DNA of 42,534 bases from Clostridia bacterium (GTDB taxonomy: Bacteria > Bacillota > Clostridia > Oscillospirales > Acutalibacteraceae), in NCBI GenBank assembly GCA_017524165.1, contig JAFWUH010000041.1, positions 1-42,534 on the forward strand, given 5' to 3'. The notes under the pieces are model-generated. The model was given only the letters and a program-made list of their open reading frames with translations. It had not been told where the DNA came from and did no database searches. Made by a program: the position numbers and the translations under genes. Shown here in pieces: positions 1 through 42,534 of the stretch. Position 1 is the first letter of the stretch. Every line of letters starts with the position of its first letter.

Positions 1-36
1 AATACCGGCAAGTTGATTTTTCTACTTGCCGGTATT
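1..36 (-). terminator. Hairpin terminator of the NifU/GGGtGRT operon
   Basis: A perfect 13-bp inverted repeat (1-13 with 24-36) flanks a 10-nt loop, 17 nt past the stop codon of the minus-strand GGGtGRT gene. The U-run expected on the minus strand would lie just outside the window, so terminator function is inferred from the stem and its position. Confidence 0.7.
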
Positions 37-52
37 CTGCGGATAATAGGAA

Positions 53-1054
53 TTACTTATTCAACGCTTCGTTGACAGCAACGGCGCAAGCCACGGTCAT
101 ACCGACCATCGGGTTGTTACCGGCACCGATCAGTCCCATCATTTCAACATGAGCGGGAACGGAGGAAGAACCGGCAAACTGGGCATCGCTGTGCATACGG
201 CCCATGGTATCGGTCATGCCGTAGGAAGCCGGACCGGCAGCCATATTATCGGGATGCAGGGTACGGCCGGTACCGCCGCCCGAAGCAACAGAGAAATACT
301 TTTTGCCCTGTTCAATGCATTCTTTCTTATAGGTTCCCGCAACCGGATGCTGGAACCGGGTCGGGTTGGTTGAGTTTCCGGTGATGGAAACATCCACGCC
401 CTCTTTGTGCATGATGGCAACGCCTTCACGAACATCGTCCGCACCGTAGCAGCGAACCTTGGCACGCTCTCCCTTGGAGTAGGCGGTTTCGTTGACGATT
501 TGCAACTCGCCGGTGAAATAATCAAACTTGGTTTGAACATAGGTGAAACCGTTAATACGGGAAATGATTTGGGCGGCGTCTTTGCCGAGACCGTTCAAAA
601 TAACGCGAAGCGGCTCTTTTCTGGCCTTGTTGGCGCTGCGTGCCAAACCGATTGCACCTTCCGCGGCGGCAAAGGATTCGTGACCTGCCAAAAAGGCAAA
701 GCACTTGGTCTCGTCGCGCAGTAACATTGCGCCGAGGTTTCCGTGACCGATGCCGACCTTTCTGTCGTCCGCAACCGAACCGGGAATGCAGAAAGACTGC
801 AAACCAAGACCGATTTTTTCAGCGGCTTCAGCGGCATTCTTGACCTGTTCTTTCAAGGCGATCGCACAACCGACAATATAAGCCCAGGCGGCATTTTCAA
901 AGCAGATAGGCTGAATACCTTTCACGATGCCGTATGCATCCACACCGGCTTGATCGCAGATTTCTTTTGCTTCCTCCAGGGAGGCAATACCGTGTTTGTT
1001 TAATTCCGCATTGATCTGCGCAATTCTTCTTTCATAACTTTCAAATAAAGCCAT
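53..1054 (-). CDS. GGGtGRT family protein
   Basis: This 333-aa protein contains the diagnostic GGGTGRT motif near residue 262, which names a clostridial family of unproven function that is usually encoded beside a NifU-like scaffold, as it is here. No signal peptide or membrane segment is visible, so it is probably cytosolic. It starts at ATG with an AGGGGGA ribosome binding site and lies 18 nt behind the NifU-like gene, so the two are co-transcribed. A role in Fe-S cluster or redox metabolism is inferred only from the partnership. It is complete and ends just before the hairpin at 1-36. Confidence 0.9.
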   Translation of the reverse strand: MALFESYERRIAQINAELNKHGIASLEEAKEICDQAGVDAYGIVKGIQPICFENAAWAYIVGCAIALKEQVKNAAEAAEKIGLGLQSFCIPGSVADDRKVGIGHGNLGAMLLRDETKCFAFLAGHESFAAAEGAIGLARSANKARKEPLRVILNGLGKDAAQIISRINGFTYVQTKFDYFTGELQIVNETAYSKGERAKVRCYGADDVREGVAIMHKEGVDVSITGNSTNPTRFQHPVAGTYKKECIEQGKKYFSVASGGGTGRTLHPDNMAAGPASYGMTDTMGRMHSDAQFAGSSSVPAHVEMMGLIGAGNNPMVGMTVACAVAVNEALNK

Positions 1055-1072
1055 TCTCTTTCGTCCCCCTTC

Positions 1073-1765
1073 TTATTCTTCGCGCGGGTCGAGCAGTTTG
1101 ACCGCATCGTCGACACGGCCATACTGACCGCTGGCTTTTTCAAGAGCTTCGTTGGCGTCCATGCCCTTTTTGATCATATCCATCATCTTGCCGAGGTGAA
1201 CAAATTTGTAACCGATAATGGTGTCATTTTCGTCAACGGCAATTTTGGTGATATATCCTTCTGCCAATTCCAAATAACGGGGACCTTTTAATTTGGTGGC
1301 ATAGGTGGTACCGGTTTGAGAACGCAACCCTTTGCCCAGGTCTTCCAGTCCGGCGCCGATCGGCAGACCGTTCTCCGAGAAAGCGGTTTGGGTACGGCCA
1401 TAGACGATTTGCAGGAACAATTCGCGCATGGCGGTGTTGATGGCGTCGCAGACCAAGTCGGTGTTCAAGGCTTCCAAAATGGTCTTGCCAATCAGAATTT
1501 CAGAAGCCATTGCCGCCGAGTGGGTCATGCCTGAGCAGCCGATTGTTTCCACTAAAGCTTCTTCGATTATGCCGTCTTTCACATTTAAGGTGAGTTTGCA
1601 GGCGCCCTGTTGCGGTGCGCACCAGCCCACACCGTGCGTTAATCCGGAAATATCGGATATTTCCTTGGCTTGAACCCATTTGCCTTCTTCCGGAATGGGG
1701 GCGGGGCCGTGATATGCGCCCTTTGCAAGGGGACACATATTTTCTACTTCGCTTGAATAGTTCAT
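1073..1765 (-). CDS. NifU-like iron-sulfur cluster scaffold protein
   Basis: This 230-aa protein resembles NifU/IscU-type scaffolds, with conserved Cys residues in a GWCAPQQGAC segment, in IGCSGMTHSAA and in LVCDAI, arranged as in the family's cluster-binding core. I chose the ATG at 1765 (protein begins MNYSSEVEN) rather than the upstream ATG at 1792, because an AAAGGAG site lies 7 nt before it. It is the longer clostridial variant that pairs with the GGGtGRT protein, not a classic 130-aa IscU. The family role is transient Fe-S cluster assembly in the cytosol; the recipient proteins cannot be told from sequence. Confidence 0.85.
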   Translation of the reverse strand: MNYSSEVENMCPLAKGAYHGPAPIPEEGKWVQAKEISDISGLTHGVGWCAPQQGACKLTLNVKDGIIEEALVETIGCSGMTHSAAMASEILIGKTILEALNTDLVCDAINTAMRELFLQIVYGRTQTAFSENGLPIGAGLEDLGKGLRSQTGTTYATKLKGPRYLELAEGYITKIAVDENDTIIGYKFVHLGKMMDMIKKGMDANEALEKASGQYGRVDDAVKLLDPREE

Positions 1766-1861
1766 AGATGTACTCCTTTCGGTAATTAGCACAGCACAAA
1801 ATTACGGGTTTGCAATCATGAACTGTGTTTACGGTCGGCATTTTTTCGACCAATTATAGTT

Positions 1862-1889
1862 ATTATACCATAAATCTTGAAAAAAACAA
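1862..1889 (-). promoter_or_regulatory. Promoter of the NifU/GGGtGRT operon
   Basis: On the minus strand a -35 TTGTTT (1884-1889) is followed by a 16-nt spacer and an extended -10 TGG-TATAAT (TATAAT at 1862-1867). It lies about 100 nt upstream of the NifU start. A 23-bp inverted repeat overlaps the spacer and -35. Confidence 0.7.
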
Positions 1890-1959
1890 GATTTTTCTAA
1901 CGGTAAAATCGCTTTGATCAATGCTTTATAAAAAGGTAAGGCGAAAAAAATCTTGAAAA
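1872..1959. promoter_or_regulatory. Shared operator-like motif in two divergent promoters
   Basis: The sequence AAATCTTG (1872-1879) is mirrored as CAAGATTT (1887-1894) after a 7-nt A-tract, forming a palindrome inside the NifU promoter. The half AAATCTTGAAAA recurs at 1948-1959, overlapping the -35 of the flavin reductase gene. Placement in both divergent promoters suggests one regulator binding both; the regulator is unknown. Confidence 0.45.
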
Positions 1960-1981
1960 GGTTTGCTGTTGCATATATAAT
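1953..1981 (+). promoter_or_regulatory. Promoter of the flavin reductase-like gene
   Basis: TTGAAA (1953-1958), a 17-nt spacer and TATAAT (1976-1981) lie 23 nt upstream of the start codon. Confidence 0.75.
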
Positions 1982-2004
1982 AAGTGGAAAGAGGAGGTTT
2001 TTTT

Positions 2005-2505
2005 ATGCTGAAAGAATGTGCTGTAAATACAATTCGTGAAAATTGGATCCGTGCCATCGCAGATGAATGGATGTTGATTGCGGCCGGTACGGCAGAAGGT
2101 TATAATATGATGACGGCGTCCTGGGGCTTTGCCGGCGAGATTTGGGGCGAAGATTCGGTTTTGATTCTTGTTCGACCGCAGCGTTATACGATGGAGTTTT
2201 TGGAAAACAATGATACTTTTACCTTAAGCTTTTACGGCGAAAATCGGGCGGTTCATGCGGTGTGCGGTTCCAAATCCGGGCGGGATGTCGATAAAACCGC
2301 CGAAACTGGATTGACGCCTGTCTTTACCGACAGCTCGGTATATTTCGCCGAGGCAAGATTGGTTTTGCAATGTCGTAAGCAATACATGGATCATATCCGA
2401 CCGGAATCGTTTTTGATGTCGGAAAATCTCAAAAAATGGTATCCGAATGAAGATTATCATACAGTAATTGTAGGGAAAATAGAGCGCGCTTGGATAAAAC
2501 AATAA
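2005..2505 (+). CDS. Flavin reductase-like (flavoredoxin-type) protein
   Basis: This 166-aa protein has the layout of the flavin reductase-like split-barrel family: an N-terminal segment with MMTASWGFAG, the position where these proteins contact FMN, followed by VLILVRPQRYTMEFLENND, typical of flavoredoxins. Such proteins bind FMN and pass electrons in anaerobes. I chose ATG 2005 because the upstream GTG at 1984 would put the strong AGAGGAGG ribosome binding site inside the gene. It is monocistronic with its own promoter and diverges from the NifU operon. The electron partner is unknown. Confidence 0.8.
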   Translation: MLKECAVNTIRENWIRAIADEWMLIAAGTAEGYNMMTASWGFAGEIWGEDSVLILVRPQRYTMEFLENNDTFTLSFYGENRAVHAVCGSKSGRDVDKTAETGLTPVFTDSSVYFAEARLVLQCRKQYMDHIRPESFLMSENLKKWYPNEDYHTVIVGKIERAWIKQ

Positions 2506-2556
2506 AAATCGTCATAATGAATAACTAATGTTTTGTTTGATTGTGCAAAATTTCTC

Positions 2557-2585
2557 TTGCATTTTAGTGGAGCGGATGATATAAT
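2557..2585 (+). promoter_or_regulatory. Promoter of the secreted cohesin-like protein / RiPP locus
   Basis: TTGCAT (2557-2562), a 17-nt spacer and an extended -10 TGA-TATAAT (TATAAT 2580-2585). The leader of about 80 nt to the start at 2675 holds a small GTGTCG/CGACAC stem and a GGC-GAAA-GCC hairpin (2647-2656) just before the ribosome binding site. I match no known riboswitch. Confidence 0.75.
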
Positions 2586-2674
2586 AAAGCAAACCGTGAA
2601 ATATCGGTATGAGAATGTCCCATGTGTCGGACGACACAAATATTTTGGCGAAAGCCGGTTAGGAGAAAATTGAG

Positions 2675-4357
2675 ATGACAAAAGCAAAAAAGACACTTGC
2701 ACTTGTGATGGCCGTCATCATGTGCTTTACCATGATGATTGGATGTCTTACCATCAGTGCAGACAATCCCGGTTCAATTGCCGTGGAAACCACAACTATT
2801 GACGAGGGCACGGCTTCTGCCACAGTCAACGTCAACATCACCGGAGCTGCTTTTGCGGCCGGTATAATCACTTTAAATTACAATACCGCGTTAGGTACCC
2901 CTGCAGTTGCTTCTTCCAGCCAGTATTTGACGGTGAACACTGCAACCGCCGGCAAGGTTCGCTTGATCATTGAATCAGGCGCTACTACTGTTGCAAATCT
3001 TACTTCCGGTTCTTTCACCTTGACCTTCAGCAATTTGGCTGCTCTTGCAGTTGGTGATTACAACATCACCATTGATGCTGTTGATTTTGCCGATTATGAT
3101 GAGAATACGGTTGCGTTCAACACCACCAACGGCAAAGTTACTGTTCAGGCTGTTGTACAACATACGCATTCCTATGTCGGTGTTGTTACTGTGGAACCGA
3201 CCTATACTACAACTGGTATTATGACCTATACATGCTCAGGATGCGGTGACAGTTATACGGAGACTATTCCGGTTTTGGTTTGCGAACATACAAATCTGAC
3301 CTTCGTCAGCGCAACCCCGGCTACCTCAAGTGCGGCTGGTTCTATTACCTTTACATGTGCTGATTGCGGTCAGGAGGTTGTAGTTCCTGTTAGCTACTAT
3401 GAGCGTTATGTTTGCGCTTATGCCGGCGTTGGTTATGAATCTGAAATTCAGATGGCATTCAGTGCGCGTGACAGCCATTTGACTCGTCAGGGCGCCTATG
3501 ATGATGCATTTATTATGATGAACAAACACCGTGCTTCCGGCAATGTTGATACTACTGTTATGAATGTCAGTGAAGCTACTTCCGCTACCGTTTCCGGTAA
3601 CCCCTGCAAAACATGGGTACTTGGTGTTCCGGCAAAAGAAATGACAGAAGCTATTGATTCTTATGTTTTTGTGAAATATAACGGAACATGGTACAATGGC
3701 GCTGTGAACACAAAATCCGTTGAAAGCTATGCGTTGACAATTTTGTCCAACTCTGGTGTTACCGCTTCTGAAAAGACTTTGGTTGCCAACTTATTGACCT
3801 ACGGTGCAAAGGCACAGATTAACTTCAATTACAATCTTGATAATTTAGCAGATGCCAATCTTGGCTCCTATGCTTCTTATGTCACCACTACTGTACCGAG
3901 CATTGTAAATGCTTCTTCAAATCCTGCTTCCAATACAGAAGTAATTATTCACCAGCAGGCTTTGGATATGGGTTCAAAGGTTGGTTTGTACTTAGCTTTC
4001 CGTAACGATAGATACACCGGTGGAAAAGACTTAACAGATGAATATGTAAAGATTTCCTACGAAGGAAAGAACGGTACAGTTGAGTATGTTTATACTTCAG
4101 ATATGTATAAGTTAATGTCCGGTAGAACTGATCGTTACGAATTTGTTTTTGATATGATGGCGGCTAAGAATTTGCGTAAACCGCTCACCGTTCAAATCTT
4201 TACAGCTGATAATGTTCAGGTAAGCTGTGATTTGACGATTAGCATTGAGGATGCTGCCGCAAAGGCAATCGCTACTGGTATTTCTCAAAACGAAACGCAG
4301 CTGTACTATGCAATGATGAACTACAGCGATGCTGCTGCTGCTTTCTTTGGTGCTTAA
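2675..4357 (+). CDS. Secreted protein with cohesin-like and Cys-repeat domains
   Basis: This 560-aa protein begins with a signal peptide (residues 1-29: Lys-rich start, hydrophobic core, cleavage near SADN). Residues 30-155 form a beta-rich module with the pattern of cohesin-like domains (segments VNVNITGAAFAAGIITLNYN and DYNITIDAVDFADYDENT). Residues 165-240 hold two CxxC repeats of the HTHSY...TYTCSGCGDSYTETIP kind, common in clostridial surface proteins. Residues 240-560 are unrecognised. No sortase motif or C-terminal membrane anchor is seen. It starts at ATG 2675 behind AGGAG with its own promoter and is followed 96 nt later by the precursor-like peptide; a similar Cys-repeat protein precedes the second peptide at 18471. 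Function is unknown; adhesion or scaffolding is a guess. Confidence 0.75.
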   Translation: MTKAKKTLALVMAVIMCFTMMIGCLTISADNPGSIAVETTTIDEGTASATVNVNITGAAFAAGIITLNYNTALGTPAVASSSQYLTVNTATAGKVRLIIESGATTVANLTSGSFTLTFSNLAALAVGDYNITIDAVDFADYDENTVAFNTTNGKVTVQAVVQHTHSYVGVVTVEPTYTTTGIMTYTCSGCGDSYTETIPVLVCEHTNLTFVSATPATSSAAGSITFTCADCGQEVVVPVSYYERYVCAYAGVGYESEIQMAFSARDSHLTRQGAYDDAFIMMNKHRASGNVDTTVMNVSEATSATVSGNPCKTWVLGVPAKEMTEAIDSYVFVKYNGTWYNGAVNTKSVESYALTILSNSGVTASEKTLVANLLTYGAKAQINFNYNLDNLADANLGSYASYVTTTVPSIVNASSNPASNTEVIIHQQALDMGSKVGLYLAFRNDRYTGGKDLTDEYVKISYEGKNGTVEYVYTSDMYKLMSGRTDRYEFVFDMMAAKNLRKPLTVQIFTADNVQVSCDLTISIEDAAAKAIATGISQNETQLYYAMMNYSDAAAAFFGA

Positions 4358-4381
4358 TTCAACATATAGTTTTTTCATTTG

Positions 4382-4428
4382 ATTTCAAGACCAACCTGCA
4401 ATATATTTGCAGGTTGGGCTTTTGAAAT
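4382..4428 (+). terminator. Long intercistronic hairpin between secreted protein and peptide gene
   Basis: An 11-bp stem (4391-4401 with 4407-4417, loop TATAT) is extended by an outer 7-bp stem (ATTTCAA 4382-4388 with TTGAAAT 4422-4428). Only a short T-run follows the inner stem, so it may act as a weak terminator, mRNA stabiliser or processing site rather than a full stop. No convincing promoter lies between it and the peptide gene, so read-through is likely. Confidence 0.6.
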
Positions 4429-4453
4429 AATAATTTTGAAAGGAGTTTTAGCA

Positions 4454-4564
4454 ATGAAATTTGAATTTGAAGTAGTGCGTTTTAACGCTGAAGACGTTAT
4501 TACTGCCAGCAACTGCGGTGAAAATGACAACATGGGTACCGTTATTTGCGATTACAATGACTAA
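4454..4564 (+). CDS. RiPP precursor-like peptide, 36 aa, two Cys
   Basis: The peptide starts at ATG 4454, 9 nt after AAAGGAG. The larger frame open from 4379 has no ribosome binding site and is rejected. Its N-terminal half is acidic/aliphatic (KFEFEVVRFNAEDVITAS) and looks like a leader. The C-terminal half is short and rich in Asn, Asp and Gly, with Cys21 and Cys32. Directly downstream lie two radical SAM enzymes, a kinase-like protein, a PqqD-like recognition protein and a protease, the normal neighbourhood of a precursor. A peptide at 18471 shares the motif E-[VI]-[VI]-R-[FL]-...-D-[VI]-I-T-[AT]-S. The likely modification is a Cys-based radical SAM crosslink (sactipeptide- or ranthipeptide-like), but the chemistry, the cleavage site and the role are inferred. 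Confidence 0.75.
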   Translation: MKFEFEVVRFNAEDVITASNCGENDNMGTVICDYND

Positions 4565-4607
4565 TTCTTTTTGTGTTTAGTCTGCAGAGTGAACATTTAG
4601 TTCAAGC

Positions 4608-4646
4608 GGGGGACGATTTTTATGTCGTCCCCCTTTTTTAAAGGGG
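4608..4646 (+). terminator. Attenuator between precursor and maturase genes, with alternative RBS-masking stem
   Basis: A perfect 9-bp stem GGGGGACGA/TCGTCCCCC (4608-4616 with 4625-4633) is followed by T6 (4634-4639), a classic intrinsic terminator. The 3' arm and U-run (CCCCTTT, 4630-4636) can instead pair perfectly with AAAGGGG (4640-4646), the ribosome binding site of the radical SAM gene starting at 4656. Read-through would be needed to express the enzymes, giving more precursor than maturase. Confidence 0.8.
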
Positions 4647-4655
4647 ATTTTAAAA

Positions 4656-5435
4656 ATGGCATATAAAATTATACAAAATGCAATGGCACCCAAATGTACC
4701 GAGGCGGATGGACTGGATCTTACTTATAATAGCCATATGATCATGTGGGATCGCTGTAATTACCGTTGTAGCTTTTGTGAATTTGCTGCACATGATTTTA
4801 AAAGAACCGAAAACTATCATGATCTTACGCAGGATCAATTTATTACGGTGATTCTGCAACTAATGAAAAGTGGGAAAAATTTTAAGTTTTCCGGCGGTGA
4901 GCCGACTTTGAATCCATTTATCGAACAGCATTTGCAAATTGTGAAGCAACTTGGCGGAACGATTTTCTTTGATACTAACGGTTCAAATCCGGAGTTGGTA
5001 AAGCGTTTGCTGGATAAGAGATTAATTGATGTCTTGGCGGTTTCAATAAAAGGTCTTACACCTGATGAGTGCCTTGCAACTGCCGCAATCAAGAGAAAAG
5101 ATTTTTGTTGGGATAATCCCTTAAAAACCATTGAATATGGTGCTTATACAAAGGGTGTAAAAGTTATAGTGACACATGTTTGCTATAACGATGCTTCAAT
5201 TGAGGAGCTTCGTAGATTTTCTGATTTGCTGGAGCCTTTTCCGGATGTTTTTTATAAAATTAACAACCTTAATGGCAGTGTCCATAAGGATGAATCGCTT
5301 GTTCCTGTTAATTCCGATAAACTGATCGGACTGTTAAAACAATTAGTTGAAGAAAAACCTTTTTGGAAAAATAGAATGATTTATATCAATGATAAGTCCG
5401 GTGTAACAAACTATGATAGAATTCTATTTATGTAA
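4656..5435 (+). CDS. Radical SAM protein without SPASM domain
   Basis: This 259-aa enzyme carries the radical SAM CxxxCxxC motif as C34-NYR-C38-SF-C41 and the SAM-binding FSGGEPT segment near residues 77-83. It ends without the Cys-rich auxiliary-cluster domain found in its neighbour. Its size and the 'FKFSGGEPTLNPF' style recall activase-like or QueE-size enzymes (e.g. anaerobic ribonucleotide reductase activators), but no glycyl radical enzyme lies nearby. In this locus a peptide-modifying role is more likely (inference). ATG 4656 follows AAAGGGG by 9 nt; that site can be masked by the upstream stem. The SPASM gene begins 17 nt after the stop, so they form one operon. Confidence 0.85.
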   Translation: MAYKIIQNAMAPKCTEADGLDLTYNSHMIMWDRCNYRCSFCEFAAHDFKRTENYHDLTQDQFITVILQLMKSGKNFKFSGGEPTLNPFIEQHLQIVKQLGGTIFFDTNGSNPELVKRLLDKRLIDVLAVSIKGLTPDECLATAAIKRKDFCWDNPLKTIEYGAYTKGVKVIVTHVCYNDASIEELRRFSDLLEPFPDVFYKINNLNGSVHKDESLVPVNSDKLIGLLKQLVEEKPFWKNRMIYINDKSGVTNYDRILFM

Positions 5436-5452
5436 TTCCGGAGGCATATTAA

Positions 5453-6814
5453 ATGGTTGAAATTCAAAAAAAATCCGCTTTTTTATCTGCGTTAGTATCG
5501 CAACAAAAAAGGGATAAAAATAAAAAATACCGCCCGTTGTATTTTACTGAGTGGGTGCCGGATGAAGACGGCGTGTTAATATACAATAACTTTACAAAAC
5601 AACTGATTTTATTAACGAATGATGAGTTTTCAGCTTTGAAAGACAGTAATTATGCTGAACCATCCGAGTTGGTAGAATTTTTAATACAGAATTATTTTTT
5701 AGTACCGGATGATCACAACGATATTGCGCTTGTGGATCAAACTGTATTTCTGTTTCGTCAGCTTCCTCGAAAAAAAGAAATATATAACTATACCATTTTT
5801 ACAACAACTGCTTGTAATGCACGGTGTTTTTATTGCTTTGAGGCGGGAGCACCGGTCTACACCATGGACGAAAAGACGGCAAACGATGTTGCCGATTTTA
5901 TTCTAAAGAATCACGGCGATCACAAAGTGAGTTTTCGTTGGTTTGGTGGAGAGCCACTTTGCAATTGGCGTGCGATTGATATAATTTGTGCACGGTTGCG
6001 CGAAAAGGGGGTAAAGTATCAATCGGACATTGTAACAAATGCTTATTTATTTGACAAAGAGATGGTTCAAAGGGCAAAAAAAGATTGGCGACTCTATGCG
6101 GCACAGATCACTTTAGATGGGTGCAGGGATACCTATAATCGCGTCAAGAACTATAAAAATGGCGATATGAATGCCTTTGACAGGGTTTGCGATAACATTG
6201 AAGAGCTTTTAAAAAACGGTATTGCTACCGATATTCGTCTTAACATAGATAATCACAATGAGGATGAGCTGTTTGCACTGGTAGATTATTTAAATCATCG
6301 TTTCGGCAAGTATGAAAAAGGAAAAAAATTTCGCGTCCATGCGCATCCGCTTTATGAAAACACCGGTTATGTCAAAACCGTACACGATGATATGGAGAGG
6401 CAAGCGCTTACGGAAAAGTTTATTTCTCTTAGCGAGCATTTGCAAAAAATCGGTTTATATCCACGCGGCGAATTAGGGAAAGAGGTCAAATTTCAGCATT
6501 GCCTTGCCGATGACGATAAGGGGATAATGATTTCCCCGCAAGGAAACCTCGGACGCTGTGAGCATCATGTGAATGACGGCTTCTTTGCTTCGATTTATAA
6601 TTTCACAGAAAACAAACCGTGGAATAAGTATTATAAGCCAATCGAAAAATGCAAAACATGTATGGCATATCCAAGTTGTATTCGACCGACGATTTGCAGT
6701 CCGGAGAATAATGAATGTTTTGATTATATGCAATATATTCGTTTCCATAATATAAGGACTGCGATGCGCAATTGCTATGAGGATTTTTTAAAAAATCAAG
6801 GTGATATGTCATGA
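5453..6814 (+). CDS. SPASM-domain radical SAM peptide maturase
   Basis: This 453-aa protein has three parts. Residues 1-100 resemble the N-terminal recognition region of RiPP maturases. The radical SAM core contains C121-NAR-C125-FY-C128 and a WFGGEPL segment near 163-169. The C-terminal SPASM region has seven Cys (350, 369, 400, 403, 409, 415, 422), enough for two auxiliary [4Fe-4S] clusters. Enzymes of this build crosslink Cys or other side chains in precursor peptides, here most simply the 36-aa peptide at 4454. It starts at ATG 5453 after GGAGG and overlaps the kinase-like gene by 4 nt (ATGA), so translation is coupled. The exact bond formed cannot be predicted. Confidence 0.88.
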   Translation: MVEIQKKSAFLSALVSQQKRDKNKKYRPLYFTEWVPDEDGVLIYNNFTKQLILLTNDEFSALKDSNYAEPSELVEFLIQNYFLVPDDHNDIALVDQTVFLFRQLPRKKEIYNYTIFTTTACNARCFYCFEAGAPVYTMDEKTANDVADFILKNHGDHKVSFRWFGGEPLCNWRAIDIICARLREKGVKYQSDIVTNAYLFDKEMVQRAKKDWRLYAAQITLDGCRDTYNRVKNYKNGDMNAFDRVCDNIEELLKNGIATDIRLNIDNHNEDELFALVDYLNHRFGKYEKGKKFRVHAHPLYENTGYVKTVHDDMERQALTEKFISLSEHLQKIGLYPRGELGKEVKFQHCLADDDKGIMISPQGNLGRCEHHVNDGFFASIYNFTENKPWNKYYKPIEKCKTCMAYPSCIRPTICSPENNECFDYMQYIRFHNIRTAMRNCYEDFLKNQGDMS

Positions 6815-7536
6815 TTGTTCGTTTGGCGGATTTTAACATTGATTATCAATACAGATATTTGACTCAGCAGGAAATGTGTGCGGATTATATTGTCTCGGAT
6901 GATGAATCGGTTGATTATGCAATTCGTGTTCAAAAAAGAGAAATAGAAGATGCCGTTGCAAATGATTCGGATCATCACTATCCAAGTTATTTTGAAAGTC
7001 TTTTCTTTTATCGCGACTTAGCTGAATGGTTGCCATTGCATGAAGCGTTTGTTTTTCATTCTGCATGTTTTGATGTGGATGGCGTTGGGGTAGCCTTCAC
7101 CGCACATAGCGGAACAGGTAAAACCACGCACATGAGATTGTGGAAGGATATGCTGGGCGAAAGAATGACGGTAATCAACGGCGACAAACCCATCGTGAGA
7201 TTTTTTAAGGATGAGATAAACACGCCATATGCCTATGGTACTCCGTGGATGGGCAAGGAGCATTATGGCACCAATGCCAGAACGCGTCTGAAACATATTT
7301 GTTTTATCAATCGAAGTCTTGAAAATTCGGTGATTCCGCTTCAAAAAAAAGATGTTGTGAACCGTATTATGAATCAGGTTTACAGACCGCACGATTCGGT
7401 TTCAGTTTTGAAGACGATGCAACTGATTGATAGATTGCTTTCCTGTTGTGATCTTTGGCAGATCAACTGTAATATGGATCCTTCTGCCGCTGAAACGGCA
7501 TATAAAGAAATATTTAAACAAAAAAGAGGAGATTAA
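6811..7536 (+). CDS. HPr kinase/PEP carboxykinase-like P-loop protein
   Basis: This 241-aa protein has a Walker A motif AHSGTGKTTH around residues 98-107 (Lys104) and a Walker B-like VINGDKPIV about 30 residues later, matching HPr kinase-like proteins that recur in RiPP clusters. In some lasso peptide loci (paeninodin type), HprK-like kinases phosphorylate the precursor peptide, so a tailoring kinase is the best guess. It is too short and too different outside the P-loop to be the true HPr kinase. The first 80 residues are unrecognised. Its start overlaps the stop of the SPASM gene; the PqqD-like gene follows 1 nt after its stop. Thr or Tyr of the peptide at 4454 could be acceptors (inference). 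Confidence 0.78.
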   Translation: MIVRLADFNIDYQYRYLTQQEMCADYIVSDDESVDYAIRVQKREIEDAVANDSDHHYPSYFESLFFYRDLAEWLPLHEAFVFHSACFDVDGVGVAFTAHSGTGKTTHMRLWKDMLGERMTVINGDKPIVRFFKDEINTPYAYGTPWMGKEHYGTNARTRLKHICFINRSLENSVIPLQKKDVVNRIMNQVYRPHDSVSVLKTMQLIDRLLSCCDLWQINCNMDPSAAETAYKEIFKQKRGD

Positions 7537-7537
7537 A

Positions 7538-7804
7538 ATGAAATTAAAATACGATTTTGTCATTAATTCGGTTGCGGATAAAATGATTGCGGTTCCGATT
7601 GGAAAAGACACAGAAGATTTTAACGGCTTTATTAAACTGAATAATGTCGGTGCGTCGATTTTTACGATGTTAAAAGAGGATTGCACCGAAGAGCAGATCG
7701 TTTCGGCTTTGCAAAATGAGTATGAGGATGCCACGAACGAGGAAATCCGCGAAACGGTTAAAGAATTTATTGCTCGATTAGAAAAAGAAGATTTACTTGC
7801 CTGA
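7538..7804 (+). CDS. PqqD-like RiPP recognition element protein
   Basis: This 88-aa protein has the PqqD family form: a short beta-rich N-terminus, the hallmark segment FNGFIKLNNVGASIFTML, then an acidic helical stretch with EEQIVSALQNEYED. Such proteins bind the leader of a precursor peptide and present it to the radical SAM maturase. Start ATG 7538 follows AGAGGAG; the larger open frame upstream overlaps the kinase gene and is rejected. Close packing with the SPASM enzyme and protease supports a dedicated chaperone for the peptide at 4454, and possibly also the one at 18471 (inference). Confidence 0.85.
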   Translation: MKLKYDFVINSVADKMIAVPIGKDTEDFNGFIKLNNVGASIFTMLKEDCTEEQIVSALQNEYEDATNEEIRETVKEFIARLEKEDLLA

Positions 7805-7805
7805 T

Positions 7806-8270
7806 ATGGAGCAACGAGATATCAATAATGTGGAAGACCTGCTAAAGCACCAGTCGGAAGCGATGGCGATGACGGCTGGCGGCAGTATGCGCCCGTTATT
7901 TCGGCAACATCGAGATATTGTTGTTATTGAGCGCGTAACGCGACCGTTAAAAAAGAATGATGTACCGCTTTATCATAAAAAAGGATATCATCAGTTGGTA
8001 TTGCATCGAATTATTAAAATTACAGAGAACGGTTATGTTATTCGCGGCGATAATTTACTTGATAAAGAGACGGATATCACGGATCAGGATATTGTAGGCG
8101 TCTTAAAAGCATTTTACCGTAAAGGAAAATATGTTGTGTGCGCCGAAAGCTTTTGGTATCAGGTCTATATTCGTTTTGTCTATCTGCGCTTTCCGTTCCT
8201 TTACTTGTGGCGGCGCGGTCTTTATCCGGTTTTGCGCCCGATTTATCGTTTCATTTTTGGGAAAAAATAA
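7806..8270 (+). CDS. Signal peptidase-like S24/S26 protease of the RiPP locus
   Basis: This 154-aa protein matches the catalytic core of S26 signal peptidases: GGSMRPLF carries the Ser nucleophile, and LHRIIKI followed by VIRGDN provides His where bacterial SPase I has Lys. That is the Ser/His arrangement of ER/archaeal/SipW-type enzymes. An aromatic, Arg-rich C-terminal stretch (from about residue 115) could associate with the membrane. I chose ATG 7806; a TTG at 7797 overlapping the PqqD-like gene is possible, and no strong ribosome binding site favours either. Proteases of this type are repeatedly found with PqqD- and HprK-like genes. Removal of the precursor leader, perhaps near the ITAS segment, is the likely role (inference). 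Confidence 0.8.
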   Translation: MEQRDINNVEDLLKHQSEAMAMTAGGSMRPLFRQHRDIVVIERVTRPLKKNDVPLYHKKGYHQLVLHRIIKITENGYVIRGDNLLDKETDITDQDIVGVLKAFYRKGKYVVCAESFWYQVYIRFVYLRFPFLYLWRRGLYPVLRPIYRFIFGKK

Positions 8271-8273
8271 GGG

Positions 8274-8309
8274 AAGGACTGTCACGAAACAGACAGTCCT
8301 TCTTCTTTT
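8274..8309. terminator. Bidirectional terminator between RiPP locus and PBP gene
   Basis: A perfect 10-bp stem (8274-8283 with 8292-8301, 8-nt loop) is followed by a T-rich tract on the plus strand. On the minus strand it is followed, after a few bases, by TTTTTT. It ends the RiPP operon just after 8270 and overlaps the last codons and stop of the convergent PBP gene. Confidence 0.85.
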
Positions 8310-9910
8310 GACAACATCCATTCGGTAATGCGGTCGGATAAATCGGCAAATAGGGGTGCGGTGTCGCTTCCGGCGGAATCCTCTGAAAAGATAACAGCGA
8401 CATATTTCGGACTTTCTGCCGGGAAGAAGCCGCAAAACCAGCCGTGTGTGATTTCTCTGCCGTTTTGGTCGAAATGACCGGTTTGCGCTGTGGCAGTTTT
8501 GCCGCCGGCATTGCAAAGGGTCGGTTTTGCCGGAATGCCGGTACCGTTGGCAATAACGCCGACCAAATGCTGACGAAGTTGCAGTGCTGTTTCGGGTGAA
8601 AACACCTTTGTCGGATGGGGAAGTACCATATTTGTGCGGACGCCGTCCTTTAAGGTGGCTTCGGCCAGCGTGGGCAGACGGTAACTGCCGTCTGTGGCGA
8701 TAGCGCAGTAGAGGGTGGTCAAGGCGATTGGGGAGAGCAACAGTTCTCCTTGACCGATGCTCAAATTGGCAAGAGCGGCGGGATTGAGAAGCTTGTTTTC
8801 GCTTGGCAGATTACCCGCCGCAGATTCTAAACCGTCACAAAGACGGATCTTTTGACCGAAGTTTAATGAGGATGCCACGCGGTAAATGTTTTGCTCTCCA
8901 ACCGACAGGGCGAGTTGATAGAAAAAGGTATTGCAGGAAAAGGCGAGCGCCATGGATAAATCGACCAACCCGTGACCGCTTCGGTTATGACAGCGAAAGG
9001 TGCGGTCGGCAATCGTCATTCCGCCGGTACAGTTCCAAATACCGCCATCATAACCGTTTTCCAGTGCGGCGGCGGCAATACAAGGCTTGAAAACCGAGCC
9101 GACTGAAAAGGCTGAAAGACAACGGTTAAGGAAGGGAGAATCCTTTCGTTCTAAAGATTCGGAAAGGCGGTTGAGATCAAAGCCCGGTCGACTGACCAAA
9201 GCCCGTAGTTTGCCGGTTTCAGCCTCGCAGACAACAATCGCACCGCAGGTTATTTGTTCAGCGATCTGTTCGGCGAAGGACTGGATATCCGCGTTTAAGG
9301 TGGTAACAACACCGTTGCCGAACACCGAAGCGCTGTTTTCAAATTCCGCGGACAATCCCTTGAGCGCATTGCCGCGACCGTCGGTATAAAAGACGGCGTC
9401 GCAGGTTTGATCGCTGTACAGCAACTCATCAAAAGCGGCTTCCAATCCGCAAACGCCGTGATTTTCCGCATTGCAATAGCCGATGGTGTGCAGGGCAAGG
9501 CGATGATCGGAGGAATCGAAAATTTCGGTGCAGGAAATGCCGTCGCATTCCACCGGTTCAGGCAGGGTGCAAACGGTTGGCTTATTTGCAGAAAGGGCGG
9601 AGAGCACGGCGGGCAATTGACTGTCTTCCGCTAAAATCCGGCGGATGGTTGTCACGGCACGCGGCGTCGGGGAAACGGCGGCAACGATGCGCTTGGTTTG
9701 ATTGGTCAGCGGACGCATCTCGCAGTCAAAGATTGTGCCGCGCGGTCGAGCATAAGAAATACGAAAACTGCTTTGCTTTTTCTGAACCTCTGCAAGGTTG
9801 CCGGTCGCCAAAACGCCGACACGCAGTGCGGCAAACAAAAAGCAAAATATCAACAGAAAAAAACACAACACACTTCTGATCGAAAACTTTTTTTGAAATT
9901 GATCGGGCAA
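8282..9910 (-). CDS. Class B penicillin-binding protein (transpeptidase)
   Basis: This 542-aa protein has one N-terminal membrane helix (about residues 11-33), a PBP dimerisation-type segment with the motif RPRGTIFD, and a transpeptidase domain with the three active-site motifs: SVFK (Ser272, Lys275), SCN and KTA in GGKTATAQTG. It crosslinks peptidoglycan outside the membrane. It is somewhat shorter than typical PBP2/SpoVD proteins, and a sporulation or elongation role cannot be decided. The start is TTG 9910, needed to include the membrane helix. The ribosome binding site AGGAGGGA lies in the 3' arm of a 12-bp hairpin and the start codon in its U-run. It is the last gene of the thyX operon. 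Confidence 0.9.
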   Translation of the reverse strand: MPDQFQKKFSIRSVLCFFLLIFCFLFAALRVGVLATGNLAEVQKKQSSFRISYARPRGTIFDCEMRPLTNQTKRIVAAVSPTPRAVTTIRRILAEDSQLPAVLSALSANKPTVCTLPEPVECDGISCTEIFDSSDHRLALHTIGYCNAENHGVCGLEAAFDELLYSDQTCDAVFYTDGRGNALKGLSAEFENSASVFGNGVVTTLNADIQSFAEQIAEQITCGAIVVCEAETGKLRALVSRPGFDLNRLSESLERKDSPFLNRCLSAFSVGSVFKPCIAAAALENGYDGGIWNCTGGMTIADRTFRCHNRSGHGLVDLSMALAFSCNTFFYQLALSVGEQNIYRVASSLNFGQKIRLCDGLESAAGNLPSENKLLNPAALANLSIGQGELLLSPIALTTLYCAIATDGSYRLPTLAEATLKDGVRTNMVLPHPTKVFSPETALQLRQHLVGVIANGTGIPAKPTLCNAGGKTATAQTGHFDQNGREITHGWFCGFFPAESPKYVAVIFSEDSAGSDTAPLFADLSDRITEWMLSKEEGLSVS

Positions 9911-9957
9911 AAAAATCCCTCCTGTTTCTACTCTTGGTAGTATGCAACAGGAGGGAT
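9909..9957 (-). terminator. Terminator-like hairpin carrying the PBP ribosome binding site
   Basis: On the minus strand ATCCCTCCTGTT (9957-9946) pairs perfectly with AACAGGAGGGAT (9926-9915), followed by a U7 run (9915-9909). The loop contains a further CTAC/GTAG stem. The 3' arm is the Shine-Dalgarno site and the U-run contains the first base of the TTG start of the PBP gene. The hairpin could end the upstream operon, attenuate PBP expression, or mask its translation start. Confidence 0.75.
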
Positions 9958-9978
9958 CGGTTTATTCGTCGAATCGGG

Positions 9979-11217
9979 TCAGGTTTCGTCGGGTAACGCC
10001 ATGCGTAAATAGGCGCCTTTCGCTACCGGACGGTCAAACGGGATCTTGACCGTCATCATCGGGTGATTTGCTTGGTCGATCGGCGCGCCGGTTTCGTCCA
10101 ACAGCGTTTCGGTCGCCACGGGGAAGGGCGGTTTTCCGGCTTCTAAACAGTCTAAAAGTTGTCCGCGCAGGAATTTGTTTTTGACGGTGGCAAAAAGATA
10201 ACCGTCCTGATAACCGGTAACCATGGCGGCAACCGCATAGGATCGAATATAACCCGCCGTAGCGTAGTTTTGCCCGGCGGTCGGGCGTTCAAAATAAAAC
10301 CCGGTGGAATAGGGACGGTGGCTGATTTTTTCCAGTTCTGCCAAGGTCCAGTCGGGAGCCGTCCAGTCAGTTTGACATTCCCGCAGATGGTTTAATGCAC
10401 CGCGATAGGCGTTGGTCACCACAGCGATATAATAATCCGATTTGGCACGCCCTTCAATTTTGAAGGAGGTCACGCCCGCCGCACGAAGGCGGTCTAAATA
10501 ACGAATCATGCACAGATCGTTTGCGTTGAGAATATAGGTGCCTTTTTCCGATTCGGTAATGTCAAAATACTGTCCTTCGCGTTTTTCTTCCATTAAAGAA
10601 TAACGCCAACGGCAGGGTTGCGCGCATTCGCCGCGGTTGGCATCCCGTCCGGTCATGTAGGAAGAAAGCAAACATCTCCCCGAAAAGGAAACGCACATGG
10701 CACCGTGCACAAAACATTCCAATGCCAATTCAGGCGGTGTGTGCTGATGGAGATAGGAAATTTGTTCCAACGACATTTCACGCGCCAGCACTACGCGTTT
10801 GGCGCCCAGCTCGTAAAAAGCGGTTGCCGTTTGGCTGTTGACAATTCCTGCTTGCACCGAAACATGAATTTCGCAATGCGGAGCATACTTTTGTGCCGCT
10901 TTCAGGGTGCCGAGATCGGCAACGATCAACGCATCCGCGCCGAGTTCTTCTAACCGTGTGAGCATGGCGGGCAACTGTGCCATTTCTTCGTCATAGGGGA
11001 TCGTATTACAGGTCACATAGACCTTGACGCCGTGTTGATGGGCATATTGGATAGCGGTTGCCAGTGTATCGTCATCCATTGCCGCGGTGGCGCGCATACC
11101 AAACTGTCCGCCGCCCAGATAAACGGCGTCGGCGCCATAGGCAACGGCGGCGGTGAGTGCATCCAGACCGCCGACCGGACAGAGCAGTTCGGGTAGAGGT
11201 TGATTATCGGTCGCCAA
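9979..11217 (-). CDS. Peptidase U32 family protein
   Basis: This 412-aa protein has the U32 family pattern: an N-terminal LLCPVGGLDALTAAVAYGAD barrel start and the signature ECFVHGAMCVSFSGRC followed by RGECAQPCRWRY, whose Cys residues match the family's Fe-S ligands. Characterised bacterial members act in RNA hydroxylation (TrhP/YegQ on tRNA, RlhA on 23S rRNA) rather than general proteolysis; which reaction this one performs is not clear. The start is TTG 11217, which overlaps the mltG stop by 14 nt and lies 10 nt after AAGGAG within mltG, so translation is coupled. No signal peptide is seen. Confidence 0.88.
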   Translation of the reverse strand: MATDNQPLPELLCPVGGLDALTAAVAYGADAVYLGGGQFGMRATAAMDDDTLATAIQYAHQHGVKVYVTCNTIPYDEEMAQLPAMLTRLEELGADALIVADLGTLKAAQKYAPHCEIHVSVQAGIVNSQTATAFYELGAKRVVLAREMSLEQISYLHQHTPPELALECFVHGAMCVSFSGRCLLSSYMTGRDANRGECAQPCRWRYSLMEEKREGQYFDITESEKGTYILNANDLCMIRYLDRLRAAGVTSFKIEGRAKSDYYIAVVTNAYRGALNHLRECQTDWTAPDWTLAELEKISHRPYSTGFYFERPTAGQNYATAGYIRSYAVAAMVTGYQDGYLFATVKNKFLRGQLLDCLEAGKPPFPVATETLLDETGAPIDQANHPMMTVKIPFDRPVAKGAYLRMALPDET

Positions 11218-12385
11218 TCCAGTTGTTCTCCTTTTTTAAGCGATTGATGGTCGCATTGTGTTCCGAAAGGGTTTTGGTATAGTAAAAATTCATCTTTGCA
11301 TCGGTGACAAAGAAATAATACGCAAAGTTTTCGGTCGGCAACAGGGTGGCGCGAATCGAGTTCAGACTCGGAGAGCAAAGCGGTCCGGGAGGCAATCCCA
11401 AGCATTGATAGGTATCGTACCGACCGCCGCCATGCGGATATTTTTGCGTGGGAGAAGACTCCAGCTTGGCAAAATCCGGACTGGCAAGGCGGGCATAGAA
11501 AACAGCGGCAACATTCGACATTTCAGCGGGACTGCCGCCGGCTTCCAACTCGACAATAGACGCTAAGGTCATCAGCTCGTGAAAAGAATACTTGCTGTTT
11601 TCTATTTTCGACTTCAGGTTGCTGTCAATTTTCTGTTCTAATGATTTTAACATTCTATCAACAGCCAGGTGGGCACATTCCGCCGAATCGTAGTTATAGA
11701 AATTATAGGTGTCGGGGAACAGATATCCCTCCAACCGATAGAAAACCTTGTCCTGCGGAATATCCTTGATAAAATCGTAGTGGAAATCGCCGTTCTGCAC
11801 CTCGTTGATGAAATCACTCTTGGTGCAGACCTTGTTCTGTTCCAAAAGGTCAGCTATCTCGTCCACGGTAGACATTTCCGGAATGGTTACGGTAACACTT
11901 TCAATTTTTGCGCCTTCGGTCATCAGCATCTGCGCCAATGCCTCATAACCCGCCTCGGTGTTAAAATTGTAGACGCCGTATTTGTACTGACTGTCATAGT
12001 GTTTCAGTTTGGAATAAAGACGGAACAAAAACGGCCATTGTACGGCGCCCGTTTCCTTTAACTGCTTGGCGATTTTCACGGTTGGTGTGCCGGCGGCAAT
12101 TTCCATGGTGCAATCGTTCCCGCGGCCAAAACCGATACCCAAATAGTCGGCGCCGGCAAAAATAACGCCAAAAGCAATGCCGACTGCCACTACTACGATG
12201 GCAATGATCCATAGCACGCTTTTTAAGACGCCGCCTGATTTTTTTTCTTTCACGCGGGGCGAAAGATAGAGATCCGGTTCCGGTTCTTCGTAATCGTTTG
12301 AAACGGTAAAGCCTTTTCCGATGACAAAATCGTCCTCTGGCTGATTGGTTTCAGGCGGTATATTTTTGTTTTCCGAATCGTTCAT
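11204..12385 (-). CDS. mltG: Endolytic transglycosylase MltG (YceG-like)
   Basis: This 393-aa protein has a charged cytosolic N-terminus (1-55), one membrane helix (about 57-80) and an extracellular YceG-like domain. Family motifs include LEGYLFPDTYNF, ASIVELEAG with the putative catalytic Glu279, GLPPGPLCSPS and a C-terminal FVTDAKMNFYYTKT stretch. MltG cuts nascent glycan strands at the membrane and sets their length. It lies between a DJ-1-like gene and the U32 gene in the same operon, as mltG often lies near U32 and tmk genes in Firmicutes. The ATG start follows a GGGGGA site. Confidence 0.93.
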   Translation of the reverse strand: MNDSENKNIPPETNQPEDDFVIGKGFTVSNDYEEPEPDLYLSPRVKEKKSGGVLKSVLWIIAIVVVAVGIAFGVIFAGADYLGIGFGRGNDCTMEIAAGTPTVKIAKQLKETGAVQWPFLFRLYSKLKHYDSQYKYGVYNFNTEAGYEALAQMLMTEGAKIESVTVTIPEMSTVDEIADLLEQNKVCTKSDFINEVQNGDFHYDFIKDIPQDKVFYRLEGYLFPDTYNFYNYDSAECAHLAVDRMLKSLEQKIDSNLKSKIENSKYSFHELMTLASIVELEAGGSPAEMSNVAAVFYARLASPDFAKLESSPTQKYPHGGGRYDTYQCLGLPPGPLCSPSLNSIRATLLPTENFAYYFFVTDAKMNFYYTKTLSEHNATINRLKKENNWIGDR

Positions 12386-12398
12386 GACAAGTTCCCCC

Positions 12399-12941
12399 TT
12401 ATGCGAAGCACATTCCTTTTTGCAGGTCTTCCGTTTGTTGATTGTTTCCGGATAAATAGGTCAAAAGAGCAAAGCCGAAGTCGGCGGCGCAACCGGCGCC
12501 CTTGGCGGTGATAATGTTGCCGTCCTGCACGACGGCATCGTTACAGACCGTGGCGCCGAGCAGTTTTTCTTCAAACCCCGGATAGCAGACGGCGCGGCGG
12601 CCGTTCAGCATTCCGTTCTGACCGAGTACCGAGGGCGCGGCACAAATCGCACCGATCAACAGCTTGTTTTGTACGGCAAATTCAAGCAAGCGTTTCACCG
12701 CGGTACTGTTGGCTAAATTTATCGTGCCGGGCATTCCGCCGGGCAGGATTACACCTTGTAAACCGTCGGTTGAGGTTTCGTCCGCGGTCAGGTCGGCAAT
12801 AACGGGAATGCCGTGACTGCCGGTCACGGTTTTGCCGGTCACACCGACTGTCTGTATCGCAATACCGCCGCGGCGTAAAATATCGACCGGGAAGAGGGCT
12901 TCCGCTTCCTCAAACCCGTCGGCTAAAAAAACATAAACCAT
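12399..12941 (-). CDS. DJ-1/PfpI family protein
   Basis: This 180-aa protein has the DJ-1 fold signature: DGFEEAEALFPVD near the start, GVILPGGMPG near 63-72 and the nucleophile elbow GAICAAPSVLG with Cys100. The subfamily resembles YajL/ThiJ, with proposed roles in protein or glyoxal repair; the substrate is unknown. I chose ATG 12941 over the in-frame TTG 12956, because the protein then begins at the family's usual position and GAGGGA lies 7 nt upstream. It begins just past the tmk stop and ends 13 nt before mltG. Confidence 0.88.
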   Translation of the reverse strand: MVYVFLADGFEEAEALFPVDILRRGGIAIQTVGVTGKTVTGSHGIPVIADLTADETSTDGLQGVILPGGMPGTINLANSTAVKRLLEFAVQNKLLIGAICAAPSVLGQNGMLNGRRAVCYPGFEEKLLGATVCNDAVVQDGNIITAKGAGCAADFGFALLTYLSGNNQQTEDLQKGMCFA

Positions 12942-12945
12942 AATT

Positions 12946-13614
12946 TCATCCCTCAAATAGTTTTAAGATGGCGGCAAGAAGATCGTCCGAAATTGCCTCG
13001 ATCGGGCGCGGACGCCCGCCGTCGGCGCAGGGGATAATCTGCCAGCCGGAATACTGCGCCGTAAACAAGGCGGCTTTGCGACAGTTGTCGAGGTAGGCGG
13101 TATCCTTTTCGTGAATATCCTTTTTGGCTTCGTCGCCCTGATAGCGTCCGCTCATCAACCGTTGCGAAACATCGATCGGCATATCTAAAAAAAGAACAAT
13201 ATCGGGTTTCGGGATCCCGATTTTCCGATATTCAAAATCATACAGCCAATCCAAAAAGCCTGCCCATTCTTCCCGCGGAAGTTTGGAGGTCTGGTGGATG
13301 GCGTTGGAGGTGGTGTAGCGTCCGGCGACCACTGTGCCGCCGTTACGGTAGTAGTTTCCCCAATCCAACTGATAGGATACAAAGCGGTCAACGGTATAGA
13401 AAACCGAGGCGGCATAGGCGTTGACATCGGTGGGCTTGTCCCCTAATTTGCCGCTTAAATACATTTTGATCAAAGCGCTGGAATCACTTTCATAATTCGG
13501 GAACGAAACCGTTTGACAGTCGATACCGTTTTGCTGTAACCGTTTCGGCAAAAGCTCAAGTTGTGTGGACTTTCCGCTGCCGTCCAATCCTTCGAGTACG
13601 ATCAGCTTACCCAT
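12946..13614 (-). CDS. tmk: Thymidylate kinase
   Basis: This 222-aa protein has the P-loop GLDGSGKST (residues 9-17), a [10 protein letters not shown] segment corresponding to the nucleotide-binding DR motif, and [12 protein letters not shown] in place of the usual DRY motif. It phosphorylates dTMP to dTDP. Its spacing is that of the clostridial variant rather than the E. coli form. The ATG at 13614 has GAGGAG upstream and overlaps the thyX stop by 8 nt, so dTMP synthase and dTMP kinase are translationally coupled. The upstream TTG/ATG alternatives inside thyX are rejected. Confidence 0.92.
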
Positions 13615-14389
13615 GTCGGCGAAACTCCTCATACTTTGCGCGTACCTCTGCCGCTTTGCCGCAGGACATCTTGCCTTCGGGACAAGCGCCGTTGATGCAG
13701 GGGGGACCGGCTTTCCGAAAGAGTTCCGGCGCGACGGCGGAAACTAACCGCAGCATTTGTTCGGCAACATCACGGATCTCCCATTGGGCGCGGTTACAGC
13801 AACGGTGCCGGAAGAAGTTGAACAGAGAACGGGCGTTCATGGTGACGACCATTTTGGTTTCGCAAGCGTTCGGCAAGACAAAACGCGCATCCTCAATGGC
13901 TTTCTTTTCAGCCAATCGGGCGGCGGTCTTTTCGTCCTTTCCCTGTGCCATGAATGCGGCTTGATGCCGTTCCTTTAAAAGGGCGGCAATACGGTCGTAG
14001 CTGTCTTGAGCAGACTGCATGGCGTCACGGAAAATTTTTGTTGCCTCCGGGTCTTCGGCAATTTCCGGCGGCGTTACAAACTCAAAACAACCCTCGGTCA
14101 CATAGCGCTGACTCTTGACCGAGTAGGAGGCAATGCGGTGACGGGTGATCTGTGCCAACAGCGCACGGGAAACGCCCTCAATACCAAAGGTAAAGGAAAC
14201 ATGCTCGATCGGACTTTCGTGTCCGATTTCGGCAAGCATATCCACAAAAGAATGTACCTTTTCGTCAGTCAATCCGTCCATCAGGGTGTCGATATCCGAC
14301 GCACTGTAACAAAGCTTTGCCGCACAGGCAACCGTGCGTTCCGGATCGGGGGTGTGACTGATCAGTTTTACAGTAGCCAAGATCCTCAT
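13607..14389 (-). CDS. thyX: Flavin-dependent thymidylate synthase ThyX
   Basis: This 260-aa enzyme has the ThyX motif [14 protein letters not shown] (residues 83-96) and the C-terminal active-site region [14 protein letters not shown]. It makes dTMP from dUMP with FAD, NADPH and methylenetetrahydrofolate, replacing ThyA. A Cys-bearing tail ([13 protein letters not shown]) resembles clostridial members. The annotated ATG 14389 has GGGAG directly adjacent, which is unusually close; the TTG at 14380 (three codons in) would give better spacing and is a real alternative. It is the first gene of a six-gene minus-strand operon with its own promoter. Confidence 0.93.
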
Positions 14390-14414
14390 CTCCCAAAATA
14401 TTATAATTCACTAT

Positions 14415-14443
14415 ATTATATCAAATATATAGAGGAAGCGCAA
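14415..14443 (-). promoter_or_regulatory. Promoter of the thyX operon
   Basis: On the minus strand TTGCGC (14438-14443), a 17-nt spacer and an extended -10 TGA-TATAAT (TATAAT 14415-14420) lie about 25 nt before the thyX start. Confidence 0.75.
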
Positions 14444-14519
14444 ACCCTTTTTTTGTATTATCCTGAAAAATTGCACAATATTCTTTGAAAAAAAGACAAA
14501 AATTTTTTTGAAAAAGGTC

Positions 14520-14548
14520 TTTTTCTCGGGGAAAAAATGTGGTATAGT
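14520..14548 (+). promoter_or_regulatory. Extended -10 promoter of the PRPP synthetase gene
   Basis: An extended -10 TGG-TATAGT (TATAGT 14543-14548) lies 31 nt before the start codon. The -35 position holds only TTTTTC, so the TG extension probably compensates. Confidence 0.6.
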
Positions 14549-14579
14549 TAAAAAAAGAAAAAAATGGGGGGCTCTTTTT

Positions 14580-15716
14580 ATGTCAAATATTGAATTCAAG
14601 CATATGCCGTATGGCGATTTAGCCATTGTCAGTATGCGTGGTTGTGAGGAAATGTCATCCAAAGTCGATTATTATTTAAAAAAGTGGCGGTTGAGAACAG
14701 AGGACGAAACCTTTGTTGTCGGCGCAAACTGTCCGCGTTTCGGTACGGGTGAAGCCAAAGCGGTGTTGAATCATACCGCTCGCGGATTGGACGCGTTTAT
14801 TCTCTGCGATTGCTTTAACTATAATGTCACTTATAAAATGTATGGACAAGTTGTTCCAATGAGCCCCGACGATCATTTTCAGGACTTAAAACGCGTGATT
14901 GCCGCCTTCGGCGGAAAAGCGCGGCGCATTACCGTCATTATGCCGATGCTTTATGAAGGCAGACAGCATCGCCGTACCTCGCGGGAATCCATGGATTGCG
15001 CCATGGCACTGCAGGAACTGGTGCAGATGGGCGTGAAGAATATCATTACCTTTGACGCGCATGATCCGCGTGTGAACAACGCCATTCCGCTTGACGGTTT
15101 TGATAATGTTCAGGCAACCTATCAGATGATCAAGGCACTGTTGAAAACCGTGCCGGATGTCAAACTGGACCGCGATCATACCATGATCGTTTCGCCGGAT
15201 GAAGGCGGTATGGGTCGTTGCATTTATTATTCCTCCGTTTTAGGGTTGGATCTCGGCATGTTCTATAAACGCCGCAACTATTCCGTTGTGGTCAACGGCA
15301 GAAACCCCATTGAAGCACATGAGTTCCTCGGTAATGATATCACCGGCAAAGACCTGATCCTGGTCGATGATATGATCTCTTCGGGCGATTCTATGTTGGA
15401 TGTTTCGGCAAAGCTTAAAGAGTTGGGCGCCAAGCGCATCTTTATCTTTTCGACCTTCGGTCTTTTTGTCGAAGGCTTGGAAAAGTTTGACGATTATTAT
15501 CAGCGCGGTCTGATCGACAAGATCTTCACCACCAACCTGATTTATCAAACGCCGGAATTGCTTTCGAGAGAATGGTATTGCAGCGTCGATATGTCTAAAT
15601 ATATCGCCCTGTTGATTGATACCCTCAATAACGATAATTCCATCAGCGGTTTGCTGAACCCCTCCGACCGCATTAAAAAGATCCTGGTGCGTTACGGTCA
15701 GCGCGAGGCGGAATAA
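14580..15716 (+). CDS. prs: Ribose-phosphate pyrophosphokinase
   Basis: This 378-aa protein makes PRPP from ribose 5-phosphate and ATP for nucleotide, His and Trp synthesis. The phosphoribosyltransferase-type PRPP loop LILVDDMISSGDS is clear, and the region with YEGRQHRRTSRES and FDAHDPRV corresponds to the catalytic flexible loop and metal-binding motif. It is about 60 residues longer than classic PrsA, matching a long clostridial form. I chose ATG 14580 (protein begins MSNIEFKHM) after GGGGGG; the frame open from 14508 begins inside the promoter. Monocistronic, ended by the hairpin at 15744. Confidence 0.9.
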   Translation: MSNIEFKHMPYGDLAIVSMRGCEEMSSKVDYYLKKWRLRTEDETFVVGANCPRFGTGEAKAVLNHTARGLDAFILCDCFNYNVTYKMYGQVVPMSPDDHFQDLKRVIAAFGGKARRITVIMPMLYEGRQHRRTSRESMDCAMALQELVQMGVKNIITFDAHDPRVNNAIPLDGFDNVQATYQMIKALLKTVPDVKLDRDHTMIVSPDEGGMGRCIYYSSVLGLDLGMFYKRRNYSVVVNGRNPIEAHEFLGNDITGKDLILVDDMISSGDSMLDVSAKLKELGAKRIFIFSTFGLFVEGLEKFDDYYQRGLIDKIFTTNLIYQTPELLSREWYCSVDMSKYIALLIDTLNNDNSISGLLNPSDRIKKILVRYGQREAE

Positions 15717-15743
15717 TTCTTTTATCATTGATATAAAATGTTT

Positions 15744-15777
15744 TCGGGACGGTGCCTGCACCGTCCCGATCGTTTTT
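15744..15777 (+). terminator. Terminator of prs
   Basis: An 11-bp perfect stem (15744-15754 with 15759-15769, loop CCTG) is followed by T5 at 15773-15777. Confidence 0.9.
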
Positions 15778-15793
15778 AGGGAACAAATTCTCC

Positions 15794-15822
15794 TTTACAA
15801 ATGAGAAAAACTATGCTAAAAT
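15794..15822 (+). promoter_or_regulatory. Strong promoter upstream of a candidate small RNA
   Basis: TTTACA (15794-15799), a 17-nt spacer and an extended -10 TGC-TAAAAT (TAAAAT 15817-15822) stand right after the prs terminator, with no plausible gene start downstream on this strand before the next terminator. Confidence 0.65.
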
Positions 15823-15828
15823 GACTTT

Positions 15829-15907
15829 GCCACACAACCGAATACGGTTTGGACTTAATGGGGTGCGTTTTTCGGTGTGTGCGGCTTGGGTTGCACACAC
15901 TTTTTTA
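15829..15907 (+). ncRNA. Candidate small RNA, about 80 nt
   Basis: Transcription from the promoter at 15794-15822 should start near 15829 and end at a hairpin GTGTGTGC/GCACACAC (15875-15882 with 15893-15900) followed by T6-A-T6. A second small hairpin (AACCG/CGGTT) lies near the 5' end. The span holds no ribosome binding site with a credible frame; the 64-codon frame from 15752 runs through both hairpins and is rejected. I do not recognise an RNA family (not 6S, 4.5S/SRP or tmRNA). It is convergent with the RHH gene at 15925, so base pairing with that mRNA is possible if transcripts overlap. Confidence 0.5.
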
Positions 15908-15924
15908 TTTTTTGTAAAACCGTT

Positions 15925-16113
15925 CTATTTGATTTCACAGTTTTGAATGGCATAAGTCAACATCAGGTTGATCAGTTCGTTGCGTGAACGGCCGGTCTCC
16001 TTTGCCAGCCGTTCCAACGCGGCAACGGTTTCTTCCTTAATACGAACCGAAAAGGTTTTGTAACCGTCTTCGCCCTTCAAGGCTTTTTTGTTGATAATCA
16101 ATTTATCTTTCAT
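15925..16113 (-). CDS. Ribbon-helix-helix (CopG/Arc-type) repressor
   Basis: This 62-aa protein contains a ribbon-helix-helix DNA-binding pattern: KTFSVRIKEETVAALERLA supplies the strand and first helix, and TGRSRNELINLMLTYAI the second. Such proteins bind DNA as dimers to short repeated operators. ATG 16113 follows GAGGTGA. The gene diverges from the BspA-like gene, and the space between holds three copies of ATGTTATAA plus a related half-site at its own start codon, so it very likely represses the BspA-like gene and itself (inference). It lacks a metal- or ligand-binding domain, so the signal is unknown. Confidence 0.85.
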   Translation of the reverse strand: MKDKLIINKKALKGEDGYKTFSVRIKEETVAALERLAKETGRSRNELINLMLTYAIQNCEIK

Positions 16114-16179
16114 AACATGTCACCTCATAGATATTATGGCTTGACACATGTTATAAATATATGTTATAATTTATAACAT
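16112..16179 (+). promoter_or_regulatory. BspA-like gene promoter with RHH operator repeats
   Basis: A near-consensus promoter TTGACA (16141-16146), 18-nt spacer, TATAAT (16165-16170) drives the BspA-like gene. ATGTTATAA occurs at 16148-16156 and 16161-16169 (13-nt step) and inverted as TTATAACAT at 16171-16179. The shorter ATAACAT at 16112-16118 overlaps the start of the RHH gene. The copies cover the spacer and -10, the normal place for a repressor. Confidence 0.75.
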
Positions 16180-16198
16180 AAAAAGGAGTGCGATATTG

Positions 16199-18466
16199 AT
16201 GAAAAAAACGATTTCCGTCATCCTATGCGTGGTGTTGCTGTTTGCCGCGTTGCCGACGGGGATGCTCCCTGTCAGCGCGGCGACTGTTTCCGGCAGTTGC
16301 GGCACTAAATTGACATGGACCTTGAATACCGAGACCGGGATATTGACGGTTAACGGTACGGGGGAGATGACTAACTGGTATTCTTCTTCTTCGAATATAC
16401 CATGGTATTCGTACCGGTCATCGATTAAAACCGTCACCGTCGGGGACGGCGTCACTTCTATCGGCATTTATGCGTTTTCCGGTTGCAGCGGGCTGACAAG
16501 TATCACGATTCCGGATAGTGTTACTTCCATCGGCAATCATGCGTTTTCCGATTGCGGCGGGCTGACAAGCGTCACCATCGGGGACAGCGTCACCTCCATC
16601 GGCGGTTGGGCGTTTTACGGTTGCGGCGGGCTGACAAGCGTCACCATCGGGGACAGTGTCACCTCCATCGGCAATTATGCGTTTTACAAATGCAGCGGGC
16701 TGACAAGCGTCACGATTCCGGACGGTGTCACTTCCATCGGCGGTAATGCGTTTCAAGGTTGCAGCGGGCTGACAAGCGTCACCATCGGGGACAGCGTCAC
16801 TTCCATCGGCGGTAATGCGTTTTCCGGTTGCAGCGGGCTGAAAAGCATCACGATTCCGGACGGCGTCACTTCCATCGGCAGTGGTGCGTTTTACGATACT
16901 GCATGGTATAACAATCAACCGGGCGGATTGGTATATGCGGGGAAGGTGGTATACACATATAAAGGAACCTGCCCTTCAAGTGTGAATATAAAAGAAGGAA
17001 CATTAGGCATAGCAGATGGTGCGTTTCGCGATTGCAGCAGGCTGACAAGTATCACGATTCCGGACAGCGTCACTTCCATCGGCAGTTTTGCGTTTTGCTA
17101 TTGCAGCGGGCTGACAAGTATCACGATTCCGGACGGCGTCACTTCCATCGGTGAAGGTGCGTTTCTCGGTTGCAGCGGGCTGAAAAGCGTCACCATCGGG
17201 GACGGCGTCACTTCCATCGGCAGTGCTGCGTTTTACGATACTGCATGGTATAACAATCAACCGGGCGGATTGGTATATGCGGGGAAGGTGGCATACAAAT
17301 ATAAAGGAACCTGCCCTTCAAGTGTGAATATAAAAGAAGGAACATTAGGCATAGCAGGTGTTGCGTTTTCCTATTGCAGCGGGCTGACAAGTATCACGAT
17401 TCCGGACAGCGTCACTTCCATCGGTGATCTTGCGTTTTTCTTTTGCGATGCTCTTACAACAGTGAACTATGAGGGAGACAAATCCGACAGAAAAAAGATT
17501 GCAATAGACGGCAGTAATGACGCGTTGTTAAACGCCACTTGGCATTATAATGCTTGTATTCATGACTTTGCGCTTTTGAAACGGGTGGCGAAAACCTGCG
17601 CCGCCGACGGGTATGATTTATGCCGCTGCACAAAATGCGGCGTGGTGGCACAACAGAATATTATTCCCGCGGGACACGATTATGAAGAAACGGTAGTTGC
17701 GCCGACCTGCACTGAAGACGGTTACACGCTTTATCAGTGCGTTGATTGTTCAGCGGCGTATAAAGATCAGTATGTTCCCGCACATCATGATTATGTTGTG
17801 ACCACGGTAGTTGCGCCGACCTGCACCGAGGGTGGATACACCCTTTATAGATGCGTATCCTGCGGTGACGGCTATCAAGGTGATTTTACCGAAAAACTGC
17901 CGCACGATTATCGGCAGACAATCCGTGCCGCCACCTGTACCGAAGACGGCTATAAGGAATACACCTGTGCGGGATGCGGCGACTGCTATAAAAAACCAAG
18001 CGGCGTGGCGGCAACGGGACACTATGTTTTTGACGGCGCGTGTGTGATTTGCGGCATGGCGGAAGAAACCATTCACCATATAGAAGAAAAAACCGCCGAA
18101 ATGATGCCCTATCTGCAAACGGCGGTACAGTTGAAGCAGCACGGCGATTCCTGCGACCTGCGGTTTGTTTCCATGGTGGACAGTGATTTGCCCGACTACG
18201 AATCGGTCGGATTTATCATGGAAATCATGGGTTATGAACAGAAGATTTCCACCCCGACGGTTTATACCTCTTTCCTGGATGAAACCGCCGGAAAAGTCAC
18301 CGCCGCGCAGTACGGCGCCGATTACTTTATCTTGACGACCGCGAATATCGGCAGTGACCTTTACGGTGAAAAAATTACCGTTCGACCGTATATTGAATTA
18401 GTCGGCGGCGGTATCATCAAAGGCAACGCGCTGGAATTTGTTTTAAACGATTATATCGGAGGATAA
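16199..18466 (+). CDS. Secreted BspA-like leucine-rich repeat protein with Cys-repeat C-terminus
   Basis: This 755-aa protein has a signal peptide (1-28, cleavage near VSAATV), then about 13 BspA-type LRR_5 repeats of 23 residues with the core GVTSIGxxAFxxCSGLTSITI (residues about 80-415). Two copies of a longer insert containing AWYNNQPGGLVYAGKV lie 114 residues apart. Residues 450-620 hold four Cys repeats of the kind HDYxxTVVAPTCTEDGYTLYxC. The last 120 residues are an unrecognised beta-rich domain, with no sortase motif or membrane anchor. BspA-like proteins act at the cell surface in adhesion; the ligand is unknown. I chose ATG 16199 over the adjacent TTG. The stop is 4 nt from the next peptide's start. 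Confidence 0.88.
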   Translation: MKKTISVILCVVLLFAALPTGMLPVSAATVSGSCGTKLTWTLNTETGILTVNGTGEMTNWYSSSSNIPWYSYRSSIKTVTVGDGVTSIGIYAFSGCSGLTSITIPDSVTSIGNHAFSDCGGLTSVTIGDSVTSIGGWAFYGCGGLTSVTIGDSVTSIGNYAFYKCSGLTSVTIPDGVTSIGGNAFQGCSGLTSVTIGDSVTSIGGNAFSGCSGLKSITIPDGVTSIGSGAFYDTAWYNNQPGGLVYAGKVVYTYKGTCPSSVNIKEGTLGIADGAFRDCSRLTSITIPDSVTSIGSFAFCYCSGLTSITIPDGVTSIGEGAFLGCSGLKSVTIGDGVTSIGSAAFYDTAWYNNQPGGLVYAGKVAYKYKGTCPSSVNIKEGTLGIAGVAFSYCSGLTSITIPDSVTSIGDLAFFFCDALTTVNYEGDKSDRKKIAIDGSNDALLNATWHYNACIHDFALLKRVAKTCAADGYDLCRCTKCGVVAQQNIIPAGHDYEETVVAPTCTEDGYTLYQCVDCSAAYKDQYVPAHHDYVVTTVVAPTCTEGGYTLYRCVSCGDGYQGDFTEKLPHDYRQTIRAATCTEDGYKEYTCAGCGDCYKKPSGVAATGHYVFDGACVICGMAEETIHHIEEKTAEMMPYLQTAVQLKQHGDSCDLRFVSMVDSDLPDYESVGFIMEIMGYEQKISTPTVYTSFLDETAGKVTAAQYGADYFILTTANIGSDLYGEKITVRPYIELVGGGIIKGNALEFVLNDYIGG
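16440..17450 (+). repeat. Intragenic LRR tandem repeats with a 342-bp duplication
   Basis: Repeats of 69 bp (23 codons) are highly similar at DNA level. A near-identical segment beginning TTACGATACTGCATGG occurs at 16891 and again at 17233, exactly 342 bp (114 codons) apart, indicating recent in-frame duplication. Confidence 0.85.
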
Positions 18467-18470
18467 CGGC

Positions 18471-18638
18471 ATGACAAAACACATGGAAAAAGCAACGATG
18501 GAAATAATCCGGTTGACTGACGATATTATTACCACATCGGGCGGCGGACTCGGCGGACTGGTGAACGGCGGCGAGAATAACGAATCCGGCTGGAACACGG
18601 GTATCGGCGGTCTTTCGGATATCTTCGGGAACTCTTAA
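18471..18638 (+). CDS. Orphan precursor-like peptide, 55 aa, Gly/Asn-rich tail
   Basis: This frame is not linked to a larger gene. It starts at ATG 18471, 8 nt after GGAGG formed by the last codons of the BspA-like gene, so translation is coupled. Residues 1-23 (ending MEIIRLTDDIITTSG) match the leader-like half of the peptide at 4454: EIIRLTD-DIITTS aligns with EVVRFNAEDVITAS with one gap. The tail is rich in Gly and Asn with single Trp and Phe and no Cys, so it cannot form the Cys crosslinks possible in the other peptide. No maturation genes adjoin it. It may use the enzymes at 4656-8270 or be a different kind of secreted or signalling peptide (inference). No similar characterised product is known to me. 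Confidence 0.65.
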   Translation: MTKHMEKATMEIIRLTDDIITTSGGGLGGLVNGGENNESGWNTGIGGLSDIFGNS

Positions 18639-18647
18639 TTCTACCGC

Positions 18648-18707
18648 AAAAGCCGCAAAGGCTTTTCGGAAAACCGTACGGGAGGGCTTGCGCGCTCTCC
18701 CGTTTTT
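18648..18707 (+). terminator. Terminator pair after the BspA-like gene and peptide
   Basis: Two hairpins follow the peptide. AAAAGCC/GGCTTTT (18648-18654 with 18660-18666) is flanked by further CCG/CGG pairing. ACGGGAG/CTCCCGT (18678-18684 with 18697-18703) is followed by T5. Confidence 0.8.
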
Positions 18708-18783
18708 CATGCGCGGTTTCGCAAAGGGAACAAAGCCGCTTTGCTTCGGGCACAGTCAAACCCGTTCCCAATGTGAAAATTTC

Positions 18784-18812
18784 TTGACAAAATACGGAAA
18801 ACGATTTATAAT
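18784..18812 (+). promoter_or_regulatory. Promoter of efp
   Basis: TTGACA (18784-18789), 17-nt spacer and TATAAT (18807-18812), consensus in both boxes, 54 nt before the efp start. Confidence 0.85.
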
Positions 18813-18866
18813 TTATCCTAAAGAACTGTATTGTTTCAGTCAATCGAAAATTTGGAGGAATTTAAA

Positions 18867-19424
18867 ATGATTAGTGCCGGAGATTTTAGAAACGGTGTAA
18901 CCTTTGAGGAAGACGGCAATGTTTTGCAGGTTGTTGAATTTCAGCATGTAAAACCCGGTAAGGGCGCGGCTTTCGTTCGTACCAAGGTAAAGAATGTAAT
19001 TACCGGTTCGGTCGTTGAAAAGAGTTACAATCCGACCGCAAAGTTCCCGACCGCTTATATTGAACGCAAGGAAATGGAATATTCCTATGCCGACGGCGAT
19101 TTGTATTACTTCATGGATCAGGAAACCTATGAACTGATTCCGATCAATTCTTCGGAAGTCGGGGATAATTTTAAATTCGTGAAAGAAAATATGATTTGTA
19201 AGATTCTTTCTTATCGCGGCAAGGTATTCGGTGTGGAACCGCCCACCTTTGTTGAATTGGCAGTAACGGCGACCGATCCCGGATTCAAGGGCGATACCGC
19301 TACCAACGCGACCAAACCCGCCACCTTGGAAACCGGTTGCGAGATCCGCGTGCCGCTTTTCATCAATGAGGGCGATGTCATTCGTATTGATACCCGTACC
19401 GGCGAATATATGGAACGCGCGTAA
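18867..19424 (+). CDS. efp: Translation elongation factor P
   Basis: This 185-aa protein has exactly the usual EF-P length and ends of all three domains: it opens [17 protein letters not shown], carries the [12 protein letters not shown] loop with Lys32 at the position that contacts the peptidyl transferase centre, and closes with [20 protein letters not shown] relieves ribosome stalling at polyproline. I chose ATG 18867 after GGAGGA; 12 codons upstream are open but lie between promoter and ribosome binding site. No EpmA-type modification gene is seen in the window. The CD1247-like gene follows 20 nt later. Confidence 0.96.
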
Positions 19425-19444
19425 TTGAATGGAGGTAATTTGTG

Positions 19445-19891
19445 ATGGATATTGCTGAAAAAGTTGCTTATTTAAAAGGTTTGACCGAAGGTCTTGATTT
19501 GGATGCCGAGTCCAAGGAAGGCAAACTGTTTGCCGCCATTATTGATGTCTTGGATGAAATGGCAATCGAAATTGAGGATATTGAAACGGCTTGTGACGAT
19601 ATGAGCGATCAAATTGACGCTGTTGATGAAGATTTGGCAGCCGTAGAAGAAATCCTTTATGATGAGGATGAAGAAGACGATGATTGTTGCGATTGTTGTG
19701 ATTGCGACGATGACGCCGTCTATGAAATCGAGTGTCCGGAATGCCATGACATCATCTATTTGGATGATGAAATGATCGAGGATGGTTCGATCCTCTGCCC
19801 GAATTGCAAAACCGAGCTGGAATTTGATTTCGATGATTGCGACGATGATTGCGATTGCGGTTGTGGCTGCAAGGATGACGAGGAAGAGTAA
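19445..19891 (+). CDS. CD1247-type acidic protein with zinc-ribbon-like Cys motifs
   Basis: This 148-aa protein begins with a helical domain (AEKVAYLKGLTEGLDLDAESKEG) typical of the clostridial CD1247 N-terminal family. It continues with an acidic coiled-coil-like stretch and an extremely Asp/Glu/Cys-rich linker (DDDCCDCCDCDDD), then IECPECHDI and ILCPNCKTE, a CxxC/CxxC pair like a zinc ribbon, and ends with a CDCGCGCKDD tail. It is cytosolic and probably metal-binding; no function is established that I know of. ATG 19445 follows GGAGG by 9 nt. It is co-transcribed with efp, an arrangement common in this group. Confidence 0.8.
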   Translation: MDIAEKVAYLKGLTEGLDLDAESKEGKLFAAIIDVLDEMAIEIEDIETACDDMSDQIDAVDEDLAAVEEILYDEDEEDDDCCDCCDCDDDAVYEIECPECHDIIYLDDEMIEDGSILCPNCKTELEFDFDDCDDDCDCGCGCKDDEEE

Positions 19892-19905
19892 TTTTTAAAA
19901 GCTTT

Positions 19906-19945
19906 GCCGCACTTTTCGTTGGGAGAAGTGCGGCTTTTCTTTTTC
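19906..19945 (+). terminator. Terminator of the efp operon
   Basis: A 9-bp stem GCCGCACTT/AAGTGCGGC (19906-19914 with 19926-19934) is followed by a T-rich run. Confidence 0.9.
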
Positions 19946-19971
19946 AATTTTTATGGTTGGAGAGCAGAACG

Positions 19972-20706
19972 ATGGAAACAGTTGCACCGCAGATTTTATT
20001 TTCAAAGATCGGCGAGGAAGAAAACACGCGGCTACCGGTCATTGTGGTGGCGGCGGGGTCGTCTTCCCGCATGGGCGGCGTCAATAAACAGTTGCTTTTA
20101 TTGAACGGCATCCCGGTGATCATCAGAACTTTATTGGCGTTTCAAAATTCCCCGCACATTTCGCGTATCATTCTGGTGACGCGGTCGCAGGATCTGCAGG
20201 CTGTTCAACAGCTTTGCGATTCCTATGCGTTAGAAAAATTGACCGACATCACGGCAGGCGGCGCCGATCGCCATGCGTCGGTCTTGTGCGGAATGGCTTG
20301 TCTGGCGGCATCGGAAGACAAGGTGCTGATCCATGACGGCGCGCGGCCGCTGGTCACGAATCAAATTATCGGCAATGTTACTGCCGCGCTGCAAAATCAT
20401 GACGCCGTTATTTGCGGGGTTCCGGTGCGGGATACCGTGAAACGCGTGGATGAAAGCGGCAAGGTAAAAGAAACGGTCGATCGGGAAGGACTGTGGTTGG
20501 TGCAAACGCCGCAAGGGGTTTCGGTACCGGCCTATCGTCTGGCTTGCGACCGAGTGCCGAACGCCGGTCAGCTGACCGACGACGCCGCCTTGATGGAAGC
20601 GGCGGGAATGGCGGTGCATATAGTCGCCGGCAGTGCCCGGAACATAAAAATTACGACCCCGGAAGATGTGAAATGGGCAATGCTTTATGAGGAGGAACAA
20701 GAATGA
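19972..20706 (+). CDS. ispD: 2-C-methyl-D-erythritol 4-phosphate cytidylyltransferase
   Basis: This 244-aa enzyme couples CTP to methylerythritol phosphate in the MEP isoprenoid pathway. The nucleotide-binding loop [14 protein letters not shown] (about residues 28-41), the HDGARPLV segment and the C-terminal [10 protein letters not shown] are all present. About 20 extra residues precede the core. ATG 19972 follows GGAGAG; an earlier TTG at 19957 has no ribosome binding site. It overlaps ispF by 4 nt. No clear promoter separates it from the terminator at 19906, so its transcription start is unresolved. Confidence 0.93.
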
Positions 20707-21182
20707 TTCGGGTAGGACACGGTTATGATGTGCACCGTTTGGTTGAAAATCGACGGTTGGTCTTAGGAGGGGTGGAAATTCCCTACGAATTGGGTCTGTT
20801 AGGTCATTCGGACGCCGATGTGTTGTTGCATGCGATTTGTGACGCGTTGCTCGGCGCGGCAGGGCTCGGCGATATCGGCCGTCATTTCCCCGATACCGAG
20901 GAACAGTTCCATCACATCGACAGTCGGATCATCCTGCGCGACACGGTTGCGTTGATCGAGAACAACGGCTTCCGTGTGGGCAATGTCGATGCCACGGTGA
21001 TTGCGCAACGCCCGAAGTTGGCGCCCTACATAGAAGAGATGATCTGCCGGATTGCCGAGGATCTGAAAACCGAGCTTTCGGCGGTCAATGTCAAAGCAAC
21101 CACCGAGGAAGGACTCGGCTTTACCGGAAACGGGGAAGGTATTGCCGCGCATGCGGTCTGCCTGTTGGAATCCATCGAATAA
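20703..21182 (+). CDS. ispF: 2-C-methyl-D-erythritol 2,4-cyclodiphosphate synthase
   Basis: This 159-aa enzyme cyclises CDP-methylerythritol phosphate, two steps after IspD. The metal-binding GYDVHRL (Asp9, His11) and [13 protein letters not shown] motifs, the [11 protein letters not shown] loop and the C-terminal [12 protein letters not shown] are all intact, and the length is standard. Its ATG overlaps the ispD stop (ATGA), giving translational coupling of the two MEP genes. Confidence 0.96.
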
Positions 21183-21224
21183 AAAACCAAACGCGGGCAT
21201 ATGATACCGTGGAGGTGTTTTGCG

Positions 21225-21650
21225 GTGCGTTTTTATCATACCTTGACCCGTTCCCGGTTGCTTGCTGTTTTGGCGGCGTTGATTTTCGTGATCTTATTGG
21301 CAGGACAGACGGCGTCCTCATTGACGACCGAGCAGGACGGAAAGACCCACGCGCTTCGGATCGGATTTTTGGAGCGGTTGGGCTATCGCGTCACGGAGGA
21401 AAGCGTGGAGATCAAAACCGTGACAATCCCGCAGGATTTTTCCGCAGTTTACGCGCGGTATAATGATCTACAGAAACAGGCAGGCTACAATTTGTCAAAT
21501 TATCGCGGTTGCGCGGTCACGGCATATCGTTACGCACTGGCGGAAGATCCGGATCGCTTTGTCACGCTGTTGGTTTATCAAGGCAATATTATCGGCGGCG
21601 ATGTGTCGGACAGCAGTTTCCACGGCACCATGGAGCCTTTAAAACGATAA
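21225..21650 (+). CDS. DUF4830-like membrane-anchored protein
   Basis: This 141-aa protein has one N-terminal hydrophobic segment (about residues 10-28, LLAVLAALIFVILLAG) and an extracytoplasmic domain of about 100 residues with YNDLQKQAGYNLSNYRGCAVTAYRY, the pattern of DUF4830 proteins in Firmicutes. Function is unknown. I chose GTG 21225, 9 nt after GGAGG; the ATG at 21201 would place that site inside the gene and has none of its own. It lies between ispF and a pseudouridine synthase gene and is probably co-transcribed with both. Confidence 0.78.
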   Translation: MRFYHTLTRSRLLAVLAALIFVILLAGQTASSLTTEQDGKTHALRIGFLERLGYRVTEESVEIKTVTIPQDFSAVYARYNDLQKQAGYNLSNYRGCAVTAYRYALAEDPDRFVTLLVYQGNIIGGDVSDSSFHGTMEPLKR

Positions 21651-21674
21651 CTTTGGAAGAAAAAGGAAGAAAAA

Positions 21675-22406
21675 ATGGGACAGACAAATTTACGATTGGA
21701 CAAACTGATTGCCTCTCAATGCGGATTGTCCCGAAAAGAAGCGCGTCTTGCCATTCGGTCGGGCAGGGTACAGGTGAACGGGGAAAGCGAGAACAATATC
21801 GCCAAGAGTATTTACCCGGAAAAAGATCAGGTGATGTTGGACGGGCAGGCGGTTTATTATAAAAAACATCTTTATCTGCTGATGAATAAACCCGCCGGTG
21901 TGCTTTCGGCGTCCAATGACGCGAAACGCCAAACGGTGGTGGATCTGGTGCCGGAAAAACTTCGTCGGGACGGACATTTCCCGGTGGGAAGGCTCGACAA
22001 AGATACCACCGGACTGCTGATCATCACCGACGACGGCGATTTTGCGCATGAGGTGATCGCGCCGAAGAAAAGGGTGCCGAAAAGCTATTTGGTGCAGCTG
22101 GACGGTATCCTGACCGAAGAAATGCCCGAAAAATTCCGACAGGGCATCGTTTTGGCGGACGGAACGCCTTGCCGTCCCGCTAAATTGGAGATTTTAGCAC
22201 CCGATCGGGCACGGTTGATCTTATGTGAAGGAAAGTATCATGAGGTCAAGCGTATGTTCGGGACGGTGGGGCTTGGCGTGGTGTCGCTTCACCGCGAATC
22301 TTTGGGAGATTTGTTTCTTCCGGACGAGCTGAAGCCGGGGGAAACGGTCGAAATGGACGGTAAAATGGTTTTATCGGCAAAAAGTACAGGACAATATACA
22401 TTTTAA
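21675..22406 (+). CDS. RsuA-family pseudouridine synthase
   Basis: This 243-aa protein has an N-terminal S4 RNA-binding domain (residues 6-60, LRLDKLIASQ and AIRSGRVQVNG) and the RsuA/RluB/E/F catalytic core with GRLDKDTTGLLIIT, whose Asp is the nucleophile, and CEGKYHEVKRMF. It isomerises a uridine in ribosomal RNA; the 16S position modified by RsuA is the closest guess, but the subfamily is not certain. The ATG start follows GGAAG. It ends about 60 nt before the ABC ATPase promoter. Confidence 0.92.
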   Translation: MGQTNLRLDKLIASQCGLSRKEARLAIRSGRVQVNGESENNIAKSIYPEKDQVMLDGQAVYYKKHLYLLMNKPAGVLSASNDAKRQTVVDLVPEKLRRDGHFPVGRLDKDTTGLLIITDDGDFAHEVIAPKKRVPKSYLVQLDGILTEEMPEKFRQGIVLADGTPCRPAKLEILAPDRARLILCEGKYHEVKRMFGTVGLGVVSLHRESLGDLFLPDELKPGETVEMDGKMVLSAKSTGQYTF

Positions 22407-22441
22407 ACAAAATGCGCTTTTGAACATTGGATGAATTAGAT

Positions 22442-22471
22442 ATAGCTTTTTTAAAAAATCTTTGATATAAT
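22442..22471 (+). promoter_or_regulatory. Extended -10 promoter of the sugar ABC ATPase gene
   Basis: TGA-TATAAT (TATAAT 22466-22471) is a perfect extended -10; the -35 region (TAGCTT near 22443) is weak. Confidence 0.6.
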
Positions 22472-22514
22472 ACTTGTGATGTTTAAAAGTGTTGAAATTG
22501 GGAGGTTTCATACG

Positions 22515-23657
22515 ATGGCGAGTTTATCACTGCGTAATGTTTACAAAAGATATCCGGGCGGAGTAACGGCGGTTTCCGATTTTAATTTGGAAATCAAAGA
22601 TAAAGAGTTTATTATCTTGGTCGGTCCTTCCGGATGCGGTAAGTCTACAACCTTGCGTATGGTTGCAGGTCTTGAGGAAATTTCCGACGGTGAGATTTAT
22701 ATCGGCGACCGTTTGGTAAACGATGTTGCGCCGAAGGATCGCGATATCGCAATGGTGTTCCAAAACTATGCGCTTTATCCGCACATGACTGTTTTTGATA
22801 ACATGGCTTTCGGTCTGAAATTAAGAAAGACCGCAAAGGATGAAATCAAACGCCGTGTGGAAGAGGCTGCCCGTATTTTGGATATTTCCCACTTGCTGGA
22901 ACGCAAACCGAAGGCTTTGTCCGGTGGTCAGCGTCAGCGTGTTGCCTTGGGTCGTGCAATCGTTCGTGAACCGAAGGTCTTCCTGCTCGACGAACCGCTT
23001 TCCAACTTGGATGCAAAATTGCGTGCACAGATGCGTACCGAGATTTCCAAACTTCACCAGCGTTTAGGAACCACCTTCATTTATGTTACACACGATCAGA
23101 CCGAAGCTATGACCATGGGTACTCGCATCGTTGTTATGAAGAGCGGTTTGATTCAACAGGTTGATACGCCGAATAATTTGTATCTCTATCCCTGCAATTT
23201 GTTCGTTGCCGGATTTATCGGTTCCCCGCAGATGAACTTCTTAGAGGCAAAGTTGCTGAAAGAGGGCGAGGACTTCTTTGTGGAATTCGGTTCCGAAGAC
23301 ACCAAGACTCGTGCGGGTGTAAAGTACAAAATCAAATTGCCGGCTGAAAAGAACAAAAAGGATTGCCTGCTTCCTTATGTTGATAAAGAAGTTATTATGG
23401 GTATTCGTCCGGAAAATGTTCATAATGAAGAGGACTTGGTCGAAGCTTTCGCTGACGGTAAGATTGAGGCGGATGTTGAAGTTACCGAGTTGATGGGTGC
23501 TGAAACCTATCTCTACATGAACTGCGAAGGTCAGACGATCAACGCTCGCGTTGCACCGACAAATACCGCAAAACCGGGTGACAAGATCACCATCGCACTG
23601 GAACCGAAGAAGATTCACCTCTTCGATAAGGATACCGAGGTTACGATTTGTAACTAA
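22515..23657 (+). CDS. Multi-sugar ABC transporter ATPase (MsmX/UgpC type)
   Basis: This 380-aa ATPase has Walker [11 protein letters not shown], the Q-loop region [10 protein letters not shown], the signature [14 protein letters not shown], Walker [17 protein letters not shown] and a C-terminal regulatory/TOBE domain of about 140 residues, as in MsmK, MsmX and UgpC. Proteins of this group energise several sugar importers whose operons lack an ATPase. The importer at 35696-40423 in this window lacks one, so this stand-alone gene is the likely partner (inference). I chose ATG 22515 after GGGAGG. It is monocistronic, with promoter and terminator. Confidence 0.93.
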
Positions 23658-23676
23658 TATGTAATATGTAAGAAGA

Positions 23677-23710
23677 AACAGCACTGTATTTTGCAGTGCT
23701 GTTAATTTTT
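23677..23710 (+). terminator. Terminator of the ABC ATPase gene
   Basis: A 10-bp stem AACAGCACTG/CAGTGCTGTT (23677-23686 with 23694-23703) is followed by AATTTTT. Confidence 0.9.
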
Positions 23711-23861
23711 GGTCTGTATTTAGCAGTAGGGTGGCAATATGCCGAGGCACTCTTAAGGAGAGTAATTAAAACTGGATGAGGTAAGGAGACAAATCCTTAT
23801 TTCAGCCGGTATTTTTGTCGTATATTATTGCAAGCAGGGTGTTTGTGAGTCAAATATCAGA

Positions 23862-23961
23862 GCGCAGTTTTGCGTTATGATTTGCGGTCAAGCCGCAAAG
23901 TTATGATATGAGTTTCGTACAAAACGCGCAAAGCGCTCATCATGTTCCGCGCGAGCGGAAC
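23862..23961. repeat. Cluster of small palindromes, probable intergenic repeat element
   Basis: Within 100 nt lie several hairpins: CGCA/TGCG (23863-23874), TTTGCGG/CCGCAAA (23881-23887 with 23893-23899), GCGC-AAA-GCGC near 23926-23936, and GTTCCGC/GCGGAAC (23944-23950 with 23955-23961). ATGAG/CTCAT words alternate between them. The stretch between the ATPase terminator and the AraC-family gene has no gene. The array resembles dispersed palindromic elements of clostridial genomes; copies elsewhere would confirm it. Confidence 0.55.
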
Positions 23962-24011
23962 TCATAACTTGCCGAGTGTCCTTATGAACAATCGGCATAC
24001 GCCATCTTTTT

Positions 24012-24929
24012 TTATTCGGTCTTGTCGGCCGGATCGTTATGTGCTTGAAGCGTAGCGGCATACTGTGTTGGCGTATAACCCGTTTTCGTGTGAAATTGTT
24101 TAGAAAAATGCTGTATAGAGGAATAACAAAGTGCTTCCGAAACTTCACTAATGGTAAATCGTCCCTGACGGATCAGTTTTTTTGCTTCGGTCACCTTCAT
24201 ATCAATATAGTAGTGCATCACGGTTGTCCCGGTAGCATTACGAAACAGTTTTTTGATGCTGGTTGGACTCAATTGTGTATGATTGCAAATATCCGTAAAA
24301 GTGATATGACGGTACAGATTATCATGCAAATAGTTAATAATTTTATTGGCGCGTTCATTGTCGGTCATTTCTTGCATCGTTGTCTGAATATCTGAATTAT
24401 TTGCGGTGTCTTTTCGGATGACTGAAATCAACAACATTTGTAAATACATTTGAATCAATTGCTCTGCGCCAAAGGTTTGCTCGGATTTCCGAATCAATTC
24501 ACAACTGACAAAAAAATTCAACGGACTTGAAAAAGCTTTTGGCGCTTCGCTGATTATTCTGTTAATATACTTTATTTGGGATTTTGTCGCAGAAAACACA
24601 CGATTAGCAATTTGGTGCAGCTGTGATGCTTTACAGGTAAAAGTAACAATAATAAGGTTTACCGGTTCATGACCGGTGGCGCGGTGACTGTGAAAGAAAT
24701 TTGGCGGATAGAGAATGGCTTGGCCGGCTTTTAATATCTTTTCTTCATTAGTATTGGGATTGACAATAAGTGTGCCGTGATCAATATACATGAGTTCCCA
24801 AAAATCATGTGATTCACCGTCAAATTTGAATTTCGGTGTTTCTTCAAAATAGAAAATGGTAATGATTTCATCCACAACAATAGATTGAATCGGCTTCGTA
24901 AAAACATACTGTGGTACTGCGCTCGCCAT
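24012..24929 (-). CDS. AraC-family transcriptional regulator
   Basis: This 305-aa protein has an N-terminal cupin-like sugar-sensing domain (residues about 15-150, with FWELMYIDHG and GQAILYPPNFFHSHRA) and a C-terminal AraC domain (about 205-300). The latter has two helix-turn-helix units, ending in the family signature ALCYSSIQHFSKQFHTKTGYTPTQY. I chose ATG 24929 after AAAGAGGG. It diverges from the 1684-aa secreted protein; the intervening region carries repeated TGTCCTTTTT elements in both promoters. It is probably the sugar-responsive activator of the carbohydrate locus and autoregulated (inference). Confidence 0.92.
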   Translation of the reverse strand: MASAVPQYVFTKPIQSIVVDEIITIFYFEETPKFKFDGESHDFWELMYIDHGTLIVNPNTNEEKILKAGQAILYPPNFFHSHRATGHEPVNLIIVTFTCKASQLHQIANRVFSATKSQIKYINRIISEAPKAFSSPLNFFVSCELIRKSEQTFGAEQLIQMYLQMLLISVIRKDTANNSDIQTTMQEMTDNERANKIINYLHDNLYRHITFTDICNHTQLSPTSIKKLFRNATGTTVMHYYIDMKVTEAKKLIRQGRFTISEVSEALCYSSIQHFSKQFHTKTGYTPTQYAATLQAHNDPADKTE

Positions 24930-24970
24930 AAAAACCCTCTTTTCAATATAAAATAGAAGAAGACACAAAA

Positions 24971-24999
24971 AGTATAACATATAGTGTCCTTTTTTGCAA
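24971..24999 (-). promoter_or_regulatory. Promoter of the AraC-family gene
   Basis: On the minus strand TTGCAA (24994-24999), a 17-nt spacer and an extended -10 TGT-TATACT (24971-24976). A TGTCCTTTTTT element lies in the spacer and -35. Confidence 0.65.
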
Positions 25000-25111
25000 A
25001 TTAAAATTAAATAATAAAACCTTTTTATGGAAAAAATGCCTTTTTATACAAGTCTAAAATCTTTTAAACATAAAAAATGTCCTTTTTGACAAAAAAAATG
25101 TCCTTTTTGAC
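24983..25111 (+). promoter_or_regulatory. Repeated AraC-family binding-site candidates
   Basis: ATGTCCTTTTTGAC occurs identically at 25077-25090 and 25098-25111, a 21-nt step equal to two DNA turns. Related forms lie at 24983-24998 (AGTGTCCTTTTTTGCA) and 25036-25049 (ATGCCTTTTTATAC). Tandem direct half-sites next to a promoter with a poor -35 are what AraC-type activators use. Confidence 0.7.
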
Positions 25112-25112
25112 G

Positions 25113-25141
25113 AAGACAGATCAGTTTTGGCATTGTATAAT
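25113..25141 (+). promoter_or_regulatory. Activator-dependent promoter of the 1684-aa gene
   Basis: A perfect TATAAT at 25136-25141 has a poor -35 (AAGACA at 25113-25118). The second ATGTCCTTTTTGAC copy ends 1 nt before this -35, fitting activation by the AraC-family protein. Confidence 0.6.
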
Positions 25142-25223
25142 AAGATTGAACCAAATTGAGAGGTATATTTGTTTGTTTTGCAAAAATATATCATCAAATT
25201 TTTAGTTAAGGAGTGTCTTTTTT

Positions 25224-28200
25224 ATGATGAAGTCTTTAAAGAAGATCGACGGATTGCCTCGAAAAACATTAGCGGTCCTTTTAAGTGTCTTGCTTGTGTT
25301 TTCCGCACTTTCTATCGGCGTAACGGCAAAGACAACGCTGTATGGCGAAAGCTTCTCTGCAAAAACAACCCTGTTGGGAAGTTGGAATTCATCTGCAAAC
25401 AACGGTGTTTGGCGTGCAGAATATGCCACTTATAACACCGGCGGTGTTTGGTATCCAATGCAGGTAGTAAGCGATGAGCAAGGCAGCTTCAGCTCTACCG
25501 GCATGCATGCCAATCAACCGGCGGCATTCTTAAATGACGACGGTATTATTTTACTTGCAAACCAATGGGGCAACACGACCTCTTGGTGGGATAAGGCGGC
25601 TGTTTCATTTGTTTGTCCGGAAGATGGACTTTATCGTCTTTCGTGCGCACAAATCAAAGCCGGAAATTCGGAGGCATTTATTCCTGCAACCGGCAATGAA
25701 GGACATTTATTTGTTTCCAAAAACGGCGTTAAGATTTGGCCCACCGATGCTGATTTTGCTGTGGTAACACAGAATAATCCGCCGAATTTTGAGCCGTTCG
25801 ACATTGAATTGGCAGCGGGCGATGTGATTCGTTTTGAAGGATACGGTGTTGCCGCGGGTGGGGAAGATCTCACAAATAATGGCAGTTGGCAAAACCATAT
25901 TTTTGTCGACCCATCAATCACGCGCATCTATGCTAAAGATGTTGAAATGTCCTATGTCCTTGCAGAATCGGATAACGGCGTTACTGCATTCCGTTCTATT
26001 TGGAACGAAAACAGCGCTTCGCCTTCCGATTTGGTTTGGGATAATTATAACTGGCGTGCTGAATACACCAACGCTAATTTGAGCGAATGGGTGTCGATGA
26101 AGATGACAGGGACAGAAGGCAGCTTCAGTTTTAACGGCACCCATGAAAGTCAACCTGCTTCCTATGTTTATAATAATAGCATTATCCTGTTGGCGAACCA
26201 ATGGGGCGGTGGCGGCTGGTGGGATAAATCCGGCGTAGCTTATGTGTGTAAAGAAGCGGGAAATTATTTACTTACCTGTGATCAGATCAGAGCAGCGCTT
26301 AGCAATTCATTTGCTGTTGCAAACGGCAATGAAGGTCGTTTGTCTCTGACCAAAAACGGGGTCAAGATTTGGCCGGTCGATGCGGATTATGCGACTATTA
26401 CCGCAACCTCTGCACCCGCCTTTGAACCGATGCAGATTCCGTTGGAAGCGGGCGATATCCTCCGCTTTGAAGGATACGGTGCGACCGTCGGATCTACAGA
26501 TATGAGCAATGGAGGTAATTGGGAAAACCATATTGCGATTACACCTGCCATTGCAAAAATAATTGATGTTTCCTATAAGACACCGGATGTACAGAAACTT
26601 TCTGTTACGGCATACAAAGATTTGTTTGCAGCTTGGGCAGATTCTGCATCGGCGACGCTTAATTGGGATAACTATCAATGGTATGCGCAATATCAAACTT
26701 CCAATACCGGGAACTGGGTTAATATGGTTCGCGCTACCGATCAATACGGGACGGTTGGATTTGGTTATTCCGCATCGGCAAACAGCCAGCCATGCTTGAA
26801 TGTTGCAGATAACGGTGTTTACCTCTCGGCAAACCAGTGGGGCAGCGGCGCCGGCTGGTGGGATAAATCCGGTATTGCCTTTACAGCACCGAAATCCGGC
26901 ATATATTATTTGACCTGTTCGGAGATCAAGCCCTATCGGGAGACTGATTTAGTGTCAGAGCATGAAGGTCGCGTGGTCTTGACCAAAAACGGTCAAAAGA
27001 TTTGGCCGCAAAATGCAGATTTTGCTTCTGTAACTCAAAACAGCACACCCACTTTCAATCCGATGACCATCGAACTTAATCAGGGCGATGTTCTTCGTTT
27101 TGAAACGACCAGTGCATTAATTGGCGCGACAGAATTAGATAACGGCGGCAATTATTTTAATAATGCAATTTATCTGGCTCCTGAAATCAACGCTCTTCTT
27201 GCAACGGTTTATAGCGATAACAGTACTTCGCTGATTGGGCAAGGCGATGTTGATTTGATTGCCAACGCGGTTCCGGAAGTTGCTTGCTTCCGCAACGACG
27301 AGATGATTTCAACGCCCGCGTATGGGATGAACGCTCCGCAAAATATGACCGACCGCGACTGCAATACGGTTTCGGTTTCCGAATTTAATATGGGGAACGG
27401 CAACGGCGGCGCTGATGCTGACGCCTATCAAACATTGACCTATGAATTCGGCGGAGAAGCTGTTGTAAAACAATTGCAGGTTCTTCACAATGCCGACAGC
27501 GGTCTCTATACGGCAAAGTATTCGCTTTATATTGGCGATGATATGGCAACCCTTTTTGATAAGGAAAATTTAATCTACTCTTATGACAATGAAACCAACC
27601 CGACACGCAATCAGACTTTTAATATTTCCGGATATTTGAAAGGATATTGTTTCGGTATCAAGATTGAAAAGAGCAATGTTGCTCCGTCTGATAATAATTG
27701 GTATGCATCTTTTGCAGAAATCGGTGCTTCCGGTTATGTTTTGAATGATATTGACGGAGATAATCAGGTAATTGCAAACGATTTAGTCGCGCTTCGTGCG
27801 GGACTCTTGAGCGGAATCCCTTATAAAGATCGTTTTGATGTATCTGAGGACGGCGCATTTAATATCAAAGATTTGGTTCGTTTGAAAAAGAATTTTGATG
27901 AGATGAGCAAGGGCATCAATCCGGTGGTCAGTCTTTCGGCAAAGCCGACTAAACCTTTTGCCGATCCGGAAACATTTAGCACAGCCGGATATGCGGCTCC
28001 CGCATGGATGCGTGATATCGAAAGATATACCGAAGCCTCCTATGCGGACGGTTTTACAACGCAGGCAGATATTGATGAGTGGAGCCCGTATTTTGACTTG
28101 TTCTTAGGCGGTTGGTCCAATAATATCGACACATTTAAGTCTGCGGGCAAGAAAATCGGATCCTATTTTGATCCGTATCATGTTACGAATCGTACAGATT

Positions 28201-30278
28201 TAGCGGTGAAAAGTCCGGATGGCACCTATGCCATTTCCGATTATCCGTCCGATGATCCGTTATACATCGTGTGCCACCATTCTGATTTGGTATTGGATTG
28301 GGCAAAAAACTATGTGAAAAAATGCCTGGATTTTGGGGCACAGGGTATGTTCTTAGACGATATTCGTGCCGCATATTGGGCGAACCCGAGTCGTTATAAT
28401 GAAGGATATGGCGAGACCTGCGTTTCAAACGACCATGTGCATACCGGAAGCGGAGTAAACAGTCATGCATTGGTTGACGGAACTGTCAAAGAGCTTTATA
28501 AACTAATCAAACAGCGCGATCAAAATAACTATGTTATTTTGAACGGCGGAGATTATACCGCTATGAGAAATGATGAAGAATTGTCTTACGCACATGTCAT
28601 TCGTTACGGTGACGCTGCGATGTCGGAGAATTATATTTACGGTTCCGACGGTGCGCGTTGGTTATCGCCTGAGTATATGATTACCTATGGAAAGCGTTTC
28701 TATAACGAGGGTATCAACCAAGGCAAAGCGCACTTTGTTCTCTGCTATTCATATGATCAAATGGTCAGCACTACGCAAATCCTTGCCGCAGCAAAGAACA
28801 CACTGGCTTTTACTCGCCTTTATGACTTTGCATGGAGTGATTATAATGTTTTGCGCAAAACCGCTTTGAGCAGTCAAGTGATCAAAGAATTATACAGCGC
28901 GAAGACTGGTGCCGCCGGTGTGCTCGGCACTTATTTCGGTCGTGTGACCGATGCCGCAAGCGGTGCACCGATTGCCGGTGTTACAGTTCAGTCCGGTACG
29001 GTTTCGGTTACTACGGATGCCAACGGATACTTCTGCATTACTCCGCCGGTCAACAATTACAGCGTTACATTGACGAAGAGCGGTTATGCCGACGCTACAG
29101 GTACGCTTTGCGGTTATCAGAATATCTTTGAGATGACAAAATCTTCCGGCACGATTTACTATGTATCCAATACAGGGAACAACAAAAATAATGGTTTATC
29201 TGCCGATCATCCGTTCAAAAGTTTAAATTATGCGGATGCAAATAATCTTTTGCAACCCGGCGATACCGTTGTCGTTTCCGCCGGCACCTATAATCTGCCA
29301 AATCAGACCACATACCGTTCTAACGGCACTGCCCAAAAACCGATTACTTATGTTGCCGACGGGGAAGTAACTCTTCGTTTGAAAAAAGGAAATGGCATTG
29401 GCTTGATTTTGAACGGCTCTAATACCGTGTTTGATGGATTTACCGTAGAAGGCAGTTCGACCGGCGTCGCCGGATTAATGAAGATTGCCGGTTCCGGTAT
29501 AGAAGTACGCAACTGCACCTTCCGTGATTCTGCTTACTTCAATCTGTCGAACAGGATTGCTTCTGCTGCTGCGGTAGAAATTACCGGTGCAAATGCGTTC
29601 CTGCATCACAACATTTTCGGTCAGGATTTGTTTGTCGACGCGGCGTTGGTTGTGAATGCCGCAGGCGCGAGAGTGCTGAACAACACCTTTGACGGTTCTG
29701 ATTGCCTCGGAGGACATGGTGCACTTGCTGTGAATTTCGGTGCCAATTCCGCGAATGTTCAGGTACAGAACAATATTGTTCATAATTATACAGATCTTTA
29801 TAATGGCTATTATTTCGCCCTTGGTGATTTTGGCAATAATGTTTACGCCAATATTGCTAATGGCGCCGGAAATGCTGTTCGCAGTACCGACCTTACTGCC
29901 ACTGATGTTCGCTTTATGAATCCGTCGAATGGGGACTATGCATTAAAATGCGACAGTGTTGCTGTCAATGCCGGTGCAAATGTCGGATTTGCATGGCGCG
30001 GTGAGGCAACCGATATCGGTGCTGTTGAAAGCAAGTTCTCGAATTTGAATTATGATGCCGTTGACAGTGCTTCCGGTATCACCTATCGCACCTTTGCAGA
30101 TGCGGTGGTTGCGGTCAACCGTTCCGAAAGTGCATCGAATTCCGTTACGATTTCGACTGGAAGACCCGGTGTAGTATTGAAAGAATTAGCCGGTGCCAAT
30201 CAGTGGACTGCTGATGCCAACGGTAATGTTTTACTTACCGTTGCACCCGGAGCATCCCTCATTCTGTTCGCAAAATAA
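25224..30278 (+). CDS. 1684-aa secreted multidomain carbohydrate-active protein with dockerin
   Basis: After a signal peptide (1-37) come three related modules (about 38-235, 245-440, 455-655) marked by LLANQWG..WWDK, KNGxKIWP and RFEGYG. A discoidin-like domain (about 665-835) follows. Next is a dockerin (about 840-897) with two Ca-binding-type repeats (DIDGDNQVIANDLVALR; DVSEDGAFNIKDLVRLKK). A TIM-barrel glycosidase-like domain (about 920-1230) contains GMFLDDIRAAY with candidate acids Asp1045/1046. A carboxypeptidase-regulatory-like domain (1234-1305) and a parallel beta-helix (1310-1603) complete it. No anchor is visible. It probably binds and cuts a branched polysaccharide outside the cell; the family and substrate are not clear. 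ATG 25224 follows AAGGAG. Confidence 0.8.
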   Translation: MMKSLKKIDGLPRKTLAVLLSVLLVFSALSIGVTAKTTLYGESFSAKTTLLGSWNSSANNGVWRAEYATYNTGGVWYPMQVVSDEQGSFSSTGMHANQPAAFLNDDGIILLANQWGNTTSWWDKAAVSFVCPEDGLYRLSCAQIKAGNSEAFIPATGNEGHLFVSKNGVKIWPTDADFAVVTQNNPPNFEPFDIELAAGDVIRFEGYGVAAGGEDLTNNGSWQNHIFVDPSITRIYAKDVEMSYVLAESDNGVTAFRSIWNENSASPSDLVWDNYNWRAEYTNANLSEWVSMKMTGTEGSFSFNGTHESQPASYVYNNSIILLANQWGGGGWWDKSGVAYVCKEAGNYLLTCDQIRAALSNSFAVANGNEGRLSLTKNGVKIWPVDADYATITATSAPAFEPMQIPLEAGDILRFEGYGATVGSTDMSNGGNWENHIAITPAIAKIIDVSYKTPDVQKLSVTAYKDLFAAWADSASATLNWDNYQWYAQYQTSNTGNWVNMVRATDQYGTVGFGYSASANSQPCLNVADNGVYLSANQWGSGAGWWDKSGIAFTAPKSGIYYLTCSEIKPYRETDLVSEHEGRVVLTKNGQKIWPQNADFASVTQNSTPTFNPMTIELNQGDVLRFETTSALIGATELDNGGNYFNNAIYLAPEINALLATVYSDNSTSLIGQGDVDLIANAVPEVACFRNDEMISTPAYGMNAPQNMTDRDCNTVSVSEFNMGNGNGGADADAYQTLTYEFGGEAVVKQLQVLHNADSGLYTAKYSLYIGDDMATLFDKENLIYSYDNETNPTRNQTFNISGYLKGYCFGIKIEKSNVAPSDNNWYASFAEIGASGYVLNDIDGDNQVIANDLVALRAGLLSGIPYKDRFDVSEDGAFNIKDLVRLKKNFDEMSKGINPVVSLSAKPTKPFADPETFSTAGYAAPAWMRDIERYTEASYADGFTTQADIDEWSPYFDLFLGGWSNNIDTFKSAGKKIGSYFDPYHVTNRTDLAVKSPDGTYAISDYPSDDPLYIVCHHSDLVLDWAKNYVKKCLDFGAQGMFLDDIRAAYWANPSRYNEGYGETCVSNDHVHTGSGVNSHALVDGTVKELYKLIKQRDQNNYVILNGGDYTAMRNDEELSYAHVIRYGDAAMSENYIYGSDGARWLSPEYMITYGKRFYNEGINQGKAHFVLCYSYDQMVSTTQILAAAKNTLAFTRLYDFAWSDYNVLRKTALSSQVIKELYSAKTGAAGVLGTYFGRVTDAASGAPIAGVTVQSGTVSVTTDANGYFCITPPVNNYSVTLTKSGYADATGTLCGYQNIFEMTKSSGTIYYVSNTGNNKNNGLSADHPFKSLNYADANNLLQPGDTVVVSAGTYNLPNQTTYRSNGTAQKPITYVADGEVTLRLKKGNGIGLILNGSNTVFDGFTVEGSSTGVAGLMKIAGSGIEVRNCTFRDSAYFNLSNRIASAAAVEITGANAFLHHNIFGQDLFVDAALVVNAAGARVLNNTFDGSDCLGGHGALAVNFGANSANVQVQNNIVHNYTDLYNGYYFALGDFGNNVYANIANGAGNAVRSTDLTATDVRFMNPSNGDYALKCDSVAVNAGANVGFAWRGEATDIGAVESKFSNLNYDAVDSASGITYRTFADAVVAVNRSESASNSVTISTGRPGVVLKELAGANQWTADANGNVLLTVAPGASLILFAK

Positions 30279-30341
30279 AAATTTACCCGAAATTACCAAA
30301 AAAAACGCAAAAAATAGATGGAATTTTAGTAAAAAATGTAG

Positions 30342-30358
30342 TATAATCTATCTATAAT
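30342..30358 (+). promoter_or_regulatory. Tandem -10 boxes before the anchored WWDK protein
   Basis: Two TATAAT boxes (30342-30347 and 30353-30358) lie 11 nt apart, about 50 nt before the gene at 30404. -35 boxes are weak (TGGAAT near 30319). No terminator is seen after the preceding gene, so this may add to read-through transcription. Confidence 0.5.
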
Positions 30359-30403
30359 GCAAATTGATTTTATCACATTTTGCAATAATAAGGAGGAAAA
30401 CAC

Positions 30404-31996
30404 ATGAAAAGAGTTTTATCAATGATTATCGCACTTGCCTTGGTTCTGTCGGTTGCCTGTAGCGTATTCGGTACGGTTTCGGCAGAAGATGTTTCGACCG
30501 AAACACCGGTGGAAGCATTTGGCGAGTTGCTGAAAGCATGGAACAGTGTCGCCGACAAGAATGTGCCGACGGACGGTGCATGGGTACCCGAGTATGCCAC
30601 AGCCAATGCCCCGGAATGGCAAAAAATGAAGCGTTTTTCCAGTGATATCTACAAAGGATTCAGTGGTGCAGGTCAATTTTCGTCGCAACCGGCTATCAAT
30701 TTGGATGAAGGTACTACGGATGAACCGTCCAGATTTGTTATTTTATTAGCAAACCAGTGGGGCGACGGAAACTGGTGGGATATGGTAGGCATTTCTTATA
30801 CTGTCCCGGCAGACGGAACCTATCTTCTTTCCTGTCCGTTGATCAAAGCAGGTACAGAGACTGCTTTTTTGAATGGTAATGAGGGTCGAATCCGCTTAAC
30901 GAAAAACGGTGAAAAGATTTGGCCGACCGATAAGGACACAGCAGTTGTCAATCAATATGTTGCTCCTGCTTTTGCGGATATGCAACTTGAATTAAAGTCC
31001 GGCGATATTCTTCGCTTTGAAGGATACGGTCAAAAAGTCAATGCAGTAAATAAAGAAAATACCGATTGGGAAAATCATATTGCGTTGAATCCGACTATCG
31101 CAAAGGTTGTTGATAATAACAATAATAATACCGTAGATAATTCGGGTAATGGTACAGATTTGTCGCCAACACCGGATCAGACAACAGTGCCTGATGCAAC
31201 GCCGGATTCTGCCGGAACTCCTGCTTCGGCATCGAAAGTGGAAGAGGTCATCAATGCAAATGCTTCCTTAAAAGCGGCACATGCTGCCAACAATAAGAAA
31301 CTCAATGCATGGCGCGCTATGTACTTAGACGCTAACTGCGAAAACGGTCCGAAAGATATGATGATCACGGACACCATGTTCTCCATGAAATCTATTGACA
31401 GTGCCATGCCGTTTATCAATCCGTATGATACCGGCGTAATTTTAAACGCCAACATGTGGGCAGACGGCGTTGGCGGATACTGGGACAAAGCTGTTTTAGC
31501 CTATGTTCCGAGCGAAAGCCAAACCATTAAACTTCGCGGCAGTGCGGCGAACAAAAAGATTTCCAACCTGGTTGCCGCAGACGAGAAGGATCCCACGCAG
31601 ATCTTGACTTCCTTGACTGTTTCCGAAGCACGCGTTGCCATCTTTATTGGTGAAAAGAAAATTTGGCCGACCGATAAGGATTATGTCATTATTAATGCCA
31701 ATACTTCGATTGACTTCCCGGAATTGGAATTAAATCTGAAAAAAGGCGATAAGCTTTACATTATGTCCTATGGCGCAATGCCCGGTCAAGAAATCACCGG
31801 TAATATGAATTCCGAGTGGCGGAACCATGTTTTGATGGATCCGGAAGTTGTTGTCCTTTCCCACGGCGGAAACGGCGGGGCAACTTCAAACAAAACCGGG
31901 GCAACATTCCCGTTATTTGCGGTATTGGGTTGTGTGGTTGTCAGCGCCGGTGCTTTGATTGTTTTGGGCAAAAAACGCCTTGAGGCTATCCGATAA
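30404..31996 (+). CDS. Surface-anchored protein with two WWDK modules
   Basis: This 530-aa protein has a signal peptide (1-27), a first module (about 40-235) clearly related to the three in the preceding gene (LLANQWGDGNWWDMVG, EGRIRLTKNGEKIWP, ILRFEGYG, WENHIALNP), a Pro/Thr/Asn-rich linker (237-280), and a second, more divergent module (about 300-490: ILNANMWADGVGGYWDKA, GEKKIWPTDKDY). Its tail SNKTGATFPLFAVLG followed by a membrane helix and GKKRLEAIR resembles a degenerate sortase signal. It may hold or present the same glycan at the cell surface as the secreted partner (inference). ATG 30404 follows AAGGAGG. Confidence 0.8.
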   Translation: MKRVLSMIIALALVLSVACSVFGTVSAEDVSTETPVEAFGELLKAWNSVADKNVPTDGAWVPEYATANAPEWQKMKRFSSDIYKGFSGAGQFSSQPAINLDEGTTDEPSRFVILLANQWGDGNWWDMVGISYTVPADGTYLLSCPLIKAGTETAFLNGNEGRIRLTKNGEKIWPTDKDTAVVNQYVAPAFADMQLELKSGDILRFEGYGQKVNAVNKENTDWENHIALNPTIAKVVDNNNNNTVDNSGNGTDLSPTPDQTTVPDATPDSAGTPASASKVEEVINANASLKAAHAANNKKLNAWRAMYLDANCENGPKDMMITDTMFSMKSIDSAMPFINPYDTGVILNANMWADGVGGYWDKAVLAYVPSESQTIKLRGSAANKKISNLVAADEKDPTQILTSLTVSEARVAIFIGEKKIWPTDKDYVIINANTSIDFPELELNLKKGDKLYIMSYGAMPGQEITGNMNSEWRNHVLMDPEVVVLSHGGNGGATSNKTGATFPLFAVLGCVVVSAGALIVLGKKRLEAIR

Positions 31997-32011
31997 TTGT
32001 TCAATCATTTC

Positions 32012-32045
32012 GAGATGGGCTGATGTATTTCAGTCCATCTCTTTT
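32012..32045 (+). terminator. Terminator after the anchored WWDK protein
   Basis: An 11-bp stem with one G-T pair (32012-32022 with 32031-32041, 8-nt loop) is followed by TTTT. Confidence 0.8.
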
Positions 32046-32059
32046 AGAAAAAAGTTTAA

Positions 32060-32073
32060 ACAAAGCGCTATCA
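32060..32073 (+). promoter_or_regulatory. cre-like catabolite repression site
   Basis: ACAAAGCGCTATCA matches the CcpA operator TGAAAGCGCTTTCA at 11 of 14 positions, including the central GCGC. It lies between the terminator and the start of the oxidoreductase/GH2/transporter operon. CcpA is not encoded in the window, so this is inference from sequence. Confidence 0.5.
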
Positions 32074-32131
32074 TTAGAATCCGATTCAGCGATGAAATTT
32101 GCGCATTGTTTAAAATGAGGAGTTTATTCTT

Positions 32132-33403
32132 ATGGAAAAATTAATTCGTGTTGCGGTAATTGGTTGCGGCGGTCGAGGTATGTATTCTTACGCGCCTTAT
32201 GTAAAACAGTTTGAAAACGCCGAGATTACAGCGGTTGCAGAGCCGATTGCCGAACGCCGTGAGTTTTTTGCCGAAACCTATCATTTGAAACCAGAAAATT
32301 GCTTTGAAACGGCGGAGGAGTTTTTTGCACAGCCTAAAATGGCTGAGGTTGTGTTTATCTGCACGCAAGACCGTCAGCATTATGCGCATACTATTGCAGC
32401 ATTGAAAAAAGGTTATGACATTTTGTTGGAGAAACCGGTTTCCAATCTGCCGGAAAACTGCATTGATATTGCTAATACTGCAAAACGGTTAGGCAGAAAA
32501 GTTATGGTCTGTCATGTGTTGCGCTATACACCGTTCTATCAAAAAATCAAAGAAGCAATACAAAACGGTGAAATCGGTCAGGTCATGTCGTTGCATCAAT
32601 TTGAAGATGTCGGCTGGGGACATTATGCCCATAGCTTTGTCAGAGGCCTTTGGCGAAATTCCGATGAGACTTCACCGATGATTTTGGCAAAATGCTGTCA
32701 TGATATGGATATCATTTTGTGGTTGATCGGATCTGATTGCCAAAAGGTTTCTTCCTTTGGTACATTAAGTCACTTTGTTCCGGAAAATGCACCGATCGAG
32801 GGTGACCGTTGCACGAAGGAATGTCCGAAATATGATTCTTGTCCTTACTGTGCCGATAAAGTTTACCATAACCCTAAATGGGCGTGGGCACAACAGGCGG
32901 TCGTGTTAAATCCCAATGAAGAGAAATTGCAAAAAGCATTGAGTGAAAATAAGTATGGTCGCTGTGTGTATCGCTGTGATAATAATGTTGTGGATCATCA
33001 AATTGTTAATCTCCAATTTGAAGGCGGCGTAACCGCATCGTTGACCATGTGTGCGTTCACCAATGAAATGACGCGTGAAATCAAGATCATGGGTACGCGC
33101 GGTGAAATCATCGGTAACATGGAGGAAAACACCGTTACGATCAAGCGCTTTGGCGAAGAACCGGAAGTGATTGATATTCGTACAATCGCAACCGATCTTT
33201 CCGGACACGGTGGCGGCGAAAACAAAATGGTTCGCGATTTGTTTGCTATGGTTCGCGGCACGGATAACGGTGCGGCATTAACTTCTATTGATAAATCCAT
33301 TCAAAGTCATATTATGGCATTTGCCAGTGAACGGTCGCGTGTGGAAGGCGGTCGTGTTGTCGAGTTAGAGGAAATTTACAAAGAGCATACACAGATTATT
33401 TAA
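32132..33403 (+). CDS. Gfo/Idh/MocA-family oxidoreductase
   Basis: This 423-aa protein has an N-terminal Rossmann fold with IGCGGRG (residues 10-16) for NAD(P), the family's catalytic-region EKPVS (100-104, Lys101), and a KCCHDMDIILWL segment carrying the usual conserved Asp/His. An unusual insert near residues 228-245 has four Cys (CTKECPKYDSCPYC) that could bind a metal. Such enzymes oxidise or epimerise sugar derivatives; next to a GH2 glycosidase and a sugar importer it probably processes a released sugar. ATG follows GAGGAG; the GH2 gene begins 24 nt after the stop. Confidence 0.88.
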   Translation: MEKLIRVAVIGCGGRGMYSYAPYVKQFENAEITAVAEPIAERREFFAETYHLKPENCFETAEEFFAQPKMAEVVFICTQDRQHYAHTIAALKKGYDILLEKPVSNLPENCIDIANTAKRLGRKVMVCHVLRYTPFYQKIKEAIQNGEIGQVMSLHQFEDVGWGHYAHSFVRGLWRNSDETSPMILAKCCHDMDIILWLIGSDCQKVSSFGTLSHFVPENAPIEGDRCTKECPKYDSCPYCADKVYHNPKWAWAQQAVVLNPNEEKLQKALSENKYGRCVYRCDNNVVDHQIVNLQFEGGVTASLTMCAFTNEMTREIKIMGTRGEIIGNMEENTVTIKRFGEEPEVIDIRTIATDLSGHGGGENKMVRDLFAMVRGTDNGAALTSIDKSIQSHIMAFASERSRVEGGRVVELEEIYKEHTQII

Positions 33404-33427
33404 TTAAATCGAAAGGAAGTTTTTTGT

Positions 33428-35662
33428 ATGAGCTTGCGCGAAATTTGTTGGAATAGAGGGTGGCAGTTTGCCGCCATAAGCCATGAAGACAATAATCGGT
33501 GCAACAAGGAACAACCGTTTGAATTTATTTCGGTCGTTTTGCCGCATACCTGCAAAGAACTTCCTTTTGACTGTTTTGATGAACGCGTTACTTTAGGTCA
33601 TTGGCTTTATCGTAAAGATTTTTCATGGGAAGAATCCTTTTGCGGAAAAAGAGTGGCACTTCGTTTTGACGGCGTAATGTGTTGCGCCGAGGTAACAGTG
33701 AATGGAAAAACCGTTGCAAAACACGAAGGAGGGTTTACTCCTTTTATAGTCGAATTAACCGATGCGTTGATTCCAAACCGAACAAACCGAATTGAAGTAT
33801 GGGTTGATTCGACTGAAAATCCGAAAGTGGCACCGTTTGGCGGCGTGATGGACTATTTGACTTTCGGAGGTATTTATCGCGATGTCACACTGATTGTGAC
33901 CGAGCCGGAATATATTACATCGTTTAAAATTTGGGGAGAAAACCTGCTGACAAACGAAAGAACTGTTGCGGCGGCAATTGAACTTTGTCCGGAAGCTGTT
34001 CATGTCGGCGGAACTTTGGAATTGATTTTGACCGACAAAGAGGATCAAAAAGTTTTTACTGCGATACATCCTCTTGAACCGGGAAAAATGATTTATCGTT
34101 TTTCTCAACCTCTTCCGGCGGAAAAACTGACGCTTTGGTCGGTTGAGTGTCCTGTCCTATACCGTGCAGAAGTTGTCTTGAAATGTAAAAACGGTCATAT
34201 AGATCGGTTGGGTGTGCGTACCGGATTCCGGCAGGCTGAATTTACTGTACATGGTTTTTATTTGAATGGAGAAAAGCTGAATTTGGTCGGCACGAATCAT
34301 CATCAGGCTTTCCCGTACATTGGCTATGCCGCGCCGAAACGATTGCAACGAAAAGATGCCGATATTTTAAAGCAGGAATTGGGCTTAAATATTGTTCGCA
34401 CCTCCCATTATCCGCAATCACCGCATTTTATTGAGCGATGTGATGAAATTGGTCTGCTGGTATTTGAAGAATTGCCGGGATGGCATCATATCGGGAATGC
34501 CGAATGGAAGCAAAACGCGCAACGACAATTAGAAGAAATGATCTGCCGCGATTGGAATTCTCCGTCAATCGTGCTTTGGGGCGTTCGCATCAACGAATCG
34601 CTGGATGATCATGACTTTTATACTGAAAATAATGCGATTGCACATCGGTTGGATCCAACACGGCAAACAGCAGGCGTTCGTGCGATTGAAAACAGTGAAT
34701 TTTTAGAAGATGTTTTTACCTTTAACGAATTTGTTTACAACGGACAAACGGTACCGATTCGTCAACAGCAGGAAATTACGGGACTCAAACAGGATGTACC
34801 GTATTTAATTACGGAATTTGCCGGGCACATGTATCCGGCAAAACGCTTTGATGCTGAAGAACGGCTGATTGAACATGCTTTGCGTCATGCCAAAGTGCAG
34901 GACGCTGTTTTGGGAGACGATACCGTTTGCGGAGCCATTTGCTGGTGCGCCTTTGATTATAATACACATTGCGAGTTTGGCAGTGGAAATCGCACCTGTT
35001 TTCACGGTGTGTTTGATGCTTTTCGGTTGCCGAAATACGCAGCTTGGTTTTACGAAAGTCAAATTTCTCCAAAAGTTCGAGGGGTACTGCGTCCGGCAAC
35101 CATTGCTTCTATGGGGGAACGCAGTGGAAGCGGATTATGCCCGATGGTTGTTTTTACCAATCATGAGCGTATAAAACTTTATTCCGGCGAACAATTCTTG
35201 GGGGAATATTTTCCCGATCGGGAAGAATTTCCTCACTTGGCACACCCGCCGGTCATTGCTCGCCGGGGATTGGATTTCCTTTGGGGAGATTTTTGGAAGG
35301 GAATCCGTGTGGAAGCGTATGATGGAGATGTTTTGGCAGAAACCGTTGAATTTGCCAGAGATCCCTATGCGGTTGGATTGACTGCCGTTGCCGATGATAC
35401 GGTATTGATGGCAGACGGAAGTGATGCGACTCGTGTAGTTCTCTCGTTGGTGGATCAAAACGGTAATCTGATGGTTTATAACCGAGAAGTGGTGCGTCTG
35501 CAATTGGAGGGCGACGCCACCTTGGTCGGACCCAAATATTTGCCGATGATTGGCGGTTCAACAGCGTGTTGGATCCGTGCCGGTGAGACGGTCGGTGAGA
35601 TACGGTTATTGGCTGAAACGGATTATTTTAAGGCACTACCTGTAACGATTATTTTGCAATAA
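33428..35662 (+). CDS. Glycoside hydrolase family 2 enzyme
   Basis: This 744-aa protein has the GH2 domain order: a sugar-binding jelly roll (HWLYRKDFSW, VTVNGKTVAKHEGGFTPF), an Ig-like domain and a TIM barrel. The barrel has GTNHHQAFPY, NIVRTSHYPQSP, WGVRINES with acid/base Glu390, and YLITEFAGH with nucleophile Glu463. It lacks a signal peptide, so it acts inside the cell on imported oligosaccharides. The specificity (beta-galactosidase, glucuronidase, mannosidase or other) is not clear; it is more like the smaller GH2 beta-glucuronidase/galactosidase group than LacZ. ATG follows GAAAGGAAG. Confidence 0.9.
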   Translation: MSLREICWNRGWQFAAISHEDNNRCNKEQPFEFISVVLPHTCKELPFDCFDERVTLGHWLYRKDFSWEESFCGKRVALRFDGVMCCAEVTVNGKTVAKHEGGFTPFIVELTDALIPNRTNRIEVWVDSTENPKVAPFGGVMDYLTFGGIYRDVTLIVTEPEYITSFKIWGENLLTNERTVAAAIELCPEAVHVGGTLELILTDKEDQKVFTAIHPLEPGKMIYRFSQPLPAEKLTLWSVECPVLYRAEVVLKCKNGHIDRLGVRTGFRQAEFTVHGFYLNGEKLNLVGTNHHQAFPYIGYAAPKRLQRKDADILKQELGLNIVRTSHYPQSPHFIERCDEIGLLVFEELPGWHHIGNAEWKQNAQRQLEEMICRDWNSPSIVLWGVRINESLDDHDFYTENNAIAHRLDPTRQTAGVRAIENSEFLEDVFTFNEFVYNGQTVPIRQQQEITGLKQDVPYLITEFAGHMYPAKRFDAEERLIEHALRHAKVQDAVLGDDTVCGAICWCAFDYNTHCEFGSGNRTCFHGVFDAFRLPKYAAWFYESQISPKVRGVLRPATIASMGERSGSGLCPMVVFTNHERIKLYSGEQFLGEYFPDREEFPHLAHPPVIARRGLDFLWGDFWKGIRVEAYDGDVLAETVEFARDPYAVGLTAVADDTVLMADGSDATRVVLSLVDQNGNLMVYNREVVRLQLEGDATLVGPKYLPMIGGSTACWIRAGETVGEIRLLAETDYFKALPVTIILQ

Positions 35663-35695
35663 CAAAGAGTTTAGACCGAAAGGATGGAATACGAG

Positions 35696-38575
35696 ATGAA
35701 ACGGAAAGCAACGGCATTTACTTTGGCCGCTTTAATGGCTGTCTCTGTTTTCATGCCGAAAACTTTAGTTTCCGCCGATGGGGCACACCTTACCGAATAC
35801 TTTGATGAGGCGTATATGGTCAAAGAAAACGATTATCAAAGCTATTTAAACCGTAACGGGAAAACAGAACCGCTGAATGCTGATAATATTTCGGTGGGTG
35901 CAGAATTGTTTTCGGTGCAAAACGGTGCGGTCAGCGAAATGATCGAAGGCCGTATGGCGGTAAATCTGACCGCTGCGGATCAAAGTGTTTCCGGAACATT
36001 TTCGGTTACTCATGCGGGATGGTATGAAATCGGGATATCCTATTTTGCTTCTCCTGATACCATTCGGGATGCCGAAGCCGCTTTGGAATTGGACGGTGTT
36101 GTTCCCTTCAGCAATATGGCAAGAATGTCTTTTGGTCATGTTTGGCAAGATGAGGGCGATATTCGTACTAACAAGTTAAACGGCAACGAATCCGCTCCGC
36201 GTCAACGGATCAAGCCTTGCTGGCAAACGGTCGTACTGAAGAGTCGCGACGGAGAATACAGGGATGCCTACCGATTTTATTTAACTGCCGGCATACATAC
36301 GGTTGGATTGACTTTATTAGAAGGTAATATGGCGGTGGACAGTATTGTGTTTTATCCATTGCAATCATTGCCGACCTATCAGGAATACTGTGCGGCCAAC
36401 ACGAAAGAAAGTAAAGTCTCAAAAGATTTCAGTAAGACCTATCAGGCAGAAAAAGCTTCTGCGAAATCCGCGCAGACCTTTAGTCCCTCTTCGGATCGCA
36501 CCAGTCCGAACAATGTGCCGAATCATGTTTCTCAGATTCGCATCAATGTGATCGGGAACAATTGGAGCGGATGCGGCGATTGGATTGAATGGGAGATCGA
36601 GGCGCCGGAAGATGGTTGGTATCAACTTCATTTTCGTTATCAGCAGGACGCAAACAAAGGTCTTGCCTCCCACCGTATTTTGAAGATCGACGGTACCGTG
36701 CCGTTTGATTCGGCAGAATTATTGGCATTTGGTTATACCGAATCTTTTGTTTCCTACTCACTTTCGGATGAAAGCGGCAACAAAACTCCTATCTATTTAA
36801 CGAAAGGCAACCATACGATGAGGTTGGAGGTTTCGGCAGGGAAGCTCTCCGAATCGGTGTATGCATTGACCAATACATTGGATGAATTGAATACCATCTA
36901 CCGTGAAATCATCATGATCACCGGCGTAAATCCTGATAAATATACCGATTACGATTTGGATATTACCGTACCGAATTTGAAAGAACGGCTTTCGGATTCG
37001 GCAAAAGCATTGAAATCGGCTTATGATATGGTCCAGCAAATTTCGGGAGGCAAGGGAAATCAGGCGGAATTATTGAACCGCTTTTCAAAGCAGTTAGAAA
37101 GCTTTGTCAAAGAAATTGCATCGATGTCTCTGCGTTTGACCGAATTTAAGGATAACATCAGTGCACTTTCAACCTGGTTGATGGATATTCGTCAACAACC
37201 GCTGTTGCTGGATTCCTTTACAATCAGTGCTGCCGATGTGCCGTCGCCCTATAAAAAAGACAGCGGTTTCAGCAAGCTTTGGTTTGAAGTGAAAATGTTT
37301 GTTGCTTCTTTCTTCAGCGAGTACGATTCCTTTACAACAGAGAACAGAAAAGAAAATATTACTTTATGGTTGACCTCCGGTCGAGATCAGGCGCAGGTTA
37401 TTAAAACCATGATCGACGATATGTTTACTCCCGATACCGGGATTGGGGTTGAAATCAAGTTGGTTTCTGCCGGGCTGACACAAGCCTATTTGAGCGGGGA
37501 TTGTCCCGATGTATCTATTATGCAAGGCAGAGCGCAGCCGGTAAATCTCGGTGCGCGTGGGGCATTGCTGGCTTTAGACGATTTGCCCGGCTTTGAGGAA
37601 ATCACGAAGCGCTTTCAGGATACTGCCATGATACCGTATCAGTTGAACGGGAAATGCTATGGCTTGCCTGATTCGCAGAGCTTTTACATGATGTTTTATC
37701 GCAAGGATATCTTTAATGAATTGGGGCTTTCGGTGCCGCAGACTTGGGATGAATTACTTTTCCTTTCCAATGTTTTGCAACGAAATAATATGGATATCGG
37801 TTTACCGTACACCTCTGTTGATGCCAATGCTTCGGTTGATGTCGGTATGGCTTCGCGCAACATTTTCTCAGCTTTATTGTTACAAAACGGTGGAAAGTTT
37901 TATGCAGATGATTTAGCACAGACCGCGTTGCTTTCGGAACAGTCGCAGCAGGCATTCCGCCACTGGACGGATTTCTATCTGCTTTACGATATTCCGTTGA
38001 CCTATAATTTTTACAATCGTTTCCGTACCGGCGAGATGCCGCTCGGTATCGCGGATTACACGATGTACAATCAGTTGACTTCGGCAGCATTGGAAATCAA
38101 AGGCTTGTGGGAAATGGTACAGATTCCTGGAACATTGCAGGAAGACGGAACAATTGACCGTTCGCAGGGAAGCACCGGTTCTTCGTGTGTCATTATGAAG
38201 GAAACAAAAAATGTCGACGCTTCGTGGAAGTTCCTCTGCTGGTGGACGAGTACCGAAGCACAAACCCGCTATATGCAGGATATTGAATCGGTTTTAGGCG
38301 TCACTTCCCGTTTCCCGACTTCTAATATGGAGGCCTTTGTAAACGGCGGATGGAACCGTAAAGAATTTAATGAAATCATGGCACAGTGGACCCAAGTGGA
38401 GGATATTCCGGAAGTGGTCGGTAGCTACTATGTTGTGCGTGATTTGGATAATGCGTTTCGTGAGGTTATCTTGGAAGGACGCAATCCGAGAGAGGCACTG
38501 ACGGTTTGGAATCGCAGTATCAATTCCGAAATCAAACGGAAGCGGAAGGAGTTCCATTATGAAGTTAACGAATAA
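35696..38575 (+). CDS. Large sugar-binding protein fused to lectin-like domains
   Basis: This 959-aa protein has a signal peptide (1-29, no lipobox Cys) and two beta-rich modules (about 60-230 and 250-395) resembling carbohydrate-binding jelly rolls (GWYEIGISY; GWYQLHFRY). A helical region (about 395-530) follows, then an extracellular solute-binding domain of ABC family 1 type (about 545-930: NITLWLTSGRDQ, CPDVSIMQG, LNGKCYGLPDSQSFYMMFYRKDIFNELGL, PQTWDEL). Usual binding proteins are half this size. It binds the sugar for the two permeases downstream; attachment to the cell is not explained by any lipid anchor. I chose ATG 35696, which begins a normal signal peptide, over ATG 35684. The next gene overlaps by 17 nt. 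Confidence 0.85.
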   Translation: MKRKATAFTLAALMAVSVFMPKTLVSADGAHLTEYFDEAYMVKENDYQSYLNRNGKTEPLNADNISVGAELFSVQNGAVSEMIEGRMAVNLTAADQSVSGTFSVTHAGWYEIGISYFASPDTIRDAEAALELDGVVPFSNMARMSFGHVWQDEGDIRTNKLNGNESAPRQRIKPCWQTVVLKSRDGEYRDAYRFYLTAGIHTVGLTLLEGNMAVDSIVFYPLQSLPTYQEYCAANTKESKVSKDFSKTYQAEKASAKSAQTFSPSSDRTSPNNVPNHVSQIRINVIGNNWSGCGDWIEWEIEAPEDGWYQLHFRYQQDANKGLASHRILKIDGTVPFDSAELLAFGYTESFVSYSLSDESGNKTPIYLTKGNHTMRLEVSAGKLSESVYALTNTLDELNTIYREIIMITGVNPDKYTDYDLDITVPNLKERLSDSAKALKSAYDMVQQISGGKGNQAELLNRFSKQLESFVKEIASMSLRLTEFKDNISALSTWLMDIRQQPLLLDSFTISAADVPSPYKKDSGFSKLWFEVKMFVASFFSEYDSFTTENRKENITLWLTSGRDQAQVIKTMIDDMFTPDTGIGVEIKLVSAGLTQAYLSGDCPDVSIMQGRAQPVNLGARGALLALDDLPGFEEITKRFQDTAMIPYQLNGKCYGLPDSQSFYMMFYRKDIFNELGLSVPQTWDELLFLSNVLQRNNMDIGLPYTSVDANASVDVGMASRNIFSALLLQNGGKFYADDLAQTALLSEQSQQAFRHWTDFYLLYDIPLTYNFYNRFRTGEMPLGIADYTMYNQLTSAALEIKGLWEMVQIPGTLQEDGTIDRSQGSTGSSCVIMKETKNVDASWKFLCWWTSTEAQTRYMQDIESVLGVTSRFPTSNMEAFVNGGWNRKEFNEIMAQWTQVEDIPEVVGSYYVVRDLDNAFREVILEGRNPREALTVWNRSINSEIKRKRKEFHYEVNE

Positions 38576-39527
38576 GTTAAAAGAAAATTACGCGTGGAAC
38601 AAAGAAGTCCGCGAAGATTTAAAACGGCGTCGGTTACCGTTTAAAAAGGAAATGCAGATGCATTGGCAGTTGTATTTAATGTCTGCGCCGTTTATTCTGA
38701 TGTTTTTTCTGTTTATCATTTTGCCGATCCTTGCCGCCGTCTTTTTAAGTTTTACCTACTATAATGTATTTGAACCGCCTTCATTCAGCGGATTTGAAAA
38801 CTATATTCGATTGTTTTCCAATGACGATGTATTCTATATTGCCATGAAAAACACCTTCTTATTTGCGTTAATCACCGGGCCGTTGAGTTATATCCTATGC
38901 TTTTTTGTGGCTTGGTTGATCAATGAATGTCCAAAGCGACTGCGTTCGTTTTTGACCCTGATCTTTTATTCGCCGACCTTAGCTTCTTCGGTCTATTTTG
39001 TTTGGCAGTATATTTTCAGCGGTGACTCCTACGGTATTGCCAACAGCACCTTGATGAATTTAGGATTTATCTATGAGCCGATTCAGTGGCTGAGTGATGC
39101 AAAATACAGTTTGGGTATTTTGATGGTCGTTCAGTTGTGGATGAGTCTCGGAACCAGCTTTTTGGCATTCATTGCCGGTTTTAAATCGGTTAGTCCGAGC
39201 CTTTACGAAGCGGCGGATATCGACGGGATTCGCAATCGTTATCAGGAATTGATTTATATCACTCTGCCGATCATGAAACCGCAGTTGTTATTCAGTGCAA
39301 TCATGCAGATCTCGGCTTCCTTTTCGGTCAGTACGATTTCAATGCAGTTGTGCGGATTCCCGAGTACCAAGTATTCTGCGCATACCATTGTTCTACATAT
39401 TCTGGATTATGGTAATGTAAAATTTGAAATGGGCTATGCCTGCACTATCGCCGTAGTATTATTTGTTATCATGTTGGCGATCAAGTTTATGGTGGATAAA
39501 CTGTTGTCGCTCTTGAAATCCGAATAA
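38559..39527 (+). CDS. Sugar ABC transporter permease (MalF/UgpA type)
   Basis: This 322-aa protein has six predicted membrane helices beginning after residue 35 and the inner-loop EAA motif EAADIDGIRNRYQELIYITLP, which docks the ATPase. The start overlaps the binding-protein gene by 17 nt, with AAGGAG inside that gene, so translation is coupled. It imports an oligosaccharide with the second permease; no ATPase is encoded in this operon. Confidence 0.93.
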   Translation: MKLTNKLKENYAWNKEVREDLKRRRLPFKKEMQMHWQLYLMSAPFILMFFLFIILPILAAVFLSFTYYNVFEPPSFSGFENYIRLFSNDDVFYIAMKNTFLFALITGPLSYILCFFVAWLINECPKRLRSFLTLIFYSPTLASSVYFVWQYIFSGDSYGIANSTLMNLGFIYEPIQWLSDAKYSLGILMVVQLWMSLGTSFLAFIAGFKSVSPSLYEAADIDGIRNRYQELIYITLPIMKPQLLFSAIMQISASFSVSTISMQLCGFPSTKYSAHTIVLHILDYGNVKFEMGYACTIAVVLFVIMLAIKFMVDKLLSLLKSE

Positions 39528-39547
39528 AAGGGAAGAGGGGAATCATT

Positions 39548-40423
39548 GTGTTACGAAAAAAAGAACATTTTTCGACCCATAACCGGCATGCAAATCGTAC
39601 GCGGTTCGGAACATTTCTAATTTTCTTCTTCCTCGGCATTTTGGGAGCGTTTATGTTTCTGCCGTTATTATACAGTATCTTAAACGCGTTTAAACCCTTG
39701 GATGAAATTTATATTTACCCGCCGCGTTTCTTTGTGCGGAACCCCACGATGGAAAACTTCTCTTTGCTGTTAAAACTGACGGCAAATTTGTGGGTTCCGT
39801 TCAGCCGTTATGCGTTCAATACGATTTTTATTTCGATTGCTTGTACGGTTGGTCATACGATTGTTGCATCTTTGGTGGCATATCCGTTGGCAAAATTTCC
39901 GTACTTACGGCTTTCCGGTATCTTTAAACTGGTCGTAATGTCCTTGTTGTTCAGTTCTACCGTTTTATGGATCCCACAGTTTATTATCATGTCACGGTTG
40001 CATTTGATCAACACCTATTGGGTATTTATCCTGCCGGCATTGCCTTCGGCGGTTGGCGTGTTCCTGATGAAGCAGTTCATGGAACAAATTCCGTTTGTGC
40101 TGGTTGAATCGGCTTTAATGGACGGTGCCGGACATTGGCGTACATTTTGGCAGATTGTCATGCCACAGGTGAAACCGGCTTGGTTGACCCTGACGGTTTT
40201 CGCTTTCCAAGCGGCTTGGAATCAAGCATCAGGCGGATTGGTATATGATGAGCAGTTAAAGTTATTGAGTGATGCCATTTCTCAGATTATGGCAGGCGGT
40301 TACTCGCGGATGGGTCCGTCTATGGCAGGTACCGTGATTATGTTGATTCCACCGATCTTGCTGTTCTTGTTTACACAAAATCAGGTCATTGAAACCATGG
40401 CGTATTCCGGCATTAAGGAATAA
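39548..40423 (+). CDS. Sugar ABC transporter permease (MalG/UgpE type)
   Basis: This 291-aa protein has six predicted membrane helices and the EAA-type motif ESALMDGAGHWRTFWQIVMPQ. It starts at GTG 39548, behind GAGGGG, 20 nt after the MalF-type gene, and forms the second membrane subunit of the importer. The C-terminus QNQVIETMAYSGIKE is typical of MalG-type permeases. Confidence 0.93.
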   Translation: MLRKKEHFSTHNRHANRTRFGTFLIFFFLGILGAFMFLPLLYSILNAFKPLDEIYIYPPRFFVRNPTMENFSLLLKLTANLWVPFSRYAFNTIFISIACTVGHTIVASLVAYPLAKFPYLRLSGIFKLVVMSLLFSSTVLWIPQFIIMSRLHLINTYWVFILPALPSAVGVFLMKQFMEQIPFVLVESALMDGAGHWRTFWQIVMPQVKPAWLTLTVFAFQAAWNQASGGLVYDEQLKLLSDAISQIMAGGYSRMGPSMAGTVIMLIPPILLFLFTQNQVIETMAYSGIKE

Positions 40424-40448
40424 TCTTGATAAAAGGGGGGGTGAACCC

Positions 40449-42533
40449 ATGCTTTTGAAACGAATCAAACGGATTTTTACAGGTGTGTGCATGATTGCCA
40501 TCACGCTATCTTGTTTTCTGCTTCCGGTCAAAGCTGCGGATAAAGACGGATATTGCTATAATAAATACGGTGAATCTGTACCGGCACCGGAAAGCTATCG
40601 TGTTGATAAAATCATCTACGGAAAAGATTTCCCGGAAGGCTTTGGCACGGCAGATGATATGTTCTCCTACCGCGGTTTGTTGTATCTTTTGAATCAAAAA
40701 TCGGGTAAGATCATGATTTTTGATCAGAATCTCCAAGAACAAGGAACACTGTCGGTTTATATGGACGGTCAGGATTTACCCCTGATTGACGCTGCCGGTA
40801 TGTTCTTTTGGGATAATAAGGGAACGACGGAGCTTTATGTTGCGGACACGGCAGGCAAGCGGGTGTTGATTGCCGATGAAAACGGCAATGTCAAGGATGT
40901 TATCAAGAAACCGGTTTCCGAACTGTTCCCACAAGATCAGGAATTTGTTCCGACAAAAATTCTTGTCGGTGCAGACGGAACGATTTATGTAATCTGTCGC
41001 GGAATTTATAAAGGTGCCGCAACCTTCTCTCACAGCGGAGAATTTCTTGGGTTTTACGGCAGTAATAACATTGAAGTAACGGCCGCCGTATTGTTGGAAT
41101 ACTGGTGGAAGAGTATGATGAATGAGACTCAGGTCAGCCGTTTGCAGAACTCGGTTCCAATCGAATATACAAACTTCTGTATTGACAGTCAGGGCTTCAT
41201 TTACACCTGTACAAAAGTTACCGACAACTCCATTGGCGAGTTAAAACGAATGAATGCGAAAAGCATCAATGTTTTGCCAACTGTCAGCTACGGTGATTTG
41301 GAAGAAGCATGGTTAAAAAGTACTCATTTAGATACGGCTTTTGTCGATGTAACATTAATGAATGATGAAATACTGGCGGCGCTGGACACCCAACGCGGCA
41401 GAGTCTTTCTGTATGATAAAGAGGGACATTTGCTGACAGTTTTCGGTAATATCGGCAGTTTTGTCGGAACATTCCGAACGCCGAGTGCGGTGGAATGTAT
41501 CGGAGAATACATTTATGTTTTTGATCCTTATAAGGATTGCTTGACTCGTTTTTCGCCGACCGAGTACGGCAAAAAGTTGTTGAGTGCAACCGCGCTATAT
41601 CAAAACGGTCGATACGAGGATGCGCTTGCCGACTGGCAAGATGTACTTCGGATGAATGGAAATTATGAAACGGCGTATGTCGGTATCGGGAAAGCGCTGG
41701 TCGGCGCAGAGCAGTATCAACAAGCCATGGAATATTTTCGCCTCGGCGAAGACCGTCGCAGTTATTCTCAGGCTTATGAGCAGGTGCGAAAGGCACAAAT
41801 GGCAAAGATTGTTGTACCGACGATCATTATTGCTACGGTACTCTTTGTGCTGATGCGCTTGTACGCTCACTTCTTTAAGAGCCGTCCGGTAGAGTTCGAT
41901 TGGAAAAACTGTCGTATTGATAAATGTTTTTCACAAACATTATTCCATCCGGTCGAGGGCTTTACCGCGATTTTTCAACGCGTGAGAACCGCAACTGCAA
42001 CGACAGTTGCCAATATTTGTGTGGCGGTCGTATTTGTGACTGCCATCATTGTCCGTCAGGCGACCGGATTCATTTTCAATCCGTATCAGGTTGACAAATT
42101 AAACATTTGGATTATCCTGATTGCGGTTGTAGGTATTTATATCGCATTTGTGGTTTCAAACCGATTGGTTTGTACCTTGTTTAACGGGAACGGCACAGTT
42201 GCCGAAATTCGCCTGGTGACAGCTTTTTCGTTGATTCCCGCCATTGTGGCTTTTTGGATTCGTACCGTTTTAAGCGCTTATTTGGTGCAGGACGAAAAGG
42301 TATTTATGACATTGATTGTGGCGGTCGGCGTTATCTGGACTGCCTGCACCCTGCTTTCCGGCATGTGTGTGATCCATGAGTATACTTTCGGTCAGGCGGT
42401 ACTTTCGGTCATTTTTACCTTCGTTGGAATGATTATTATTGCCTTTATCGGCTTATTGGTCATTGCTTTATATCAACAGCTGGGCTCATTTGTTGAAAGT
42501 ATCATTAATGAAATCAGTTATATGAACCGTTAA
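40449..42533 (+). CDS. Beta-propeller/TPR membrane protein with Yip1-like domain
   Basis: This 694-aa protein has a signal peptide (about 1-29) and a beta-propeller of NHL type (about 50-380) with repeats such as TTELYVADTAGKRVLIADENGN and GRVFLYDKEGHLLTVFGN. A TPR pair (about 385-455: YQNGRYEDALADWQDVL) follows, then one membrane helix and a C-terminal domain with five helices resembling Yip1 domains (from about 520). The gene is co-transcribed with the importer and is a recurring partner of such systems. I infer a role in anchoring or sensing sugar binding outside the cell. ATG 40449 follows AAAGGGGGG; the stop is at 42531-42533, one base before the window ends. Confidence 0.75.
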   Translation: MLLKRIKRIFTGVCMIAITLSCFLLPVKAADKDGYCYNKYGESVPAPESYRVDKIIYGKDFPEGFGTADDMFSYRGLLYLLNQKSGKIMIFDQNLQEQGTLSVYMDGQDLPLIDAAGMFFWDNKGTTELYVADTAGKRVLIADENGNVKDVIKKPVSELFPQDQEFVPTKILVGADGTIYVICRGIYKGAATFSHSGEFLGFYGSNNIEVTAAVLLEYWWKSMMNETQVSRLQNSVPIEYTNFCIDSQGFIYTCTKVTDNSIGELKRMNAKSINVLPTVSYGDLEEAWLKSTHLDTAFVDVTLMNDEILAALDTQRGRVFLYDKEGHLLTVFGNIGSFVGTFRTPSAVECIGEYIYVFDPYKDCLTRFSPTEYGKKLLSATALYQNGRYEDALADWQDVLRMNGNYETAYVGIGKALVGAEQYQQAMEYFRLGEDRRSYSQAYEQVRKAQMAKIVVPTIIIATVLFVLMRLYAHFFKSRPVEFDWKNCRIDKCFSQTLFHPVEGFTAIFQRVRTATATTVANICVAVVFVTAIIVRQATGFIFNPYQVDKLNIWIILIAVVGIYIAFVVSNRLVCTLFNGNGTVAEIRLVTAFSLIPAIVAFWIRTVLSAYLVQDEKVFMTLIVAVGVIWTACTLLSGMCVIHEYTFGQAVLSVIFTFVGMIIIAFIGLLVIALYQQLGSFVESIINEISYMNR

Positions 42534-42534
42534 A

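Follow-up and report, generated by a model that had tools for sequence, protein, structure and literature searches.

Genes and flanks of the locus

The window, that is, the whole analysed stretch of 42,534 nucleotides from a gut-type Clostridia bacterium, carries a row of six genes at 4454..8270, accompanied by an upstream gene and several further features (Table 1). The list of open reading frames and their translations place all six on the + strand in the order given in the first-pass annotation: a precursor peptide, two radical SAM enzymes (rSAM1 and the SPASM protein rSAM2), a kinase, a PqqD-type RRE protein and a peptidase. The peptidase is listed with a TTG start at 7797; an ATG at 7806 is equally plausible.

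Table 1. Features of the locus and of the related peptide in the same window
Feature	Position	Strand	Evidence
Secreted 560-aa protein gene, likely partner	2675..4357	+	directly upstream of precursor; homologue at L010
Hairpin CCAACCTGCAA/TTGCAGGTTGG, gap between secreted gene and precursor	4391..4417	+	by eye; absent from hairpin scan list
Precursor peptide, 36 aa	4454..4564	+	RBS-like AAAGGAG; leave-one-out leader profile E 2.3e-7
Intrinsic terminator-like hairpin, 10 pairs, T6, gap between precursor and enzymes	4608..4633	+	terminator scan
rSAM1, 259-aa radical SAM protein, CX3CX2C, without SPASM Cys	4656..5435	+	PF04055 E 5.5e-18
rSAM2, SPASM radical SAM peptide maturase, 453 aa, seven C-terminal Cys	5453..6814	+	PF04055 E 6e-14
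HprK-like kinase, P-loop, 241 aa (His83, SGTGKTTH P-loop, NGDKP, GTPWxGK)	6811..7536	+	alignments, relatives' matches
PqqD-type RRE (lasso B1-like), 88 aa	7538..7804	+	PF05402 E 1.2e-13
S26-type (archaeal/SipW-like) Ser/His peptidase, predicted leader peptidase	7797..8270	+	TIGR02228 and NF046067 below cut-off; Ser30, His70
Second leader peptide, Cys-free, same family	18471..18638	+	leave-one-out profile E 3.2e-5

The scan of the region for terminators returned 15 terminator-like sites on both strands against 5.7 expected; the one between precursor and enzymes would hold the precursor transcript in excess over the enzyme transcript. The block had been described as AT-richer than its neighbours, which stands for the right-hand ones (36-42% vs about 52% GC) but is much weaker against the left-hand one (39-45%). 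The segment at 24.5-25.5 kb is equally AT-rich (36% GC). A plasmid origin was considered and rejected: plasmids gave only two distant kinase matches (three with another query). The search for an empty site found, for the flanks, a PBP homologue with 45-46% identity in both same-genus genomes.

The six genes had also been taken for one unit, and here the boundaries have to be redrawn at both ends. Relatives of rSAM1 are absent at E <= 1e-20 from 390 other genomes of its class, at E <= 1e-3 from the other loci and at E <= 1e-8 from plasmids; phage gave one partial match; of 398 genomes of the phylum, 12 others hold partial relatives (31-47% identity, E <= 1e-12), and one more such relative lies in the source genome. 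A common two-enzyme set including rSAM1 was rejected; judged by these searches, rSAM1 is an idiosyncratic addition outside the conserved unit. The upstream secreted-protein gene, which recurs with the cassette, probably belongs to that unit. Its product has a signal peptide-like start and a C-terminal repeat L..AL..YG..A..YF; a homologue occupies the same position in the sister cassette L010 (30% identity over 594 positions, E 9e-50), and large ORFs stand there at other window-like loci. Among the upstream ORFs, the profile of the secreted-tail domain matched 12 of 29 and 7 of 28, and among control ORFs 3 of 557, but it had been seeded from those same tails. All three control matches are genes for secreted proteins in the vicinity of leader peptides, and two of them are further copies of upstream genes included in the counts.

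Precursor, core cysteines and the SPASM enzyme

Built without the window peptide, the leader profile finds the 36-aa frame among 1186 window frames, while the best match in the reversed-frame control has E 4.2. In many genomes from gut and rumen, this same leader adjoins the same set of enzymes. The check proposed earlier, conservation of the frame beside these enzymes in related genomes, thus came out positive, and the comparison with related loci supports the original readings of a RiPP locus, a precursor, a kinase and a protease. By this comparison the 36-aa frame is a genuine precursor. The leader profile had no match in PDB. The second leader peptide of the window follows the gene of a secreted LRR-type protein and is separated from rSAM2 by about 11.6 kb.

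By analogy with LppA of the linear polyphosphorylated peptides (LPP), the cut is predicted after Ile16, giving the leader MKFEFEVVRFNAEDVI and the core TASNCGENDNMGTVICDYND; Ser19 would therefore be core position 3. The calculated monoisotopic masses are 4088.75 Da for the unmodified precursor including Met1 and 2134.79 Da for this core. The matched leader ends in Ser, which recalls LppA Ser3, in 36 of 38 rSAM2-linked peptides and 33 of 34 others, a conservation that among the training rows is partly by construction, because Ser was in the leader-cutting rule. In 3 of the 36 cores with Cys, and in 4 of the 34 other peptides, this Ser is followed by no further Ser/Thr. A signal-peptidase -3/-1 reading, with the cut after this Ser, was dropped, since Phe occupies that -3 in 16 of 38 linked leaders and the cut by LppS, in the part of PMC13381572 that describes it, makes Ser core residue 3. 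According to the same part, LppA needs a YxxP motif for RRE binding; the LPP leader pattern is YxxPx(V/L)...xxS. The motif YxxPx[hydrophobic] is present in 25 of 38 linked and 23 of 34 other peptides; the window leader retains the Ser and lacks YxxP, which counts against an LPP-coupled reading.

Core Cys tracks rSAM2: it is found in 36 of 38 leader peptides adjoining the SPASM enzyme and in 0 of 34 from loci without it (Fisher p 3e-18, with rows not independent by descent). Three genomes (the source genome, G190 and G217) hold both kinds of peptide, and the contrast holds within each. A linked leader match without Cys at locus L062 counts against the rule; it is weak (E 0.096), below the threshold used. 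The enzyme itself agrees with the earlier description of a seven-Cys SPASM protein: besides three cluster Cys it has seven C-terminal ones, and an alignment of 34 sequences including that of the window shows C350, C369, C400, C403, C409 and C415 to be invariant and C422 almost so. The best match of its profile in PDB is 5wgg (E 3.2e-21), which we take to be the thioether-forming ranthipeptide maturase CteB. Most likely, rSAM2 was added to an LPP-like pathway as an enzyme that is directed at Cys and probably forms thioethers.

Alternatively, rSAM2 makes some other change (a carbon-carbon bond, epimerisation, methylthiolation), the Cys serving, for example, as metal or disulfide ligands. This would agree with the result that no Cys-to-Asp/Glu spacing is clearly enriched across the linked cores, which counts against our reading. 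With the cores shuffled and Cys fixed (36 cores, 69 Cys), D/E is found at +4 for 9 of 69 Cys vs 11.4 expected, and a PapB-type CX3[D/E] rule across the family was rejected; at +3 it is found for 17 of 69 vs 13.4 expected (p 0.15). Neither does any curated NCBIfam maturase model match rSAM2 at cut-off (best TIGR04463, 138.6 of 525). However, core Cys goes with the presence of the enzyme, whose nearest solved relative is presumably thioether-forming, and we consider such other chemistry unlikely. In the window core there are two C-x3-D runs, CGEND and CDYND, and both Cys fit CX3D/E. An E directly before Cys occurs 17 times vs 8.9 expected, a nominal excess among the many residue-offset pairs tried.

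Kinase, recognition protein and predicted leader peptidase

The HPr-kinase label holds through the relatives, but the window protein itself has no Pfam/NCBIfam match at cut-off. With TIGR00679 it scores 11.1 of 240 bits, far below cut-off, and a true HPr kinase/phosphorylase was rejected; neither ScmC nor hpr-ser matches it at E <= 0.1. We consider the HprK-like label supported because, among 29 kinase sequences including that of the window, 26 match ScmC and 18 hpr-ser (E <= 0.1; model cut-offs absent from the table), and the kinase profile matches HPr kinase/phosphatase 1ko7 (E 1.2e-4).

All 29 sequences keep the Lys104 of the P-loop as well as His83 and the second Asp, D125. In the alignments, 11 of them, window included, read NGDKP; Gly replaces the first of the two Asp in the lasso kinase motif as given in the relevant part of PMC10368454, which counts against kinase activity. 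It could be proposed that phosphorylation has been lost, the protein being a remnant or an ATP-dependent adaptor, with only rSAM2, the RRE and the peptidase acting. Against this stand the three invariant residues and the candidate Ser acceptor ending 36 of 38 linked leaders, and we find such a loss improbable.

The PqqD-like reading of the recognition protein was confirmed by PF05402. Its profile matches TbiB1 (E 2.4e-8), PbaB1 (9x90, E 7.1e-8) and LppB (9x8z, E 3.2e-4); by these PDB profile E values it is nearer lasso B1 than LppB, which counts against the LPP reading. The signal-peptidase-like Ser/His protease was likewise recovered: Ser30 and His70 are invariant in 25 aligned sequences, window included, and S26 models match below cut-off (TIGR02228 34.9 bits, cut-off 51.85; NF046067 SipW 19.6 bits, cut-off 190). 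Single-sequence searches of PDB gave nothing; matches came with the profiles of rSAM2, the kinase and the RRE.

The cassette recurs. Of the 42 loci outside Bacteroidales, at least 17 have leader, kinase, RRE and S26 peptidase all within 6 kb of rSAM2; among the 40 Bacteroidales loci, at least 6 do. Both counts are minimum values, since many loci run into a contig end. In related genomes and on contig C4 of the source genome, the kinase, RRE and S26 genes stand without rSAM2 beside Cys-free leader peptides; several such clusters also carry an NTP transferase (PF14907 proteins at L006, L167, L168 and on C4) and/or an ABC exporter (C4, L006, L171). Locus L077, from Faecalibacterium prausnitzii APC923/51-1, has the kinase, rSAM2 and two precursors before the contig end; at L013, from Prevotella sp. 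tf2-5, only rSAM2, the RRE and a leader-like peptide are seen.

Known families and the proposed pathway

The statement in the first-pass annotation that no described product has this set must be amended: the LPP family, published in May 2026 (PMC13381572), has kinase, RRE and S26 peptidase as its core set. Among the papers listed in the literature searches, none was found to join an HprK-like kinase, an S26 peptidase and a radical SAM enzyme. In the portions of PMC13381572 used here, the kinase phosphorylates core Ser3 in +80 Da units, the S26-type peptidase LppS removes the leader, the final product is given as not known, and the family as described is restricted to Bacillota. The lpp cluster of Paenibacillus alginolyticus presented there shares with the window the HprK-like kinase, the discrete RRE and the S26/SipW-like leader peptidase, as well as a short precursor with a conserved leader, then x-x-Ser and a variable core. 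It differs in that its leader reads FETxxS, whereas that of the window reads EDVITAS, and in that no YxxP, NTP transferase or MsbA-like transporter was seen in the window cluster; the main text of the paper has 0 occurrences of radical, rSAM, SPASM, crosslink, Clostrid and Bacteroid.

The phosphorylated lasso peptides (paeninodin, BsfA), so far as the sections of PMC10368454 and PMC7533575 concerned describe them, share the HprK-like kinase, the PqqD-type B1 RRE and a YxxPxL-type leader also present in the window's sister loci; neither the lasso macrolactam cyclase nor the B2 protease is among the ten proteins scanned at 1984-11217. With the ranthipeptide/PapB type, as treated in part of PMC9413430, the locus has the SPASM radical SAM enzyme and the Cys-containing core in common, PapB making -2 Da Cys thioethers; it differs in that C-x3-[DE] is not enriched over the 36 cores and the PapB model scores 71.1 of 340 bits. 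Since PapB thioethers and the LPP kinase are described in these sources, the -2 Da and +80 Da changes guessed earlier each have a precedent.

The SynChlorMet cassette (TIGR04248, TIGR04249, TIGR04251) brings together a PqqD homologue, an HprK-related protein and radical SAM proteins, and most kinase relatives match its ScmC, as counted above. Membership was rejected (ScmD 17.6 of 100, ScmF 32.4 of 400, no ScmC match of the window kinase). No paper was found under that name.

We favour, as fairly probable, the reading that in this RiPP locus an LPP-like phosphopeptide pathway is combined with a SPASM radical SAM enzyme directed at Cys. In the chemistry, order of steps, cut site and function that we infer, the lasso-B1-like RRE would hold the leader, rSAM2 would modify both Cys of the core, most likely by forming one thioether or two (each about -2 Da), the kinase would phosphorylate the conserved Ser (+80 Da per phosphate; core position 3 if the cut is after Ile16), and the S26 peptidase would remove the leader last; rSAM1 may add a further step special to the source genome. 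Export and any nucleotidyl or glycosyl step would be supplied from elsewhere, because the source genome has a second LPP-like cluster with the transporter and the NTP transferase that are missing here. That the peptide instead acts as a small regulator or accompanies the secreted protein, standing beside the enzymes by chance, has in its favour that directly upstream of many leader peptides there is a large secreted-type gene, in several cases with no cassette gene within 1.5 kb on either side, and that the secreted protein's tail resembles the peptide core in two loci, but it is very improbable given a leader match (E < 1) within 6 kb of rSAM2 at 35 of 42 non-Bacteroidales loci, the Cys that track the enzyme and the same logic shown experimentally for LppA in the part of PMC13381572 concerned.

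The phosphorylating half of the coupled pathway resembles LPP, and the cysteine-handling half looks like an undescribed LPP branch. Tentatively, and with chances slightly short of even, we propose that Clostridia and Bacteroidales of gut and rumen have in common an undescribed phosphopeptide RiPP branch in which the SPASM enzyme and the core Cys were gained together, the peptides being cross-linked and phosphorylated and acting at the cell surface together with a secreted protein encoded alongside, and that the present locus has a one-off extra radical SAM step. If true, the radical SAM branch, the near-strict core Cys rule and the apparent Bacteroidales members would widen the LPP family and suggest how modifying enzymes join an existing leader/RRE system; the named isolates hosting L077 and L013 would be places to look for a doubly modified peptide.

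Genes and precursor of the cluster

All six frames proposed in the first-pass annotation are present as described. Family scans assigned both radical SAM proteins (rSAM1, rSAM2) and the PqqD-type recognition element (RRE), and gave S24/S26 signals, weak and under the cut-off, for the S26-like peptidase. The HPr-kinase-like label of the P-loop protein is supported by its relatives, but not by the protein alone, which had no match at or above the cut-off in the family scans. Among 29 kinase sequences scanned at E <= 0.1 (this threshold only, not the model cut-offs; the window's protein is included, itself without a match), 26 matched ScmC, 22 HprK-related B, 19 HprK-related A and 18 hpr-ser, and the kinase profile matched 1ko7, an HPr kinase/phosphatase structure (E 1.2e-4), as well as a PEP carboxykinase (E 4e-4). 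The block was also described as AT-richer; base composition sets it apart in part only.

Initially 29 peptides (the window's included) were gathered from the loci by motif and by eye, and the leader profile was built from 27 of them. Once the window's row was removed, the profile of the remaining 26 rows recovered the precursor at E 2.3e-7 among 1186 window frames. Just one other match fell below 1, to a second peptide within 18447-18638 (E 3.2e-5); reversed frames gave E 4.2 at best. The hairpin 3' of the precursor would be expected if the precursor transcript is to outnumber that of the enzymes.

Features of the cluster and of compared loci (L, compared locus; G, genome; C, other contig of the same genome)
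Feature	Location	Coordinates	Remark
Secreted protein	window	2675-4357	no Pfam match at cut-off
Precursor	window	4454-4564	ATG preceded by AAAGGAG
Hairpin	window	4608-4633	ten pairs, T-run
rSAM1	window	4656-5435
rSAM2	window	5453-6814
Kinase	window	6811-7536
RRE	window	7538-7804
S26-like peptidase	window	7797-8270
Cys-free peptide	window	18471-18638
Cys-free peptide	C21 (L115)	18479-18556
Cys-free peptide	C21 (L115)	22283-22360
LPP-like cluster without radical SAM	C4 (L130)	1764-8069	own genome
Cys-free leader peptide behind secreted protein	L117 (G066, same genus)	6471-9139	adjoining RRE and S26 genes diverge
Secreted protein	L169	7341-8402 (-)	ends in DEGWSDWWTPEY
Leader peptide	L169	7186-7302 (-)	directly behind; ends in DKGWSDWWTPEF
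Upstream ORF, linked loci	window, L007, L009, L010, L023, L036, L050, L054, L064, L073, L074, L081, L082		at least 355 aa, same strand, ending 5 to 83 bases ahead of leader region

Core cysteines and rSAM2

At E <= 1e-40, rSAM2 occurs in 2 of 150 family genomes, and at 1e-45 in 5 of 295 genomes of the order, the own genome being counted in both; the order-level search found none in G066 and G319, two genomes of the same genus. The search patterns matched 306 stretches of named genome contigs; 261 of these encode relatives, and the 80 best were retained, making up 78 loci; with four further genome loci and the window, less one duplicate, this makes 82 loci, 42 outside Bacteroidales (mostly Clostridia) and 40 inside, grouped by record titles.

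The peptide frame is conserved beside the enzymes, the reverse of what the first-pass annotation named as a refutation: within 6 kb of rSAM2, the 42 loci outside Bacteroidales hold a leader (E < 1) in 35 cases, a kinase in 27, an RRE in 25, an S26 gene in 19 and all four in 17. For the 40 Bacteroidales loci the numbers are RRE 36, leader 18 (three reaching E <= 1e-3), kinase 10, S26 7 and all four 6. All these counts are lower bounds, because contigs end. By the Bacteroidales loci the system seems to reach past Bacillota, with weak leader matches there. In L011, L016, L031, L032 and L033 (Prevotella and other Bacteroidales), leader-like KKKFEKP..QVV/EVV... peptides are followed by rSAM2, RRE, kinase, S26 and a second RRE. 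L038, L046 and L049 carry three tandem rSAM2 genes, preceded by one to three precursors, and the shortest cores of the wider set have six residues (GGSCGE, L044).

A core Cys is present in 36 of 38 leader peptides linked to rSAM2 (E <= 1e-3, at most 2.5 kb away, outside Bacteroidales); the exceptions are one of the two precursors of L056 and the third L046 copy, which stops inside the leader. The linked Bacteroidales peptides, tallied separately, have Cys in 3/3. None of 34 leader peptides from loci without an rSAM2 match (E <= 0.01; duplicates and the rSAM2-linked L137, L139 and L159 taken out) has a core Cys; the Fisher p of 3e-18 overstates the contrast, as rows share ancestry and a single family supplies most of the 34. 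Outside the tally stand weaker linked non-Bacteroidales rows (E 1e-3 to 1; L028, L067 and L071 with Cys, L062 without) and unlinked Cys-free ones (window 18447-18638, C21:22283, C30:9419). The contrast recurs within single genomes: the own genome, G190 and G217 each hold both kinds. Taken as a whole, this tracking of core Cys with rSAM2 is the strongest evidence for an action of the enzyme on Cys.

The best PDB match of the rSAM2 profile is 5wgg (E 3.2e-21), which we take to be CteB, a maturase of ranthipeptides. Two C-x3-D runs, matching the PapB pattern (PMC9413430), occur in the window core. Among 36 cores with 69 Cys, Asp/Glu is not enriched at +4 (9 vs 11.4 expected); it numbers 17 vs 13.4 at +3, and 46 vs 39.0 at +1 to +4 pooled (p 0.038, uncorrected among many tests).

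Composition of the unit and its rSAM-free form

The cassette looks inherited as one unit, since the identities to the sister cassette L010 (kinase 50%, RRE 59%, S26 52%) exceed those to rSAM-free copies from the own and related genomes (25-47%, partial alignments included). That rSAM1 also belongs to the unit is not supported: it has no relatives in the other loci at E <= 1e-3 or in 390 other class genomes at E <= 1e-20, and of 398 genomes of the phylum, 12 besides the own one hold partial relatives (31-47% identity).

The secreted protein ahead of the precursor shares 30% identity over 594 positions with the secreted protein that adjoins the precursor in L010. Upstream ORFs were found in 13 linked loci (table), 8 with a signal-peptide-like start; L023 and L081 lay outside that reading, and three of the ORFs were incomplete, extending past the end of their stretch. 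Many remaining linked loci, e.g. the Lachnospiraceae-type, have an S26 gene upstream instead. Such secreted proteins, the window's included, often end in one or two L..AL..YG..A..YF repeats. In L169, tail and core have nine common codons (GWSDWWTPE) with only three synonymous changes between copies; L006 has ...EDVIELPIITV at the end of a 209-aa neighbour and IELPIIPVK at that of a precursor. Judging from these sequences, tail and core may have a common function, e.g. surface display or binding.

The profile of leader columns only, used for the family genomes, found leader peptides at E <= 0.01 in 22 of 150. L138/L167 has the order large secreted protein, leader peptide, kinase, RRE, S26, NTP transferase (PF14907); in L168, L169, L171 and L172 the set varies, a kinase standing with an NTP transferase or an ABC exporter. 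Some genes of the longer loci were identified by eye only. Apart from the three linked ones, the leader-peptide loci searched for rSAM2 gave no match. The three near-identical Cys-free peptides of the own genome (table), with core GGGLGGL(I/V)NGG(D/E)NNESGWNTGIGGLSD(V/I)FGN(G/S), each lie directly behind a large secreted-type protein, and these proteins have similar C-termini. G066 has a kinase on a different contig, and its rSAM2 search gave no match.

Proposed phosphorylation and relation to linear polyphosphorylated peptides

According to PMC13381572, the kinase of linear polyphosphorylated peptides (LPPs) adds one to four phosphates on core Ser3 only. Cleavage behind residue -1 is the work of a SipW-like peptidase assisted by the RRE, and precursor without phosphate is cut poorly. 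By analogy, placing the conserved Ser at core position 3, the window precursor would be cut as MKFEFEVVRFNAEDVI / TASNCGENDNMGTVICDYND. Behind this leader-end Ser, no Ser/Thr occurs in 3 of the 36 cores with Cys and in 4 of the 34 without; since some cores have no other, it stands out as the candidate acceptor common to nearly all peptides. NGDKP stands in the window kinase at the position of NDD in 18 of 29 sequences, which counts against a kinase step. Lasso kinases have two Asp within a conserved motif (PMC10368454); in our own reading this pair would correspond in position to NGDKP.

The C4 cluster comprises an ABC exporter, a membrane protein (read as acyltransferase-like), a leader peptide of 139 aa (E 0.0043), RRE, S26, kinase and NTP transferase; the LPP core set (PMC13381572) is thus present in the rSAM-free form. 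Compared with that set, the window cluster lacks YxxP, NTP transferase and transporter, and its RRE is not closest to LppB, so it may not itself be an LPP. The main text of PMC13381572 has 0 occurrences of radical, rSAM, SPASM, crosslink, Clostrid and Bacteroid. We found no publication on this gene combination in a partial coverage of the literature, which does not imply absence from print. We believe that the window system likely works like an LPP, and the C4 cluster could serve its peptide in trans.
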